DNA of 64,000 bases from Prevotella sp. (GTDB lineage: Bacteria > Bacteroidota > Bacteroidia > Bacteroidales > Bacteroidaceae). Position 1 is the first letter of the stretch, and each line of letters begins with the position of its first letter. Shown in pieces: positions 1-64,000 of this stretch. Made by a program: the position numbers and the translations under genes. The stretch covers positions 186,001-250,000 of the forward strand of contig JAFZSL010000051.1 in NCBI GenBank assembly GCA_017619375.1. The letters are read 5' to 3'. Under the pieces are notes generated by a model. It saw only the letters and a program-made list of their open reading frames with translations, was not told the DNA's origin and made no database searches.

Positions 1-1742
1 GTGAGATAGAGGCTCCGGGAATCAAAATCCAAGTGGACTCCCTGCCCGCCAAACCCGCCGATTTTTCGGGCGGAGTGGGTAGGTTCAACATCTCCGCCCA
101 ACTCGAAAACCAAAATGTGACAGCAGGGAACCCGCTCAAACTGCGTGTCGTGGTAGGTGGGACGGGAAACCTCAAATTGTTGAAGCAACCCGTGGTGGAG
201 TTCCCCAAGGATTTCGACCAGTATGACCCTGAGGTGACCGACAAGACCAGCCTCACCTCCAATGGCGTGGAAGGCAATATGATTTACGACTTCATCGCCG
301 TCCCGCGCAACCCTGGCGACTACACCATTCCTGCCATATCGCTCACCTATTACGACACGGGCTCCAATGGCTATGTCACCGTCAAGACCGCACCCCTCAC
401 CGTGTCCGTAGCGCCTGGCGACGGTTCCGGGTCGGTGAGTGACTTCACCGACATGCGTGACAAGGACATCCATCCCATCATGCGAGGCAAGACCAGGCAG
501 CACAAACCCGGGGAGTTTTTCTTCGAATCGCCTGCCTACTGGGTGTGGATTCTCATCCCCTTGGCTGTCTTCGTGGCTTTGCTCGCCATCTTCCGCAAAC
601 GCGCCCTCGACAACGCCAATGTCATCAAGATGAAGGCCCGCAATGCCAACAAGGTGGCAACGAAACGTTTGCGCACGGCCAACAGGTTGATGCTCAAGGG
701 TGACAACAACGCCTTCTACGACGAGGTGCTCAAGGCACTTTGGGGCTATGTGGGTGATAAACTCAACATGCCGGAGGAGCAACTCTCGCGTGAGAACGTC
801 CGTGAGAAACTCGCCGCACTTGGTGTGGATGACGCTTCCGTGGACAAGTTCATCGAGGCTCTTGATGAATGTGAATTCGAACGCTATGCGCCCGGAGATG
901 CCAGAGGCAATATGAACAAGACTTTCGAATCGGCCATGCAGGCCATCATGGACATAGAGAACACGATGAAGAACAAGAAGCGCACCACGATGTCCTCCGC
1001 CCCGTTGTTGTTGCTGGCGCTGATGCTGCCCGTCGCAGTATGCGCCGCTCCCCCCACCACCAAGGAAGCGGCAGACGAGGCTTACCTCAAGGGTGAATAC
1101 CAACAAGCCATCAAGGATTACGAGTCGCTGTTGAAGGATGGGGAGAGTGCCGAGTTGTATTATAACCTGGGGAACGCCTATTTCCGTTCCGAGAACATCA
1201 CCAAGGCCATCTTGAATTATGAAAGGGCGCATTTGCTCTCTCCCGGCGACAAGGACATCTTGTTCAACTTGCAGTTCGCCCGCTCCAAGACCATCGACAA
1301 GATGAACCCGCAGTCGGAGATATTTTTTGTCGGCTGGTATCAGTCGTTGGTCAATTTCACCAGTGTGGACCGATGGGCTTACATCGCCGTGGTCAGCATC
1401 ATCCTTGCGCTCACCCTCTTGTTGCTTTACCTCTTCGCCGAGCGGATGCTGCTGCGAAAGGTGGGCTTCTTTGGCGGTGTGGCCTTCTTCCTGCTTTTCA
1501 TCTTGGCCAATCTCTTCGCCTTCCAGCAGAAAAGACAATTGGAGAACCGCAAGGGAGCCATCGTCGTCTCTTCTTCAGTGAGCATACGAAAGCAACCGGC
1601 CGACAATGCCGAAACGGTTTTCGTGCTGCACGAGGGAACCCGTGTTGATATCACAGACCGGTCCATCAAGGGATGGAAAGAGGTGCAGGCTGCCGACGGC
1701 AAAGGCGGATGGCTCCAAGACAACACGATAGAGGAAATCTGA
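1..1742 (+). CDS. BatD-BatE fused aerotolerance membrane protein (5' end outside window)
   Basis: The frame is open from the first bases, so the gene starts upstream. The first ~300 visible residues match BatD: extracytoplasmic beta-rich domains, a membrane segment (about residues 168-187 counted from base 33) and a basic helical cytoplasmic tail. Without any stop the frame continues into a BatE-like part: a hydrophobic signal-like segment beginning at an in-frame ATG at 966 (MKNKKRTTMSSAPLLLL), TPR repeats (AYLKGEYQQAIKDYESLL, ELYYNLGNAYFRSENITKAI), two membrane segments and a C-terminal SH3-like domain. In Bacteroides batD and batE are separate genes linked to oxygen tolerance together with BatA/B MoxR-type partners. 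Here they are one polypeptide, unless translation restarts at 966. The PAP2 gene follows after 12 bases. Confidence 0.85.
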   Translation, partial: EIEAPGIKIQVDSLPAKPADFSGGVGRFNISAQLENQNVTAGNPLKLRVVVGGTGNLKLLKQPVVEFPKDFDQYDPEVTDKTSLTSNGVEGNMIYDFIAVPRNPGDYTIPAISLTYYDTGSNGYVTVKTAPLTVSVAPGDGSGSVSDFTDMRDKDIHPIMRGKTRQHKPGEFFFESPAYWVWILIPLAVFVALLAIFRKRALDNANVIKMKARNANKVATKRLRTANRLMLKGDNNAFYDEVLKALWGYVGDKLNMPEEQLSRENVREKLAALGVDDASVDKFIEALDECEFERYAPGDARGNMNKTFESAMQAIMDIENTMKNKKRTTMSSAPLLLLALMLPVAVCAAPPTTKEAADEAYLKGEYQQAIKDYESLLKDGESAELYYNLGNAYFRSENITKAILNYERAHLLSPGDKDILFNLQFARSKTIDKMNPQSEIFFVGWYQSLVNFTSVDRWAYIAVVSIILALTLLLLYLFAERMLLRKVGFFGGVAFFLLFILANLFAFQQKRQLENRKGAIVVSSSVSIRKQPADNAETVFVLHEGTRVDITDRSIKGWKEVQAADGKGGWLQDNTIEEI

Positions 1743-1754
1743 CAACCGCAGCCC

Positions 1755-2450
1755 ATGGACTTGCAGACCCTTGTTGAAATGGACAGACAGGTGTTGGGCG
1801 TGTTCAACGGAGCGCACAACATGTTTCTCGACACGCTCATGGTCACCCTCACATCGGGGGTGACGTGGGTGCCATTTTATATCGCCCTGCTCTATATGGT
1901 GGTGAAGAACAAGGAGACGATGGCCCAGGTGACCCTTATGGTGGTCTGTTGCCTGCTTTGCCTGATGGTCACCGAACTGGTCACCGAGGGTTATGTCAAA
2001 CCACTTGTCGCACGTCCACGTCCAGGCAGTGACCCTGATTGGATGAACATGGTGCATGTGGTGAACGGAAGGCGAGGCGGCGACTACAGTTTCTTCTCCG
2101 CCCATGCCGCCAACACGTCGGGCATCGCCATCTTTTTTGCATGGGCGGTGCGCAACAAGGTGTTCACCTTGCTCATGGTGGGCTGGTCGCTTGTCAATTG
2201 CTATACAAGGCTCTACCTCGCCATGCACTATCCCTTCGATGTCCTCGTGGGCTTCATTTTCGGAACCCTTGTCGGTTCGCTGGTCTACTTGATTTATTGG
2301 TTGGCCGACAAACAGGGTGGGGTGGGGCAGCGCTATGTCTCGTCGCAGTACACCTCCACAGGCTATGCCGTCGCTGATGTGGACGTCGTGGCTTTCACGC
2401 TGGCCGCCATCGGTGTCCTGTCTGTCATCGTGTCGCTCCTCATGCATTAA
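1755..2450 (+). CDS. PAP2-family membrane phosphatase
   Basis: A 231-residue polytopic membrane protein of the PAP2 (type 2 phosphatidic acid phosphatase) superfamily, which removes phosphate from lipid phosphates such as phosphatidylglycerol phosphate, undecaprenyl pyrophosphate or lipid A. All three phosphatase motifs are visible: K82-x6-R89-P90 (KPLVARPRP), S115-A-H117 (FFSAHAANTSG) and R152-x5-H158-x3-D162 (TRLYLAMHYPFD). Several hydrophobic segments alternate with these motifs as in the family, placing the active site at the outer face of the inner membrane. It lies 12 bases after the Bat gene and 10 bases before queA, so the three are probably co-transcribed. The exact substrate cannot be read from sequence. 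Confidence 0.9.
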   Translation: MDLQTLVEMDRQVLGVFNGAHNMFLDTLMVTLTSGVTWVPFYIALLYMVVKNKETMAQVTLMVVCCLLCLMVTELVTEGYVKPLVARPRPGSDPDWMNMVHVVNGRRGGDYSFFSAHAANTSGIAIFFAWAVRNKVFTLLMVGWSLVNCYTRLYLAMHYPFDVLVGFIFGTLVGSLVYLIYWLADKQGGVGQRYVSSQYTSTGYAVADVDVVAFTLAAIGVLSVIVSLLMH

Positions 2451-2460
2451 AAAAGAAAAG

Positions 2461-3675
2461 ATGAATACTAAAAACGTCAAGATAAGCGATTACAACTATC
2501 CGCTTCCCGATGAACGCATAGCCAAGTTCCCCTTGGCAAGGCGTGACGCATCCAAACTGCTTGTCTACCGCCATGGCGATGTCTCTGAGGATGTCTTCAG
2601 GCATCTTCCTTCCTATCTGCCCGGTGATGCGCTGATGGTGTTCAACAACACCAAGGTCATCATGGCACGCATGCGCTTCCGCAAGACCACCGGGGCGCTT
2701 ATCGAAGTATTCCTCTTGGAACCGCTTGAACCTTCCGACTATCAGGTGGCGTTTCAAGCCCGAGGGGTGTGCGAGTGGTGTTGCCTGGTGGGCAACCTGA
2801 AGAAATGGAAGGGTGAACGACTCAGCCAGCAACTTGTGCTGGATGGCAAGACAGTGACACTTTCCGCCACTCGTACGGGTGAGGTGCACACGGGGCAACG
2901 GGTGCGTTTCGAATGGGATGACTCCGACGTGTCGTTTGCCGAAATCATCGATGCCGTGGGTGAACTTCCCATCCCTCCCTATCTCAACCGTCCCTCCCAG
3001 GAAAGCGACAAGACCACATACCAGACCGTCTATTCCAAAGTGAAAGGCAGTGTGGCGGCACCTACCGCAGGACTGCATTTCACGGAGGATGTGCTGCGCG
3101 ACATCGATGCCCGTGGCATACGCCGCGAGGAGGTGACACTCCATGTGGGTGCCGGCACCTTCCGACCGGTGAAGAGCGAGTTGATAGAGGGTCATGAGAT
3201 GCACTCGGAGCATTTCCGTGTTTCCAAGACCACCATAGAAGGCTTGTTGGAAAAACTGGGCAGGGTGGTGGCCGTGGGTACCACCAGCGTGCGTACGTTG
3301 GAGAGCCTTTATTATATCGGTGCACAGATGTGCAAGAGGAACTTCTCTGCCGACGAGAGGGTGCATGTGGGGCAGTGGGAGCCTTATGACAGCATGGTGG
3401 ACATCTCTTCCAAGGACGCGTTGGAAGCCATCCTCGCCCATCTCGAGCGTCATGGCTTGCCAGCCTTGCAGGCCGACACGCAAATCATCATCGCGCCAGG
3501 CTACGACTACAAGTTGGTGGATATGATGGTGACCAATTTCCATCAGCCGCAAAGCACCCTTCTGCTGCTTGTCAGCGCATTCGTCAAGGGCGACTGGCGC
3601 CGCATCTACGACTATGCTTTGGGACATGATTTCCGATTCCTCAGCTATGGCGACAGTTCGCTCATCATTCCTTGA
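2461..3675 (+). CDS. queA: S-adenosylmethionine:tRNA ribosyltransferase-isomerase QueA
   Basis: A 404-residue cytoplasmic enzyme that transfers the ribosyl part of S-adenosylmethionine to preQ1 in tRNA, giving epoxyqueuosine in the queuosine pathway. Family signatures are clear: the N-terminal YNYPLPDERIAKFP and RRDASKLL, FNNTKVIMARM, the ELPIPPYL stretch, PTAGLHFT, and the HVGAGTFRPV and TNFHQPQSTLL blocks. I place the start at the ATG at 2461, where family homology begins. The same frame is open upstream into the end of the PAP2 gene, but that part has no homology. Bacteroidota QueA proteins are usually a little longer than the E. coli enzyme, as here. Confidence 0.96.
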   Translation: MNTKNVKISDYNYPLPDERIAKFPLARRDASKLLVYRHGDVSEDVFRHLPSYLPGDALMVFNNTKVIMARMRFRKTTGALIEVFLLEPLEPSDYQVAFQARGVCEWCCLVGNLKKWKGERLSQQLVLDGKTVTLSATRTGEVHTGQRVRFEWDDSDVSFAEIIDAVGELPIPPYLNRPSQESDKTTYQTVYSKVKGSVAAPTAGLHFTEDVLRDIDARGIRREEVTLHVGAGTFRPVKSELIEGHEMHSEHFRVSKTTIEGLLEKLGRVVAVGTTSVRTLESLYYIGAQMCKRNFSADERVHVGQWEPYDSMVDISSKDALEAILAHLERHGLPALQADTQIIIAPGYDYKLVDMMVTNFHQPQSTLLLLVSAFVKGDWRRIYDYALGHDFRFLSYGDSSLIIP

Positions 3676-3731
3676 GGGCCTTTAGGGTCTCAAGGTCTTT
3701 CCTCCTTATTATATAAAAGTTTAAGAAAGCA

Positions 3732-4871
3732 ATGAAAATAGGCGATAAGGTAAGATTCCTTTCCGAGACCGGCGGTGGCAGGGTCTCTGGTTTCAAAGGC
3801 AAGAACATCGTCCTTGTGGAAGACGAGGATGGTTTTGAAATACCCACTCTCATCACCGACGTAGTGGTGGTGGAGGCAGATGACTACAACATTGCCAAGG
3901 TGCACACCTCGGCGGTTCTCGGTTTCAAGAAGAGCAAGCCAGCCGCCAGTCCTGCTCCTGCCGATGATGTCGAACTCGAACCTGCCGACCGGCCCATCAC
4001 ATTCCGCCCTCCGGTGGAGGAGCGAAAGGGTGGCGACGCACTCGCCGCCTACCTCGCCTTCGTACCCATCGACATCAAGGCTGTGACCACCACTAATTTC
4101 GAAACCTATTTCGTCAATGACAGCAACTACTATATGCGTTTCACCTACCTATGGGCGGAAGGGAACAGTTGGAAATTGCGTTTCACCGCCGAGGTGGAGC
4201 CCAACACCAAACTCTTCATCGAGGAGTTCGGGAAGTCCGACTTGAACGATATGGAGCGTGTGGCTGTACAGGTCGTGGCCTACAAGCGTGAGAAAGGGTT
4301 CATCCTCAAACCTGCCATCGACGTCCAACTGCGCATCGACACAGTGAAATTCTACAAGTTGCATACCTTTAGGGAGAACGACTTCTTCGAGACACCTGCC
4401 ATGCTGGTCACCATTGTGGAGAACGACTCGTCTGCGAGGCCTCTCGTGGTCGATGCCAAATCCCTCAAGCAACAGATGTTCGGAGGCAAGGCTCCAGCAC
4501 GTAAGGAAGAAGAAAAAAAGGATGATTCCTATGTGCGTCGCTACGACAACCAACAGAGCAAAGGGAAGGCTCCCCAGCGTCGACATGGCGATGAACTGGT
4601 GGTGGACCTTCACGCCGACCAATTGCTCGACAATTTGGCAGGAATGTCGCACACGGACATCCTCAATCACCAGTTGGAGGTGTTCCGCCGCACCTTGGAG
4701 GAGCACAAGAAGGAAAAGGGCTGCAAGATTGTCTTCATCCACGGCAAAGGCGAGGGTGTGTTGCGGCAGGCCATCATCAAGGAACTGAAGTACAAATACA
4801 AGTCATACACCTTCCAGGACGCCTCTTTCCAAGAATACGGGTATGGAGCCACACTGGTCACCATCAGGTAG
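3732..4871 (+). CDS. DUF2027/Smr-domain protein
   Basis: A 379-residue cytoplasmic protein. The N-terminal ~60 residues (MKIGDKVRFLSETGGGRVSG) form an SH3-like fold found in the DUF2027 family of Bacteroidota; the middle is a beta-rich DUF2027 region. A charged linker (about 245-285) leads into a C-terminal Smr domain with the signatures VVDLHADQLL and FIHGKGEGVLR, as at the end of MutS2. Smr domains bind or nick branched DNA or RNA, and some act on stalled-ribosome mRNA; which applies here is unknown. The gene ends just before a perfect hairpin (4926-4958) that would stop its transcript. Confidence 0.88.
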   Translation: MKIGDKVRFLSETGGGRVSGFKGKNIVLVEDEDGFEIPTLITDVVVVEADDYNIAKVHTSAVLGFKKSKPAASPAPADDVELEPADRPITFRPPVEERKGGDALAAYLAFVPIDIKAVTTTNFETYFVNDSNYYMRFTYLWAEGNSWKLRFTAEVEPNTKLFIEEFGKSDLNDMERVAVQVVAYKREKGFILKPAIDVQLRIDTVKFYKLHTFRENDFFETPAMLVTIVENDSSARPLVVDAKSLKQQMFGGKAPARKEEEKKDDSYVRRYDNQQSKGKAPQRRHGDELVVDLHADQLLDNLAGMSHTDILNHQLEVFRRTLEEHKKEKGCKIVFIHGKGEGVLRQAIIKELKYKYKSYTFQDASFQEYGYGATLVTIR

Positions 4872-4925
4872 ACGTGGTCTTTAAGGTCCTTAAGGTCTTT
4901 ATAAGCTTTGGCTTTATGGTTGAAA

Positions 4926-4971
4926 AATCGGTGGATTATTTTGGATAATCCACCGATTATCATTATTTTTG
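4926..4971 (+). promoter_or_regulatory. Hairpin terminator overlapping the promoter of the sigma factor gene
   Basis: A perfect 14-bp stem (4926-4939 with 4945-4958) with a 5-base loop lies after the Smr gene and is followed by a T-rich run. Within it is a full Bacteroidota promoter: TTTG at 4940-4943 lies in the loop, then 20 bases, then TATTTTTG at 4964-4971. Transcription would start near 4978, between this box and the ATG at 4996. Confidence 0.75.
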
Positions 4972-4995
4972 CACCAAACATCAACACCCACATCT

Positions 4996-5703
4996 ATGGC
5001 AAATTACAAGAAGGCTATGGAAGCCTATATGGACAAAATAGGTGAGTGCTCCTTGCTCACCGATGAAGAAGAGCAGCAGCTGGCACGACGCATCCAAAAG
5101 GGTGACGAGAAGGCCGTTGGCTTGCTTGTGGAACCCAACTTGCGGTTCGTGCTCTCTTTGGCTCTACAATACAAAGGGCAGGGAGTGCCGCTCGACGATC
5201 TCGTCAGCGAGGGAAACATGGGACTTATTCAAGCGGCAAAGCGGTTCAATCCGGAAGTGGGAAAGCGTTTCGTGAAATATGCTGCTCCCATCATACGTGA
5301 CGCCATGGAACGGTTTGTCAAGAAAAATGTTGCTTTCCTCAAAATGCCGCCTCAAGAGGCTTCTTCCACTGCGGCAATGAGGAACCACCCCGTCTCCGTG
5401 GATGCTCCCATTCCCGCTGGCAGCAACAGTAACTTCAATTTGCTCAACCTGTTGGTGAATGCCAACTCACCCTATGCCGATGCCGAATTCACACGTGCCG
5501 ACGAAGAGGCTTATATGGCTGTCATTCTCGAAAAACTCGATGAGCGCGAGAGACAGGTCGTTTCGCTCCTCTATGGCATCGGCACCGAGCGACACACCAT
5601 GGCGGAGGCAGGTGTGGATATGGGACTGAAGCGCGAGCGAGTGCGCCAGATCCGTGACAAGGCTTTGCGGAAAATGAAAAAGGCCTTGAGGTTGAAGGAA
5701 TAG
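4996..5703 (+). CDS. Sigma-70 family RNA polymerase sigma factor, non-canonical region 2.4
   Basis: A 235-residue sigma-70 protein with regions 1.2/2 (EAYMDKIGECSLLTDEEEQQLARR, shown in part), 2.1-2.2 (PNLRFVLSLALQYKGQGVPL, DLVSEGNMGLIQAAKRF) and 4.2 (MGLKRERVRQIRDKALRKMK). It resembles the primary sigma factor of Bacteroidota, but the segment that normally reads FISYAVWWIRQ is FVKYAAPIIRD here, so the tryptophans used for promoter melting are absent. This suggests an alternative sigma rather than the housekeeping one. The ATG at 4996 is chosen because an upstream TTG lies inside the promoter -7 box. The gene converges with the GH2 gene, 12 bases apart, with no separate terminator seen. Confidence 0.9.
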   Translation: MANYKKAMEAYMDKIGECSLLTDEEEQQLARRIQKGDEKAVGLLVEPNLRFVLSLALQYKGQGVPLDDLVSEGNMGLIQAAKRFNPEVGKRFVKYAAPIIRDAMERFVKKNVAFLKMPPQEASSTAAMRNHPVSVDAPIPAGSNSNFNLLNLLVNANSPYADAEFTRADEEAYMAVILEKLDERERQVVSLLYGIGTERHTMAEAGVDMGLKRERVRQIRDKALRKMKKALRLKE

Positions 5704-5715
5704 GAAGCGTTGGAT

Positions 5716-8151
5716 TTACTTGGCATTTCCTATCACCATATTTGTTTTGGCGGCTTTCATGCCGCCATTTTTCGGTGTGGCGGTTAGCGTCACCTTTCCT
5801 CCTGTTTGTCCAGCGCGGAGGATGACCATGGCCGAACCATTGTAAAGGCTGCGGGTGTTGGTGGCGTTGAGTTCGTCGGACAGCATGTCGCCGTTTGTCA
5901 CGGCGACGATGCGTGCGTCACCTTGGACGGAGAATTCCAACAAGTCCTGGCAAGTGTAGGCGCGTCTCCCCTTGTTGTCGATGGCATGGACGCGGACGTG
6001 TATCAGGTCGGTGCCGTCGGCTTGCCAATTGATGTCTTCAGGGGTCAGTTGGAGGCGTTTTGCCTTGCCGGCGGTCTCCACGCGATGCCTGGCCACCACT
6101 TTCCCCTCTTTGTAGGCCACGGCTTCCACATATCCGTCGGCATATTCCACGTTGTCCCATTTCATCTTGTTACGGTTTTTCGGGTCCGTGGTGTTACTGC
6201 GTCGTCCTTGGCTCTTGCCGTTGACAAACAACTCCACGTCGTCGGCATTGGAGTAGGCATAGATGGTCAGTTTGGTGCCAGGCACGCGGTTCCAGTGGTC
6301 GCTGAAGCGTTCACCGCCAAACTTGATGCCGTTCCATTCCGTGTTTTCTGCCACATTGTCCACAATGCTGACATGCACCACCGGTTCCTCTTCTTTGAAT
6401 ATGCTGCGTAGGAAGTAAGCCATTGGCTTGGGTTCCAACGAGATGTCGAAGACACCGTCGCTCCATCCTTTCGCCGGCCATCCCCTCGACTCGCCCAAAT
6501 AGTCTATCATACCCCAATAGGCCAGTCCAATGACTTTCGAGAGGTCCATTTCGTAATAGTTGGGCCCCATCATCGTCAGGTTGGCCTCACTTTGGTAGAA
6601 AATCATCCAAGGGAAGCGTTTCCCGTCACCGGGGAAGTACATGTAACGGTAGTTGTAAGCCGCGATGTCGGTTTCCTTGGCCAAGGGGGCAGGCAGCGAG
6701 TCGGTTTGCAAATCCCGTCCTCTTGGGTGCATGGCTACGGTCACCAGGCGTGTGGTGTCGTAGCGGTGTAGCAGTTCTTTCTGCATACGATAAGGCGTGA
6801 CGCCCCAGTCGTTGTAGGGGAGGTTGGCGTAGGTCTGCAGTTCGTTGCCAAGGCTCCAAAGCACCACGGAAGGATGGTTTCGGTCACGTTTGATGAATTC
6901 CGGCACGTCGTTCTGCCATTGCTCCGTCCATTCCTTCCTACCGCCGGTGAACTGCGTGAGCCATTTGTCATACAGTTCGTCTACGACGAGGATGCCGTTT
7001 TCATCGCATAGGTTAAGGAAGTCCTCGCTATAGGGGTTGTGTGAGGTGCGCACGTGGTTGAATCCCCATTCCTTGAGCATCTTCAACCTTTTGTCGATGG
7101 CTTTTGGATAGGCGGCCGAGCCGAGTGCCCCGAGGCTGTGGTGGTTGGCGATGCCTTTCCATATCACTTTCTTCCCGTTGAGTTTGAAGCCGAACTCAGG
7201 TGAGAATTCTATGGTGCGCACGCCGAAGCGTGTCTCCACGCGGTCGGCCACGCGTCCTTTCTCGTCGCACAGTTCCACGGTCAGATGGTAGAGGTAAGGT
7301 GACTCGCAACTCCAAAGGTGTGGCTGGTCGAGGTGGATGTCGTCGAGGCGGTATTCATAGACCTTCATCTTCCTGTTCCAGGGGATGTCTGTGGTGTGGT
7401 CGGCCACCACCTGTCCTTCCTTGTCCTTGATGATGGCGCGTGCCTTGAGGTGTTCGGTGCGCAGGTGGCATGCTATTTCTGCTTGCATGGCCACGGTGGC
7501 TTGGGTCTCGCTGACCTGAGGCGTGGTGATGTAAAGCGGATGCCTGGGCAGGAAGAGGTCACGGTCGGTGACGATGAGTTTGACGTCCCTGAAAAGTCCT
7601 CCACCCGTGTACCATCTTGAGTTGAGCGGTTCTTGTGTGTTGGCTTTCACGGCGATGACGTTGTCCTCACCATATTTGAGTTTCTTGCTCAGGTCGATGT
7701 CGAATCCAAGATACCCGTAATCGGTTCCCCCCACGCGCTCGCCGTTGAGATAAACGTCTCCTACATACATGATGCCTTGGAAGTCGATGATGACGCGGCG
7801 GTCTTTCCATTCATCCTTTGGCCTGATGGTTTTCACATACCATCCGATGCCCATTTCCTTGAATCCTCTCGCACTGAGACGGCTTTTGAAGTTGCTGGCT
7901 TGGTCGCTGTTGTCGCCTTGTTCGTCGTCACCGGGTGCCACCCAAGGCTGCTCGATTTGGAAATCGTGAGGCAGGTCGACGGAATGCCAGCCTTTGCTGT
8001 TCTGTGGCACGGTGGCGGTGGGCACGGCGGTGATGTCTCCGGCATGGAACATCCATCCGAAGTTCATATTGATGGTTTCTCTTTCCGTGGGTGCGGCGAA
8101 GGCGCAGATGGCTGCCGCAAGTGCGGCGATGGTGGCGATGGTTCTCATCAT
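5716..8151 (-). CDS. Glycoside hydrolase family 2 (beta-galactosidase-like), exported
   Basis: An 811-residue protein with a Sec signal peptide (MMRTIATIAALAAAICAFA, cut near 19). The GH2 layout is visible: sugar-binding jelly roll (about 50-200), Ig-like domain (200-310), TIM barrel (315-600) and C-terminal beta domains with a DUF4982-like part. The acid/base is E437 in LWSLGNE and the likely nucleophile is E522 in IFYQSEAN; the substrate-contact motif RTSHNPYS is at 368-375. Family activities include beta-galactosidase, beta-glucuronidase and beta-mannosidase; I cannot pick one. It follows the GH106-like gene by 71 bases on the same strand, suggesting joint use on a branched glycan in the periplasm. 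No SusC/SusD pair is in the window. Confidence 0.93.
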   Translation of the reverse strand: MMRTIATIAALAAAICAFAAPTERETINMNFGWMFHAGDITAVPTATVPQNSKGWHSVDLPHDFQIEQPWVAPGDDEQGDNSDQASNFKSRLSARGFKEMGIGWYVKTIRPKDEWKDRRVIIDFQGIMYVGDVYLNGERVGGTDYGYLGFDIDLSKKLKYGEDNVIAVKANTQEPLNSRWYTGGGLFRDVKLIVTDRDLFLPRHPLYITTPQVSETQATVAMQAEIACHLRTEHLKARAIIKDKEGQVVADHTTDIPWNRKMKVYEYRLDDIHLDQPHLWSCESPYLYHLTVELCDEKGRVADRVETRFGVRTIEFSPEFGFKLNGKKVIWKGIANHHSLGALGSAAYPKAIDKRLKMLKEWGFNHVRTSHNPYSEDFLNLCDENGILVVDELYDKWLTQFTGGRKEWTEQWQNDVPEFIKRDRNHPSVVLWSLGNELQTYANLPYNDWGVTPYRMQKELLHRYDTTRLVTVAMHPRGRDLQTDSLPAPLAKETDIAAYNYRYMYFPGDGKRFPWMIFYQSEANLTMMGPNYYEMDLSKVIGLAYWGMIDYLGESRGWPAKGWSDGVFDISLEPKPMAYFLRSIFKEEEPVVHVSIVDNVAENTEWNGIKFGGERFSDHWNRVPGTKLTIYAYSNADDVELFVNGKSQGRRSNTTDPKNRNKMKWDNVEYADGYVEAVAYKEGKVVARHRVETAGKAKRLQLTPEDINWQADGTDLIHVRVHAIDNKGRRAYTCQDLLEFSVQGDARIVAVTNGDMLSDELNATNTRSLYNGSAMVILRAGQTGGKVTLTATPKNGGMKAAKTNMVIGNAK

Positions 8152-8162
8152 TATTGTATGTC

Positions 8163-8198
8163 TATTTGGAGTGGTCGGAGTAGTCAGAGCGGTCGAAG
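8163..8198. repeat. Degenerate 9-bp tandem repeat, four units
   Basis: Units TATTTGGAG, TGGTCGGAG, TAGTCAGAG and CGGTCGAAG follow each other without gaps in the 71-base space between the two glycosidase genes. The same 9-bp pattern recurs at 12388-12522, 44952-44987 and 59213-59257. Confidence 0.7.
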
Positions 8199-8222
8199 TA
8201 TTGTCTTAACTTCAATAATTTC

Positions 8223-10874
8223 TTAATATTGCAAGAGCTTCACATCGGAGTTGAGTCCGCTGGGCATGGATGACCATCCTTCGTAGGTGGTCTTTTGGTA
8301 GTTGAGGTCCACCACGTTGATTTCCTCCATGATGCGCCATTTCTCTCCTTTTCGGTCCATGTCGGCAATGCGGTTGGCTGGGAGGTTGGTGACCTCGATG
8401 CGGATTTCGTTCTTCCCCTTGTGCAGTCGTTTGCCTAAGTCGAGGGTGAAGGGTACGCTCCATGAGCATCCCACGTATTCGCCGTTGACATAGACCCGTG
8501 CGCTCTCCCTTACGTCGCCGAGGTCGATGGCCCACCGCTTTAGGGCTTGTTTCTTATCCAGTTTGACGATGGTGGTGTAGCATCCCGTTCCCATGGTGAT
8601 TTTCGCGTTGGCGTCGTCAAGGTTCTCCCAGGTTTGGAGGTGTTCCAAGTTGAAGGTTTGGTCAACTTGCGGGTGGGATTCCGTGAAGGAGAGTTGCCAG
8701 GGTTGCATGGTGAGGTCGATGGTGTCTGTTGGCACCGGTGTTTCTCCGAGAGTGATTTCTGGTTTGTTGGCGATGGGGTGGTTGAAGGTTTGCAGAATCA
8801 TCGACTCCCCGGAGCGCAGGTTGACGAACACCTGGTTTCCCCTCACTTTTGCGGCGAGGATGTCACCGTTGAGTGGGTTGAACCAAGCAGCATCTTTCAT
8901 ATTGACGGCGAGTCTCACCCATCCCTCTTTGTCGTCGGGTGTGAGGTTGGCGATGAAATAGTGGTGTCCGCCGGCGTTGGTCCGCCTGATGGCTCTCAGC
9001 CCGTGGCTTGCCCGCATGTCTTCCGGCTGGGCGGCTTGTCTCATTTTCGTGGCGTCGATGCCGTGGATGATGGTGGCACCTTGTCTTTCAAGCGTTTCCA
9101 GGTGCTGTCTCAGCGCGTCGGACATACGTCCCGTTCCGGGGATGATGAGTCCCTTGTATCGTGTTCCGGCAGCGGTTTGCAGCATGCCGTCTTGGTAAGT
9201 GGTCTCCATCATGATGCGCTCGCTGATATAGTCGCAGTCGTATCCGAGGCTGTCTATTTCGAGGATGCTGCGTATGAATTCAGGCGCTTTCTCTTCCATT
9301 TTGTGGATGTCGAAGGCCATCAGCAGGCTTCCCACGCCCTTTCCGTGCCTTTTCGCCCACATGTCGCGCAGTGGCACGAGTACGAGGAAGTCGTTGTCGG
9401 GCTGTCCCATTTGCAGGAAGGCCTGGCATCGCTCGATGTACTGCATCAGGTAGGGCGCGTCGTGCCAGATGCTGTTGTTGGGACTCATGTCCACGCTGGC
9501 GTAGAACCTCCATCCGGGCCATTTCGCCTCCTTGGGGCTATAGCAAGTGCCGTGGAAGAAGGCGTGGTTGACACCGCAGGTGAACATTAGGTCGAGGTCG
9601 GGCTTCATCTGCGAGAGTGAGGTGCGGAAATGCTCTGTGAGCCAGGTGAATGTCTCGCTGCTCACCAACGGCTTGCCGGTGATGTGTGCTGCCGAGGAGG
9701 CGTATTTGAGCATGGATACGTCGCTGTAGTTTGGTCGTGTGAAGCCGGAGTCTTTGCGCAGCCCCTTGATGTTGAATTCGGAGAGTCCGAAACCTTCTAT
9801 TTCCGGCACGTCGACGGATGCGTAGACATCGATGAGGCTGGCGGGGGAGCCGTGTGCCTGGTTGCGGGTGGTGGCGCCGTGTGAGTGAGCCCAAGCCGTC
9901 CATTGCTGTGAGAAGTTCTCCAAAAGGAGGTCGCTCAGCGTCTCGCGATAGTCAGAGAGCACGTCCTTCTCGGCTTCGTTCGTGTCAAGTTCGATGCCGA
10001 GGAGTGCGGGGAAATGTTTCTCCAACTCATAGCCCCTCCTGGCTTTGAACTCATCGAGCAGTGTCGGTGTCCAGTTGGCGCCATACACCTCGTAGGAGTC
10101 GTTGAAGAACTGGTGAGGGTAACTTACGCCGCTGGAGGCGAAGGCTTGGTCGAAGCGTTCCAGGTAGTGCTTCACGGCGTTCTTGTCAAAATGGTCGATG
10201 ACATATCCGGCACCTCCCGGGGCGGCACGTTTCACTTGTTGGCGCGTACGGCTTTCGTATTGTGCGATGATGAGCCATGTGCCGGGGAGGCGTAGCATCT
10301 CCAGTTGGCCGTCGTTCATGTTGTTGGTGAGTTCGAGGCATCTGCCTTTGTAACTCTTCACCTCCATGGGGTATGCCATCACGTGTTGCAGTTTGGCGTA
10401 TGGCTTCTCCTTGGCGTCCTTGATGGATAGGTCGACGATGAAGGGTTGCTCTGTGACACGGTCCACCACGACGGTGTCGACCACAAAAAGCACCTTGCAG
10501 GCAGCCTCCTCTATCGGGACGAGCGGACCTCCAAAAGGCCAGCCGGTGCCGGTGTTCATGTCCACCAGGATGCCGTCCTTCTCGCCTTCGCTTTCCACGG
10601 TGCCAAGCATGGCCATCCATTCGGGTGAGAGGAAGTCGATGGCATTTGCGGCATTGCCTTGCACGCCGTATATGGGTGTGATTTCCACGGCGCCAACTCC
10701 GGCATCGGCATATTGCTTCATCATCCATTGCAGGTTTTTCTTGTCGACGGCCGACCCGGGCCACCACCACCGTAGGCCGGGTTTGGCTTCCGGGTTGGCT
10801 TTGGGCCATTCCAACTGTGCATTCATCGTCAATGCCATCATCAAGAAAAACAAGAATGTTGTCGCTTTTTTCAT
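8223..10874 (-). CDS. GH106-like alpha-L-rhamnosidase, exported
   Basis: An 883-residue protein with a signal peptide (MKKATTFLFFLMMALTMNAQ). It shows marks of the GH106 rhamnosidase family: an early RWWWPGSAVD block, DMNTGTGWPFGGP, a long alpha/beta barrel with SSETFTWLTEHFRTSLSQMK and CGVNHAFFHGTCYSP, and a C-terminal galactose-binding-like domain (ARVYVNGEYVGCSWSVPF). GH106 enzymes release L-rhamnose from plant glycans such as rhamnogalacturonan II. I use the ATG at 10874, which begins the signal peptide and lies downstream of a promoter at 10930-10961; the frame is open a little further upstream. It is first in a two-gene unit with the GH2 gene. Specificity within the family is an inference. 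Confidence 0.85.
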   Translation of the reverse strand: MKKATTFLFFLMMALTMNAQLEWPKANPEAKPGLRWWWPGSAVDKKNLQWMMKQYADAGVGAVEITPIYGVQGNAANAIDFLSPEWMAMLGTVESEGEKDGILVDMNTGTGWPFGGPLVPIEEAACKVLFVVDTVVVDRVTEQPFIVDLSIKDAKEKPYAKLQHVMAYPMEVKSYKGRCLELTNNMNDGQLEMLRLPGTWLIIAQYESRTRQQVKRAAPGGAGYVIDHFDKNAVKHYLERFDQAFASSGVSYPHQFFNDSYEVYGANWTPTLLDEFKARRGYELEKHFPALLGIELDTNEAEKDVLSDYRETLSDLLLENFSQQWTAWAHSHGATTRNQAHGSPASLIDVYASVDVPEIEGFGLSEFNIKGLRKDSGFTRPNYSDVSMLKYASSAAHITGKPLVSSETFTWLTEHFRTSLSQMKPDLDLMFTCGVNHAFFHGTCYSPKEAKWPGWRFYASVDMSPNNSIWHDAPYLMQYIERCQAFLQMGQPDNDFLVLVPLRDMWAKRHGKGVGSLLMAFDIHKMEEKAPEFIRSILEIDSLGYDCDYISERIMMETTYQDGMLQTAAGTRYKGLIIPGTGRMSDALRQHLETLERQGATIIHGIDATKMRQAAQPEDMRASHGLRAIRRTNAGGHHYFIANLTPDDKEGWVRLAVNMKDAAWFNPLNGDILAAKVRGNQVFVNLRSGESMILQTFNHPIANKPEITLGETPVPTDTIDLTMQPWQLSFTESHPQVDQTFNLEHLQTWENLDDANAKITMGTGCYTTIVKLDKKQALKRWAIDLGDVRESARVYVNGEYVGCSWSVPFTLDLGKRLHKGKNEIRIEVTNLPANRIADMDRKGEKWRIMEEINVVDLNYQKTTYEGWSSMPSGLNSDVKLLQY

Positions 10875-11203
10875 ATCAAGGTAAGTTGTTTCCCGCAAGT
10901 GGGATAAGGGATTGTTTTTGCTTCAAAAACAAAATTACTTCTTTTTTTGCAATTGCGCAACTTTCAGTGTGGCAATGGGTGCTATTCTGCATTTTTTTAA
11001 GGCGTTTTATCATTTTTCAAGGAATTCAAGAATGGGAGTAATATGAAGCAGCACTCTTTTCATCCAGGATTGTCAGACTTTTTGTCTCCTATTTGTGATA
11101 CACTTAAAAGTTACACACTGACAAGAAAAGTTTATTTATGTTTAATTATTTGGCTTGGAACAAAGAAATCCTTACATTTGCAAATAAAAATCTCAAAAAA
11201 CAA
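10875..11203. promoter_or_regulatory. Divergent intergenic region with promoters for both sides
   Basis: For the minus-strand glycosidase pair there is GTTG (10958-10961), a 20-base spacer and TAATTTTG (10930-10937, read on minus). For the plus-strand gene at 11204 there is TTTG (11149-11152), a 20-base spacer and TACATTTG (11173-11180). The AT-rich remainder shows no gene. Confidence 0.65.
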
Positions 11204-11848
11204 ATGAAAGCGTTAATTCAAAAATATGTTTTGGTCATGGTGTTGATGGTGGTGGCCAGTGCTGCTTTTGCCCAGAAGAAGACTTTGCTGGCCACCATGT
11301 ACCATAAGAACAAGACGGCGTCGGTGACCCTCAAAGACGGCAGGGTGATCAAGACCCCCAACGCCAACGTGTTCTTGAAAAACGGGGCTTTGATATATTT
11401 CCAAGGTAACACGGTGAAGGAGGCCAATATGGACATCATCCTCGGCGTGGAGTTTGATGACAAGAATTTCATCAACATCGAGAACCGCTTGGCCTATTTC
11501 GTGGATTCCATCAAAGGCAACGCTCTTTACTGTGTGGAAATCATCGACATGGATGCTTTTGAGCGCAACTTGAAGAACAACGTCAACTACACCTTTATCG
11601 ATTTGCAGAGCGACCATTTGGACACTTTCACCAACGACCTGAACACGGAGGAGGATTTTGTCTTTCCCGTAAATCGCGAGTTTTTTTTCCGACTGGATGG
11701 GAAATATGTTCAGGCAGACTACCGAGAACTTTATCGTGTGCTCAACAAGGAGCGTTTTCGCATCTTGAAGACCATCACCAATGTTCCTGATTTCGATTGG
11801 TTGGAACCAGAGTGCTTGATGCGCTTGCTGGGTTTGATTTCGAAATGA
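11204..11848 (+). CDS. Exported protein of unknown function
   Basis: A 214-residue protein with a good signal peptide (MKALIQKYVLVMVLMVVASAAFAQ, cut near 23). No family was recognised. After the signal it has a short beta-rich stretch, KTASVTLKDGRVIKTPNANV, similar to segments in Bacteroidota proteins that describe lysine-glycine turns, and then a mixed alpha/beta part. The ATG at 11204 is preferred over an upstream in-frame ATG at 11138 because a promoter (TTTG 11149-11152, TACATTTG 11173-11180) lies between them. It converges with the low-complexity gene and shares a bidirectional terminator with it. Confidence 0.75.
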   Translation: MKALIQKYVLVMVLMVVASAAFAQKKTLLATMYHKNKTASVTLKDGRVIKTPNANVFLKNGALIYFQGNTVKEANMDIILGVEFDDKNFINIENRLAYFVDSIKGNALYCVEIIDMDAFERNLKNNVNYTFIDLQSDHLDTFTNDLNTEEDFVFPVNREFFFRLDGKYVQADYRELYRVLNKERFRILKTITNVPDFDWLEPECLMRLLGLISK

Positions 11849-11886
11849 AAGAATTAGTTTGAATAATAATCTGGCAACAAATAAAT

Positions 11887-11914
11887 GAGGCGGATCCTAT
11901 CAAGGACCCGCCTC
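11887..11914. terminator. Bidirectional terminator hairpin
   Basis: A 12-bp stem with one mismatch (11887-11898 with 11903-11914) and a 4-base loop, followed by a T run on the plus strand. It lies between converging genes. Confidence 0.7.
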
Positions 11915-11923
11915 AAGCGTTTT

Positions 11924-12607
11924 TCAATACACGGTTCGTTTTTCGTTGCCTCGTTCCCAGATGGTGCGGCGGTCGGCGGCGGCGAGTCCTCCGATGACGT
12001 GTGGTGGGGGAGGGGTGAGCAAGTTGTTTCGTGCACCGGTCGGCATATGGATGTTGGAGGTGCGCTCATGCTCGGCCATCAATTCCTCTATCTTGGCATT
12101 GCGACCTTTGATTTCACCCTTTTGGCTGGCGGTGGTGATGTCGCGTTCGTAGTGGAGGGACTGCAGGAGTGCCTTGATGCTTTTCTTGCCCAGTTCCCCT
12201 TTCTCAAGGTCTTTCACAAGGGAGGTCAAGAGGTGGGTGATGGCTTCAGTGTCTTCGGCATCCACCATTTCGGAGAGACTCTGGCAGGCCTTTGTGGCGA
12301 GGACAGCCAGGGTGGGGACTTCGGAGGGCTTCTCCGAGGGTGGGGGCAGCGGTGCAGCCGCTGCTTGCGAAGAACAGACAGGGACGGGGTGGTCGGATTT
12401 TTCGGGGGATTCGGATTTTTCGGGGGATTCGGATTCTTCGGGGGATTCGGAATTTTCGGGGGATTCGGAATTTTCGGAGGATTCGGGGTGGTCGGAATTT
12501 TCGGAGCGGTCGGAGGAGTCGTTTTTTTTAGTTTTTTCCGTGTTTTCTACTTTTTCAGCCTTTTCGGTGTTCTCTACCTTCTCGGTGTTCATCTCTTTTT
12601 CTTTCAT
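11924..12607 (-). CDS. Low-complexity Ser/Glu/Pro-rich protein of unknown function
   Basis: A protein of 227 residues from the ATG at 12607. Residues ~5-22 hold a duplicated EKVENTEK. A tract of repeated SEN/SPE/SEK triplets follows, encoded by a 9-bp DNA repeat (12388-12522). The C-terminal half looks structured: SLSEMVDAEDTEAITHLLTS and a charged helical region near the end. There is no signal peptide or membrane segment. An ATG-free longer frame upstream is rejected because a promoter box TACCTTTG (12631-12638 on minus) falls inside it. Its neighbours include a phage-associated-looking small gene at 12931, but no function can be assigned. Confidence 0.65.
   Translation of the reverse strand: MKEKEMNTEKVENTEKAEKVENTEKTKKNDSSDRSENSDHPESSENSESPENSESPEESESPEKSESPEKSDHPVPVCSSQAAAAPLPPPSEKPSEVPTLAVLATKACQSLSEMVDAEDTEAITHLLTSLVKDLEKGELGKKSIKALLQSLHYERDITTASQKGEIKGRNAKIEELMAEHERTSNIHMPTGARNNLLTPPPPHVIGGLAAADRRTIWERGNEKRTVY
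12388..12522. repeat. 9-bp tandem repeat inside a coding sequence, 15 units
   Basis: Fifteen units alternating between ATTTTTCGG and GGGATTCGG types, with flanking GGTGGTCGG units. Read on minus they encode Ser-Glu/Pro-x triplets. The GTGGTCGGA and GCGGTCGGA units are the same words as in the non-coding repeat at 8163-8198. Confidence 0.85.
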
Positions 12608-12930
12608 GGTGGTAATTTTTGGTTCGTCTGCAAAGGTAGTGTTAGAAGTTTTTTGAACCTTGTCATTTTGATATGGACGATGTGTGACAGATCCGTTTGT
12701 CGCACTTTTGTTCGTCAACTACGTTTATGCCGTCGCTTTTAGTGGCTTCGTGATGCTGTGGGGGCTTATGCTCATCTTTTTTGAGGAAGACTGTCAAATG
12801 CTTGAATAACAGTGTTTTCTGCGTTTGTCGTAAAAAATGTTTCTACCTTTTTCTCCCTCAAAAGTTGCAACGGCCCTCTTTGAACTTGTATCTTTGCGCC
12901 GACAATGAGTCAGGATAACTCAAATAAAAT
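12608..12930. promoter_or_regulatory. Divergent intergenic region with promoters
   Basis: Minus strand: a TACCTTTG box at 12631-12638 for the low-complexity gene. Plus strand: GTTG (12864-12867), 21 bases and TATCTTTG (12889-12896) for the gene at 12931. Nothing else recognisable lies between them. Confidence 0.6.
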
Positions 12931-13392
12931 ATGACCATGAAAACAAAAATGAAAAGGGCTCGTCGTGCGCCATTTGAATACCACGCCGACCGCAGCCGTG
13001 AATTACTGAAGGTATTCAATGAAGAGTTGGGCTTTTCAGACAACGACCATGTGGATGATGTGGTGCAGCGTGTGGTGGACCACACGTCATCTCGCTTCTG
13101 GGTGAGTGAGGAACGTGCGTGGCGCATCATTTCTTCCATGCGCCGTCGGCCGCTATCCTCCAAGTGCCATCCTCTGAGACGTGAGATGTTTGAAGAGATT
13201 TACCGCCGTAGCATGCATCTTTGTGCCATGCACCCCAATTGGTCTTTGAAACGGTGTGTTTACTATGTGGTCAATCACGAGGCACCGAAGTTTTATTTGG
13301 CGGTGGCGACAGCCCACGCCCTAATCTGTCAAGAGCGCAACCGATGCAGGGTCGCAAACATGCTCAAGTTACGGCGTTGGTTGTCGGCGTAG
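12931..13392 (+). CDS. Small basic protein, phage-associated-looking family
   Basis: A 153-residue basic protein without membrane segments. The pattern of an Arg-rich N-terminus, a helical region with FWVSEERAWRIISSM, then LRREMFEEIYRR and a C-terminal EAPKFYLAVATAHALI resembles a small protein I recall from Bacteroides phage-like gene sets, where a similar APKFYLTPGSA segment occurs. This link is from memory and not proven. A promoter lies at 12864-12896. Its last 49 bases overlap the start of the rhomboid-like gene, implying coupled translation. A DNA-binding or packaging role is possible but unproven. Confidence 0.6.
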   Translation: MTMKTKMKRARRAPFEYHADRSRELLKVFNEELGFSDNDHVDDVVQRVVDHTSSRFWVSEERAWRIISSMRRRPLSSKCHPLRREMFEEIYRRSMHLCAMHPNWSLKRCVYYVVNHEAPKFYLAVATAHALICQERNRCRVANMLKLRRWLSA

Positions 13393-13859
13393 GAGTCGTG
13401 GCCCTTGCGCTTCTTCGTGTCGCGGGCATCGTGTCGTTCGCATTGACGGGCATCAGCGAGGGTGGCTCCTGGTGGGGTCGCCTCGCTCATCCTTTCATGC
13501 ATGTCGGATTGTTGCACGCCTTGCTCAATGTCTATGTGTTCTGGCAATTGGTGTTTTTCTTTCCCTTCCGTCTGCGCCATCTTTTGCTGGCATTTCTTGT
13601 GGCGGTCACTTGCCCTGCGTCGATAGCCCTGTGGTCGCCGCCATTGTGGCATTCAGTCCCGGTCTCACAGGTGGTGGGACTTTCGGGTGTCGACTATGTG
13701 CTATTGGGCTGGGTGGTGCCTGGGGTGGCTCGGCGCGTGCGCTTCTGCCTCACGATAATGGCATGGCTGGCCTTCGGCGCCCTGTTGGGCACCGTGGCGG
13801 TGGGCTTTCACGGGTATTGCTTTTTAGCGGGGATGATAATAGGATGTTCGAGTAGGTAG
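13344..13859 (+). CDS. Rhomboid-like intramembrane serine protease
   Basis: A 171-residue polytopic membrane protein. Rhomboid hallmarks are visible: H53-x4-H58-x3-N62 (HPFMHVGLLHALLN) in the second segment, the catalytic serine S114 in GLSG, and H156 in the last segment (FHGYCFLAGMIIG), giving a Ser-His dyad. It is shorter than typical rhomboids (about 200 residues), with few residues outside the core. The ATG at 13344 begins just before the first membrane segment; earlier in-frame ATGs lie deep in the preceding gene. It overlaps that gene by 49 bases, so the two are probably made together. The substrate is unknown. It converges with the DUF4236 gene. Confidence 0.75.
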   Translation: MQGRKHAQVTALVVGVGVVALALLRVAGIVSFALTGISEGGSWWGRLAHPFMHVGLLHALLNVYVFWQLVFFFPFRLRHLLLAFLVAVTCPASIALWSPPLWHSVPVSQVVGLSGVDYVLLGWVVPGVARRVRFCLTIMAWLAFGALLGTVAVGFHGYCFLAGMIIGCSSR

Positions 13860-13899
13860 TATGATGCTTTAGGTAGAAATAGGTGGATATAGGATTTTC

Positions 13900-13920
13900 G
13901 GGCGGGTGCAAGACCCGCCC
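13900..13920. terminator. Bidirectional terminator hairpin
   Basis: An 8-bp perfect GC-rich stem (GGGCGGGT with ACCCGCCC) and a 5-base loop between converging genes; a T run follows at about 13934. Confidence 0.65.
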
Positions 13921-13950
13921 TTGCGGTTGTATCGTTTTTTATTGGCTCAA

Positions 13951-14655
13951 TTACGACAGTTGCTTGAGACCTTCGGCGTAGTCTTTCTCGATGGTCTGCA
14001 TGGCTTCGTCAAACTCCATGCCGAAGACTTTTACACCAAGGGGTTTGATGTTGGTGTACATGATGTCCAGGATTTCGCTGTGTGCCTTGTTGAGAGCCTC
14101 TACGGTCTCGGCTTCCGCCATCACATCCACGAGACGTTCCACCTCGGAGATATAGGCTTTGGCGGAAGCATTGCCGGCCCTCTTGCTGTCTTTGGGACTG
14201 GTTTTTGACGAGGACTTGGCTTCCTTGCTTGTCTTGGTGTTTTTTGTCTTCGAGGTGGAGCGTTTCTTTGGTTTTGTCTCCTCTTCTTCTTCCTCCCCTT
14301 CCTCCACAGTCACTGTCTTGGAGAAATGTTTGGCGATGAAGAATGCAGCGATGCCGGCTACGATGGCCACGACGCACATCACGACAAAGAGGTTGAAGTT
14401 TTGCAACGAGATGCCCAGATAGTAGCCGAGTGCTCCTATCAGCACTGTGGTGCCAAGCCCCCAGAGCAGTGCGGCTCCGACCTTGGTTTTGTTATAGACA
14501 CCCGTTCCCGGTATGCTGGTGTTGAAATAGACACCTTTCTTGCTGATGTTGAGTTTCGCCCCTTTCGGTCCGATGGAGAGGCTCGCACCTGTCTTGTTGA
14601 GGTTGAGAGTCACCCAAGGCAGGATTTTGATGGTTTTTCTGAAATAGGTAGGCAT
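13951..14655 (-). CDS. DUF4236 membrane protein
   Basis: A 234-residue protein whose N-terminal ~55 residues match DUF4236: FRKTIKILPWVTLNLNKTG, SLSIGPKGAKLNISKKGVY and SIPGTGVY. Two membrane segments follow (about 60-80 and 90-110), then an acidic stretch (EEGEEEEEE), a Lys/Ser/Thr-rich linker and a helical C-terminal region of about 65 residues. The role of DUF4236 is not known. It sits 66 bases downstream of the P-type ATPase on the same strand and may be transcribed with it. Confidence 0.85.
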   Translation of the reverse strand: MPTYFRKTIKILPWVTLNLNKTGASLSIGPKGAKLNISKKGVYFNTSIPGTGVYNKTKVGAALLWGLGTTVLIGALGYYLGISLQNFNLFVVMCVVAIVAGIAAFFIAKHFSKTVTVEEGEEEEEETKPKKRSTSKTKNTKTSKEAKSSSKTSPKDSKRAGNASAKAYISEVERLVDVMAEAETVEALNKAHSEILDIMYTNIKPLGVKVFGMEFDEAMQTIEKDYAEGLKQLS

Positions 14656-14721
14656 GTTTGGATGAAGTATTGTTCGATATTGTTGTTATTGCTTGGGAAA
14701 ACAAGAGATTCAGGGAGAAGG

Positions 14722-16671
14722 CTATGTCCATTTCAGCCTCAGACTGTTGAGTATGACGCTGATGCTGGAGCAAGCCATCATGGCGCTCGCCCATGCTGGC
14801 GTGATTTGGAAATCGATGCCGGCAAGGTGGGCTGCTCCTGCTGCCAAAGGGATGCTCACCACGTTGTAGATGAACGCCCAGAAGAGGTTCTGTCTTACCA
14901 TGGCCACGGTTTTCCGACTCATTTCCAAGGCTTGTGGTATGCGTCTGAGGTCGTCGCCCATGAGAGTCATTTGTGCCACGTCGATGGCCACGTCGGTGCC
15001 TTTGGCCATGGCGATGCTCACATCGGCCCTTGCGAGGGCTTGCGAGTCGTTGATGCCGTCGCCCACCATGGCCACGCAGCGCCCTTGGTGTTGTAGTTCC
15101 TTCACGAGGTCTTCCTTGTCTTGCGGCTTGACGCGGCTTCTTGCTTGATTGATGCCGGCCTTCCTTGCCCAATATGCAGTCGCCTCTTCCTTGTCGCCGC
15201 TCATGAGATACACCTCCACCCCCATTTGATGCAGTAGGCTGATGGCCTCTTGTGCATGTGGTTTGAGGGATTCCCGTTGCTCAGGTGCGAGGGTGTCTGT
15301 CTTGGTGAAGTCGACGTCGGGGTTGGGAAGGGTGAGTGTCCCTGTCTTGTCCATCACCATGGCATCCACCTTCCTGATGCGCTCGAGTGCTGCTGCGTCC
15401 TTGACGAGGATGTTTTGCTTTGCCGCCTTGCCGATGCCCACCATCAGTGCCGTGGGTGTGGCGAGTCCGAGTGCGCAGGGACACGCGACGACGAGTACGG
15501 CGACGGCCGACATGATGGCCTGCGGAAGGGCTTGCGTGCCACCCGTCACCCACCAGATGATGAAGGTGAGGAGTGCGATGGCTGCCACCACGGGGACGAA
15601 GACCCGGGCGATGCGGTCCACGGTGCGTTGCACAGGTGCCTTGCTGCCCTGTGCTTCCTCGACCATCTTGATGATGTGTGCCAGGGTGGTGTCGTCACCG
15701 GTATTCTTGGCTCTCAACCGCAGCCGTCCCTGACTGAGCATGGTGCCGGCAAGGGCGCTGCTGCCTGTTTGTTTTAGGGCGGGCGAGGGTTCTCCTGTCA
15801 CCATCGACTCGTCGACGTATGCGCCGTCTTCTTTCATGAAACTGGTGGCCCATGTCACGATGCCGTCGACGGGGATGCGGTCTCCGGCGCTCACCTCCAC
15901 CACGTCGCCGCGCTCGATGGTGGCGATGGGCACCTCCTCGATGACTGCCTGCTTGGTGCCGTCCTCTGCGGTTTTCTCTCCCTTGTAGATGCGGGCGGTC
16001 TTGGGTGTCATCCCCACGAGTTGGCTGATGGCGCTTGCCGTGGCCTTCCTTGTGTGTTGCTCGATGAGCCTTCCGGTGAGGACGAAGGTGATGATCATCA
16101 CCGAGGCGTCGAAGTAGGTGTGCCACTCCATGCCTCTCGCTCCCCATGTGCTTTCGCCCCAAAAGGTGTTGTAGGTGCTGAAGAGCCATGCGATGCCGGT
16201 GCTGAGTGCCACGAGGGTGTCCATGGCCGGCATGCGGTGTGTGATTTGCCTCCAGGCGTTGATGTAGAAAGACTTCCCGCAGTAGATGATGTTGGCCAGT
16301 GAGAGCAGCAGGGCGGTTTGGTTGGATACGTTTTTGTCGCCGATGTGGAGCCAGTCCATGGAGATGGCCATGACAAAGATGGAAATCACCCATGAGACGA
16401 GCACCTGCCTTTTCAACAGGGTGTATTCGCGTCGTTCCAACTCCTCCACACGGCGGTCGTCCTCTATGACGAGGTCGAAACCGATGGCGTTCACCTCGCG
16501 CTTCATGTCCTCCGGTGTGACGGCTTGGTCATCCCATTCCACGGTGGCTGTGCGTGTGGGAAGAGACACGCTGGCCGAAGTGACGCCGTGGATGCCTTGC
16601 AGTTTTCTTTCCACGTTGGCGGCACAAGCGGCACAGGCCATGCCTATGACAGGAATCTTTCTCTTCATCAT
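14722..16671 (-). CDS. Copper-type P1B ATPase apparently lacking the nucleotide-binding domain
   Basis: A 649-residue heavy-metal P-type ATPase. Seen in order: an HMA metal-binding domain with GMACAAC (C13, C16), paired membrane segments, the actuator loop with TGEPSP, CPC in the membrane (C397-P-C399), the phosphorylation site D441-KTGTLT, GDGIND (537-542), and the last two membrane helices with YN (602-603) and MxxCSS (near 632-636), which is the pattern of Cu(I) exporters (CopA). Only about 45 residues separate DKTGTLT from SGD (491-493). CopA proteins normally have over 100 there, including the N domain with the HP motif that holds ATP. That domain is missing without any frame break, so activity may be altered or lost. 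Confidence 0.88.
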   Translation of the reverse strand: MMKRKIPVIGMACAACAANVERKLQGIHGVTSASVSLPTRTATVEWDDQAVTPEDMKREVNAIGFDLVIEDDRRVEELERREYTLLKRQVLVSWVISIFVMAISMDWLHIGDKNVSNQTALLLSLANIIYCGKSFYINAWRQITHRMPAMDTLVALSTGIAWLFSTYNTFWGESTWGARGMEWHTYFDASVMIITFVLTGRLIEQHTRKATASAISQLVGMTPKTARIYKGEKTAEDGTKQAVIEEVPIATIERGDVVEVSAGDRIPVDGIVTWATSFMKEDGAYVDESMVTGEPSPALKQTGSSALAGTMLSQGRLRLRAKNTGDDTTLAHIIKMVEEAQGSKAPVQRTVDRIARVFVPVVAAIALLTFIIWWVTGGTQALPQAIMSAVAVLVVACPCALGLATPTALMVGIGKAAKQNILVKDAAALERIRKVDAMVMDKTGTLTLPNPDVDFTKTDTLAPEQRESLKPHAQEAISLLHQMGVEVYLMSGDKEEATAYWARKAGINQARSRVKPQDKEDLVKELQHQGRCVAMVGDGINDSQALARADVSIAMAKGTDVAIDVAQMTLMGDDLRRIPQALEMSRKTVAMVRQNLFWAFIYNVVSIPLAAGAAHLAGIDFQITPAWASAMMACSSISVILNSLRLKWT

Positions 16672-16735
16672 CGATGGCTTCGTGTTTCGGCTGCGAATTT
16701 ACATGTTTTTTATGACATATGGAAGGATTTTCCAT

Positions 16736-16767
16736 AAAAAAGGAGCAGCGAGAGCTGCTCCTTTTCC
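16736..16767 (-). terminator. Terminator of the T9SS-type CotH gene
   Basis: A perfect 9-bp stem (16741-16749 with 16754-16762) and 4-base loop, flanked by A and T runs so that the minus-strand transcript ends in a U run. Confidence 0.8.
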
Positions 16768-16817
16768 CATAGGTTCCTGGTTTCTATGGCTTTAATGGTC
16801 TCTATAGGCCTTGTGCC

Positions 16818-19800
16818 TTATTTCTTGACAAACTTGCAGGACTTGCATTGTCCGTTTTCGTCGGTCACGCGTGCGATGTAGCATCCGTCGGTGAGGTGGT
16901 CGACGGCAATCTCTGCATATCCACCTTGCAGATGGCCTTTGAGTTGTCCCACCGACTGTCCTGCGAGGTTGTAAAGTTCGATTTGGACGTCGCTGGAGTT
17001 CTTGCTGCGGACGATGAGCCGGTCAATGACATAGCGTGCTGTCAAGTCGTTGTCGGCAAGCAAGGTGGTCTTTTCGATGCCAGTGGTGTAAGGCTGTGGC
17101 ACATTGACTGCATAACTGCTGGTGATGTTGGTCTTCTCGATGGTGGGGTAGTTCATCACCTGCACGGTGTTGCATCCGTCGGGATATCTGCCCACCGTCT
17201 CGTCCTTTTTGTGCTTGGGGTAGGTGAAGACGTCGCTCCAGGAATCGTCGGCAGCGGAGAGCATCATGTCGCCACCGTCGGCATCGAGTTTGAAGGACGC
17301 ATGCAACTGACTGACGGGTGCCAACTTGTCGCACCATATGATGAGGTGTCCGTGAGGAGGGATGACGGTGTTGGCATTGGTCTCGCCTTTGTCAATCACA
17401 TATTTGTGTGGTTTCTCCAGGTTGTCGGTGAGGTACATGCCAGCCACGTCGATGGGTTGGTCGGTGGTGTTGTAGAGTTCCACCCAGTCGTTGCGCTTCC
17501 AGTATTCGTTGACGAAGATGTCGTTGGCGGCGCTCACCTCGTTGATGCGTACGGGGGTGATGTACTGTTCGAGTCGTTCTTCCTCAGTCAATGGGGTGAA
17601 GCAGGCTTTCAGTGTCATCTTGTTGTCTGCGGGCAGGCTGATGACTGGCTCGGTGGAGATGAATGCGCTGGCGTTGTTTTTCTTCCATCCTGCGAAGACA
17701 TAGCCTGCCGGGGCCTTTGCTTCCAGTTGGACGGGTGCGAAGAGGTAGCCCTTGAAGTCGGCGTAGGGCACCTCGAGCCCGTTGACGTAGAGGTTGGCGC
17801 CCTTGGTGTCGGTGGAGAGCGTCACTTCCTGCCTCTTCACTCCGGAGAGTTGCATGGGTTGGAACGCCTGCATCTTCTGTGTCACCGACGCGTTTCGTGT
17901 CTTGAGTTGTTGCTTGATGACGTTGGCGGAGCCGTCGGGCGACCTCCATCCTTCGAGTTGCATCATCGGGCGCACCCTGTCGGCCAGTTCGTCGACGATG
18001 GCGGTGCCACGCACCTCGTCGAAGACGCTGCCTCCGATGAGGCAGTAGGTGTCGATGAATTTCTTGCGGAACTCCTCGTTCTTGAGCATGTTGAGGAAGA
18101 AGGTGACGAGTTTGATTTCCTCATAGCGCTCCTCGTTGGTGTCGTAGATGTAGTTGAAAGTGTGCCACTGGTCGTCGGCGAATTCCTTGAAGGGGTCGTC
18201 GTATTTGAAGGCGTAGTCGAGGTCGAAGGTGACGAAGCGGTACCTTCCGTTTTCCTGGTTGCGGAAGCCCTTGATGTTGTTGTGGGGCCAGTCGTTGGAA
18301 CCGAGGAAGAGTTCGATGGCCATGTAGTTGAGGAATTCGTCGATGTCGAGGATTTGCTTGAGTTCCTCGTAGGCGGCGGGGTCGGGTGCTGCTGCTCCCA
18401 ACTCATAGATGCGGTTGAGCACCTCGGCGGTTCCCACCATGAAGACGACGTTGGAGTCGGCGCTCATCTCGAACATGTCGATGAAATCATCGTCATAGCC
18501 CCAGTTGGACTCCACGAATTTCTTGTTGTTGGGTTCCCTCATGTTGAGCACGCCTTTCATCTGCCCGTTGACATATTCGATGACAGGGACGTAGGATTGC
18601 AGGTCGAGGTTGATTTCGGCGCGTTGGATGATGGTCTGCAGAGCAGGGTCCATGAAACGGCTGCCGCCGTTCTCCCACACGTCGTTGCCGCCATTGCGGA
18701 GGAGTATCACCTTGTTCTTGATGTAGGGTTTCTGTGGGAAGAAAGTGTAGTCAAGGCTGTTCATGCCATCGAATTCCTTGCCGGACTTGAGTTTGAACGA
18801 CCTGGGGTTGGCGGAGCGGGTCCATCCTCCTGAGACGGAGATTTCCACGTCCTGGTTGATGGTCATCTTGCCTTCGGTGTCGATGAACGAGAAGTTGACG
18901 GGGCGGTCCCAGTCCATGTTGTAGTTGCGTGGCTGCGACTGTCCGTTTCCGGTCCTTCCGTTGGTGCCTTCTGTGTCGATGCCCCATTTGGCGTCGGAGA
19001 AATATTTCTTGTCGCCCACGATGGACACGACGGGTATGGTATATTGGTCGTTGGTCTTGATGTAGGAGCGTGTGACAGGTACGCTGGGCAGGTATCCGTC
19101 TTGGAAGAGGCGGAATGTGTAGTTGGTGGTGTTGGTGACGGTGAATTTGCCGTCGGTGCTGACATTGCTGCTGGGGATGTCCTCTCCTTGGAATAGTTCC
19201 CAGGAGATGTCGTCGAAATAGTAGTTGTTGTCGGTTCCTCTCAACTCATTGAGGTTGAAGGCGATGGTCTGCAGGGTGCTGGTGTCTTCGCCACCGCCGC
19301 CCCACCACCAGCCACCGCCGCCACCGCCGCCGGTCTGCTCTTGGCGGATGGTGCCTTCATAGACGATTTCCTGCCATTCGGTGGTGACGTTGTAGCCGTT
19401 GTCGAGCATCTGCCAAGAGATGTAGTTGCCAGGCGTGGAGTGTGCTTGCACGGAGATGTGTGCATCCTTGTCGGCGCGCACCTTCATCTTGAAACGGAAT
19501 TGCTCGTTGGTTTTCCACGTGTGGTCGGGGGTAAATACGAAGAACTGTGTGTCCCAGTCCTGTGAAGGATTGGCTATGGCGTGCACTTTCACGCCTCGTG
19601 TGCCGTTGTATCCCACTCCGTCGATGATCTTGGTGTTGAACGCTCCGTTCTCGTCACCGTCTTTTCCCACGAGGGAGGTGACGTCGTCGCCCTCGCAGTC
19701 GCCGTTGATGACGTAGTCGGTCCAGTCGTTGTTTGCCTGTCCTTGCTTGGGCTTCTGCGGTAGGCTGCCGTCAGTGGTGTAGGCCAATGTGGCGCCATCG

Positions 19801-20342
19801 GGGATGTTGACTTGGAAGGAGAAGGAACTGGTGAAGACCTTGCTGTCCACGCTGACGACGGGAGCGTCGAGGCGTTGGTCGGCGAATTCCGCCGTGGCGT
19901 TGGTCTTGCCGGGTGTGGCGTCGGCCGTCCATCCCCATTCGCCAGTGCCGTCGGTCTTGCGTGCCCATGAGGTTCGGCTCATGGCCTCAGGGTATTCCTC
20001 GCTGGTGACGAGTTGCCCGTTCTTGTCGCTGAGGAGGATGGTGCCTCCGTCGCAGTCGAGTTTGAACGGGCCTTGGTTGGTCTTGATGTTATGGGAACCC
20101 AGCCACACCACCTTGAAGCCTTTGGCGGGGACGGTGCCCACGTCGCCTGGCATTCGCCACAAAGTGGGGTTGTTGGGGTCGTCACTGAGATACATGCCGC
20201 CGAGGTCGATGTCTTGGTCGCCAGGATTGTAAATCTCAATCCAACTGTCGAAATTGGTGGCTGGACTCATGGCCGTCCCGACGTTGGAGGCCATGATTTC
20301 ATTGATGATCAGTACTACTTCTAATAAAGTTGATAAAAGCAT
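16818..20342 (-). CDS. CotH/lamin-tail multidomain protein with T9SS sorting domain
   Basis: 1174 residues. In order: a lamin-tail domain at the very N-terminus (LIINEIMASN, WIEIYNPG), a chitobiase-type domain (LAYTTDGSLP ... GYLPSVPVTRSYI) interrupted by a carbohydrate-binding-like module (about 210-385, VINGDCEGDD ... YYFDDISWE), a CotH kinase-like domain (about 420-830, GSNDWPHNNIKGFR, YRFVTFDLDYAF), a second lamin-tail domain (VRINEVSAAN, DWVELYNTT), and a C-terminal T9SS type A domain (IELYNLAGQSVGQL ... KSCKFVKK). It is a paralogue of the gene at 20578-24477. The N-terminus shows only a short hydrophobic run (MLLSTLLEVVLII) already part of the lamin-tail fold, not a normal signal peptide. 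A Gly/Trp-rich insert lies at 19291-19332. It is likely surface-exposed; the substrate is unknown. Confidence 0.88.
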   Translation of the reverse strand: MLLSTLLEVVLIINEIMASNVGTAMSPATNFDSWIEIYNPGDQDIDLGGMYLSDDPNNPTLWRMPGDVGTVPAKGFKVVWLGSHNIKTNQGPFKLDCDGGTILLSDKNGQLVTSEEYPEAMSRTSWARKTDGTGEWGWTADATPGKTNATAEFADQRLDAPVVSVDSKVFTSSFSFQVNIPDGATLAYTTDGSLPQKPKQGQANNDWTDYVINGDCEGDDVTSLVGKDGDENGAFNTKIIDGVGYNGTRGVKVHAIANPSQDWDTQFFVFTPDHTWKTNEQFRFKMKVRADKDAHISVQAHSTPGNYISWQMLDNGYNVTTEWQEIVYEGTIRQEQTGGGGGGGWWWGGGGEDTSTLQTIAFNLNELRGTDNNYYFDDISWELFQGEDIPSSNVSTDGKFTVTNTTNYTFRLFQDGYLPSVPVTRSYIKTNDQYTIPVVSIVGDKKYFSDAKWGIDTEGTNGRTGNGQSQPRNYNMDWDRPVNFSFIDTEGKMTINQDVEISVSGGWTRSANPRSFKLKSGKEFDGMNSLDYTFFPQKPYIKNKVILLRNGGNDVWENGGSRFMDPALQTIIQRAEINLDLQSYVPVIEYVNGQMKGVLNMREPNNKKFVESNWGYDDDFIDMFEMSADSNVVFMVGTAEVLNRIYELGAAAPDPAAYEELKQILDIDEFLNYMAIELFLGSNDWPHNNIKGFRNQENGRYRFVTFDLDYAFKYDDPFKEFADDQWHTFNYIYDTNEERYEEIKLVTFFLNMLKNEEFRKKFIDTYCLIGGSVFDEVRGTAIVDELADRVRPMMQLEGWRSPDGSANVIKQQLKTRNASVTQKMQAFQPMQLSGVKRQEVTLSTDTKGANLYVNGLEVPYADFKGYLFAPVQLEAKAPAGYVFAGWKKNNASAFISTEPVISLPADNKMTLKACFTPLTEEERLEQYITPVRINEVSAANDIFVNEYWKRNDWVELYNTTDQPIDVAGMYLTDNLEKPHKYVIDKGETNANTVIPPHGHLIIWCDKLAPVSQLHASFKLDADGGDMMLSAADDSWSDVFTYPKHKKDETVGRYPDGCNTVQVMNYPTIEKTNITSSYAVNVPQPYTTGIEKTTLLADNDLTARYVIDRLIVRSKNSSDVQIELYNLAGQSVGQLKGHLQGGYAEIAVDHLTDGCYIARVTDENGQCKSCKFVKK

Positions 20343-20374
20343 GATGGGTTGACTTTGTAATATTATTCAGGGTG

Positions 20375-20382
20375 CAAAGGTA
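20375..20382 (-). promoter_or_regulatory. Promoter -7 box for the CotH gene
   Basis: TACCTTTG on minus, 32 bases before the ATG at 20342. No clear -33 box was seen. Confidence 0.45.
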
Positions 20383-20474
20383 CGCAGTTTTTGCAACTAC
20401 CATCATTTTCTTTGTATCATATCTTATTGATGATGTATCATGAGAGGACAGTTGTTATTCTTCTTGCTACCTAT

Positions 20475-20516
20475 GACGCCAAAGGAGACGCCATCAGTGG
20501 CGTCTCCTTTGGTGTC
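20475..20516 (-). terminator. Terminator hairpin between the CotH paralogues
   Basis: An 18-bp stem with one G-U pair (20475-20492 with 20499-20516) and a 6-base loop, just after the dockerin-tailed gene. No strong U run follows. Confidence 0.7.
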
Positions 20517-20577
20517 TCATGGTGTAATCTCTGCATGCCGAACAAGAGCAATTTCGGACATGGCCCAATCTTGGATT

Positions 20578-23500
20578 TCATTGGTTGAGCACGATGTTCA
20601 CGATGGCGGTTATATCGGAGATGTTGACGTCTCCGTCGCCGTTGATGTCGGCGTTCTCGATATGGAAATTGGGCATCGTATGGCCGAGGATGTGGTCGAC
20701 GGTCATCGAAACGTCCACCACGGTCACGTAGCCGTCATGGTTGACGTCGCCCAACGGATATTTGATGTAGGTGACGGCGTAACTGCTGGTGATGTTGGCT
20801 TTCTCGATGGTGGGGATGTTCATCACCTGCACGGTGTTGCATCCGTCGGGGTATCTTCCCACCGTTTCGTCTTCTTTGTGCTCGGGGTAGGAGAATATTT
20901 CGCTCCAAGAGTCGTCGGCAGCGGAAAGCATGATGTTCCCACCATCGGCATCCAGTTTGAATGTTGCATGCAACTGACTGATGGCGAGTAGTTTGTCACA
21001 CCAGATGATAAGGTGTCCGTGTGGCTGTATGATGGTGTTGGCAGCGGACGTCCCTTTTTGTATCTGGCATTTGTGTGGCTTCTCCATGTTGTCGGTGATG
21101 TACATCCCCTCCACGTCGATGGGTTGGTCGGTGGTGTTGTAGAGTTCCACCCAGTCGTTGCGTTTCCAGTACTCGTTGACAAAGATGTTGTTGGCGGCAC
21201 TCACCTCGTTGATGCGCACGGGGGTGAAGCCTTGTTCGAGTCTCTCAGCCTCCGTCATCGGTGTGAAGCAGGCCTTCAGTTCCATCTTGCTGTCTGAGGG
21301 CAGTGTGATGGTCTCCTCGGTGGAGAAGTAGGTGTTGGCATTTCCTTTTTTCCATCCGGCAAAGGTGTATCCAGCCGGGGCCTTCGCTTCGAGTTGGACG
21401 GGTGCGAAGAGGTAGCCATTGAAATAGGTGTAGGGCACCTCGAGCCCGTTGACGTAGAGGTTGGCGCCCTCGGTGTCGGTGGAGAGTTTCACCTGTTGTC
21501 TTTGCACGGCGGAGAGTTGCATGGGTTGGAACTCCTTCATGCGTGAGGTCATCTGTGCGTTGCGGGTCTGCAGTTGGTTTTTGATTTTGTTGGCCGAACC
21601 GTCAGGGGTGTGGAATCCGTCGTACTGCATCATCGGGCGCACTCTGTCGGCCAGTTCGTCGACGATGGCTGTGGCGCGTTCTGTCTCGAAGACGCTGCCG
21701 CCGATGAGGCAGTAGGTGTCGATGAATTTCTTTCGGAAATCATTGTTCTTAAGCAAGTTGAGGAACAGGGTGACGAGTTTGATTTCTTCGACGCGCTCGC
21801 CTTCGATGTAATGGAAGTTAAAATACTGGTCCTCGACGAAGGCAGTGAAGGGGTTGTCATTGTTGAAGGCGAAGTCGAGGTCGAAGGTGACGAAGCGGTA
21901 CCTGCCGTCGTCCTGACTGCGGAAGCCCTTGATGTTGTTGTGTGGCCAGTCGTTGGAACCGAGGAAGAGTTCCACGGCCATGTAGTTGATATATTCGTCG
22001 ATGTCAAGGATTTTCATGAGTTCCTTGTAGGCTGTAGGGTCGGGAGATGCCGCCCCCAGTTCGTAGATGTGCTCGAGCACCTCGGCATTACCCACTTTGA
22101 AGACGACGTTGGAGTCGGGGCTCATCTCGAACATGTCGATGCGCTCGTCGTCATAGCCCCAGTTGGCTTCCACGAATCTCTTGTTGTTGGGTTCTCTCAT
22201 GTTGAGCACGCCCCTGAACTCACCGTTGACATATTCGATGATGGGTACGTAGGACTGCAGGTCGAGGTTGATGGCTGCTCGCTGTACGATGGTTTGGAGT
22301 GCGGGGTCCATGAAGCGGCTGCCGTTGTTCTCCCAGATGTCGTTACCTCCGTTGCGCAGGAGGATGGTCTTGTTTCTCAGGTAGGGCTTCTGTGGGAAGA
22401 ACATGTAGTTGAGGGTGTTCTGGCCATCAAACTCCTTGCCCGCCTTGAGTTTGAACGACCTCGGGGTGGCGGAGCGCGTCCATCCTCCGGAGACGTAGAT
22501 TTCCACGTCCTGGTTGATGGGCATTTCGCCTTCGGTGTCGATGAAGGAGAAGTTGACAGGGCGTTCCCAGTCCATGTTGTAGTTGCGTGGCTGCGTCTGC
22601 CCGTTGCCTGTCTTTCCGTTGGTGCCTTCGGTGTCGATGCCCCATTGGTTATCGGTGAAATATCGCCTGTCGCCTACGATGGAGACGACAGGGATGGTGT
22701 ATTGGTTGCTGGTCTTGATGAAGGAGCGTGTGACGGGTACGCTGGGCAGGTAGCCTTCCTGGAAGAGTCGGAAGCGGTAGTTGGTGGTGTTGTCGACGGT
22801 GAATAGTCCGTCTGCGCTGACTTTCGTGCTGGAATTGGTTCCGTCTTCGTATGCTTCCCATGAGATGTCGTCGAAATAGAAGTTGTTCTCCACCCCTCTC
22901 AACTCGTTAAGGTTGAAGGCTATGGTCTGCAGTGCTTTGCTGCCGCCACTCGTCTGGTCAGAGGTGATGGTCCCCTCATAGACGATTTCCTGCCAACTGG
23001 TGGTGATGTCGTACCCTCCATTGAGCATCTGCCAATAGATGTAGTTACCGGGTGTGGTATGCGACTGCACGGAGACGTGGCAGGCCTTGTCGGCACGCAC
23101 CTTCATCTTGAAGCGGTATTTCTCGTTGGTGTTCCAGGTGTGGTTGGGTGTATAGACGAAGAACTGGGTGTCCCAATCCTCGGAAGGATTGGCCACGGCG
23201 TGTACTTTCACGCCGCGTGAGCCGTCGTAGCCCGCTCCTTCGACGATTTTGGTGATGAATGTCCCGCCTTCGTCGCCATCCCTTCCCACGAGCGAGGTGA
23301 CATCGTCGCCCTCGCAGTTGCCGTTGATGACGTAGTTGACCCATGGAGTATTGATGATGTCCTCCTCCCATGAGATGTCGTCGAAATAGAAATTGTTCTC
23401 CTCTCCTCTCAACACATTGAGGTTGAAGGCGATGGTCTGCAGGTCTTTGCTGTTGTTGCTCGTCTGGTCGGAGGTGATGGTGCCCACAAAGACGATTTCC

Positions 23501-24477
23501 TGCCATTGGGTGGTGATGTCGTATCCTCCATCGAGCATCTGCCAAAAGATGTAGTTGCCTGGTGTGGTGTGCGACTGCACTGAGACGTGGCAGGCCTTGT
23601 CGGCACGCACCTTCATCTTGAAACGGTAATTGTCGTTGGTTTTCCACACGCGGTTGGGAGTGTATACGAAGAATTGGGTGTCCCAGTCCTCTGAAGGATT
23701 GGCCACGGCGTGTACTTTCACGCCGCGTGAGCCGTTGTAGCCCACTCCGTCGACGAATTTGGTGTTGAACCTTCCGCCTTCGTCGCCGTCCTTTCCCACA
23801 AGGGAGGTGTCGTCGTCGCCCTCGCAGTCGCCATTGATGACGTAGTTGGTCCATTGGCTGCCTTGTCCGCCTTGTCCGCTTTTCGGCTGTTCTGGCAGGC
23901 TGCCGTCGGTGGTGTATGCCAGCGTGGCGCCTTCGGGGATGTTGACTTGGAAAGAGAGGGAATTGGTGAAAATCTTGCTGTCCATACTGACGACAGGGGC
24001 ATCGAGTCGTTGGTCGGTGAATACTGCCTTGGCATTGCTTCTGCCGGGCGTGGCGTCGGCGGTCCATCCCCATTCGCCCGTGCCGTCGGTCTTGCGTGCC
24101 CATGAGGTGCGGCTCATCGCCTCTGGGTATTCCTCGCTGGTGACGAGTTGGCCGTTTCTGTCACTGAGATAGATGGTTCCGCCATCACAGTCGAGTTTGA
24201 AGGGGCCTTGGTTGGTCTTGATGTCGTGGGAGCCGAGCCACACTACCTTGAAACCCTTGGCAGGAACGATGCCCACGTCGCCGGGCATGCGCCAGAGGGT
24301 GGGGTTGGCAGGGTCGTCGCTGAGGTACATGCCACCGAGGTCGACGGCTTGGTCGCCGGGATTGTAGATTTCAATCCAACTGTCGAAATTGGTGGCTGGA
24401 CTCATGGTAGTCCCGACGTTGGAGGCCATGATTTCATTGATAATTAGAACGACTTCTAATAGGGTAGATAATAGCAT
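20578..24477 (-). CDS. CotH/lamin-tail multidomain protein with C-terminal dockerin
   Basis: 1299 residues, a close paralogue of the neighbouring gene with the same order: lamin-tail, split chitobiase-type domain, CotH domain (RYRFVTFDLDFAF) and second lamin-tail. There are two differences. The carbohydrate-binding-like module is present twice in tandem (a 510-bp in-frame duplication at about 22856-23875). The C-terminus is not a T9SS domain but a type I dockerin with two calcium loops, GDVNHDGYVTVVDVSMTVDH and ADINGDGDVNISDITAIVNI. A dockerin would bind a cohesin rather than give covalent surface anchoring. The N-terminus is the same unusual short hydrophobic run. A TACCTTTG box lies at 24516-24523. 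The CotH activity (protein kinase in spore-coat homologues) is not established in such multidomain proteins. Confidence 0.88.
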   Translation of the reverse strand: MLLSTLLEVVLIINEIMASNVGTTMSPATNFDSWIEIYNPGDQAVDLGGMYLSDDPANPTLWRMPGDVGIVPAKGFKVVWLGSHDIKTNQGPFKLDCDGGTIYLSDRNGQLVTSEEYPEAMSRTSWARKTDGTGEWGWTADATPGRSNAKAVFTDQRLDAPVVSMDSKIFTNSLSFQVNIPEGATLAYTTDGSLPEQPKSGQGGQGSQWTNYVINGDCEGDDDTSLVGKDGDEGGRFNTKFVDGVGYNGSRGVKVHAVANPSEDWDTQFFVYTPNRVWKTNDNYRFKMKVRADKACHVSVQSHTTPGNYIFWQMLDGGYDITTQWQEIVFVGTITSDQTSNNSKDLQTIAFNLNVLRGEENNFYFDDISWEEDIINTPWVNYVINGNCEGDDVTSLVGRDGDEGGTFITKIVEGAGYDGSRGVKVHAVANPSEDWDTQFFVYTPNHTWNTNEKYRFKMKVRADKACHVSVQSHTTPGNYIYWQMLNGGYDITTSWQEIVYEGTITSDQTSGGSKALQTIAFNLNELRGVENNFYFDDISWEAYEDGTNSSTKVSADGLFTVDNTTNYRFRLFQEGYLPSVPVTRSFIKTSNQYTIPVVSIVGDRRYFTDNQWGIDTEGTNGKTGNGQTQPRNYNMDWERPVNFSFIDTEGEMPINQDVEIYVSGGWTRSATPRSFKLKAGKEFDGQNTLNYMFFPQKPYLRNKTILLRNGGNDIWENNGSRFMDPALQTIVQRAAINLDLQSYVPIIEYVNGEFRGVLNMREPNNKRFVEANWGYDDERIDMFEMSPDSNVVFKVGNAEVLEHIYELGAASPDPTAYKELMKILDIDEYINYMAVELFLGSNDWPHNNIKGFRSQDDGRYRFVTFDLDFAFNNDNPFTAFVEDQYFNFHYIEGERVEEIKLVTLFLNLLKNNDFRKKFIDTYCLIGGSVFETERATAIVDELADRVRPMMQYDGFHTPDGSANKIKNQLQTRNAQMTSRMKEFQPMQLSAVQRQQVKLSTDTEGANLYVNGLEVPYTYFNGYLFAPVQLEAKAPAGYTFAGWKKGNANTYFSTEETITLPSDSKMELKACFTPMTEAERLEQGFTPVRINEVSAANNIFVNEYWKRNDWVELYNTTDQPIDVEGMYITDNMEKPHKCQIQKGTSAANTIIQPHGHLIIWCDKLLAISQLHATFKLDADGGNIMLSAADDSWSEIFSYPEHKEDETVGRYPDGCNTVQVMNIPTIEKANITSSYAVTYIKYPLGDVNHDGYVTVVDVSMTVDHILGHTMPNFHIENADINGDGDVNISDITAIVNIVLNQ
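22856..23875. repeat. 510-bp in-frame tandem duplication of a binding module
   Basis: The same stretch, opening with TCCCATGAGATGTCGTCGAA, starts at 22856 and again at 23366, a spacing of exactly 510 bases (170 residues). Each copy encodes the module ending YFDDISWE. Confidence 0.9.
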
Positions 24478-24742
24478 GATTAGGTTTTCTCGTTTTTTAA
24501 TTCGATTGCGTTGTGCAAAGGTAAGTAAATTTTGCGAGTGTCATCACTTTTTTTGCACTTTTTTTGTGAAATGATGTATGCTTGTTGTAATTGGCAGGTG
24601 TTCACCATCAACTGCCATCATCTTTTTGGAATATCTGTTTGACGCCTTTGCAAAAAAACAACAGATTATTTTGCGTTGTTTCAAATTTGCATTATCTTTG
24701 CATTTGCATTAATCTATCACGACCAACCAAACATTCAAGCAC
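24478..24742. promoter_or_regulatory. Divergent promoters for CotH-dockerin and deoxynucleoside kinases
   Basis: Minus strand: TACCTTTG at 24516-24523. Plus strand: TTTG (24670-24673), 19 bases and TATCTTTG (24693-24700) for the kinase pair. No gene lies between them. Confidence 0.7.
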
Positions 24743-25369
24743 GTGCATATCGTCATCGCAGGCAACATCGGCAGTGGGAAGACCACGCTCACCAAGCTTC
24801 TCGCCAAGCATTATGGATGGATTTCCAAGTTTGAGGCGGTGGAGCACAACCCCTATCTCGAGGACTACTACAATGACATCCCCCGATGGTCGTTCGCCTT
24901 GGAGGTGTATTTCCTCAAGCAGCGCTTCAAGGACCTGCTCGACATCGCACACGCCCGGGAGACGGTCATCCAGGACCGCAGCATTTTCGAGGGTGTGCAT
25001 GTCTTCACGGCCAACAACTACGCGATGGGCAACCTCGACGAGCGCGATTACAAGTGCTATATGGAATTGTTTGAGTCGATGATGTCAGCCGTGCACGTGC
25101 CAGACTTGATGATATACCTCCGGGCTTCCATCCCCCATTTGGTGGAGAACATACAGAAGCGCGGACGCGGGTATGAGCAGCAGATGCAGCTCGACTACCT
25201 GAAAAACCTCAACCGCCTCTACGATGAATTCATCTACCAGAAATATCCTGGCAAGGTGCTCACCGTGGAGGTGGACAACTTGGACTTCCTTAACCGCAAA
25301 GCCGACCTGGCGTCCATCACCGACCGTATCGATGCCATCCTCTTCGGCCTTTTTCCCCCACAAACATAA
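24743..25369 (+). CDS. Deoxynucleoside kinase, first of tandem pair
   Basis: A 208-residue cytoplasmic enzyme of the deoxynucleoside kinase family, which phosphorylates salvaged deoxynucleosides. The P-loop GNIGSGKTTL is at 7-16, the substrate-contact motif NPYLEDYY follows, and the QDRSIFE segment holds the conserved Asp-Arg-Ser. A lid-like Arg-rich helix (KRGRGYEQQ) is present. The start codon is GTG at 24743, shortly after the promoter at 24670-24700. It is followed after 13 bases by a second kinase gene. In lactobacilli two tandem kinases form a heterodimer (dAK with dGK or dCK); a similar pairing is possible here but is inferred only from gene order. Confidence 0.93.
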   Translation: MHIVIAGNIGSGKTTLTKLLAKHYGWISKFEAVEHNPYLEDYYNDIPRWSFALEVYFLKQRFKDLLDIAHARETVIQDRSIFEGVHVFTANNYAMGNLDERDYKCYMELFESMMSAVHVPDLMIYLRASIPHLVENIQKRGRGYEQQMQLDYLKNLNRLYDEFIYQKYPGKVLTVEVDNLDFLNRKADLASITDRIDAILFGLFPPQT

Positions 25370-25382
25370 CCCATAGAAAGCC

Positions 25383-26006
25383 ATGCATATAGCAATAGCA
25401 GGAAACATAGGCAGCGGAAAGACCACGCTGACCAGGATGCTCGCCAAACGTTACGGATGGGAGCCTCGTTTCGAACCCGTAGACAACAACCCCTACCTCG
25501 ACGATTTCTACGCCGACATGGAGAGATGGTCCTTCAACCTGCAGATTTACTTCCTCAACAAACGCTTCAAGGAAGTGGTGGAAATATCGAAGAGCAAGCA
25601 CTATATCATCCAGGATCGCACCATCTTCGAGGATGCCCGAATCTTCGCACCCAATCTCCACGACATGGGGATGATGAGCGACCGCGACTTTGCCAACTAT
25701 AGTGACCTCTTTGATTTGATGATTTCCTTGGTAGGCTTGCCCGACTTGATGATTTACATCCGTTCCACCATTCCCAATCTCGTGGCGCAAATCTCCAAGC
25801 GCGGGAGGGAGTTTGAAAAGTCCATCCGCATCGACTATCTGCAAGGACTCAACGAGCGCTACGAGGCATGGATATCAGGCTACAAGGGACAACTCATCAT
25901 CATCGATGGTGACACTTGCAAGTTTGAGAGCAACCCTGCCGATTTCGAGCGCATCACCGACCAGGTGGACTCGCGACTCTACGGCCTCTTCCCCTTCGGG
26001 GATTAG
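25383..26006 (+). CDS. Deoxynucleoside kinase, second of tandem pair
   Basis: A 207-residue paralogue of the preceding gene: P-loop GNIGSGKTTL at 7-16, NPYLDDFY, QDRTIFEDARIFAPN and KRGREFEKS. The Ser of the DRS motif is Thr here, and the region following it differs (DARIFAPNLHDMG against GVHVFTANNYAMG), the part that normally helps choose the base, so the two enzymes probably differ in substrate. It shares the operon with the first kinase. A hairpin at 26030-26070 may end the transcript. Confidence 0.93.
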   Translation: MHIAIAGNIGSGKTTLTRMLAKRYGWEPRFEPVDNNPYLDDFYADMERWSFNLQIYFLNKRFKEVVEISKSKHYIIQDRTIFEDARIFAPNLHDMGMMSDRDFANYSDLFDLMISLVGLPDLMIYIRSTIPNLVAQISKRGREFEKSIRIDYLQGLNERYEAWISGYKGQLIIIDGDTCKFESNPADFERITDQVDSRLYGLFPFGD

Positions 26007-26391
26007 CAGTTGTTTATTCTTTTTTGAGGACCGGTTTTCCAAGGGGTGTTAGTTTCTCAGGAATACCGGTTTCCCTATGTGTATGGTCTTTTTTGGTGAC
26101 TCTTTTCAGGATGATTGTTGCCTAAAAAGGGCGTTCTGCTCGTTAAAATGATAAAAAAACGCCTTGTAGCGAAAACTTTTCAAGAAAAAATAGGTGATTT
26201 GAAAAATTTTCCATAATTTTGCACATTGATTGATAGGCATGTCTAAATAGGCGGCATAGGCACTTCATCTGTAGACGGAAACGGGCCTTACAAGCTGCTT
26301 GCCACGCGTTGAGATTTTGATACACATATACATAACCATTACAATGATTGATTGAAGGCAACCTGACATCAAATGTTGTTAAATAATTGAA
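26007..26391. other. Intergenic region: weak terminator hairpin and leader of the cohesin/dockerin block
   Basis: An 11-bp stem with one mismatch (26030-26040 with 26060-26070) follows the kinase pair. A promoter-like TAATTTTG box lies at 26214-26221 with no matching -33 box; it would leave a leader of about 160 bases before the ATG at 26392. The leader has several tiny ATG-stop frames but no recognised riboswitch. Confidence 0.45.
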
Positions 26392-27051
26392 ATGCAAAAG
26401 AAATACATCACCCTGCTTCTTGCATTGCTTGGCTTCTCTATGGGAATGGAGGCCAAGTCAATAAACACGTATGGCTTCACCATCGGTGCCGGCCAGACAA
26501 GAGAGTTCTACATCTACATGAACACCACACGCAACAACCTGGTCTCCTTCCAAATTGACTTGATGATGCCTGAGGGCCTACATGTCAATGTTGACCGATG
26601 CGGGCTTCCCACCCGTGTGACCGACAAGGAACAGATGCTGTTTGTTGGCAAGTTGGATGCCAACAAATACCGTTTCGTCTCCACTTCCTACAACCTCATC
26701 CCGCTGACAATGGCCGATGCTCCCCTTTTGAAGGTCTCGGTCACTGCTGATGATGATTTCCAAGGTGGTACGGTGAATCTTGTCGACATGTTTGCCATTA
26801 GTTCTGTAGGACAGAAGACCGGGTGGATATCCGACTCCTTCGAGGTGACCACTTCCGAGGTGGTCAGGGGGGACGCCAACTATGATGGGCAAGTCACCGT
26901 ATCCGATGTGCTGGATGTCGTCAATTACATGCTGGGCAAGGAGACTCTCTTCTCCAGCACCTATGACCTCGATGCCAACAACCTGGTGGATATCGTGGAC
27001 GTGATGACCTGCTCCAACCTCTTGTTGGAAAGCATCAAAGTGACTGATTAG
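26392..27051 (+). CDS. Small secreted protein with cohesin-like domain and dockerin
   Basis: 219 residues. A signal peptide (MQKKYITLLLALLGFSMGMEA) is followed by a cohesin-like beta sandwich (about 25-150; GQTREFYIYMNTTRNNLVSF, QIDLMMPEGL) and a C-terminal type I dockerin with two calcium-loop repeats, GDANYDGQVTVSDVLDVVNY and YDLDANNLVDIVDVMTCSNL. Having both partner types in one short chain would let molecules join head to tail or bridge other dockerin/cohesin proteins. It is separated by 40 bases from the next gene and is probably co-transcribed. Domain calls rest on pattern recognition; the cohesin assignment is less certain than the dockerin. Confidence 0.8.
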   Translation: MQKKYITLLLALLGFSMGMEAKSINTYGFTIGAGQTREFYIYMNTTRNNLVSFQIDLMMPEGLHVNVDRCGLPTRVTDKEQMLFVGKLDANKYRFVSTSYNLIPLTMADAPLLKVSVTADDDFQGGTVNLVDMFAISSVGQKTGWISDSFEVTTSEVVRGDANYDGQVTVSDVLDVVNYMLGKETLFSSTYDLDANNLVDIVDVMTCSNLLLESIKVTD

Positions 27052-27091
27052 TAAAACAAAATAAAACAATCAATAATTCATTCATTACATT

Positions 27092-28231
27092 ATGAAAAAG
27101 TATTTACTTGGATTTGCCATGTTGCTTGCAGCTGGCACCACATTCGCACAGGATGAGTTCCTGTCCGTGTCGCCTTCCACTATTTCGCTCAAGCCAGGTG
27201 AGACGCAGGATGTCACCGTCACTTACAACGGTCCGGTTGAGAAGGGATACCTTTACAATGGATTCCAATTGACTGTAGAAATGCCTGAAGGGGTGGAACC
27301 GACTTGGCTGGTGAAAAAGGGAAAGAATACCTTTAATGTCCAATTGCTTAATTCTCTTGCCGACCAGAACATGTCGTATGGTGAGAACTTCATTCCATCC
27401 GACGACGAAAGCAATACTTCCGGTGTTGGCCTTTACAACCTTGCATTCTTTTTCGTCAGTGACGGCTTCGGAATCCCCTATGGTCCTGATGACGGGGATA
27501 CATGGGAAAGCATCGTGGAAGATATGTTCAAAATACGCTTGAAGGCTACCGACAAGGTGCAGACGGGTGAATTCAAATTAGCCGTTAAAGGTATCAAGTT
27601 CACTTATACTGTAGAAGATAGTGGTTCGGAAGCCACTCAGGAAGCAGTCATTTTTGATAATGTTCCTGTCGACTACAATCTCGGCATCGATTTCCCCATT
27701 GGCGACACAGGTTACGCCACACTCTGCTGGCCTACCGCCCTCGACTTCTCTGGCAATGACTTCCAGGCCAACATCGGCGTGGGGGTGACAGGCACCACAT
27801 TCATGACACTCTCAGAGGTGGAGAAAGTCCCGGCCAACACTCCGCTGGTCATCAAGGGCACACCGGGAACTTACAGCCTCACCACCACCAAGGGTGATGT
27901 CGAAGATGTTTCTGACAACATCCTCAGTGGCACTCCGACAGAAACCTTGAAAGTGGAGGAAGGCGCAAACATCTATGCTTTGGCTTCCAAGACCGAGGGC
28001 ATAGGTTTCTATCGTTGCCTGGTTGATGTGGTCATACCTCAGTACAAGGCATACTACGCTCCCGAAGCAGCAGCAACTGACGCATACCTCTTTGAGGAAA
28101 CCACCGGCATCGACCAGACCGCAGTGGAAGCCTCTGATGCAGACATCTACACCATTTCCGGTGTGAAAGTGTCCAATGCATCACAAAAGGGTGTTTATAT
28201 CGTCAATGGAAAGAAAGTCGTTGTCAAATAA
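27092..28231 (+). CDS. Secreted cohesin-like protein with short T9SS-type tail
   Basis: 379 residues with a signal peptide (MKKYLLGFAMLLAAGTTFAQ). Residues ~22-190 form a cohesin-like or Ig-like sandwich (SVSPSTISLKPGETQDVTVT, FQLTVEMPEGVEP). A second beta domain typical of Prevotella exported proteins follows (GYATLCWPTALDF ... GFYRCLVDVVIPQYKAYY). The end, IYTISGVKVSNASQKGVYIV then NGKKVVVK, is the short sorting tail shared with three other genes here. No catalytic motif is seen, so a structural or binding role is likely. A strong hairpin terminator follows. Confidence 0.8.
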   Translation: MKKYLLGFAMLLAAGTTFAQDEFLSVSPSTISLKPGETQDVTVTYNGPVEKGYLYNGFQLTVEMPEGVEPTWLVKKGKNTFNVQLLNSLADQNMSYGENFIPSDDESNTSGVGLYNLAFFFVSDGFGIPYGPDDGDTWESIVEDMFKIRLKATDKVQTGEFKLAVKGIKFTYTVEDSGSEATQEAVIFDNVPVDYNLGIDFPIGDTGYATLCWPTALDFSGNDFQANIGVGVTGTTFMTLSEVEKVPANTPLVIKGTPGTYSLTTTKGDVEDVSDNILSGTPTETLKVEEGANIYALASKTEGIGFYRCLVDVVIPQYKAYYAPEAAATDAYLFEETTGIDQTAVEASDADIYTISGVKVSNASQKGVYIVNGKKVVVK

Positions 28232-28294
28232 GCAACGGCCATCCATTCATACCCAAGAAGACCCCTATGGATAGGAGGCTTGACTAAGGGTTGA

Positions 28295-28338
28295 TCCCGA
28301 ATTGTGGAACGACGACCTTCGTTCCACAGTTCGGGATT
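28295..28338 (+). terminator. Terminator hairpin
   Basis: An 18-bp stem with one G-U pair (28295-28312 with 28321-28338) and an 8-base loop, after the two-gene unit at 26392-28231. Confidence 0.8.
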
Positions 28339-28444
28339 AAAAGAAACCAAACATCACTTTTCCCCATTGGTACATTTATAATATATAATAAGGTGGGAAA
28401 GAGGATTGGTGTTTTACCGAATAATTATAAATCAAACTATTGAT

Positions 28445-31400
28445 ATGAGACATTTACGATTATTGTTAACATTCATGTCAGCCTGTGCCGTGACATTGGT
28501 CTCTGCAGTCACTTTTTCCGTCGACGGAATAAGGTATACTGTGATGTCCACATCGGAGCGCACCGTTTCCCTCACAGGCTGGGATAAGAATTCTAGCCAG
28601 GCTGACGGCCCTGTCGACCCGGAAATTCCGACACGTGTGCAGTACAATGGCATTTATTATAAAGTGACCTCCATCGGTGCGAATGCGTTGTCCGAGTGCA
28701 TATCACTTCAGCAGATTTCCATCCCCAACTCCGTGGAATCCATTGGTGAATATGCTTTCCAAGGGTGCTTCAACCTTCAGATTGTCAAGGTGCAATGGAC
28801 CTATCCCATTAGTATCGAGGCCAACGTCTTTGACGGGGTTGACCTTTCCGCCGCCACCCTCGTCGTCCTTCCGGGTTACAAATCTGACTATCTGGAAGCC
28901 GATGTGTGGAAGGATTTTGGAACCATCAACACCTATAACTACCAAGAAGTCTTGGATTTCAACATGTGGTTCAAGGACCCGCATGTGAAGGATGTCTGTG
29001 TTTCCAATTGGGACACCAGTGGAGACGGCGAGCTTACCTATCGTGAGGCACAGGCCGTCACCGACATAGGTGCAGCATTCATGGGCGACACCGAGATGAA
29101 GAGTTTCACCGAGTTGCGTTCCTTCTCTGGTATCACCGAGATTCCTGCCTCCACGTTCAAGGGATGCTCCAACCTCACGGAAATCTTCATTTCTCCCAGT
29201 GTCACCGTCATTGGTCAAGAGGCATTCGTGGGATGTGAGAAATTGGATACGGTCATCTTCCAGTCCACAACAGCAGCCAAACTCAACACCATCGGCCGTT
29301 CCGCTTTCGCTGGATGTGCTGCTTTGCGCACCTTCGTCCTTCCCGCAAGCCTGGTCACCATTGAAGATCATGCTTTCGATGGATGTAGCAGCATCACCAC
29401 CGTCAACATCCCGTCAAAGGTGACGTCCATCGGCGACGGCGCTTTTGCCAACTGTACCTCCCTTGCCACATTCACGGTGAGCAGCAGCAACAAGTCTTTT
29501 GTCCAAAGCACGGGAAAGACCTACATCACCAACAAGGGCGAAAAGAGCATTCTCTATTGCTTTGCTCAGGGTGCATCACAGAAGAACATCACCATCCCCG
29601 CCAGCATTACGGAGATCAGGCCCTATGCTTTCCAAGGGGCCAAGAACATGGAACAACTCACTCTCAACAAGGTGTACCAAGTGGGCAATGAAGCCTTCTC
29701 CGACTGCCCCAAACTTTATACTGTGTTGATGGGCGACACCCTTTCATACATTGGCACCAACGCCTTCAGGGGCATTGCCAAGGGAGTCAGGGTTCAAGTG
29801 CTTTGGGACACTCCACTCGATATCAGCGCAGGTACATTCAGCACCAATGAGACCGTGCCTGTCGGAGAACTCAATGGTCGTCTTTTCGTTCCTGTCGGTA
29901 CAAAGAACGACTATCAGGCTGCCACGGGATGGGATTGGTTCTCTTTCATAGAGGAAGGCACCATCGCCGACTATGCCAACAAGATCATCAACTTTGCCGA
30001 CGAGCGGACACGCGACCTCTGTGTAGATGCTTTCGATTCAGACAATGACGGCTACCTCACCACAGACGAGGCTGCCGCCGTTACCTCCATCGGCAACATC
30101 TTCAAGAACTCCGACATCGGAAGTTTCAATGAGTTCAAGTATTTCACCTCGCTTGCCAACATCGGTGCCAATGCTTTCGAAGGAAGCACGGTATCCTCGA
30201 TCATAATGCCCGAGAGCATCAAGGTGATTGGCGACAATGCCTTTGCTTTCTGCAACAACCTCACCACCATCACCATCCCCAAGGCAGTGGAGAACATCGG
30301 TGTGGGACCATTCAAGGCATGTGAGAGCCTCAAGACCATCAATGTTGATTCGGAGAATCCCAACTATGTCAGTTCAAACGGAACACTCTTCAATATTGAC
30401 CGTACCACACTGATTCAGTTTGTTGCAAACAACTCGCTGACGAAGATTTCCATCCCCAAGGCTGTGGTCACCATAGCACCTGAGGCTTTCTATGGAGCAT
30501 CCAAACTCCTTTCTGTCAACCTTTCCACAAGCGACGTCTCCTCCATCGGCGAGGAAGCCTTTGCTGAATGCACCTCCCTCAATAGTGTAAAGGTCGGTTG
30601 GGCCACCCCGCTCAGCGTGCCTGAGAACGTGTTCGACGGAGTCGACCTCGCCAATGCCACACTGACCGTTCCCAACGGTATGGAAAACATCTATAGGGAA
30701 GCACCGGTGTGGAAGAACTTTGGCAACTATGCCACCTTCAAGTCGTTTGTCATATTCGCCGATGCTAACGTCGAGCGTATTTGCGTGGAGAAATGGGACA
30801 CCAACGGCGATGGAAGACTCGGATATGACGAGGCTGCAGCCGTGACCGCTCTTGACAACAGTTTCGAGGGCAACACTGACATCACCTCTTTTGAAGAGTT
30901 GGTGGAGTTCACCGGCATCACCAGCATCCCGGAACAGGCTTTCAGGGGTTGTTCGGCCCTTGCCAAACTAACCTTGCCCACCAAGGTGACCACCATCGGA
31001 GCAGAAGCTTTCAAAGGCTGCACCGCACTCAACAATGTCACCTTGCCCTCCACCCTCGTCACCATCGGCGACAAGGCATTCTATGGTTGTGACGCATTCA
31101 CCACATGTTCCATCCCCGCCAACGTTGAAGCTGTTGGCAAGGGTGCATTTGGAAGTTGCTCGTCACTCAAGTCGTTCTCGGTCAATTCCAAGAATACTCA
31201 TTTCCGTGCCATCGGATCCATCCTCTTCACACGCGACTCCACAACCGTCGTGCAGTTCCCGGCTGCTATCAACCGCACCAGTTTCGAGGTGTCCAGCAGC
31301 GTGTTCAAGCACATCTATCCTTATGCATTCAGCGGAGCAACCAAGTTGAAGACCGTTGTGTTCAATTCCGCAGAGACCATTGGCGAGTACGCCTTTGAGA

Positions 31401-34285
31401 AATGTGTGGGGATCACCAACCTCAATATCGGCGAAAATGTGAAGACCATCGGCGAGTGCGCATTCATCGACTGCCAGAACCTGCAGGCCATCAACATCCC
31501 AACCAATGTGCAAAGCATAGGTGCGAAAGCCTTCAACGGAATGCCGGCAGGTGTAAGATGCCAGGTGACATGGACGACCCCGCCAACCATCCCCGCCAAC
31601 ACCTTCTCCAATTTCGAAGCCTTGACGCAAGGCCAGATCACAGGCATTCTCTTTGTGCCAACTGGGGCAAAGGCAGCCTTTGAGACAGCCCAAGGATGGA
31701 ACTTCTTCAACATCGTATACGAGGGCAACATGGCTGACTATGATGCCACCCTCATCACCTTCACCGACCCGCTCGTGAAGCAACTTGCCGTGGCTGCTTG
31801 GGACACCGACGGTGACAACCAACTCAGCTATACCGAGGCCGAGGCCGTCAAGTCCTTAGGGACGGTGTTTGCAGGAAAGGACATCACCACTTTCAACGAG
31901 TTAAAGTACTTCACCGCTGTCACAGAGGTGAATGCCAACGCTTTCAAGGACTGTTCCGCCCTCACCAAAGTGACATTGCCGACGGCTGTCACGTCCATCG
32001 GGTCGGAAGCATTCGAAGGATGCTCCACGCTTGCCAATGTCTCCTTGCCTGCCACCCTCGTCACCATCGGCGACAAGGCGTTCTATGGATGCGAGGCGTT
32101 CACCACATGCGACATCCCCGTCAACGTGGCGACAGTAGGCAAGGGTGCCTTTGGTAGTTGTACGGCTCTCAAGTCGTTCACAGTCAACTCCAACAACACT
32201 CATTACCGTGCCATCGGTTCCATCCTCTTCACAAAAGACTCCACCACTGTCGTGCAGTTCCCGGCTGCCATCAACCGCTCCTATTTCGAGGTTTCGAGCA
32301 GCAAGTTCAAGAACGTCTATCCCTATGCCTTCAGTGGAGCACTCAATTTGAAGACCGTCGTGCTGAACTCCGTGGAGACCATCGGTGAGAACGCCTTCGA
32401 GAAATGTGAGGGACTTGCCACCATCACCATCCCGTCTGCCGTGAAGTCCATAGGCAACTATGCCTTCCTTGATTGTTCACAACTCGACTCTGTCACAGTC
32501 GAATGGCGCACTCCTCTTGCAGTGCCTGCCAACACCTTCGAGGGTGTCGACGTGGCAAATGCAACCCTCAACGTGCCAAAGGGCACAGACGCGTTGTACA
32601 GGAGTGCAAACGTATGGAAGGACTTCGGCAGAATCATCATCTATCTTGATGATGAGTCCACCATCGACTTCGAGGACGATTTGGTCAAGGCTATCTGTGT
32701 CGCCAACTGGGACAAGGACGGCGATGGAGAACTCACCGTGGGTGAGGCCAAGTTGGCCAAGAGCCTTGGAGCCTACTTCAAGGGAACGGAAATCAAGCGG
32801 TTCACAGAACTGAAATATTTCACAGGACTCACAAGCATCTTGTCAAGAGCCTTCGATGGTTGTTCACAATTGGAAGCCATCACCCTTCCGAAGGGCATCA
32901 AGAAAATCGATTCCTATGCCTTCCAAGGCTGTACAAGCCTGAAGGCCATAGAGATTCCATCTACCGTCACCGACATCTTGTATGCTGCATTCAATGACTG
33001 CTCAAGTTTGAAGGTCGTCGAAATTCCGGCTTCTGTCACCAACATTTATGTGAATGGAGTGTTCACCAACTGCACCTCACTTGAGGAATTCAAGGTGGAC
33101 GCTGGCAACACCCGCTTCATGGCTGAGGATGGTGTCCTCTTCAATATCAACAAGACCACACTCGTTGCCTATCCCGGTGGCAAGGCTGGTGAATACGTCG
33201 TTCCCGATGGTGTCACCACCATCCGTCAGTATGCTTTCTGTGGTGCTTCCAAGATCACTCGTTGCCATCTGCCAAAGACGCTTACTGCCATTCCTTATGG
33301 TGCGTTTGCCAAGTGTTCGTCAATGACCTATGTCAACATTCCTGCTTCAGTGCAGAGCATCGACCAGTTCGCCTTCACACAGTGCACGAAACTTGCTGTG
33401 ATGAAATTGGGATGGATGGTTCCGCTTGAAGAGCCGAACGTCACAGGCAACGTCTTCCAGGACATTCAGACAGAAGACATACGTCTTTATGTCCCCGCTG
33501 GTACGAAGTACGACTATATGGATGCTCCCATTTGGGAGAATTTCAAGGAGTACATCGAGTACACCAACTGTGATGTCAACCTTGACGGATTTGCCGACAT
33601 GCTCGATGCTGTGGATGTCGTCAAGTATGTGGTCGGCACACCTGCCATCACCATCGATCCGTTCCTGGCCGACTTCGACGATGACGAGTTTGTCACCGTT
33701 GCCGATGCTGTCATGCTCGTGAGCATGATTGCCAATGGCGAGGCTGCACCCAACATCAATGCTGCTCCAGCACACTTCGACAAGGAGGAGGAACTCACCA
33801 TCACCATGTCCTCCAACAATGTCTTGTCGCTGAACCTTTGCAGTCCCATCAGGTACACTGCCTTCCAGTTCGACCTCACCCTGCCGGGCATCAGCGAAGT
33901 GGAACTTGCACAACTGTCTCAGAGAGCCACACGCGGCCATCAGTTGGTGTACAACAAGATTGGTGACAACACCTACCGTTTCGCCTCCATCTCCTTCAGC
34001 AACGCACCTTTCAGTGAGTTCGAGGGGGCTATCATCAACATCCAGACAGGAGCCGCCGACCCCGATGAAATCCTGGTCAGCAATATCAAGTTTGTCTCCC
34101 TGGATGGTGCCATCCATTCCTTCGACAATGTCGACCAGGCATTGCCTACCGGCATCGTGGAGATACAGGACAGCCGCTCCGCCGCTTTCGAGAACGGAGT
34201 ATACTACAACCTCAACGGCGTGAAGGTGGAGAAGCCTGGAAAGGGTGTCTACATCGTCAACGGCAAGAAAGTAATCATCAAATAA
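28445..34285 (+). CDS. Giant BspA-like leucine-rich-repeat surface protein with EF-hand-like loops, dockerin-like pair and sorting tail
   Basis: 1946 residues from the ATG at 28445, which begins the signal peptide (MRHLRLLLTFMSACAVTLVSA). It has many LRR_5 repeats of the Treponema/BspA type (IGEYAFQGC, IGDGAFANC, IGENAFEKC). Between the LRR blocks lie five EF-hand-like calcium loops at residues ~190 (DTSGDGELTYREA), 531 (DSDNDGYLTTDEA), 785 (DTNGDGRLGYDEA), 1120 (DTDGDNQLSYTEA) and 1423 (DKDGDGELTVGEA). At 1710-1766 is a dockerin-like pair (CDVNLDGFADMLDAVDVVKY, LADFDDDEFVTVADAVMLV), then a cohesin-like domain and the tail GVYIVNGKKVIIK. BspA-type proteins bind host proteins and other bacteria. 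The next gene follows after 11 bases and is clearly in the same operon. Confidence 0.9.
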   Translation: MRHLRLLLTFMSACAVTLVSAVTFSVDGIRYTVMSTSERTVSLTGWDKNSSQADGPVDPEIPTRVQYNGIYYKVTSIGANALSECISLQQISIPNSVESIGEYAFQGCFNLQIVKVQWTYPISIEANVFDGVDLSAATLVVLPGYKSDYLEADVWKDFGTINTYNYQEVLDFNMWFKDPHVKDVCVSNWDTSGDGELTYREAQAVTDIGAAFMGDTEMKSFTELRSFSGITEIPASTFKGCSNLTEIFISPSVTVIGQEAFVGCEKLDTVIFQSTTAAKLNTIGRSAFAGCAALRTFVLPASLVTIEDHAFDGCSSITTVNIPSKVTSIGDGAFANCTSLATFTVSSSNKSFVQSTGKTYITNKGEKSILYCFAQGASQKNITIPASITEIRPYAFQGAKNMEQLTLNKVYQVGNEAFSDCPKLYTVLMGDTLSYIGTNAFRGIAKGVRVQVLWDTPLDISAGTFSTNETVPVGELNGRLFVPVGTKNDYQAATGWDWFSFIEEGTIADYANKIINFADERTRDLCVDAFDSDNDGYLTTDEAAAVTSIGNIFKNSDIGSFNEFKYFTSLANIGANAFEGSTVSSIIMPESIKVIGDNAFAFCNNLTTITIPKAVENIGVGPFKACESLKTINVDSENPNYVSSNGTLFNIDRTTLIQFVANNSLTKISIPKAVVTIAPEAFYGASKLLSVNLSTSDVSSIGEEAFAECTSLNSVKVGWATPLSVPENVFDGVDLANATLTVPNGMENIYREAPVWKNFGNYATFKSFVIFADANVERICVEKWDTNGDGRLGYDEAAAVTALDNSFEGNTDITSFEELVEFTGITSIPEQAFRGCSALAKLTLPTKVTTIGAEAFKGCTALNNVTLPSTLVTIGDKAFYGCDAFTTCSIPANVEAVGKGAFGSCSSLKSFSVNSKNTHFRAIGSILFTRDSTTVVQFPAAINRTSFEVSSSVFKHIYPYAFSGATKLKTVVFNSAETIGEYAFEKCVGITNLNIGENVKTIGECAFIDCQNLQAINIPTNVQSIGAKAFNGMPAGVRCQVTWTTPPTIPANTFSNFEALTQGQITGILFVPTGAKAAFETAQGWNFFNIVYEGNMADYDATLITFTDPLVKQLAVAAWDTDGDNQLSYTEAEAVKSLGTVFAGKDITTFNELKYFTAVTEVNANAFKDCSALTKVTLPTAVTSIGSEAFEGCSTLANVSLPATLVTIGDKAFYGCEAFTTCDIPVNVATVGKGAFGSCTALKSFTVNSNNTHYRAIGSILFTKDSTTVVQFPAAINRSYFEVSSSKFKNVYPYAFSGALNLKTVVLNSVETIGENAFEKCEGLATITIPSAVKSIGNYAFLDCSQLDSVTVEWRTPLAVPANTFEGVDVANATLNVPKGTDALYRSANVWKDFGRIIIYLDDESTIDFEDDLVKAICVANWDKDGDGELTVGEAKLAKSLGAYFKGTEIKRFTELKYFTGLTSILSRAFDGCSQLEAITLPKGIKKIDSYAFQGCTSLKAIEIPSTVTDILYAAFNDCSSLKVVEIPASVTNIYVNGVFTNCTSLEEFKVDAGNTRFMAEDGVLFNINKTTLVAYPGGKAGEYVVPDGVTTIRQYAFCGASKITRCHLPKTLTAIPYGAFAKCSSMTYVNIPASVQSIDQFAFTQCTKLAVMKLGWMVPLEEPNVTGNVFQDIQTEDIRLYVPAGTKYDYMDAPIWENFKEYIEYTNCDVNLDGFADMLDAVDVVKYVVGTPAITIDPFLADFDDDEFVTVADAVMLVSMIANGEAAPNINAAPAHFDKEEELTITMSSNNVLSLNLCSPIRYTAFQFDLTLPGISEVELAQLSQRATRGHQLVYNKIGDNTYRFASISFSNAPFSEFEGAIINIQTGAADPDEILVSNIKFVSLDGAIHSFDNVDQALPTGIVEIQDSRSAAFENGVYYNLNGVKVEKPGKGVYIVNGKKVIIK
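30898..32430 (+). repeat. Long internal duplication within the LRR gene
   Basis: The stretch from about 30898-31420 is repeated at about 31900-32430, offset by about 1.0 kb. Long near-identical protein runs are shared, for example VGKGAFGSC, AIGSILFT, DSTTVVQFPAAINR and YPYAFSGA. It marks a recent module duplication. Confidence 0.8.
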
Positions 34286-34296
34286 GCATCGAGACA

Positions 34297-34950
34297 ATGA
34301 GAAAGAACATCATATTCCTGGTCGTCGCTCTTCTGGGCATCGCCAGTTTCTCCAAGGCAGAGAATGTGAGCATCGATGATTTCACCATCAAGCAGGGAGA
34401 CATCGTACAGGTGCCCCTGAAACTCACCAACACCAACACCAACCTCACGGCGTTCAGCATGACGCTGACATTGCCGAATGGCTTGAAACTCCTGGGTGGG
34501 GAATCCACCAGTCGCTTTGCAGGCACCATCGAGGTGGGTTCGCCCGACACCAATGTGTATAATGTCTGCGGCATCGATCTTGCCTCAGGCGTCATCAGCG
34601 GGACTTCCGGCGATCTTGTCATCCTCACTTTTGAGGCAAGTCAGGATTTCAAGGGTGGTTATGCAACCATCACTGAGGTGGACTTCATCACCAACGACCG
34701 CAGGCATGTCAGATGCGCTGACAGTTCCTTCAAGGTCGACTACGAGCCTTCCGGCAACCTGTTTATCGGGGATGTCGACAATAACGGCATCGTTGACATT
34801 TCCGACGTGATGAGCGCAGTCAACAAGATGCTGGGCAAGAATGTGTCACCCTTCAATTTCGCCAATGCCGACACCGATGGCAGCGGTGAAATCGACATCG
34901 TTGACGTGATGAACATTGTCAATATCATGTTGGGCAAGAAAAGTTCTTAG
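34297..34950 (+). CDS. Small secreted protein with cohesin-like domain and dockerin
   Basis: 217 residues with a signal peptide (MRKNIIFLVVALLGIASFSKA). A cohesin-like domain follows (about 23-150; DFTIKQGDIVQVPLKLTNT, AFSMTLTLPNGLKLL, LVILTFEASQDFKGGYATI), then a dockerin with both loops well kept: GDVDNNGIVDISDVMSAVNK and ADTDGSGEIDIVDVMNIVNI. It is the best cohesin match in the block. It lies 11 bases after the giant LRR gene and is followed by a textbook terminator, so it is the last gene of that operon. It resembles the protein at 26392 in layout but differs in sequence, so the two could pair with different partners. Confidence 0.85.
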   Translation: MRKNIIFLVVALLGIASFSKAENVSIDDFTIKQGDIVQVPLKLTNTNTNLTAFSMTLTLPNGLKLLGGESTSRFAGTIEVGSPDTNVYNVCGIDLASGVISGTSGDLVILTFEASQDFKGGYATITEVDFITNDRRHVRCADSSFKVDYEPSGNLFIGDVDNNGIVDISDVMSAVNKMLGKNVSPFNFANADTDGSGEIDIVDVMNIVNIMLGKKSS

Positions 34951-34980
34951 GACTTCAGGACCTTGAGGTTCCTCAATCCA

Positions 34981-35016
34981 ATCCCGCCATCCGGTTCTCC
35001 GGGTGGCGGGATTTTT
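34981..35016 (+). terminator. Intrinsic terminator
   Basis: A 14-bp stem with one G-U pair (34981-34994 with 34999-35012), a TTCT loop and an immediate T run at 35012-35016. Confidence 0.9.
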
Positions 35017-35163
35017 CATCATGTCTGGCCAATGCCAGGTATTCATCCTTTTCCTTTTTCGAGCCTTTGGGTTTTGGCCATGTTAAAATGACATCATTCC
35101 CGGCTTTTCCCATGTTATCTTTGCAGCGAGATAGTTCACATTTTTCATTTTCAATCACAACAC

Positions 35164-36060
35164 ATGAGAAAAGTCAAGCAACTGAAAGACTTGCTGCCCC
35201 TCGCCGTGAAGGGCATTGTCCTCGCAGCCGCCGGTGTGGACACCGGCACGTTGATGGCAGCGGCAACCGACCTCCCCGATACCGGGAAGACACGTTCGGG
35301 CAACGAATTGTACAAAGGAACCACCGAGCACCATGCTACGGCCGGTGCGGCGGCAACACACCCCAAGAACCCTGAAGGCATCCTCACCGAGTCCTTCTCC
35401 CGCATCGATGGAGATGACGAGATGTACCAGAAAGACATCGACGAGCGCATCACACGCATCAGGCCCATGGCCACACCCATCGACCAGATTTCGCGTTACG
35501 CCACCGCACAGCGAGCCAAGTCGTTCGAGGTGAAGTACTACAGCGTGGGGACACGTCCGGTGAAAACCACCCTTACAGCCGCCGTCACGGCATCAAGCAA
35601 TGTCTCCACCGCCATACAGGTGGCCGACCCGGACATGTTCACCCTCGACGACACCATACGCGTCGTAGGTGTCAAGGCTCTCTACAACTACAAGGGGACG
35701 GCATACAACGCCGGCGATGCCGCCACTCCCGACCTCGTGCTCTGTGTCTGCGGAAAGACCTCCAGCGGACAGCCCATCGTCTATGCCGTCAACGGAACGC
35801 TTGTCGGCGGGCAACCCATCGGACTCCCCGACATCGACAACAACACCACACTCATAAGGATGGGTAAGTCGTGTGGGGAACTTGACGTGCAGACAGGGCG
35901 CTTCAACAACATCCCCACCTCCGAACTGCAGTATTGTCAGAACTTCATGGCGCAGATAGAGCAGTCCACCCTTGACAAAATTGCCGCCAAGGAGGTGAAC
36001 TGGGGCTTCTTGTACAAGATGTGGTGGAAGGACAGAACGTCGACCGCGTTTGTCGGGTGA
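35164..36060 (+). pseudogene. Phage major capsid-like protein, probably C-terminally truncated
   Basis: 298 residues. The core KDIDERITRIRPMATPIDQI, the following SRYATAQRAKSFEVKYYSVG, the region with MFTLDDTIRVVGV and LVLCVCGKTSSG, and ELDVQTGRFNNIPTSELQYC closely match a capsid-like protein family I know from Bacteroides phages. The resemblance breaks off after DKIAAKEVNWGF; the last 16 residues (LYKMWWKDRTSTAFVG) look out of frame, as if a deletion fused this gene with the next. A full-length member would be about 80 residues longer. A TATCTTTG box lies at 35116-35123. The family match is from memory; the truncation is an inference. Confidence 0.6.
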
Positions 36061-36356
36061 TGTATCTGGCGTTCTGCCGTGTGAAGGACCTGTTGCGCCA
36101 ATGGGTGGTGGAAGACGATGCCGAATATGTCATACGACTCATTGTGCCAAAGGGCTTGGCTACCTGCACCTTGGACTATTGGGCCATTCTTTCCTACGAG
36201 TACGTCACTGCTTCAGCCATCGCAGACTGGTTGGAAATGACGGCCAAGGACAAGGCGGCTGTTTGGCAGAGGAAGGCTGACGAGGTGGCTGACAGGTTGA
36301 CAAGAAGTGTCGCTTCATGCCATCGCCGTGCTCGAAAGAGAATGGAGGTGGTGTGA
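36021..36356 (+). CDS. Small phage-associated-like protein overlapping the capsid-like gene
   Basis: A 111-residue protein starting inside the end of the capsid-like gene (40-base overlap). It is mostly helical with a basic C-terminus (RRARKRMEVV) and WLEMTAKDKAAVWQRKADEV in the middle. Its place right after the capsid-like gene suggests a phage connector or accessory protein, but I do not recognise a named family. If a deletion joined it to the capsid gene, its N-terminus may not be original. Confidence 0.5.
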   Translation: MVEGQNVDRVCRVMYLAFCRVKDLLRQWVVEDDAEYVIRLIVPKGLATCTLDYWAILSYEYVTASAIADWLEMTAKDKAAVWQRKADEVADRLTRSVASCHRRARKRMEVV

Positions 36357-36381
36357 ATGATGGCGCTTTTCTCGCCCTTTA

Positions 36382-36413
36382 TTTGGAAGTTTGTGAAATA
36401 ATGCCTAATTTTG
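36382..36413 (+). promoter_or_regulatory. Promoter for the small membrane protein gene
   Basis: TTTG at 36382-36385, a 20-base spacer and TAATTTTG at 36406-36413, 27 bases before the ATG at 36441. Confidence 0.75.
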
Positions 36414-36440
36414 TGGCGAGAAAACAAATAATACGACAAT

Positions 36441-36662
36441 ATGTTTGGAACAATCATTGCATTGGCCATCTTCTTCGCTGTGGCGTTGGTGGGATGGGCC
36501 CTGGCCGAGTTGAAAGGCAAAACGTGTAATTATGAGAAAAACGATGACGAGGAGGCTGTTGACCAGCAATTGGCTGAACAATTGCACAAAAACGGATTTG
36601 TGGAGTTGTCCATCAAGGATGTCATCAAAAGCATAAGCACGAAAGGTTTCAAAGCCGTTTGA
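36441..36662 (+). CDS. Small single-pass membrane protein
   Basis: 73 residues. An N-terminal membrane helix (MFGTIIALAIFFAVALVGWA) is followed by an acidic stretch (NDDEEAVDQQLAEQL) and a short C-terminal helix. No family was recognised. It has its own strong promoter at 36382-36413 and a 21-bp terminator hairpin, so it is likely a real, separately expressed gene despite its size. Confidence 0.7.
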   Translation: MFGTIIALAIFFAVALVGWALAELKGKTCNYEKNDDEEAVDQQLAEQLHKNGFVELSIKDVIKSISTKGFKAV

Positions 36663-36732
36663 TTGGAGGCCCTGGAAATCTTGGAATGTCTGTAGCCACT
36701 GGCATGTCCATGGCTTTTGGGAAGGCATCAGC

Positions 36733-36780
36733 ATAAGGAGAAACCCTGGAAATACCATCATTTCCAGGGTTTCTCCTTAT
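36733..36780. terminator. Bidirectional terminator, perfect 21-bp stem
   Basis: 36733-36753 pairs fully with 36760-36780 around a 6-base loop, between converging genes. Confidence 0.9.
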
Positions 36781-36787
36781 GTTGTTT

Positions 36788-38689
36788 CTATTTCACCACC
36801 TGTTGGTTGGTATTGTTGTTGTTATTGCTGCCGGTCGTGGGTGGCGAAGTGGGAAAGGTGGGCGCACCGATGCTTTTCACTTCATCGCCACTTGGCAAAA
36901 CGTTCTTTTCCAGTTCCTCTTTCAGAAGTTGTACGTCGAGCGTGTTGTGGTCTTTGATGAGATTTTCAAAAATCTTCTTGGCGATGTCCTTGTGGATGTT
37001 GTTCGGGACGATGATGTTGCGCCAGATTTCCACCCAATAGTCGTTGTCTATCACTTCGTGGTTGAACTTCCTCATTTTCATCTCACTGATGTTGCCGTTG
37101 TAGATGACAGAAATGATGTCCTTGTACTTGGTGCTTTTCAATGAGTCCTTGCGCCATATGTCGTTGTAACGCAGGTAGTCGCGGTCGATTTCCTCCAAGG
37201 CAAACTGGTCCTCGTTGTCTTCCATTGTCAGACCGGCATCGTCGTCATCGTCTTGTTGGTCCACTATGGTGATGTTTCCCTCGTTATCCACTTTCGGCTG
37301 TTTCTTGACGTGCTTGACGGAAGGTGTGACGATTTCATTGATGGGCCATGGCCATTTACCATGGAACGCCCGGGCGGTGAGGGCGTAAACACCGAGGGTG
37401 AAAGCCACCATCATCAAAAACTTGAGCACGCGCAGGGCGAATTTGGAGGTTTTTGTCAACTTTCTTGGGATATGCATCTTGTAACCATCCACATCCTTCT
37501 CCACCTCGTAGCCTTTCACCTTGCCGCTGTTCAACTGGTTGAACAGGCGGTCGTTGGTGCCCACATCCACCATGGCGTCTATGGGGCGTCCGTCGCCAAA
37601 GTCAAAGGTGACACGGGTGAGTTCGTATTGCGGTTCCGGGGTGTAGACATACTCTTGTTGCTTCACGATCCCGGGGGTGACCTGGATGTCTGCGTTCTTC
37701 ATGTTCTCACATGAGAAATGGATGTATCCGGCGTCGTTCACCTGGTCTTCATACACCTTGATGAGGTAGCAGCCGTTGCTGTCGGGCATCAGTTGGTCGC
37801 CACGGTATCTGATGAGGCAACTGCGAAGGAGTCGACCGTTGTATTTGACAAAGAATTTCAGTTCGTAATAGAACTTGATGGTGCGCTCGTCTATGCGGAT
37901 GGTATTGGTCGTCGTGTCGAAATAGCCGTATGGGCTGGGTTTGGTCACGTCTCCCCGGACATCGATGGTCATGGGCAACATGCCCTCCTTGCCTTTGAGG
38001 TTGATGCGGACGGTGTCGCCTTCTTTCACCTGGCCGTATTCATAGCCTTGGGGCGACTTGATCTTGAATGTGCGGAGCACAAGGGAATGGATGTGCTTGC
38101 ATTTCTGTGGAAAGGCCGGGTGTACCGTGTCAGGGATGAGGTAGATGGAATTGGTGGAAGAAAAGAACTCTTGGTCGGGAAAGTGAAGCAGTGTGCTTAT
38201 TTCTCCCAAGGTCTTGAAATTCATATAATAGGTGAGAGGGGCCTCGTTGCTTTTCGAGGCCACCTTGAGGGGTAGTGGATAGCCTGGCAGGGTGTCGGTG
38301 GCGAGGGCTTGGTGGATGGCTTCCACAGCGGCTTGGAATTGGCTGTTTGCACTGGGTTTGTCATCCTTGGAGGCAAGTGTTTCGTATGCGACGGCCAGTT
38401 CGTTCAACTGTTCCACCAACTTTTTCCCGTCGATGGTGACATGGCTGGTGTTGATGAGTATGGCATATTCGATGAATCCTTCTGCCGTCGCCTTGATGAG
38501 TGATGTCTGCATGTTCTTCCCGTCGGGGTATATGCGGATGTTGTACGCACAATCGGTGGAGATGTTGCGCATGTCGTCTCTGCAGCTGCGGAGATGGAAG
38601 TCATAGGAACAGGCTGAAGGATAAGTGATGACGTGAATGAGGTCGTCGTGGCCTTGTTGCTTGTTGATGTTGATTCTGATGGATTCCAT
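36788..38689 (-). CDS. Single-pass membrane protein of unknown function
   Basis: 633 residues from the ATG at 38689 (the frame is open further upstream, but that part is not protein-like). There is no signal peptide. A large N-terminal region (1-410, mixed alpha/beta, with IRIYPDGKNMQTSLIKATAE near 51-70) precedes one membrane helix (417-437, FALRVLKFLMMVAFTLGVYA). An acidic segment follows (DQQDDDDDAG), then a helical C-terminal domain and an Asn/Thr-rich end. The large soluble part before the helix is likely cytoplasmic. It lies between phage-like modules but shows no phage signature, and I cannot assign a function. Confidence 0.75.
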   Translation of the reverse strand: MESIRININKQQGHDDLIHVITYPSACSYDFHLRSCRDDMRNISTDCAYNIRIYPDGKNMQTSLIKATAEGFIEYAILINTSHVTIDGKKLVEQLNELAVAYETLASKDDKPSANSQFQAAVEAIHQALATDTLPGYPLPLKVASKSNEAPLTYYMNFKTLGEISTLLHFPDQEFFSSTNSIYLIPDTVHPAFPQKCKHIHSLVLRTFKIKSPQGYEYGQVKEGDTVRINLKGKEGMLPMTIDVRGDVTKPSPYGYFDTTTNTIRIDERTIKFYYELKFFVKYNGRLLRSCLIRYRGDQLMPDSNGCYLIKVYEDQVNDAGYIHFSCENMKNADIQVTPGIVKQQEYVYTPEPQYELTRVTFDFGDGRPIDAMVDVGTNDRLFNQLNSGKVKGYEVEKDVDGYKMHIPRKLTKTSKFALRVLKFLMMVAFTLGVYALTARAFHGKWPWPINEIVTPSVKHVKKQPKVDNEGNITIVDQQDDDDDAGLTMEDNEDQFALEEIDRDYLRYNDIWRKDSLKSTKYKDIISVIYNGNISEMKMRKFNHEVIDNDYWVEIWRNIIVPNNIHKDIAKKIFENLIKDHNTLDVQLLKEELEKNVLPSGDEVKSIGAPTFPTSPPTTGSNNNNNTNQQVVK

Positions 38690-38815
38690 AAAATGCAGGA
38701 AAAAGGTGAAAGAATTCCTATCTTTTGCAAATGTAAGCAAAAAAATTGGAATTCTTGCACTTTGTCTCCTTTTTTTTCTATTGGAGGGGCGTATTTCCTC
38801 GCCCTTTCTCTCTCT

Positions 38816-41584
38816 TCACCTTCTTTGGAACACGAAACTCACGCCTTCCAGGGTTTCGCCCGGGGCGAGGCTTCCTACCGCCATGATGCGGAACCATCTG
38901 AAAGGCGTGCCTCGCCGTCGACGCAGGTATTGGTGCTTGCTGCTGCCTATGAGATGCCATTGGCAGAGGTCGTTGCTGCCGTAAAGCAACACGCCCAAAT
39001 GGCTGCCTGCCGGCCCTTGGTGGCAGAAAAGGCCACGGACAAGCATCCTCTCCACCGTTTTGGCGATATGGCGATGTCCAAGTGCCAACGGGCATGTCAC
39101 AAGTGCCACGGGTTGCCGTTCCCCTATGTGCTTTTGCAGTCTCGACACCTTGCGGGTGCTCTCGTTGCGGTCTGTCCACCATGAGTCATTGCCGTCTTGC
39201 AAGATGTCATCCGGGGCATGGGTGGCCATGGCCCAAGCATCCTGCCGAAGAGAGTAGGCGAGCATCGGGGTGTCGTGGTCGGTGAACAGCCATAAACGGT
39301 CGTTGGCTGCATCGTAGGCCAGCCGTGCGTCATCCATGAACGCCCCTGTCCAATCGGGGAGCGGGTGGGGCAGTACGCCCAGGGCGGGTTCAGTGGCTAA
39401 TGCCTCTCCATAGTGGGGCAGATGGCTTGGAGAGGTGGAATGGCAGTGCAATGGGTCGGAGAGGCAGGTGCATGTCGTTCCTTTCAGCAGCATCAGGCCG
39501 CGAAGGGAGATGAATGCCACGGCGTCGCTTGTAGCCACCATCTGCCCTGGACGGCGCATCGACGCCCTTGTAACCGATTGCTGGGCGTGCCATCGGCCAT
39601 TGCTGAACCGGAGGAGCCACACGCCGCTGTCGGTGAAGGCGTAAAACTGTCCGTCTCCGTAAAGTCCGTCGGCGCTTCTTCGGGTGTTGGCGACGATGCC
39701 TTGGAGCAGGCCCTGTCCGATGCTGGCTGTCGCCTGGGGTGATAGGAGAAGGGGAGTACCTTCCTCTGATGTGCGTAAAAGGGTGTTTTCCGTGGAGACA
39801 GACCATGTGTTGCGCACTTTCGACAGGTGCTGCTCGAAGTTCTCCACTGACTCCTCTTCCCATGACATGTGGCTTTCTTCGTAAGTGTGGAGGGTGGGGT
39901 CGTAGGTCATGTCGCGGACCTGTTGAAGGAGCAGGGAGAGGAAATAGGGGCGCTGCGTGCCATGGGCGAGGCCGCTGTCGGTGAAGATGGCTGCCGACAG
40001 CCCTTTCTTGCCGAGGGGTTCGAGGGGATGGCGGGTGGTGTAACAGCGGGCCTGTCCTCCTTCTGTGATGCGCAGATGGTATTCCAATTCTTTCAGTTGG
40101 TCGCCAGGTTGCATCATCATGCCGGGCAACGGGTATTGCACCTCCGACCGCCACCACACCTCTTTGGCGACAGGGTCGGTGGTGGTGCCCCGCACCACGA
40201 GGGTGGCGGTGCGCCCTTCCGCATGGTCGGCGATGTCGGGGCGGATGCCTGCCATGAGTTCCGAGGCAAGGGCGGACTCTGCTTCGTCGGCATCCAGGGA
40301 CTGTCTGGTGGCGGTGTCGAGGGTGTGGTAACGGTAGCGGATGCCGATTTCCAATGGGGAGTGGAGCACGGGACGTGTCGCGGCGAGGGTGAGCCTGTTG
40401 TTGTGGGCGATGGCCCATTGCGCTCCCATGGCGTTGCGGTGGAGGTGGGTGAGGTCGATGGGCGTGCTGCTGCTGTCGATGCTCTGCACTACGAGCGGCG
40501 TGCCCATCTCTTCCGGGTGGATGGTCATGGAATGGTGGAACGATGCGGTGTCGAGCGTCTGTAGCGTGGCGCGACGTCCAAGATGGGCGAAGGTGAGTCG
40601 GGTGGTGCGTCCTGCGCCGTCTGTGGTGACGTCGGAGGGTTGTCGCATGTCGAGGAAACGAAGGGGCCGTGTGAGGAAGATGTCCACGCCTTCCACGAGG
40701 CCGGAGGCAAGGGCGCGCGGGCTCTTCATGGTGATGGTGATGGTGTGGCGGTGGCACCACGCTTCCATGGTGAGCAGGTCGTGCTCTCGGTCGGCTTCGA
40801 TGGTGGTGGGGAGGCCGGCGGGCAGGAGGGCGAAGAGGTTGGAGAACATCAGGTGGCGGCCACCCGACAAACGGAGGGCGGCAATGCCAAGGCTGATGTG
40901 CTTCATGGCGCCGATACCCAATTGCGCCATCTGCTGGTCCAAGGCGCATTCCAACTGTGCGGCCACCATCGTGGCGCCGGTGACGTGACGGTCACCGCTG
41001 GCAGGCCAGTCGCCGAAGACGTGGGATGGCAGCGCCGGGGTGCTGGTGAGGACTGCGCCTGCGTGGTCGAGATGGTTGGAGAGCGCGGGGGTGATGGGGA
41101 TGGTGGCGTGGACCAGGTGCTGGCTGTCCTGTGTCAACGTGATGTCATAGAGCAGGTCGTTGTGCCCCAGGGTGACGTATGTGTTTTCTCCTTCCTGCCA
41201 TGAGGCGAGGAGCGTGTCGTCGTCAAGGGCCATGCATAGCGTGTCGCCCAAGGAGGCGAAGGAGTTGGCGTGGCTGATGCCGGTGGCTATGGGGCAGGGG
41301 GTGGGTGGTGTGGCTCCTGTGGAGGGGGCTGCTTGCCAAAGGTAGTCGAAGGTGCCGTCGGTGTGTGCGGTTTCGAGGATGAGGTGGAGGTGTCCGTGTG
41401 GGCGGTGGGTGGCCACCAGCCTGCTGTCGGACGGGATTACCGCCATCTCCTCACGGGTGGGGAGGATGGGGCGCAGGGCGCCGTCTTCGGGAAGCAGGTT
41501 GACGAGGAGGGAGCATTGTCCCTCCTGGCTCTCGTTGTCGACCTGCGACAACGAGAGTTTTTGGAAGGTGATGTGTTTTTTCAT
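38816..41584 (-). CDS. Large phage tail-like protein
   Basis: 922 residues without signal peptide or membrane segments. The start at 41584 overlaps the stop of the preceding gene (ATGA). It is rich in beta structure and propeller-like motifs (FAFLPAGLP, QFYAFTDSGVWLLRFSN). The segment MVATSDAVAFISLRGLMLLK resembles a part of a large protein I recall from the same Bacteroides phage group as the capsid-like gene. MSWEEESVENFEQHLSKV lies in the middle. A tail or head-tail role is a guess from this resemblance and from its neighbours. The gene is intact over 2.8 kb and appears more GC-rich than surrounding cellular genes, which fits transfer. It ends about 125 bases before the unrelated membrane protein gene starts, on the same strand. 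Confidence 0.65.
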   Translation of the reverse strand: MKKHITFQKLSLSQVDNESQEGQCSLLVNLLPEDGALRPILPTREEMAVIPSDSRLVATHRPHGHLHLILETAHTDGTFDYLWQAAPSTGATPPTPCPIATGISHANSFASLGDTLCMALDDDTLLASWQEGENTYVTLGHNDLLYDITLTQDSQHLVHATIPITPALSNHLDHAGAVLTSTPALPSHVFGDWPASGDRHVTGATMVAAQLECALDQQMAQLGIGAMKHISLGIAALRLSGGRHLMFSNLFALLPAGLPTTIEADREHDLLTMEAWCHRHTITITMKSPRALASGLVEGVDIFLTRPLRFLDMRQPSDVTTDGAGRTTRLTFAHLGRRATLQTLDTASFHHSMTIHPEEMGTPLVVQSIDSSSTPIDLTHLHRNAMGAQWAIAHNNRLTLAATRPVLHSPLEIGIRYRYHTLDTATRQSLDADEAESALASELMAGIRPDIADHAEGRTATLVVRGTTTDPVAKEVWWRSEVQYPLPGMMMQPGDQLKELEYHLRITEGGQARCYTTRHPLEPLGKKGLSAAIFTDSGLAHGTQRPYFLSLLLQQVRDMTYDPTLHTYEESHMSWEEESVENFEQHLSKVRNTWSVSTENTLLRTSEEGTPLLLSPQATASIGQGLLQGIVANTRRSADGLYGDGQFYAFTDSGVWLLRFSNGRWHAQQSVTRASMRRPGQMVATSDAVAFISLRGLMLLKGTTCTCLSDPLHCHSTSPSHLPHYGEALATEPALGVLPHPLPDWTGAFMDDARLAYDAANDRLWLFTDHDTPMLAYSLRQDAWAMATHAPDDILQDGNDSWWTDRNESTRKVSRLQKHIGERQPVALVTCPLALGHRHIAKTVERMLVRGLFCHQGPAGSHLGVLLYGSNDLCQWHLIGSSKHQYLRRRRGTPFRWFRIMAVGSLAPGETLEGVSFVFQRR

Positions 41585-41961
41585 GGATGTCTTGCCGTGA
41601 TGAGTGGTAGTGCCGTGCCGATGCCGAGGATGGTTGTGGGCGCCCCGACCCTCAGGGAGAGGCGGTTGGTGGCATGGCATAGTTGGAGGATGTGTGATGA
41701 AAGCGACTTGCTGAAGAGGCGGAGGAAATTGCCGGCCTTTACACGTCGGCAGGTGCAGGCGTGGCGGCCTGTCGTCTCCTCGCAGCGTCGTGACACATAG
41801 AGATAGTGCTCGCCGGGGTGGTCGTCGTCGCAGGCGATGTTCACCACGTCGCCGGGACGGAGGTCGAGTGCCTTTGCCACATGGGCGGTGAGGTCGATGC
41901 GGCCGTCGGGATGGAACGTGATGTCTCCACGTCGCGTGGTGGGGATGATGGGGTGTGTCAT
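41581..41961 (-). CDS. Small protein in phage-like operon
   Basis: 126 residues starting with MTHPIIPTTRRGDITFHPDG; the next part (IDLTAHVAKALDLRPGDVVN) resembles an AbrB-like or SpoVT-type swapped-hairpin fold, suggesting nucleic acid binding or assembly, though this is weak. It begins with an ATGA overlap with the gene before it and ends with an ATGA overlap with the tail-like gene, so the three are translated together. No named family was recognised. Confidence 0.6.
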   Translation of the reverse strand: MTHPIIPTTRRGDITFHPDGRIDLTAHVAKALDLRPGDVVNIACDDDHPGEHYLYVSRRCEETTGRHACTCRRVKAGNFLRLFSKSLSSHILQLCHATNRLSLRVGAPTTILGIGTALPLITARHP

Positions 41962-42173
41962 CGATAGGTCCTCCATCTGAAGGTGACGGTGGTGATGTAG
42001 ACAAAGGTGCGCGTCTCTTCGATGCGTCGACGATGGGCCTCCGCGTCTGCCCGGGTGGGGTGTATGGTGGAGGCCAGGTAGTAACGGTCGCCGCTGCCGC
42101 GCTCGCCGATGATCACTGCATAGCACTTGGTGCCAAACAGGAAAGTGCTGATTGCTTGGAATAATGCTTTCAT
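41958..42173 (-). CDS. Small basic protein, first gene of phage-like operon
   Basis: 71 residues, MKALFQAISTFLFGTKCYAV at the start, then IIGERGSGDRYYLASTIHPT and a basic helix (RADAEAHRRRIEETRTF). Its stop codon overlaps the next start (ATGA), marking it as the leader of a three-gene coupled unit. A promoter facing it lies at 42394-42425, leaving a long leader of about 215 bases. No family was recognised. Confidence 0.6.
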   Translation of the reverse strand: MKALFQAISTFLFGTKCYAVIIGERGSGDRYYLASTIHPTRADAEAHRRRIEETRTFVYITTVTFRWRTYR

Positions 42174-42486
42174 TTTCGCTGTGTTTTTGAGATTTTCCGT
42201 AGTGGCATGGTACCCATGGTTTCCATGGTTTCCATGGCTTTGAGTGGTAGTTCCAAGAGATTGATGTTTAATTTAATTTATATTTTTATATTTTTTTAGT
42301 AAGTTTGTTTTGATAATTTAAAAATTTTCCTTATATTTGCGCCATAGTTCATAAAAATGGATGAAAATGGCGTTGTAGTTGAAAAACTGAGTGCAAATAT
42401 AAAACACTTGAAAGCAAAATCCAAATATATGTTTATATTTTAACAAATATTTAACATTAGTAAATTTATATTAGCTGTCCCGAACT
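42174..42486. promoter_or_regulatory. Control region with two face-to-face promoters
   Basis: Plus strand: TTTG 42309-42312, 19 bases and TATATTTG 42332-42339, pointing to the repressor gene. Minus strand: TTTG (42422-42425), 20 bases and TATATTTG (42394-42401), pointing to the phage-like operon. The two point towards each other, so their first transcribed bases overlap by about 40. The two boxes form an inverted pair. A short run of CCATGGTTT-type repeats lies at about 42205-42240; the rest is AT-rich. Confidence 0.7.
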
Positions 42487-43290
42487 ATGTTTGATAATAA
42501 TACAATGATGAAGGAAAGGCTGAAAAAAGTGGTCGCTTGGCTCTTGGAGAAAAGGGAGGCGGCATCGCAGAAAAGCTTGGCGAACATGCTGGGTTACAAT
42601 CCTTCGTCGTTCTCGCAAATCCTCAACGGGCATGTCGCGGTGAGCGACAAGTTCCTCAACCGCCTGGTGGTGATGGAGCCACGTGTCAACATCGAATGGG
42701 TGAAGACGGGAAAAGGGGAGATGTTGCTGGAGAAGACGATGGACGATGACCTCTCGCTGTTGGAAAATGGCGAGGAGTTGGAATATCTTACCGAGAACAC
42801 CAAGGGTGCGCGTTTCTACAAGAAAGGCGAGACACTCTACATGCGTGTCAGGCATGTGCCGTATGCCGCCTTCGGACAGTTCGCCAACGAGGCAGACCGG
42901 TTGGACCCCATAGAGGACGACTGGAGTTGGGAGGTGTACGAGGTGGACCATGTGGCGAGGGGCAACTACCTCTCTTTCGAGGTGAAGGGTGACTCCATGG
43001 ATACTGGTTCCAGGCAGAGTTTCGAGGCGGGCGACCGGGTCTTGGTCAGGGAGTGGGAGCGCGACCGCTGGCGCACCTCCATCGGCTACAAGGACCACCC
43101 CTACTGGGTGGTGGTCTTCGGCACCAGCGTACTGCTCAAGCAAATCATTGACCAGGACATGAAAAACGGCACCTTCACCTTCCATTCGCTTAACCCTTCC
43201 CCGGAATACGCGGACTTCACCCTCAGCCAGAATGACATCAGGGCGCTATACCGCATCATACGCAAAAAACCGCGTGAAATGACTTTTTGA
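42487..43290 (+). CDS. S24/LexA-type repressor with helix-turn-helix
   Basis: 267 residues. The N-terminal helix-turn-helix (about 25-60) carries QKSLANMLGYNPSSFSQILN. The C-terminal half is an S24 peptidase fold with serine S170 in VKGDSMDTG and lysine K218 in SVLLKQI, as in LexA and phage CI repressors that cleave themselves after DNA damage. A cleavage site could not be pinned down. An alternative start is the ATG at 42505. It lies across a control region with opposed promoters from the phage-like operon and may repress it. GH20 follows after about 45 bases and could be read through. Confidence 0.88.
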   Translation: MFDNNTMMKERLKKVVAWLLEKREAASQKSLANMLGYNPSSFSQILNGHVAVSDKFLNRLVVMEPRVNIEWVKTGKGEMLLEKTMDDDLSLLENGEELEYLTENTKGARFYKKGETLYMRVRHVPYAAFGQFANEADRLDPIEDDWSWEVYEVDHVARGNYLSFEVKGDSMDTGSRQSFEAGDRVLVREWERDRWRTSIGYKDHPYWVVVFGTSVLLKQIIDQDMKNGTFTFHSLNPSPEYADFTLSQNDIRALYRIIRKKPREMTF

Positions 43291-43336
43291 AACTCTCTTT
43301 ACGATGATGAAACAATCAACAAACAATCCTTATCCT

Positions 43337-44953
43337 ATGAAGAATAGACTATTTTCCTTGATTTTTTCGTTAATGCTCCCTCTCCTGGCCGTGGCTCAGG
43401 AGCGTGTGGATTTCAACGTGGTGCCACACCCACGTCAGGTGGTGAGTCAGAAGGGCGACCCTTTGAAACTCTCGGCGCTCACCGCCATCACCTATGAGGG
43501 GGGCGACGACATGCGACGTAATGCCGATTTCCTCGCCGGTTATGTCAGGACTGCCATGGGAAAGTCGTTGCCTGTCGCTGATGCCAAGGCGAAGGGGACT
43601 CTCTTGGCCTTGAAGTTGGACAAGAAGATGACGGGGGAGGAGGCCTACCGCATCGTCGTGTCTTCCAAGGGCGTCGTCATCTCAGGAGCGACTCCCGAGG
43701 GCGTGTTCCGAGGCGTGCAGACCTTCCGCAAGGCGATGCCTGTGGGGGCCAAGGGCGATGTCGTCGCTCCTGCAGTCGTGGTGGAGGACAGCCCTCGATT
43801 CTCTTATCGGGGCATGCATCTTGACGTGAGTCGTCATTTCTTCGACGTGGATTTTGTCAAGAAGTATATCGACATGCTTGCTCTCCATCATATCAATGTC
43901 TTCCATTTCCACATCTCCGACGATCAGGGATGGAGGGTGGAAATCAAGAAGTATCCCAGACTCACCGAGGTGGGGGCGTGGAGGCAGCGCACCGTGGTGG
44001 GACGCAACACGGGACTTTACGAGCATAAGACCTACGGCGGTTTCTATACACAGGAGCAGGTCCGCGACATCGTGGAATATGCGAGGGAAAGGTATGTCAC
44101 TGTCATACCGGAAATCGACATGCCGGGACATATGGAGGCGGCGCTCGCTTCCTATCCCGAATTGGGATGCACAGGGGGACCGTACGAGGTGGAGCCCAAC
44201 TGGGGGGTCTTCGACGACATTCTCTGCGCGGGGAGGGAACGCACCTTCGAATTCGTGGAGGGGGTGCTCGAAGAAATCATCCAACTTTTCCCCTCGGAAT
44301 ACATACATATCGGTGGAGATGAGGTTCCTCGGACGAGATGGAAGGTATGCAACGACTGCCAGCAGCGCATCAGGCAGGAGGGGCTCAGGGACGGAGATGG
44401 AAAGACCGCCGAGGACCGGCTGCAGGGATATTTCATGAAAAGAGTGGAGAAATACCTCAACAGCAAGGGAAGGAAAGTCATCGGGTGGGACGAACTGCTC
44501 GACTGCGATGTCAACTCCTCCACGACCATCATGAGTTGGAGAGGCGTCGAGGGTGGACAAGTGGCGTCGCAGAAAGGGCACGATGTGATCATGGTGCCTA
44601 CGGCATGGTTCTATTTCGACTACTACCAGACCTCAGAGGACGATTGGAGCAAACCTCTTCTCATCGGGGGACATGTGCCTTTGGAGAAGGTATATTCCTT
44701 CGAACCGGTGCCGGAAACCATGACGCCGGAGCAGAAAAGCCATGTCATCGGCCTGCAGGCCAATCTTTGGACGGAGTACATCTATGCCGAGGAGTTGGCG
44801 CAATACCAGGTGCTGCCCAGGATGGGCGCCCTTTCGGAAGTGCAATGGGTGTTGCCGGAAAAGAAAGACTACGGGCAATACAAGGAGCGGCAGGCAAGGC
44901 TCAACCGCCTCTACGACACCATGGGCTGGAAATACTGCAAAAAGGAGTTCTGA
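43337..44953 (+). CDS. Beta-N-acetylhexosaminidase, GH20, exported
   Basis: 538 residues from the ATG at 43337 with a signal peptide (MKNRLFSLIFSLMLPLLAVAQ). An N-terminal GH20b domain (about 25-150) precedes the GH20 barrel. Family motifs: HFHISDDQGWRVEIKKYP (190-207), the catalytic pair D328-E329 in HIGGDEVP, and PTAWFYFDYYQ and NLWTEYI downstream. These enzymes remove terminal GlcNAc or GalNAc by substrate-assisted catalysis, acting on host glycans, chitin fragments or cell wall sugars in the periplasm. The upstream in-frame ATGs at 43304/43307 would put extra residues before the signal peptide and are less likely. The size fits the family. Confidence 0.95.
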   Translation: MKNRLFSLIFSLMLPLLAVAQERVDFNVVPHPRQVVSQKGDPLKLSALTAITYEGGDDMRRNADFLAGYVRTAMGKSLPVADAKAKGTLLALKLDKKMTGEEAYRIVVSSKGVVISGATPEGVFRGVQTFRKAMPVGAKGDVVAPAVVVEDSPRFSYRGMHLDVSRHFFDVDFVKKYIDMLALHHINVFHFHISDDQGWRVEIKKYPRLTEVGAWRQRTVVGRNTGLYEHKTYGGFYTQEQVRDIVEYARERYVTVIPEIDMPGHMEAALASYPELGCTGGPYEVEPNWGVFDDILCAGRERTFEFVEGVLEEIIQLFPSEYIHIGGDEVPRTRWKVCNDCQQRIRQEGLRDGDGKTAEDRLQGYFMKRVEKYLNSKGRKVIGWDELLDCDVNSSTTIMSWRGVEGGQVASQKGHDVIMVPTAWFYFDYYQTSEDDWSKPLLIGGHVPLEKVYSFEPVPETMTPEQKSHVIGLQANLWTEYIYAEELAQYQVLPRMGALSEVQWVLPEKKDYGQYKERQARLNRLYDTMGWKYCKKEF

Positions 44954-44987
44954 TTGCTTCGATTACTCAGATTTCTCCGATTATCAG
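44952..44987. repeat. Degenerate 9-bp tandem repeat, four units
   Basis: GATTGCTTC, GATTACTCA, GATTTCTCC and GATTATCAG, starting within the stop codon of the GH20 gene. Same family as 8163-8198. Confidence 0.65.
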
Positions 44988-45023
44988 TTCAGGCGGATTT
45001 GCAACAATGCAAATCCGCCTGAA
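44988..45023. terminator. Bidirectional terminator hairpin
   Basis: A perfect 15-bp stem (44988-45002 with 45009-45023), 6-base loop, between converging genes, followed by an AT-rich stretch with repeated ATTATAAATT. Confidence 0.85.
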
Positions 45024-45057
45024 TCATAATTATAAATTATTAATTATAAATTATTAA

Positions 45058-45669
45058 TTACTCAAAGATCTTGAAGGCATAGCCTTGCTCGCAAAGCCAT
45101 CTTAGCGATGCGGGCAAGGCTATTTGTAATTTGTCGATGCTCTTCAAGGAGTCGTGGAAGGTGATGATCGACCCATTGCGGGTGTAGGTGCGCACGTTTT
45201 CCACCACGTCGTTGGCTGTCATGCGGCGTGAGTAGTCGCGGGTCACCAAGTCCCACATCACTATCTTGTATTTCCTTTGAAGCCAGAAGTATTCGGCAGG
45301 GGTCATCCATCCGTGAGGAGGACGGAAGAGGTGGGCGCCTATCAACTCGTTGGCCTTGTCGGTGTTGTCGATGTAGGTCTTGGTGAAATGCTTCAAGCCT
45401 CCCAGGTGGTTGAAGGTGTGGTTGCCCACTTGATGCCCTTCCTCCACCACTTGGTGGTAGAGGTGAGGGTATTTGCGCACGTTGTCGCCCACCATGAAGA
45501 ATGTGGCCTTCGCATCGAAGTCGCGGAGGGTCTTCAGGATGAAGGGCGTGGCCTCAGGGATGGGGCCGTCGTCGAACGTGAGGTACACCGAATGGTCGTT
45601 CTTGTCCATGCGCCACAGCGCGCGGGGGAACATCCAGCGCAGCCAGAAGGAGGGTTGCTCGAGAATCAT
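45058..45669 (-). CDS. Polysaccharide deacetylase family protein (NodB fold)
   Basis: 203 residues. The metal-dependent deacetylase motifs are complete: TFDDGP with D33-D34, the metal-binding H84-x3-H88 (HTFNH), RPPHG near 116-120, and a C-terminal ITFHDS with the conserved His. Such enzymes remove acetyl groups from chitin, peptidoglycan or other GlcNAc polymers. No cleavable signal is obvious; an N-terminal stretch (FWLRWMFPRALWRM) could attach it to the membrane. It lies 9 bases after the DUF2723 gene and is probably in the same operon. Confidence 0.92.
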   Translation of the reverse strand: MILEQPSFWLRWMFPRALWRMDKNDHSVYLTFDDGPIPEATPFILKTLRDFDAKATFFMVGDNVRKYPHLYHQVVEEGHQVGNHTFNHLGGLKHFTKTYIDNTDKANELIGAHLFRPPHGWMTPAEYFWLQRKYKIVMWDLVTRDYSRRMTANDVVENVRTYTRNGSIITFHDSLKSIDKLQIALPASLRWLCEQGYAFKIFE

Positions 45670-45678
45670 GAGGCAGGT

Positions 45679-48600
45679 TTAAATACCACCGCGTGCGGTT
45701 GCTACGTATCTCGTATAAAGCATATTGAGTTGCTGTATGCGCTTGTCTGTCCAGCCTTTGTCGATGTCCTCCATGATATCAAGCACGTTCTGCATTATAT
45801 AAAGCTGGGTCTCGATTTCCCTCTTCGACGCCATCACGTAGTTGGAATTGTTCGAGAGGTACCAATTGACGTATTGTTCCGAGTTCTTCCATTGCTCTTC
45901 GGCTATCTCGGTGGCGCGTTTCTTGTTACCCAATGCACCATAGGCCCTGAGGAAGTCGAAGGCGCCCCCGATATAGTTCAACGGGACGTTGTACTCTGGA
46001 ATTTCCTTTTCGGCCTTCTCCAGCACCTTGCGTGCCTTGTCCATCTTCTCCTCTGAGATGAGGTTGAGAGCCAATTCGCCCATCAGTTTGCGGTGCGTGT
46101 AGCACATCCGCATCACCGTCTGGTCGAGGTAGAGGCCTTTCTTGTCAAGACCGCCAAACTTGAACTTGTTCATCACACGGTCGTAGGTCTTCTCCGTGTC
46201 CATCAAAACTTTTTGACTCTCGTCTTTGTTCACGGTGAACGGTGTGATGCGGCAGGCAAGACCTTCTTGGATGAAGTTGTCTCCAAGGTTCATGTAATTC
46301 TCGCTTCCCACGGTGATGGCCACGAAGATGGGACGTGTCCAGTTGGTCTGCGACAGCATTTCGAGCATCATCAGGTCGCCCTTGCCAAGGCTTCTGCGTC
46401 CTTCGAGCGAGATGACCATGTGGTCGGGTATCGAGTCGTTGACAATCATCATGCCGCTCTTCCTTACGGCTTCCTTGTCGATGGTCATGACGAGGGTGTC
46501 GGTGGGAACCACGTGGGCGTTGGTCTCCATGCCGGCATATTGCAGGATGGCGTTCTTCGCGCCGCCTTGCTGGTCGTTGACATGGTCTCGCACCCAGAAT
46601 TCGAGGACGTTCTTCAACTCAAATGGGTTCTCGCCAAGTAGTGCCTTGGCGTCTTCCGGATAAGCCTTGTAGTATTCGAGAACAGCACGTTTCAAGGCAG
46701 GTTCCACGCTTACCACGTCGTTGGTTCCGGAGCAGTAATCGATGCGGGGCCATGAGATGGGCACGCTGGGGGAGTCGTAGGCAGGGCGCAACATCTGGTC
46801 GATGTACCAGTCGGTCTGCAGGTAACTCAGGTTGCACACACGGGCGTCAGTGCGGTTGCCTTCTGTGTCTTGGTTGTACCACAACGGGAAAGTGTCGTTG
46901 TCGCCGTTGGTGTATATGATGGGATTACCCTCGTCGGGAAGGGAGTTCAGGTAGTTCAAACCGAAGTCGCGGCAGGTGTAACGCCCGCTGCGGTCGTGGT
47001 CGTCCCATGTCTGTGAACCCATCTGTATGGGTACGAGAAGACACACTATTGCGGCAAGGGCGGCCACGAACGTCTGTTTCAAACCCAATTTCTTCAGCCA
47101 GTCGATGATGGCTGCAACGCCCATGCCGCACCAGATGGCGAAGGCGTAGAACGAGCCTGCGTAGGCGTAGTCGCGTTCACGCGGCTGGCCGGGGGTCTGG
47201 TTCAGGTACACCACGATGGCGAGGCCGGTCATGATGAAGAGGAAGAACACCACCCAGAACTGGCGGATGCCGCGCTGGCCACGGAAGGCTTGCCAGAACA
47301 GACCGAGCAGGCCAAGGAGCAGTGGCAGGCAGTAGAACACGTTGTGCCCTTTGTTCTCCTTCAACTCGTCGGGAAGCATGTCCTGGTCGCCCAAACCCAA
47401 GATATGGTTGTCGATGAAGCCGATGCCGGTCAGCCAGTTGCCGTGCTCTTTTTCTCCACTACCTTGGATGTCGTTCTGTCGGCCGGCGAAATTCCACATG
47501 AAGTAGCGCCAGTACATGAAGTTGCATTGATAGGTCACGAAGAACTTGAGGTTGTCCAGTTGTGTGGGCATTTTCACGTCAGGCTGTCCGTAGGCGGAAG
47601 GCACATAGGTTCCCTTCACGTCGATGATGCTCTCATAGAGCGGGGCGTGCTGCGAGGAATACATGCGGGGGAAAAACATGTTCTGCACATATTGGGGCTG
47701 TTGCTTGTATTCCACGATGAAGTATTCGTCGGGGTCGGAGGGGTTGGCTTTCTCCCTGCGCTGGTAGATGGGGGCTTCCTTGGTGAATTTGACATGGCCG
47801 GTATCGTCGGATGCGTATTCCGAATTGTAGGCCTGCCCGTAGAACAGCGGGCGGTAGCCATATTGGTCGCGGCTGAGGTAATTGCCCAAGGTGAAGATGT
47901 CTTCGGGGGAGTTCTGGTCCATCGGCGGGTTGGCAGAGGAGCGGATGACGATGACGGCGTAGGTAGAGTAGCCTATCATCAGCATCAGCATGCACAGCAG
48001 CGCCGTGTTCTTCACGCGGGTGGAGATGAGCAGGCCGCCTTTTCTCTTGGTTTGCAGGATGAACCACAGCACTGCAAGCAGCACGACGCCGATGAGGGCG
48101 GCTTTGATGCCATAGCTGTAGAACGGGATGCCGAGCATCGCCACGGCCAGCAGGAAGGAGATGTTCACACGGGTGTTGCTGCGGTCGGTGTAGCTCTCAT
48201 AGATGGCCCACACGACGATGGCGACAAGCAAGAAGAGGTAGATGATCACGCCGGTGTTGAATGGACAGTGCAAGGTGTTGACAAACAGCAACTCGAACCA
48301 TCCGCCCACGGTGATGATGCCGGGAACAACGCCGTAGAGCACGGCGGCCACGATGACAAACGAGAGCAGCAGCACCATGATGGAGCCTTTAAGGTCGGCG
48401 TTGGGACATTTTTTATAATAGAACACGAGCACGATGGCAGGGATGCACAACAGGTTGAGCAAGTGAACACCGATGGACAATCCCGTCATATAGGCTATCA
48501 GCACCAGCCAACGGTCGCTGTGAGGCTCGTCGGCGTGTTCCTCCCATTTCAAAATCAACCAGAATACCACGGCGGTGAAAGCAGAGGAGTAGGCATAGAC

Positions 48601-49035
48601 CTCACCCTCGACAGCGCTGAACCAGAAGGTGTCGCTGAAGGTGTAGATCAAGGCTCCTACGAGGCCGGAGGCTTCGATGGCTATCAGTTTGCCTATGGTC
48701 AACTCGTCCCAGCTGCGAAGTATCAGGCGACGCACCAGGTGAGTGATGGTCCAGAATAAGAACATGATACACACAGCACTAAGCAGCGCGTTCATGATGT
48801 TCACCCATTTCGCCACTTGGGTGGGGTCGCTGGTAAACTGCGAGAACAGGTTGGCGGTGAGCATGAAGAACGGGGCCCCTGGGGGGTGGCCAATCTCCAA
48901 TTTATAACCTGTGGTGATGAATTCGGGACAGTCCCAAAAACTGGCTGTCGGTTCTACTGTGGAGCAATAAACGAAGGCGGCTATCAAGAAACTCAACCAA
49001 CCTAATGCGTTGTCCACTAATCTGTACTTCTTCAT
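45679..49035 (-). CDS. DUF2723 membrane protein, GT-C type O-mannosyltransferase-like
   Basis: 1118 residues. The N-terminal half is a multi-pass membrane domain of the DUF2723 family (GT117-like), with the conserved early motif VEPTASFWDCPEFI and the nearby GHPPGAPFFML. GT-C enzymes use lipid-linked sugars, and DUF2723 proteins are linked to O-glycosylation of exported proteins in Bacteroidota. The C-terminal ~500 residues are soluble. The start is downstream of a TAACTTTG box at 49067-49074 (minus). It is co-transcribed with the deacetylase. Given the many T9SS-type proteins in the window, a role in their glycosylation is plausible but not shown. Confidence 0.9.
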   Translation of the reverse strand: MKKYRLVDNALGWLSFLIAAFVYCSTVEPTASFWDCPEFITTGYKLEIGHPPGAPFFMLTANLFSQFTSDPTQVAKWVNIMNALLSAVCIMFLFWTITHLVRRLILRSWDELTIGKLIAIEASGLVGALIYTFSDTFWFSAVEGEVYAYSSAFTAVVFWLILKWEEHADEPHSDRWLVLIAYMTGLSIGVHLLNLLCIPAIVLVFYYKKCPNADLKGSIMVLLLSFVIVAAVLYGVVPGIITVGGWFELLFVNTLHCPFNTGVIIYLFLLVAIVVWAIYESYTDRSNTRVNISFLLAVAMLGIPFYSYGIKAALIGVVLLAVLWFILQTKRKGGLLISTRVKNTALLCMLMLMIGYSTYAVIVIRSSANPPMDQNSPEDIFTLGNYLSRDQYGYRPLFYGQAYNSEYASDDTGHVKFTKEAPIYQRREKANPSDPDEYFIVEYKQQPQYVQNMFFPRMYSSQHAPLYESIIDVKGTYVPSAYGQPDVKMPTQLDNLKFFVTYQCNFMYWRYFMWNFAGRQNDIQGSGEKEHGNWLTGIGFIDNHILGLGDQDMLPDELKENKGHNVFYCLPLLLGLLGLFWQAFRGQRGIRQFWVVFFLFIMTGLAIVVYLNQTPGQPRERDYAYAGSFYAFAIWCGMGVAAIIDWLKKLGLKQTFVAALAAIVCLLVPIQMGSQTWDDHDRSGRYTCRDFGLNYLNSLPDEGNPIIYTNGDNDTFPLWYNQDTEGNRTDARVCNLSYLQTDWYIDQMLRPAYDSPSVPISWPRIDYCSGTNDVVSVEPALKRAVLEYYKAYPEDAKALLGENPFELKNVLEFWVRDHVNDQQGGAKNAILQYAGMETNAHVVPTDTLVMTIDKEAVRKSGMMIVNDSIPDHMVISLEGRRSLGKGDLMMLEMLSQTNWTRPIFVAITVGSENYMNLGDNFIQEGLACRITPFTVNKDESQKVLMDTEKTYDRVMNKFKFGGLDKKGLYLDQTVMRMCYTHRKLMGELALNLISEEKMDKARKVLEKAEKEIPEYNVPLNYIGGAFDFLRAYGALGNKKRATEIAEEQWKNSEQYVNWYLSNNSNYVMASKREIETQLYIMQNVLDIMEDIDKGWTDKRIQQLNMLYTRYVATARGGI

Positions 49036-49433
49036 AAGAATTCTTTCATATAACCTATTTGGGGGACAAAGTTACGAAAAATCGAGAGCAGAACAAAAGA
49101 AATCCATTTCTTTTTTATGCCGAGATGGAGTAACTTGGCGTACGGAGTCGCAAAGTTACGAATAAGCGAGCGAAAAGCCAAAAATTTTTGGCTTTTCCGA
49201 GTGGGAGTAATTTAGGTGTTATCCAAAGTTACGAAAAATCGAGAGCAGAACAAAAGAAATTCATTTCTTTTTTATGCCGAGATGGAGTAACTTAGGTATT
49301 AGCCAAAGTTACGAATAAGCGAGCGAAAAGCTTGGTTTTTTCTCATTTTTCATTTTAATTTTTCATTTTTCATCTTTAATTTTTAATTTTTTCCTATTTT
49401 TGCATCCTAAAGAGCATTATTAACCATAACCCT
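49036..49433. repeat. Array of palindromic intergenic elements
   Basis: Units bounded by AAGTTACG on one side and GTAACTT or GTAATTT on the other: 49069-49136, 49153-49213, 49226-49293, and a partial one from 49306. Two units have AAAAGAAAT facing ATTTCTTTT in the middle; one has a perfect 13-bp inverted repeat (49172-49184 with 49185-49197). Each left end doubles as a minus-strand TAACTTTG promoter box, the first used by the DUF2723 gene. A TATTTTTG box at 49395-49402 probably serves the gene at 49434. Low-complexity T-rich sequence fills the remainder. Confidence 0.75.
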
Positions 49434-50582
49434 ATGAGACGACTTGCATTCCTCCTCCTTGTCATGTGCGTGAGCACAGGCGCTTTTGCGCAGTACAACA
49501 ACGGCAACTCCTTCATGCGGCGGGTGTTGCTGGGCTATGAGCAGCATGACGATGGCTTCTACTATCCCGTCACCGACATCCTCGTCGATGAGTTGGATCA
49601 TGTGGAAGCTGCATACGCCTATGACAAGAAGGCGCAGAACCTATATGTGCGCACTGCGACATCCAACTGCGTGGTGACGCTCACCAAGGAATATGCCAGC
49701 GTGGTGAAGGAGAACAAGCATATCCCGCAATTGAAGGCCGGTGCCATCGACATGCGTGTGATGGCGGAGAACAAGAGGCTTGAGGACAAGTTCACTCGTT
49801 TGAACGAGGAGCGGAAGGCACATTTGGAGGACTCCATCGCCAAGGTGCGCGCCGACTCCATTGAGAAAGTTCGACAGGACTCGCTGCGCAAGGTGCGGGA
49901 GGCGCAAGAGGTGGCTGCTTATGGGGCTTCCCACGAATGGCAGCGCATGCCGCTTGCTGGGCAACGACTCTCTTGCTCCATCTGCAACAATCTTTTGGTC
50001 GTGGAAGACACTGTGTCCTGTGTGGCCCTTGAAGACACCGTCTTCTACTATCGTGAGGAGCAAAAGGGCGACTTGGGCCTTTCCTTCCCTGTCATTCACG
50101 CCGCACCTGTTGACAGCATCCTGTTGAAAGACAAGCGATTCCTTTTGCATACGAAAGCCTTCAAGGACAGCCTGTCGATGATTGAGGGAATGGGAGCCGA
50201 CATGGTCGAGACCATCAACAGCATGGCTTATATGGATTATGTCGACAGTCTACGCACCATCGCACCAAATGGCTATGTGACGCAATGGGAATGGACGCCC
50301 GTAGACTCCACTTCTGTGGATGTGAAGCTGGGGTATGTGAACATGAACGAGAAGGACATCAAGGCCATCGATGCCTATTTCCAATTGACTGATGCAGAGG
50401 GAAAGGTGTTGAAGAGTGTTCATGCCAAGGTCGATTGTCCCATAGGATACATGCAGCAGGGGGAGGTGCAGACAAAGTTGCCGTTCCCCATCACCGAGGG
50501 GATGGAGATGAAACTCACCAAGGTGGTCGCCATCTTCGCCGATGGCACAAAGGCGGGAGGAAAGAAAGATGAAAAAGGATGA
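49434..50582 (+). CDS. Exported protein with coiled coil, unknown function
   Basis: 382 residues with a signal peptide (MRRLAFLLLVMCVSTGAFAQ). A beta-rich domain comes first (about 25-105), then a long charged coiled coil (about 108-160) made of repeated Asp-Ser/Arg heptads such as IAKVRADSIEKVRQDSLRKV, then a mixed domain with the cysteine pair CSIC. No family was confidently recognised. It has its own TATTTTTG box upstream. Near the end three GATGAAAAAG-like repeats span the stop codon, which could allow the C-terminus to vary in length. Confidence 0.75.
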   Translation: MRRLAFLLLVMCVSTGAFAQYNNGNSFMRRVLLGYEQHDDGFYYPVTDILVDELDHVEAAYAYDKKAQNLYVRTATSNCVVTLTKEYASVVKENKHIPQLKAGAIDMRVMAENKRLEDKFTRLNEERKAHLEDSIAKVRADSIEKVRQDSLRKVREAQEVAAYGASHEWQRMPLAGQRLSCSICNNLLVVEDTVSCVALEDTVFYYREEQKGDLGLSFPVIHAAPVDSILLKDKRFLLHTKAFKDSLSMIEGMGADMVETINSMAYMDYVDSLRTIAPNGYVTQWEWTPVDSTSVDVKLGYVNMNEKDIKAIDAYFQLTDAEGKVLKSVHAKVDCPIGYMQQGEVQTKLPFPITEGMEMKLTKVVAIFADGTKAGGKKDEKG

Positions 50583-50869
50583 AAAAGGATGAAAGAACAT
50601 GGCATTCTTAAGTTATTTGGTGGGTTTTTGTGAATAAAAAGCATCATATTGATAAAAAAAAGTGGAAAAATGTTTTATGTTTTGGAAAAATATCGTAATT
50701 TTGTTCCCAAATGGATAACTATCCATACTGAATATCTGTTTTGACCCTTTACTTATGAATAAAGTCATGACATCATACACCTTGACCATGGCAGTGACTT
50801 TTATGGACTTCAGGTGGTTGTGACCTTCTTTCTATTATGTACGCATATCATTAATTAAACACAATAAAT
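50583..50869 (+). promoter_or_regulatory. Promoter and long leader of the cohesin-like gene at 50870
   Basis: A TAATTTTG box lies at 50696-50703, with a weak TTTT (50673-50676) 19 bases before it. A leader of about 160 bases follows, containing a 6-bp hairpin (50711-50716 with 50721-50726) and a 22-codon open frame (50755-50823). Whether the leader regulates is unknown. Confidence 0.5.
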
Positions 50870-52126
50870 ATGAAAAAAGTATTATTTACTCTATTATCGC
50901 TCCTTGTGTTCAGCAGTGGAGCATGGGCAGGCACCCCTGAAATCTCTTTCAGAACAGCGGAGGTGAAGCAAGAAAACACAGGCTACCTGTACTTCACTTT
51001 GGCTTCCAATGGTGAACAGGTACGAGATTTCCAGATTGAAGTCACCATCCCTGAAGGATTCGAATACGTCCTTGGCACAGGTATTCCATGTCAAGGCATT
51101 TCTCGTGACGTGGCAGACTCAGAAGTTGTTGAACCTTCAGAAACTTCTGGTGGAACATACAGATTTGTCTTTATGTCTGGAAGTGGTACCCTTCTTCCTG
51201 ATGGAGACGTTATGGCAATACCCATCAAGGAAATTGGCGGATTTGAAATAGGTGAAACATTTTCAGGAACTGCCGACAATTTGATTATTACGTGCAACAT
51301 TATAAACGAACAAGGTCAGGCCGATGGTGTCAAAGATTACAAAGTTGCCAGTATACCTTACGACATCGTAATCATTGAGGATGTCATCCACCTCTATGAT
51401 AATCTTGCTAACACTGAGCAAATCGTAAATTATGAAGGTAACGTCAGAATCCATAGGACGCTTAAAGCCAACCAGTGGAACACCATCGTGTTGCCTTTCG
51501 CTATGGATGAGGAGATGATGACAGCAGCTTTCGGTGAAAACGTGAAGGTGGCAGACTTTGTTACTGCTGTACTGTCTGACGATGCGATGGCACTTGATAT
51601 ACAATTCAATTCTATTAAACCTGCTTCCATGGAAGCACATCATCCTTATATCATCAATATAGGTGAGGGAGATGGTTTCGAAGCTGAGAATGGTTTCAGA
51701 ATCAATAACGTGACAATGGCTCCGACAGCAGATGGAAAAAATGAACCCGTATTAGAGAGAGATGATGGTGATAATAAATTCATTGGAACCTACATAGAGC
51801 AGGAAATTAAATCAACGAGAAGAGGTTATTTCGCATACTTGGCAGGAAATAAATTCTATTATCTGAGTAGAAATAATACTACCACAGTGAAAGGGTTCCG
51901 TGGCTATTTCGATCTTTTTGATTTGCGAGACCTTGAAGGTTTTAATCCAGCCAATGTGAATTTCTTTGTTGACGACGACCAAGTTACAGGTATCAATGAC
52001 GTCGCCACTTCCGCTCCTGTTGCCGAGGGTGTTTACGACCTCCAAGGCCGCAAGGTTTCTAACGACCTCAACACTTTGAAGAGGGGTGTTTACATCATCG
52101 ATGGCAAGAAGGTGGTGATTAAGTAA
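50870..52126 (+). CDS. Secreted cohesin-like protein with short T9SS-type tail
   Basis: 418 residues with a signal peptide (MKKVLFTLLSLLVFSSGAWA). A cohesin-like sandwich (about 23-165; TGYLYFTLASNGEQVRDFQI, EVTIPEGFEYVLG) is followed by a beta domain found in many Prevotella exported proteins (WNTIVLPFAMDEEMM ... RRGYFAYLAGNKFYYLS) and the tail VYDLQGRKVSNDLNTLKRGV, YIIDGKKVVIK. It mirrors the gene at 27092 in layout. The small peptide gene follows after 34 bases and a terminator closes the unit. Confidence 0.8.
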   Translation: MKKVLFTLLSLLVFSSGAWAGTPEISFRTAEVKQENTGYLYFTLASNGEQVRDFQIEVTIPEGFEYVLGTGIPCQGISRDVADSEVVEPSETSGGTYRFVFMSGSGTLLPDGDVMAIPIKEIGGFEIGETFSGTADNLIITCNIINEQGQADGVKDYKVASIPYDIVIIEDVIHLYDNLANTEQIVNYEGNVRIHRTLKANQWNTIVLPFAMDEEMMTAAFGENVKVADFVTAVLSDDAMALDIQFNSIKPASMEAHHPYIINIGEGDGFEAENGFRINNVTMAPTADGKNEPVLERDDGDNKFIGTYIEQEIKSTRRGYFAYLAGNKFYYLSRNNTTTVKGFRGYFDLFDLRDLEGFNPANVNFFVDDDQVTGINDVATSAPVAEGVYDLQGRKVSNDLNTLKRGVYIIDGKKVVIK

Positions 52127-52160
52127 TGTTTCAGTATCAATCCATAAAGAGATTACAACA

Positions 52161-52352
52161 ATGAAAAAGACATATATCATACCAGTGACAGAAATCAGTC
52201 CTCTCTTCTATGAAGGCAATATCCTCCAAGGCACCATGTATGGAACTATAGATGGCGGTGACCCATTTGGTGGTGGCGGTGGCGAAGGTGGCCCCAGCAT
52301 TCCCGCTGACGCCAAGAAATTTGACCTTTGGGCAGATGACGAGGAGGAATAA
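52161..52352 (+). CDS. Small Gly-rich peptide with acidic tail
   Basis: 63 residues: a leader-like start (MKKTYIIPVTEISPLFYEGN), a Gly-rich middle (GGDPFGGGGGEGG), then DAKKFDLWADDEEE. There is no signal peptide or membrane helix. I recall short proteins with the same plan (KK-Y-x-P start, Gly-rich middle, A-K-x and acidic end) as common but unnamed in Bacteroides and Prevotella, often next to secreted proteins. Its place 34 bases after a T9SS-tailed gene and before a terminator makes it a likely real gene in that operon. The role is unknown; a ribosomally made peptide precursor is one possibility. Confidence 0.6.
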   Translation: MKKTYIIPVTEISPLFYEGNILQGTMYGTIDGGDPFGGGGGEGGPSIPADAKKFDLWADDEEE

Positions 52353-52377
52353 TTGAAATCAGTTACCAACTATAATT

Positions 52378-52411
52378 GCCAGTCCCTTTCTCATACGAGC
52401 AAGGGACTGGC
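52378..52411 (+). terminator. Intrinsic terminator
   Basis: An 11-bp stem (52378-52388 with 52401-52411), a 12-base loop and a T run just after. Confidence 0.85.
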
Positions 52412-52497
52412 TTTTTTAGATGAAGGATGAGCCAGGGGGCGGGGTGGTTGTGACACCAACAACACAATAAATCCCCCATGAAAGCGTTATATAATAA

Positions 52498-53943
52498 ATG
52501 CGTCATTTGCGACATCTCATCTTTCTGTTGCCTTGGCTTGCTTTTGCCATGGCAGTCTCTTGCACCGACGACGACTCTTTCACCACGTCGCCGGCCAATC
52601 ACTTGACATTCTCACAAGACAGCGTCAGCCTGGACACCGTGTTCTCGCAGGTACCTTCCATCACAAAGACTTTCTGGGTGTACAACCGCTCTGGAAGTGG
52701 CATCAGATGCGCCAGCATACGGCTTGAAAAAGGCAACCAGACGGGGTTTCGCGTCAATGTGGATGGCTCATACCTCGGCGCCACGGCAGGATACCAGATG
52801 AGCAACCTCGAGATTCGCAACAAGGACAGCATACGCGTATTCGTGGAACTCACCTCGCCACTTGCTCACAGGGAAGTCCCCACAAGGTTGGAAGACAACC
52901 TCCTCTTCACGCTCGAAAGCGGCGTGGTGCAGAAAGTCAATCTCAACGCCTTCTCCTGGGACGCCATCAAATACAGCAACATGGTGGTGGACCATGACTC
53001 ACTCCTCTCCACCACAAGGCCCATCATCGTCTATGGAGGCATCACCGTCAACCAAGGGGCGACGCTCACCATAGGAGCCGGCACCACACTCTATTTCCAC
53101 GAGGATGCTGGCATCGACGTGCATGGGAAACTGATCATCCAAGGTGAGGCGGACAACAATGTCGTTCTCCGTGGCGACCGACTCGACCATATGTTCGACT
53201 ACCTCCCTTACGATGGCGTGAGCGGGCAATGGCGGGGCATACACTTTTATGAGGAGTCTTATGACAACGTCATCAACTTTGCCGACATCCATTCCACCTA
53301 CCACGGCATCGTGTGTGACTCCTCGGATGTCAAAAAACTCAAACTCAGCCTCTACAACAGCATCGTGCACAACTGCCAGGGATATGGGTTGAAGGCCACA
53401 CACTCCGTTGTTGATGTCGTCAACTGCCAGATTACCAACACGCTGGATGACTGCGTCGCGGTGTTCGGAGGGGTGGCAAGGCTCTTGTACTGCACCATCG
53501 CACAGTTCTATCCCTTTGATGCCAACAGAGGGGCGGCACTCAGGTTTGCCAACTACCACGAAGGCCAGACCTATCCACTTTATGATTTCGACTGCATCAA
53601 CAGCATCGTCACTGGATATGCCGACGATGTAGTGATGGGTGAGGCGGACTCCACCGCATATTATGCATTCTCTTTCGATCACTGCATCCTCAGGACTCCT
53701 GCCATCGAGGACACCGTCAACGTGCGCGACGTGATATGGGAGAACATCGAGGACACCGTAGGGTGTGGAGAGAAGCATTTCAAAATGGTGGACCTGCAGA
53801 AACAACGATATGACTTCAGACTCGACTCCCTCTCCATCGCCATAGGAAAGGCGGCCCATGTGGAGGGATTTACACTCGACCGATTGGGGGTGCGCCGTGA
53901 CGACGAACCCGACATCGGATGCTACGAATATGTGAAACCATAA
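52498..53943 (+). CDS. Beta-helix surface lipoprotein
   Basis: 481 residues. A lipoprotein signal with cysteine C22 (WLAFAMAVSC) means lipid anchoring, probably in the outer membrane. After an Ig-like region (about 40-150) comes a right-handed parallel beta helix, seen as repeated short strand-turn units with Asn and Gly turns (GITVNQGATLTIGAGTTLYF, VHGKLIIQGEADNNVVLRGD). The end, PDIGCYEYVK, is common in this lipoprotein group. Beta helices often bind or cut polysaccharides, but I see no clear catalytic residues. Confidence 0.85.
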   Translation: MRHLRHLIFLLPWLAFAMAVSCTDDDSFTTSPANHLTFSQDSVSLDTVFSQVPSITKTFWVYNRSGSGIRCASIRLEKGNQTGFRVNVDGSYLGATAGYQMSNLEIRNKDSIRVFVELTSPLAHREVPTRLEDNLLFTLESGVVQKVNLNAFSWDAIKYSNMVVDHDSLLSTTRPIIVYGGITVNQGATLTIGAGTTLYFHEDAGIDVHGKLIIQGEADNNVVLRGDRLDHMFDYLPYDGVSGQWRGIHFYEESYDNVINFADIHSTYHGIVCDSSDVKKLKLSLYNSIVHNCQGYGLKATHSVVDVVNCQITNTLDDCVAVFGGVARLLYCTIAQFYPFDANRGAALRFANYHEGQTYPLYDFDCINSIVTGYADDVVMGEADSTAYYAFSFDHCILRTPAIEDTVNVRDVIWENIEDTVGCGEKHFKMVDLQKQRYDFRLDSLSIAIGKAAHVEGFTLDRLGVRRDDEPDIGCYEYVKP

Positions 53944-53962
53944 CCGATAAAATATAACTATT

Positions 53963-54442
53963 ATGAAAAATATTCAACTCACCACTGATATCCAGCACCT
54001 CGCCTTGGAAGAACTGCAAGAGGACGACCGCATGCTGGTGGAAGAGGCCATCAAGGCTACAGACAACTCCTATGCCAATTATTCTCATTTCCGTGTAGGA
54101 GCGGCCCTCCTGCTCGACAATGGGGAGGTAGTCATCGGTGCCAACCAGGAAAACGCGGTCTTCCCGCTTGGACTTTGTGCCGAGAGGACTGCCATCTTCG
54201 CCGCGCAGGCCCAAAAGCCACAACATGCCATCACCAAACTGGCCATTGCGGCTCGCAACGAGAACGGATTGGTGAAGGCCCCCGTTTCCCCTTGCGGCTC
54301 ATGCCGACAGGTCATCTTGGAGATTGAGGAGCGCTATCATCAACCCATCCGCATCCTTCTCTATGGCACCGAAGGGGTGTATGTCATCGAATCCGTCCGC
54401 GACCTCCTCCCACTATGCTTCGCAGATGACAGCATGAGGTGA
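53963..54442 (+). CDS. cdd: Cytidine deaminase
   Basis: 159 residues. This zinc enzyme turns cytidine and deoxycytidine into uridine and deoxyuridine for pyrimidine salvage. The motifs are exact: SHFRVGAALL, the N-E-N segment (NQENAVFPLG), C72-A-E74 (LCAERTAIFA) with the catalytic glutamate, and P110-C111-G-S-C114 (PCGSCRQVI) supplying the other zinc ligands. It is 19 bases after the beta-helix gene and probably reads from its promoter. It converges with the TPR gene 14 bases away. Confidence 0.95.
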   Translation: MKNIQLTTDIQHLALEELQEDDRMLVEEAIKATDNSYANYSHFRVGAALLLDNGEVVIGANQENAVFPLGLCAERTAIFAAQAQKPQHAITKLAIAARNENGLVKAPVSPCGSCRQVILEIEERYHQPIRILLYGTEGVYVIESVRDLLPLCFADDSMR

Positions 54443-54456
54443 GAAATATTAAAAAA

Positions 54457-55377
54457 TCATTTCTCATCTTTCACTTCGATTTGTCGGTTGAAGATGTCTT
54501 GGATGTTGATGGCATTGGGGAATTCGTGATGCAAGGTGTCTTTCACCACTTTTTCTTTTGCCGTTTCCTGACGAATGTTCGTGGCATTCATGTCGATACG
54601 TGCAGGTGGGGGCAACACACTGCCGCCTGTGAATGAAAAAGTGGGCAATGTCACAGGAGAGGCAAGCGACCGTGACACCATTTCCACACTGTCCACAGCA
54701 ATGGCAGCGACATCGATGGTCTCCTCCTGGAGAATGATGGGTGTTTCGTTCTCCTCCGCCTCGGCCATTTCAGTACCCATGTTGAAATCCACCTTCTGTT
54801 CCTTCATCTTGTCCTCGCAACCTTTCATCATGTGCGAGGTCTGGTAGATGCGTGCCTGCATGTCGGGCGTGTTGCGAAGTGCGACGTAGTTGTCGAGTGC
54901 GAGGCGGTAGTGGTCGCGAGCCGCCTGCCATTCCTCTGCAAACATGTGGCACATGCCTAAACGGTAATGAATGTCGCCTTTCTCATTCTCGAAACATACG
55001 GTGAGCGCTTTTTCAAAATAGGGAATGGCTTGCTTGTATTGTTGCAACTGAAAGTGGCTCTCACCGTCGACGTAGTAATAGATCGACCGCTCATGGGGGG
55101 CGAAGGCTTCCAATTTGGGGATGGCTTCGTCAAGGTATTGGCAGGCCTCCTCGTATGCCCATTCGTAGTAATAGCACACACCCATGTAGCCGTGATAACG
55201 AGGGTTGAGGTCGTAGCTCTTGTCCAATTGTTCGAACAACAGCAACGCTTCATGGTATTTCCCACTCTGGAAATACTCCAGCGCCATTCCCAAACGCTCG
55301 CTGTCATCAGGAGGCTGGCTCATGAAAGGCAGGGAAAGGGCGGAGGTCAGCAAGACGCCCCATAACCATCTAATCAT
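54457..55377 (-). CDS. Exported TPR protein
   Basis: 306 residues. A signal-like N-terminus (MIRWLWGVLLTSALSLPFMS) is followed by four or so TPR repeats (about 28-190; RLGMALEYFQSGKYHEALLL, YYYVDGESHFQLQQYKQAIP), then a less ordered C-terminal region ending in a charged helix. TPR repeats mediate protein binding. Its start overlaps the end of the M64 peptidase gene by 8 bases, so the two are translated together and may work together. No specific function is assigned. Confidence 0.85.
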   Translation of the reverse strand: MIRWLWGVLLTSALSLPFMSQPPDDSERLGMALEYFQSGKYHEALLLFEQLDKSYDLNPRYHGYMGVCYYYEWAYEEACQYLDEAIPKLEAFAPHERSIYYYVDGESHFQLQQYKQAIPYFEKALTVCFENEKGDIHYRLGMCHMFAEEWQAARDHYRLALDNYVALRNTPDMQARIYQTSHMMKGCEDKMKEQKVDFNMGTEMAEAEENETPIILQEETIDVAAIAVDSVEMVSRSLASPVTLPTFSFTGGSVLPPPARIDMNATNIRQETAKEKVVKDTLHHEFPNAINIQDIFNRQIEVKDEK

Positions 55378-56671
55378 TTGGAGGCGTGGTATAGAAGTCT
55401 ATTGTGCGACGGATGGCTCGGTCGCATACGGGGCAGAAAACGGGGTTCTCGTTCGTGCGCATCCTGCAGTCTTGGCTGGGGCGATAGACACCTTTCAACG
55501 AGTAGCCGGCACCCTCGAAAAGCCCTACACGGTTCTTGATAACTTTCGGGTCGGTGGAGGAGGGGGTGGGGAAGGGAGTGCCTTCCTCTATGAGGTCCTT
55601 CCATTTGTTCTGGAAGTCGACCAATGTCGTCAGGTTGGGCTCCCATGGCTCCACGTCGTGTGGATACATGGGGATGGCTTCTTGCTCATAGGCGTATTCG
55701 TCGCCAAGGCCGGCAAAACTGTGGCCGAACTCATGCACCACCACGGGCTTGAAAAGAGAGTGGTGAGCCATCGACAGGTTGTAGGAGTTAAGGATGCCGC
55801 CACCACCATAAAGGTCGGTGTTCACCAAGACGATGATATGCTCGTAGGGTGTGCCGGCCAAACAGTCGTGGAGTTCTTTCAAGTGGAGGGTCGTGAGGTA
55901 GCGGTCGGAATAGAAGGTGTCGAAATGAGAGTGGATGGCAGTGTTCTTCCAAATCCCTTTGCGAGGGATGCTCGTGCCGCTATCGACGGAAGGAGATTTC
56001 ACTGCCACGATGTTGAAACGATCTCGGGTCGACTTGAACGGCTCGTGGGCGAAAAGTGCATTGATGGCCTTGCGGCAGTCGGTGAGGAAGACATCCATCT
56101 CTTTCTCTTGGTAACCTTCCGCGAGAAAGGCGATATGGATGCAGCGTGTGGTGTCGCGGGCTTGTTGCAGTGTCTCATAGGGTGTCACTCCCTTCCATCC
56201 GCTGTGGCGGATGAGAATGTCGTCAGGAGCCACGATGTGGGTCAGCGTGGCAATGGTCTGCTGGCGGTTGTTGTAGAGTTCGATGGTAATATCGACCGAG
56301 TCTTTTGGCATGGGAGCAAGGAATACGTTTTGGAACGACCTCCGTATCGTGCTGGCCTCCGGATAGGAAAGCCATTCCTGAAAAAGGGTGGAGAACGAGT
56401 TGCGGTAGATGACGGTGCCGCTATGGTGGTCGCGCATCACCAACTGGCCATTGCCACGAACGGGCACCTCGCCTAAGCGGTAGCGCTTTCCGTACCAACG
56501 GGGGACGATGTGCAATTCGTCCAACGAAATCTCTTGGTTGTTGATGTCGCCGGAGAAGATGTAGTCGAGGCGAAGCGTGGCGTCTGTGAAATAGTCGTCG
56601 AAAGACTGGGCCAAAGCATGTGATAGACTGCACAACAGCAACAACACTGCTAAAACATATGACTTTTTCAT
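55370..56671 (-). CDS. M64-family metallopeptidase, exported
   Basis: 433 residues with a signal peptide (MKKSYVLAVLLLLCSLSHALA). An N-terminal beta-rich domain (about 25-160) precedes the M64 peptidase domain. The zinc site is H313-E314-x2-H317 followed by an acidic ligand in GLGDE (321-325). The family is named after an IgA-cutting enzyme of Clostridium ramosum; whether this one cuts immunoglobulin is unknown. Late cysteines (CPVCDRAI) could form a second structural site. It is followed on the same strand by a TPR gene with an 8-base overlap. Confidence 0.9.
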   Translation of the reverse strand: MKKSYVLAVLLLLCSLSHALAQSFDDYFTDATLRLDYIFSGDINNQEISLDELHIVPRWYGKRYRLGEVPVRGNGQLVMRDHHSGTVIYRNSFSTLFQEWLSYPEASTIRRSFQNVFLAPMPKDSVDITIELYNNRQQTIATLTHIVAPDDILIRHSGWKGVTPYETLQQARDTTRCIHIAFLAEGYQEKEMDVFLTDCRKAINALFAHEPFKSTRDRFNIVAVKSPSVDSGTSIPRKGIWKNTAIHSHFDTFYSDRYLTTLHLKELHDCLAGTPYEHIIVLVNTDLYGGGGILNSYNLSMAHHSLFKPVVVHEFGHSFAGLGDEYAYEQEAIPMYPHDVEPWEPNLTTLVDFQNKWKDLIEEGTPFPTPSSTDPKVIKNRVGLFEGAGYSLKGVYRPSQDCRMRTNENPVFCPVCDRAIRRTIDFYTTPPND

Positions 56672-56742
56672 ATCACTCTTTTTCTGGTGTTTTTAGTATC
56701 TCTAATATCTCTAATATCCTTGGTATTCCTATACTCTATTTT

Positions 56743-57117
56743 TTAGTCTTCTATTTGTTTCATCAGTTTTTGCACATAGTCGCGCTGCCAGTCGGAGGGA
56801 TGGTGGCGTTCGTCGCCATAGAGTAGCAGGTCGATGTCCATCACCACACGTCCTTGGGCACGCAGCGAACGGCGGTCGCCGCAACGTCTTTCCAAACGTT
56901 TGAGGGTAGCGGTGAGTGTCGTGCTGTCGAGCATCGTATGGCCGCTGGTCAGGCTGTTGAGGAAGTCGTCGCCTTCCATGGCGATGGGGCTTGTGCGGAC
57001 GATGGCAGTGTGGCGGGTGTCCGCCAACAGCTTTTCCAACAACTGTTGGCAGTGGAGCAACACCTGTTCGTCGCCAGTGTTGCTGCCCATCGCAATAATC
57101 ACACGTGGCATACTCAA
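56743..57117 (-). CDS. Short HPPK (FolK)-like protein
   Basis: 124 residues. HPPK transfers pyrophosphate to 6-hydroxymethyl-dihydropterin in folate synthesis. Visible motifs: AMGSNTGD at the start, a central SPIAMEGDDFLNS, ERRCGDRRSL, and RVVMDIDLLLYGD with the magnesium-binding DxD. Normal FolK has about 160 residues, with a further stretch after DIDLLLY that covers the pterin; here it is replaced by a short tail (WQRDYVQKLMKQIED). I recall similar short forms in Bacteroidota, so this may be a distinct subgroup rather than a broken gene. Confidence 0.75.
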   Translation of the reverse strand: MSMPRVIIAMGSNTGDEQVLLHCQQLLEKLLADTRHTAIVRTSPIAMEGDDFLNSLTSGHTMLDSTTLTATLKRLERRCGDRRSLRAQGRVVMDIDLLLYGDERHHPSDWQRDYVQKLMKQIED

Positions 57118-57513
57118 ATTAGCGTCTATGTCTCACAAAATGGCAGCGAAGCAGCAAAAGCAGTAAAGCAGCAAAAGCAGAAAAGCAGACATACGTCCCT
57201 TTCCCGGGGGGTACACCACCGTCTGTGTTCTGTCACCCCTTTCGGGGTTGGTGTGCATTGGCATACGTCCCTTTAACTTCTCCCCCTCTGCCTGAGCCGC
57301 CTGAGAGGGGGTGGCCGCAGGCCGGGGGCGAGGGAGAACTCCTCTTTAACTCCAAACGAAGCAGACATACGTCCCTTTAACTCCCCTTTAACTCCCTTTT
57401 AACTCCTCTTTAACTCCTCTTAAACTTTAACTCCTCTTTAACTCCTCTTTAACTCCTCCCCCTCTGCCCGAGAGGGGGTGGCCGCAGACCGGGGGCGAGG
57501 GAGAACTCCTCCC
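57118..57513. repeat. Repeat-rich intergenic region
   Basis: No gene is seen. Contents: AGCAGCAAAAGCAG-type repeats at about 57148-57190; AGACATACGTCCCTTT-like words near 57187, 57260 and 57363; two copies of a GC-rich element (about 57279-57340 and 57455-57507) with GAGGGGGTGGCCGCAG and CCGGGGGCGAGGGAGAACTC; and many AACTCCTCTTT-like units at 57376-57460. Confidence 0.75.
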
Positions 57514-57972
57514 CTAAATGAAATAATAGAGGAAGGACGAGATGCCCTCTAAGGCGGGTTTGCGCGCGCCCTCGATTTCAATCTTGAAGGCTACTTCCAC
57601 CTTGCAGATGCCACGGAGATTCTGGATGTTGTGGAGGCTTGCTACCATGCGCACCTTGCTGCCTGTCACCACGGGTTGGCCGAAACGCATCTTGTCCATG
57701 CCGTAATTCACAAGCATCTTGATGTTGTTCACTTTGATGATTTGGGCCCAAAGGTGGGGCAATACCGACAGGGTGAGGTAACCATGGGCGATGGTGCTCT
57801 TGTATGGACTTTCCTCCTTTGCACGTTCCGGGTCCACATGAATCCATTGATGGTCGAGTGTGGCATCTGCGAAAAGGTTGATACGTTCCTGGTCGATTGT
57901 CAACCACTCCGAGCAACCGAGTTCCTTGCCCAGATAGGAGGCGAACTCATCGTAAGAATTTACTATCAGCAT
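57514..57972 (-). CDS. MaoC-like (R)-specific enoyl-CoA hydratase
   Basis: 152 residues of the hot-dog fold MaoC family, which adds water to enoyl-CoA. The hydratase motif is clear: D40 and H45 in ATLDHQWIHVDPERA, and the following SPYKSTIAHGYLTLSVLP. The size is typical. It has its own promoter (58031-58061) and lies divergently from fabD. A role in fatty acid or hydroxyacyl metabolism is likely. Confidence 0.88.
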   Translation of the reverse strand: MLIVNSYDEFASYLGKELGCSEWLTIDQERINLFADATLDHQWIHVDPERAKEESPYKSTIAHGYLTLSVLPHLWAQIIKVNNIKMLVNYGMDKMRFGQPVVTGSKVRMVASLHNIQNLRGICKVEVAFKIEIEGARKPALEGISSFLYYFI

Positions 57973-58280
57973 GATCTGTTATTTTATTGGAATACTTTTG
58001 CTTGCACCTCGTTGGTGCAGCATCTAATGACAAAGTTAAGCATCTTTTGCGACACATCAAAACATTTCATACTAAACTTTACGTTTTTTAGGTTTTTAGA
58101 ACTTTTCTCTGCGTCAAGAATTCCCCTTATGTCGTAGGGGCGGGCCTTGTGCCCGACCGTAAAAGTCAATAATACTCGAATAATTTTGGCTTTTCACTCG
58201 TTTCTTCGTAACTTTGCACCTTTGAAGAAGTATTTCTTCAATTCATATAATTGTAATAATAGTTTTTTAAGGTAAAAAAG
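57973..58280. promoter_or_regulatory. Divergent promoters of the maoC-like gene and fabD
   Basis: Minus: TTTG (58058-58061), 19 bases and TAACTTTG (58031-58038). Plus: TTTG (58185-58188), 20 bases and TAACTTTG (58209-58216). The maoC leader holds a 6-bp hairpin (58003-58008 with 58014-58019). A GC-rich GGGCGGGCCTTGTGCCCG repeat, of a kind widespread in this group, lies at about 58139-58156. Confidence 0.75.
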
Positions 58281-59168
58281 ATGAAAGCATTTGTTTTTCC
58301 CGGACAGGGAGCGCAATTTGTAGGAATGGGCAAGGAACTCTATGAGAGCAACGAGTTGGCCAAGGAACTTTTTGAGAAAGCCAACGACATTCTTGGCTAC
58401 CGCATTACAGACATCATGTTTGAAGGCACAGATGAGGACCTGAGGCAGACCAAGGTCACACAACCGGCCGTGTTCCTTCACAGTGTCATCAGCGCACTCT
58501 GCATGGGAGAGGATTTCAAACCTGATATGACTGCTGGACACTCTCTGGGAGAGTTCTCCGCACTTGTGGCTGCCGGGGCATTGTCCTTCGAGGATGGACT
58601 GAAACTGGTCTATGCACGTGCCATGGCCATGCAGAAGGCTTGCGAGGCTGCACCTTCCACCATGGCAGCCATCATCGGCATCGCCGACGAGAAGGTGGAG
58701 GAAATCTGCAAGGAAGTTTCTGAACTCGGACAGGGCGTGGTGGTTCCTGCCAACTACAACTGTCCAGGACAATTGGTCATCTCTGGCAACGTGGAGGCCA
58801 TCCAAGAGGCCTGCAAGCGCATCAAGGAAGCAGGAGCAAAGAGGGCGTTGCCCCTCAACGTGGGAGGAGCATTCCACTCACCCCTCATGCAACCGGCAAA
58901 GGATGAGTTGCAGAAAGCCATCGAGCAGACCAATATCAGCCAGCCCAAGTGCCCCGTCTATCAAAACGTGGATGGGAAACCGCATACCGACCCTGAGGAA
59001 ATCAAGGCCAACCTGATAGCACAACTCACCAGCAGCGTGAGATGGACACAGTGCGTGCAGAACATGATTGCCGATGGTGCTGACGACTTCACCGAGTGTG
59101 GACCAGGAAAGGCCCTGCAAGGCATGATCGGACGTATTAGCAAGGAAGTGACTGCACACGGAATATAG
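58281..59168 (+). CDS. fabD: Malonyl-CoA:ACP transacylase FabD
   Basis: 295 residues. It loads malonyl groups onto acyl carrier protein for fatty acid synthesis. Seen: the FPGQGAQFVGMG start, the catalytic serine S88 in GHSLGEFSALVAAG, an active-site QPAVFLH stretch before it, and catalytic H199 in VGGAFHSPLM. Length and order are typical of the family. Its promoter is at 58185-58216 and a 14-bp hairpin terminator follows. Confidence 0.97.
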   Translation: MKAFVFPGQGAQFVGMGKELYESNELAKELFEKANDILGYRITDIMFEGTDEDLRQTKVTQPAVFLHSVISALCMGEDFKPDMTAGHSLGEFSALVAAGALSFEDGLKLVYARAMAMQKACEAAPSTMAAIIGIADEKVEEICKEVSELGQGVVVPANYNCPGQLVISGNVEAIQEACKRIKEAGAKRALPLNVGGAFHSPLMQPAKDELQKAIEQTNISQPKCPVYQNVDGKPHTDPEEIKANLIAQLTSSVRWTQCVQNMIADGADDFTECGPGKALQGMIGRISKEVTAHGI

Positions 59169-59182
59169 AGATAGGTGTCAAG

Positions 59183-59215
59183 GAAGTTATCGGCAAAACA
59201 ATTGCCGATAACTTC
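59183..59215 (+). terminator. Terminator hairpin after fabD
   Basis: A perfect 14-bp stem (59183-59196 with 59202-59215) with a 5-base loop. Confidence 0.75.
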
Positions 59216-59257
59216 GACTACTCCAAATCCCTCGATTACCCCGACTATACCGAATAA
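59213..59257. repeat. Degenerate 9-bp tandem repeat, five units
   Basis: TTCGACTAC, TCCAAATCC, CTCGATTAC, CCCGACTAT and ACCGAATAA, running up to the GH13 gene. Same pattern as at 8163, 12388 and 44952. Confidence 0.7.
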
Positions 59258-59267
59258 TCCCCCGCCA

Positions 59268-60926
59268 ATGAAACCTGTCATTTACCAAATCTTCACAAGG
59301 CTCTTCGCCAACCGTCAAATGCCCTTGCGTGCCAATGGCACTTTGGAGGAGAACGGCTGTGCCAAGATGAATGACATCGATGAAACCACCTTGTTGAAAA
59401 TCAAGCAAATGGGGGTGACCCATATATGGTACACTGGCATCATCAGGCATGCCACCACCACCGATTACACCGACCATGGGCTGCCGAGGCAGACACCGAT
59501 GGTGGTGAAAGGAAAGGCTGGGTCGCCATATGCCATCACCGACTACTACGATGTTGACCCCGACCTCGCTGTCGATGTGGACAAGCGTATGGAGGAGTTC
59601 GAGGCTCTCGTTGAGCGGACACACAAGGCTGGACTGAAAGTGGTCATCGACTTCGTGCCCAATCATGTGGCGAGGGAGTACCACTCCGTCTGCAAACCCG
59701 CCGACGTGAGAGACCTGGGGGAGGACGATGACAAGAACATGCATTTCTCCACTTCCAACAATTTCTATTATTGCTGGGGGATGCCTCTTGACACCTCAGC
59801 ACTGCCACAAGAGGGAGGACCTTATGTGGAACAACCCGCCAGGGCGACGGGCAACGACCATTTTGACAACCGTCCCTCTGCCAACGATTGGTATGAGACG
59901 GTGAAACTCAACTATGGCATCGACTACTGTGATGCCGGAGGGAGGTCGGAGCATTTCAACCCCATCCCCGACACTTGGTGGAAGATGACACACATCCTCT
60001 TGTTCTGGGCGGGGAAGAACATCGACGCTTTCAGGTGCGACATGGCGGAGATGGTGCCTGCTGCCTTCTGGCATTGGGCAATAGACAAGGTCAAATATGC
60101 CAGGAAAGACAACGTGCAGTTTATCGGGGAGGTGTACGACCCGGCTCAATACCGCAACTACATCAATGCAGGATTCGACTACTTATATGACAAGGTGGGG
60201 ATGTATGATTGCCTAAGGGATGTCATTTGCAATCGCAAGTCGGCGGCAGACATCACCAGACAATGGCAGGCCAACAACGACATCCTGTCGCATATGCTCT
60301 ATTTCCTCGAAAACCATGACGAACAGCGCATCGCCAGTGATTTCTTTGCTGAAGACCCAAAGAAGGGACTGCCCGGCATGGTGGTCTGCGCTTGGCTCAA
60401 CACGTCGCCTGTCATGCTCTATGCCGGACAGGAGATGGGGGAGCGTGGCATGGACCAAGAGGGATTCAGCGGCTGCGATGGTCGGACAACCATCTTCGAC
60501 TATTGGGCCCCTGACACCTTGAGACGATGGGGGGATAGGAGAAAGATGAAACAGGTAGAGAAGGAAATCCTCCATGCCTACACCAAGGTCCTCACCCTGG
60601 CCAATCAGGAAGACGCATTCTGCAAGGGTGCTTTCTATGACCTCATGTATGCCAATCCGGCTTTGGATAGGCAGTTTGCCTTCATGCGCAAGTATGGCCG
60701 GCAAATGATTATTGTCGTTGCCAATTTTGATGATAGATATGAAGAATGCAGCATCGTCATACCTCAACACGCCTTTGATTATTGGCAACTTCCTGAAGGG
60801 GAGTTTAAGTGCGAAGACCTGGTCACGGAAGAGACATTCCGCCTAACGCTTGCAAAAGACCTGCCTGTCAGCATCGATGTCCCGCCTCTTGAGGCCAGGG
60901 CGTGGAAGATAATCATTGAAGATTGA
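59268..60926 (+). CDS. Alpha-amylase family enzyme, GH13, cytoplasmic
   Basis: 552 residues from the ATG at 59268 (MKPVIYQIFTRLF). No signal peptide, so it is probably cytoplasmic. GH13 regions: VVIDFVPNHV (about 125-134), the nucleophile D258 in DAFRCDMAE, the acid E288 in FIGEVYD, and D351 in FLENHDEQR. C-terminal residues form the usual small beta domain. It probably acts on alpha-glucans or short oligosaccharides inside the cell, for example glycogen or imported maltodextrin. An in-frame extension upstream lies within the terminator and repeat region and is rejected. Confidence 0.93.
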   Translation: MKPVIYQIFTRLFANRQMPLRANGTLEENGCAKMNDIDETTLLKIKQMGVTHIWYTGIIRHATTTDYTDHGLPRQTPMVVKGKAGSPYAITDYYDVDPDLAVDVDKRMEEFEALVERTHKAGLKVVIDFVPNHVAREYHSVCKPADVRDLGEDDDKNMHFSTSNNFYYCWGMPLDTSALPQEGGPYVEQPARATGNDHFDNRPSANDWYETVKLNYGIDYCDAGGRSEHFNPIPDTWWKMTHILLFWAGKNIDAFRCDMAEMVPAAFWHWAIDKVKYARKDNVQFIGEVYDPAQYRNYINAGFDYLYDKVGMYDCLRDVICNRKSAADITRQWQANNDILSHMLYFLENHDEQRIASDFFAEDPKKGLPGMVVCAWLNTSPVMLYAGQEMGERGMDQEGFSGCDGRTTIFDYWAPDTLRRWGDRRKMKQVEKEILHAYTKVLTLANQEDAFCKGAFYDLMYANPALDRQFAFMRKYGRQMIIVVANFDDRYEECSIVIPQHAFDYWQLPEGEFKCEDLVTEETFRLTLAKDLPVSIDVPPLEARAWKIIIED

Positions 60927-60984
60927 AAACAGGACAAGTTTTCGCCTATACACGAAAAATCACAACTTTGAAGATAGTAACCTA

Positions 60985-62397
60985 ATGAAAAAGATTTGCA
61001 CTTTACTATTTGCCATATCCTTGCTTACATGCACGGCACAGGCACAAACAACGGGCTTCAACAGACTGAAAAATGTTGCTTCGGAGCATATCGTCGACTT
61101 GGAGAATAGTGGGTCTTTCGCACCCAACGTTTCTGAAGAGGAGGCGTCATCGCTTCCTGGCACCGTGGCTTGGATGACATTCGAAGACAACACGGTGACC
61201 AACCTGCAGGCGCAACACGTCGACCTCGTCAATGTCGTCATACCCATGGTGAAGGACCTCGTGCCGACTATCATCACAGAGCCGGTTTTCGAAGAACTCA
61301 AGGACTCTGTCATCAATATGGCCAACGCCTATCTGGGCAAGGCCATGGCCACCGTCCTCGTGGGAGCCGTCAGGAGATACACCTACAGCGACTTCCTCAC
61401 CTATATTGATGAGATGGACACGAAGATGTATTACAAGGAGACCGAGGGCGGATACCTGCTCTATGTCAACACACCCAAGTTCCCGCTCGATGCGGGCGAC
61501 CTCACCTCGTATGTGACAAGTAAGATCAACGGTTATCTCTCACTCTATTTAGGTACGATGGAGGAGATGGCAAAGCAATACCTCGTTGGGAGGGAGGGGC
61601 TCAGGCCAATGGTCAACAGCATGATCGAGCATTTCCGATTCGGAGACTATTTCTACCTCTCCGAACAGGAGACAAGCGACCAAGGGCCGCAGTTCGCTTT
61701 CGCCAACTCTCTCGACATCGACAAGCATGGCGACAGGGTGGTATGGAATTTCGTGCCGGTGGACAACGACAGCCACTTCTTCGGACCAAAAGGTCAACTG
61801 CAGGATGCCAACGGAAAATGGTACGCCTCTTTCGCCGCTGACTTTGCTGTGGAAATCCCCAATGGTATGAAAGCCTACTATGTCACCGATGTGGTGGATG
61901 CCGGGAAGTCGCTGATACAGCGCAAGGAAATCACACAAGGTTTCATACCGCCAATGAGACCCGTCATCCTTGAACTCAATGGGCAAGACGCTGCTGACAA
62001 CAAGATGGAGGTGATGGGCGTGGTGCCGCAAGTGGAGGTGGATTTGGAAAACGCGCTTCAACTGGCCACCGACTCACTTGGCTTCCTCCTCGGGAAAAGA
62101 TTGCCAGAACCAAGCAAGAACTACTATGTCTTCGGAATGGAAAACGGGAAACTCTCCCTCATGCAGACAGAACAGACGTTCCTTCGTGCCAATGAAGCTT
62201 ACTTCTTCCTGGACGACACTCGCGTGGCCCTCAACACCACGGGATATCTCACTTTGGACGACAACGTGGATGCCATCTCACAGGTGGAAGTCACTCGTCA
62301 AAACACCGGTGTCGTCTATGACCTCCAAGGACGTGTGGTGAAGAATCCCACAAAGGGCATCTACATCATCAATGGCAAAAAAGTCGTTATCAATTGA
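60985..62397 (+). CDS. Exported protein with short T9SS-type tail, unknown function
   Basis: 470 residues from the ATG at 60985 with a signal peptide (MKKICTLLFAISLLTCTAQAQ). It has a helical first half with repeated amphipathic segments (about 30-190), then a beta-rich region similar in type to other Prevotella exported proteins. It ends VYDLQGRVVKNPTKGIYIIN then GKKVVIN, the short sorting tail. No catalytic motif is seen. It lies 58 bases after the GH13 gene but is probably not functionally linked to that cytoplasmic enzyme. Confidence 0.75.
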   Translation: MKKICTLLFAISLLTCTAQAQTTGFNRLKNVASEHIVDLENSGSFAPNVSEEEASSLPGTVAWMTFEDNTVTNLQAQHVDLVNVVIPMVKDLVPTIITEPVFEELKDSVINMANAYLGKAMATVLVGAVRRYTYSDFLTYIDEMDTKMYYKETEGGYLLYVNTPKFPLDAGDLTSYVTSKINGYLSLYLGTMEEMAKQYLVGREGLRPMVNSMIEHFRFGDYFYLSEQETSDQGPQFAFANSLDIDKHGDRVVWNFVPVDNDSHFFGPKGQLQDANGKWYASFAADFAVEIPNGMKAYYVTDVVDAGKSLIQRKEITQGFIPPMRPVILELNGQDAADNKMEVMGVVPQVEVDLENALQLATDSLGFLLGKRLPEPSKNYYVFGMENGKLSLMQTEQTFLRANEAYFFLDDTRVALNTTGYLTLDDNVDAISQVEVTRQNTGVVYDLQGRVVKNPTKGIYIINGKKVVIN

Positions 62398-62425
62398 AAA
62401 TTGACCTTCGGTCGAAGTTGCTCAC

Positions 62426-62601
62426 GCTCGGCAGACTCCAAGCACGCTTGGTCTGCTCTCGCTTAATCGCAACTTTGTAAATTGATTACTCAGAAAAAAG
62501 CCGCCGCATCCGAGATGCGGCGGCTATAATTTTCTATCTTAGCTTCGCTGATTTTGGTCGCGACTCGGCAGAGTTCAAGCATGCTTGACTCTGCTCTCGC
62601 T
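62426..62601. repeat. Two REP-like palindromes
   Basis: 62426-62463 and 62563-62601 share a palindromic pattern: GCAGA, then CAAGCAnGCTTG, then TCTGC, flanked by GCTCG or ACTCG and TCTCGCT. They lie on both sides of the terminator at 62499-62525. Confidence 0.75.
62499..62525. terminator. Bidirectional terminator hairpin
   Basis: A perfect 12-bp GC-rich stem (62499-62510 with 62514-62525) with a 3-base loop, flanked by A and T-rich sequence, between converging genes. Confidence 0.85.
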
Positions 62602-62655
62602 GCTCCAAAAATTCAATTTTCAATCTTCAATTTTCAATTTTCAATCTTCAATTTT

Positions 62656-63693
62656 TTAATTTGCTGCCTCGAACTCCTTGAGGAACCTCACATCGTTCTC
62701 GGAGAACATGCGCAAGTCACTCACACGGTATTTCAGGTTGGTGATGCGCTCCACACCCACGCCGAAGGCGTAGCCGCTGTAAACCTTGCTGTCGATACCG
62801 CAAAGTTCGAGCACGTTCGGGTCCACCATGCCGCAACCGAGGATTTCAACCCATCCGGTATGCTTGCAGAAACCACAGCCCACGCCGCCGCAGATGTGGC
62901 ATGAGATGTCCATCTCGGCACTTGGCTCCGTGAAGGGGAAGAAACTCGGGCGAAGACGGATTTTCGTGTCGGCACCGAAAAGTTCACGGGCAAAGGTGAG
63001 CAGCACTTGTTTCAAGTCGGTGAACGACACGTTCTTGTCGATGTACAAACCTTCTATTTGGTGGAAGAAGCAGTGGGCACGTGCGGTGATGGCCTCGTTG
63101 CGATAGACGCGTCCGGGGCAGATGACACGGATGGGAGGCTGTGTGGTGTCCATCACGCGAGCCTGCACCGAACTGGTATGGCTCCTGAGGATGATGTTCT
63201 TTGCCACGTCGTCAGGATTGGTCTCCACGAAGAACGTGTCTTGCATGTCGCGCGCAGGATGGTCGGCGGCGAAATTCATCTTCGTGAACACATGCAGGTC
63301 ATCCTCCACCTCGGGACCGTCGGCCAAAGTGAAACCCATGCGGGAGAAGATGTCGATGATTTCGTTCGTCACGATGGAGATGGGGTGGCGAGTGCCAAGG
63401 GCGATGGGGTAGGGAGTGCGTGTCAGGTCGGTGTCGTCGTCACTTTGAGCGGACTCGGCCAATGACTCGCGAAGGGCGTTGATACGCTCGGTGGCCAACT
63501 GTTTCAACTCGTTGATGCGCATGCCTATCTCACGCTTCAGCTCAGGTGCCACCGTGCGGAAATCGGCCATCAACGATGCTATCTCACCACGCTTGCTCAA
63601 GTATTTCAACCTTAGGGCCTCCAACTCTTCTGCATTGGAAGCTTTCAACGCTTTCACTTCTGAAAGAAGAGATTCTATCTTTTCTAACAACAT
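62656..63693 (-). CDS. pheS: Phenylalanyl-tRNA synthetase alpha subunit
   Basis: 345 residues. It joins phenylalanine to its tRNA together with the beta subunit (not in this window). An N-terminal coiled coil (LLEKIESLLSEVKALKASNA) contacts tRNA. Class II motifs follow: RHPISIVTNEIIDIFSRMGF, then NMDTFFVE-type sequence QDTFFVE, HTSSVQARVM, RVYRNEAITARAHCFFHQIE, and motif 3 with the final FGVGVERITNLKY. A TACCTTTG box lies at 63744-63751 on minus. Confidence 0.97.
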   Translation of the reverse strand: MLLEKIESLLSEVKALKASNAEELEALRLKYLSKRGEIASLMADFRTVAPELKREIGMRINELKQLATERINALRESLAESAQSDDDTDLTRTPYPIALGTRHPISIVTNEIIDIFSRMGFTLADGPEVEDDLHVFTKMNFAADHPARDMQDTFFVETNPDDVAKNIILRSHTSSVQARVMDTTQPPIRVICPGRVYRNEAITARAHCFFHQIEGLYIDKNVSFTDLKQVLLTFARELFGADTKIRLRPSFFPFTEPSAEMDISCHICGGVGCGFCKHTGWVEILGCGMVDPNVLELCGIDSKVYSGYAFGVGVERITNLKYRVSDLRMFSENDVRFLKEFEAAN

Positions 63694-63743
63694 TTCTCTT
63701 TCGTTTATGGATGTGATAATGTTTGTCTAACATAAAATGCATG

Positions 63744-63801
63744 CAAAGGTAATATTTTTCATGAAATTATGGAAAAATATCGAAATAAAGTTGTAATTTT
63801 G
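63744..63801. promoter_or_regulatory. Divergent -7 boxes for pheS and the last gene
   Basis: TACCTTTG at 63744-63751 on minus for pheS and TAATTTTG at 63794-63801 on plus for the lipoprotein gene at 63834. The -33 boxes are unclear. Confidence 0.5.
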
Positions 63802-63833
63802 CATCTAATTAAATAACCATTTCTGGTTTTGAT

Positions 63834-64000
63834 ATGAGAAATAGTGCTGTCCGTTTTTCGTGCCTGGCATGCTGCTTCGCTGCCTTGGCTATTGGATGCA
63901 AGGACAATAAGCCCGAGCCGAAGGATGACATCGTGGAGCAGGTGGACACCATCGTCAAGGCTGACACCATTGAGACCGTCATCGTCGACACCATTCCCGA
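63834..64000 (+). CDS. Lipoprotein, 3' end outside window
   Basis: Only the first 55 residues are visible. A lipoprotein signal ends in the lipobox LAIGC with C22, followed by a charged linker (KDNKPEPKDDIVEQ) and Asp-Thr repeats such as VDTIVKADTIETVIVDTIP. The frame runs off the window, so nothing can be said of the rest. A TAATTTTG box lies just upstream. Confidence 0.7.
   Translation, partial: MRNSAVRFSCLACCFAALAIGCKDNKPEPKDDIVEQVDTIVKADTIETVIVDTIP

Follow-up and report, generated by a model that had tools for sequence, protein, structure and literature searches.

Introduction

In clostridial cellulosomes, types I and II of the cohesin-dockerin pair give two levels of assembly. Ruminococcus flavefaciens, a Firmicute, has several dockerin classes, multi-cohesin scaffoldins, and attachment by sortase, and its congeners R. 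albus and R. bromii are Gram-positive organisms with no outer membrane and no T9SS. Single, non-cellulosomal cohesins occur in Clostridium perfringens and Archaeoglobus fulgidus, and to our knowledge neither has a genome-wide set of dockerin tails. The closest prior work that we know of is that of Bensoussan et al. (2017), who reportedly tested cohesin-dockerin pairs from the rumen.

Short adaptors made of a single cohesin and a single dockerin (ScaC-like) are part of these systems; according to passages of one comparative study, there are 5–11 per strain in R. flavefaciens and one each in R. albus strains 7 and SY3 (PMC4081043). Cohesin and dockerin modules have also been reported in Bacteroidetes of rumen or gut metagenomes (PMC4035507, PMC6071333). 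Dockerins are known from rumen Bacteroidetes, where their role in the context of polysaccharide loci was given as undefined (PMC7480376), and 78 human-gut Bacteroidetes MAGs contain both modules, a result that was called surprising and in need of further investigation, with no cellulosome systems described outside the Firmicutes (PMC12997984). According to a passage of a 2018 report, neither cohesins nor dockerins were found in the genome of a Bacteroidetes lineage of the rumen whose cellulases are linked to T9SS (PMC5831590). Titles, abstract openings, and passages in the literature yielded no description of a T9SS-coupled cohesin-dockerin assembly, and the passages at hand from PMC7480376, PMC4035507, PMC6071333, and PMC12997984 describe no T9SS coupling, dockerin classes, or gene pairs.

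Results

The window, meaning the whole stretch of 64,000 nucleotides that we analysed (G000:C67:186001-250000), comes from a Prevotella genome of 4.26 Mb in 78 contigs that is 99.98% complete. Four co-directional genes on the plus strand, A to D, are separated by gaps of 40 bases (A-B), about 210 bases (B-C), and 11 bases (C-D). Proteins A (219 aa, 26392..27051) and D (217 aa, 34297..34950) each join a cohesin (about 26452-26859 and 34354-34743, respectively) to a dockerin (about 26869-27018 and 34768-34926), and both have the layout of a ScaC-type adaptor, a cohesin and a dockerin in one chain that is probably secreted, judging only from its signal peptide-like start. Protein B (379 aa, 27092..28231) combines a signal peptide-like start with a divergent cohesin (about 27155-27658) and a C-terminal T9SS short CTD (about 28103-28228). 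Protein C (28445..34285), which is 1946 aa long from its ATG in an ORF that runs from a TTG at 28406, carries BspA-type LRRs and EF-hand-like motifs and ends in a dockerin (about 33572-33727), a cohesin (about 33788-34153), and a short CTD (about 34157-34282). Its EF-hand-like calcium-loop motifs lie outside the dockerin (EF-hand_1, 35.4 bits, best at residues 542-555 of the 1959-aa ORF). Elsewhere on the plus strand, a 418-aa protein (50870..52126) has a signal peptide-like start, a cohesin-like domain (about 50939-51241), and a T9SS short CTD (about 51998-52123). A tandem pair of CotH paralogues lies on the minus strand: the first (16818..20342) has lamin-tail and CotH domains and a terminal T9SS CTD (about 16821-17015), and the second (20578..24477) has the same body and a C-terminal dockerin (about 20593-20754). 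Both begin MLLSTLLEVVLIINEIMAS, and from that start neither has a convincing signal peptide.

The initial annotation had named a dockerin-tailed CotH protein, small secreted proteins with a cohesin-like domain and a dockerin at 26392 and 34297, a T9SS-tailed cohesin-like protein at 27092, a 1946-residue LRR protein with dockerin-like, cohesin-like, and sorting parts, and a further cohesin-like protein at 50870. Every one of these modules was located, the cohesin of B being divergent (E 0.03), and the 50870 protein turned out to have a T9SS short CTD as well.

Upstream of the cluster are tandem deoxynucleoside kinase-like genes (24743-25369 and 25383-26006), of which the first matches Pfam dNK; both are present in locus L005 of a relative and at least the second in L006. 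Directly after the cluster, at 35164-36060, is a 298-aa gene of the phage family phrog_26635 with a weak match to the SU10 major capsid protein. This gene encodes 490-506 aa in L006, L007, and L008, where it is followed by a weak virion protein match (L006) or an integrase (L007), and the copy in the window seems to be only a remnant.

Comparison with related genomes, a check that the initial annotation had proposed, shows that all four genes are kept in the order A-B-C-D in the loci L005, L006, L007, and L008. Protein D has five relatives in the named genome collection, all of them from Prevotella or Prevotellaceae MAGs, two of which come from sheep omasum and buffalo rumen; Protein A has no relative in the plasmid collection. 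We then consider 29 loci, one per genome, each being the genome's best cohesin match with about 1.5 kb of flank on either side. A dockerin-bearing gene is followed by a cohesin-bearing gene on the same strand in 20 of the 29, with gaps of -4 to 170 bases, in a sample that favours the layout of the window's cluster, since the cohesin profile was seeded by it, and that misses more distant partner genes because the flanks are so short. In L093 (1408-3102) and L100 (229-1917), both from relatives within the family, the gene directly 3' of a dockerin gene encodes a protein of about 560 aa that holds three cohesins and may be scaffoldin-like on a small scale. In genome G157, from another genus, loci L152 and L185 likewise have a dockerin gene and then an ORF with a cohesin match.

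Chance cohesin calls were ruled out by fold and profile matches. Structure prediction, which the initial annotation had also suggested, gives the cohesin beta-sandwich for D and, less well, for B; in the model of D, confidence is low over the dockerin (pLDDT 47-66), which is uninformative about docking to D's own cohesin. The D cohesin scores 26.5 bits against Pfam PF00963, above the cut-off of 24.1, and those of A, B, C, and the 50870 protein fall below the curated cut-off, which two places genome-wide exceed. We built profiles seeded with the window's own genes: the narrow one (A1) picked up no cohesin among PDB sequences, and the broader one (A4) did. Profile A4 places 14 cohesins in the genome at E below 1e-7, with B additionally at 0.03. 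The highest count per protein is two (C15:9674), and as far as A4 sees, the genome has no long scaffoldin and no non-catalytic multi-cohesin scaffoldin, the several-cohesin component by which a cellulosome would be recognised.

Dockerins are far more numerous, with 60 Dockerin_1 matches at E 0.001 in 60 ORFs, ending within 12 residues of the C terminus in 33 and within 45 in 51. By a crude hydrophobicity rule, 52 of 60 closed-start ORFs in a mixed set of dockerin and cohesin-only proteins pass as having signal peptides. Domains were scanned in five batches for 42 of the 60 dockerin proteins, some of the other 18 being examined separately. Eight of the 42 are peptidases (five C10, two M6, one S8), seven are carbohydrate-active (GH5, GH13 with CBM26, GH30, GH43, a GH catalytic core, and two RGL11), one is a serpin, and about 10 are LRR/DUF285-repeat proteins; Cthe_2159 proteins also occur. 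Plant cell wall enzymes with dockerins (GH5, GH43, GH30, and both RGL11) are thus present as a minority of the cargo.

Cellulase or pectin lyase families, a serpin, and Cthe_2159 proteins are what one might expect of a true cellulosome acquired from Firmicutes, an origin that we consider highly improbable given the modest carbohydrate-active share beside the peptidases and LRR/DUF285 proteins, the lack of a long scaffoldin in this genome by profile A4, and the spread of both modules through the family. Of 301 family genomes surveyed, 193 have dockerins, 126 have cohesins (profile A1), and 229 have the T9SS component SprA. SprA is found in 116 of the 126 cohesin-bearing genomes vs 113 of the 175 others, with kinship uncorrected. 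If genomes with eight or more dockerins among the matches listed for each, in a list that stops at about 20, are taken as dockerin-rich, SprA occurs in 12 of 12 that are at least 90% complete, compared with 118 of 169 overall (hypergeometric p 0.011), and in 42 of 47 at any completeness (p 0.012), the five SprA-negative ones having GldM. The tie between dockerin richness and T9SS that this suggests is weak by itself. Among the SprA-negative genomes searched for it, GldM was found in six that carry cohesins or have many dockerins; beyond those searched, five cohesin-bearing genomes (G209, G256, G268, G279, and G289) also lack SprA. G002, G003, and G013, with two dockerins listed in each, have neither SprA nor GldM. 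The narrow A1 profile finds no cohesin in 9 of the 47 dockerin-rich genomes.

In the dual binding mode, type I dockerins carry matching recognition residues in both repeats. We aligned 58 of the 60 dockerins, dropping two that were too short, and found both repeats close to DVNGDGEVNITDVT. They follow the paired calcium-loop/helix repeats of type I (PF00404) with D1 N3 D5 D12, with D1 and D12 in all 58 in repeat 1 and in 52 and 57, respectively, in repeat 2; the dockerins of A and C, which on their own score below the PF00404 cut-off, nevertheless keep both repeats. At position 14, where the class split was chosen after the alignment was seen, the repeats of one dockerin agree: both are T/S in 41, both hydrophobic in nine, and mixed in two (Fisher 2.7e-8), the other six rows having alanine or a gap. 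The counts become 20, 8, and 2 (1.3e-5) after thinning to 35 sequences below 60% identity. Over 18 positions, agreement between repeats exceeds that in shuffles at 9, 14, and 18, and weakly at 7, and not elsewhere, some positions being invariable. Among the positions named for R. albus (10, 11, 17, and 18), 10 and 17 hardly vary and 11 has no excess agreement; the residues predicted for R. albus in the relevant passages, V(I) and T at 10 and 11 (PMC4081043), resemble the I/V and mostly T seen here. At the level of sequence, matching recognition residues are present, and paired variation of this kind would be expected from a partner surface that is symmetric and works in dual mode.

The hydrophobic class includes the dockerins of A, C, and D, and its members are enriched in cohesins: six of the nine hydrophobic-class proteins also have one vs 4 of the 49 others (p 3.5e-4). 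The correspondence is partial, as four of the ten dockerin-plus-cohesin proteins in the genome fall outside this class, and in L007 and L008 the A dockerin is no longer hydrophobic in either repeat (T/S and G/T). All but one of 82 dockerins from relatives could be parsed. The G157 genome, about 3.4 Mb long and 78% complete, gives 95 dockerin matches, and in a sample of 55 of these the recognition residues are near-invariant, with V at position 14 in 53 (repeat 1) and 52 (repeat 2); of the two sampled proteins that also have a cohesin match, L185 (45 bits, clear) is off-type and L163 (19 bits, weak) is an ordinary V-class dockerin. The repeats agree at position 14 in G222 (12 dockerins, p 0.027) and not significantly in the heterogeneous G246 (n 14, p 0.084). 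All such P values overstate independence, because the genomes and the paralogues are related. In the genome of the window, a glycine-rich tail (like TFGGGGNGPAR) comes after the dockerin in some proteins; the tails in L030, L055, and L047 fit one pattern, and others look similar.

These patterns bear on whether the modules pair at all. X modules stand beside some dockerins, and real folds need not bind one another: the dockerin-like tails could be calcium-stabilised caps and the cohesin-like domains generic beta-sandwich spacers. The frequent adjacency of the two in one chain, the low identity to the best-matching solved cohesins (9–22% among the first 31 matches), and the excess of dockerins over cohesins would all suit such an account, which we regard as unlikely. 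Calcium binding alone hardly explains why paired repeats vary together at a few positions, or why residues are near-invariant among the sampled G157 dockerins, and cohesin proteins that lack a dockerin adjoin a dockerin gene, three cohesins strong in L093 and L100.

The genome contains the T9SS components SprA and GldM, and a short T9SS tail profile (A5) matches 124 places at E up to 1, with 96 below 0.001. Proteins B, C, and 50870, which are among the rows of A5, score 62-66 bits with it. Sorting-tailed cohesins are likely to serve as anchors, as the initial annotation had supposed. The short-CTD cargo motif is present and resembles that of Prevotella intermedia, with GI near the cleavage region, Tyr and Gly in motif B, GxYI, and terminal basic residues (PMC11969387); dockerins go unmentioned in that paper's main text, whereas here a protein has either a CTD or a dockerin, and both together only where it also carries a cohesin. 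Only five CTD-profile matches lie in dockerin ORFs, and all five ORFs also carry a cohesin; the tail pattern occurs in 0 of 50 dockerin-only proteins, 5 of 10 dockerin-plus-cohesin proteins, and 2 of 3 cohesin-only proteins of that set, with B besides.

The two endings are also exchanged between paralogues. The CotH pair shares 76% and 79% identity in two long alignments, the longer of which ends at a common SSYAV, past which one paralogue has a T9SS tail (TIGR04183, 30.1 bits, cut-off 23; Pfam Por_Secre_tail, 26.6, just under 27) and the other a dockerin. With 60 of the 124 CTD places fetched, a threshold of E 1e-10, and only the best hit per protein kept, 32 of 46 dockerin cargo proteins match one of the 60 T9SS-tailed proteins. 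In 18 of these matches the alignment spans 50% or more of the cargo part, and some matches are confined to repeat or part regions. Ten come within 40 residues of both tails, for example that of an M6 peptidase (73% identity over 562 residues), and three of the ten are 152-172 residues long, all against one same protein. Exchange is seen in the CotH pair, the M6 peptidase, four C10 peptidases, a rhamnogalacturonan lyase, and a serpin.

Discussion

We propose, with a probability of about 0.68, that the cluster is part of a cohesin-dockerin assembly on the outer surface that is anchored through T9SS. Domains, fold, conservation, dockerin classes, tail exclusion and exchange, and gene pairing are observed, and from these we infer binding, the choice of partner between cohesins and dockerins, surface location, and the crossing of the outer membrane by cargo that has no CTD. 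CTD-bearing cohesin proteins (B, C, 50870, and others in the genome) would be exported and fixed to the surface as anchors, and the small proteins A and D would bridge between cohesins in the manner of adaptors. The cargo would be about fifty dockerin proteins with no T9SS signal, among them many adhesin-like proteins and secreted enzymes. One dockerin class is found mainly on cargo and the other mainly on proteins with a cohesin, and together they may specify two levels of assembly, like clostridial types I and II. Complex formation, T9SS export, and cleavage are predictions from sequence. Counting against the proposed assembly are the 14 cohesin places vs 60 dockerins, the lack of a long scaffoldin among the cohesin proteins found, and dockerin-only cargo that carries no T9SS signal to take it to the surface.

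The last point admits other outcomes. Dockerin-only cargo might stay in the periplasm, any assembly being incidental, with the surface cohesins serving, for example, the dockerins of other rumen bacteria. The CTD matches below 0.001, together with their complete absence from dockerin-only cargo, indicate a T9SS route that was available and not used, and R. albus strain 8, for which 62 dockerin proteins are reported and no cohesin was found, indicates that dockerins can occur without a cohesin in the same genome (PMC4081043). We think a periplasmic fate quite improbable, since LRR proteins and plant-polymer enzymes (GH5, GH43, GH13 with CBM26, and a pair of RGL11 lyases) in the cargo are likely to act extracellularly, and several of these enzymes have CTD-tailed paralogues. 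A surface assembly could instead be reached if the dockerin acted as a T9SS signal in trans, with CTD-less cargo binding a CTD-bearing cohesin partner in the periplasm and riding with it through the T9SS pore, the two then being exported and fixed to the surface jointly. On this view a dockerin could take the place of a CTD and be swapped for it, and the tail exchange between paralogues has just that look; we offer this route tentatively, as a bold and doubtful possibility.

The initial annotation had taken short bipartite adaptors for a different design, and in this it is corrected: they are not, because R. flavefaciens and R. albus have them (PMC4081043, in the passages cited above). Bimodular adaptors and many dockerin proteins are common ground with the R. 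flavefaciens cellulosome as those passages describe it (PMC4081043); here, in contrast, T9SS tails would anchor, there are one or two cohesins per protein, and much of the cargo is peptidase or LRR protein. In the R. albus and R. bromii systems, as far as the passages go, dockerins likewise number in the dozens beside one cohesin or a few (PMC6118326, PMC4081043). The points of difference from known systems are the phylum, the T9SS anchoring proposed here, and the swapping, among paralogues, of a dockerin tail for a T9SS one, which the initial annotation had not noticed.

The scheme offers two dockerin classes with readable recognition residues, as well as candidate anchor and adaptor genes, and the tandem CotH pair, one body with different tails, frames the question of how dockerin cargo that lacks a CTD crosses the outer membrane. 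If the scheme is true, cellulosome-like assembly would be a wider surface strategy of the Bacteroidota, one that organises peptidases and adhesin-like proteins besides polysaccharide enzymes.
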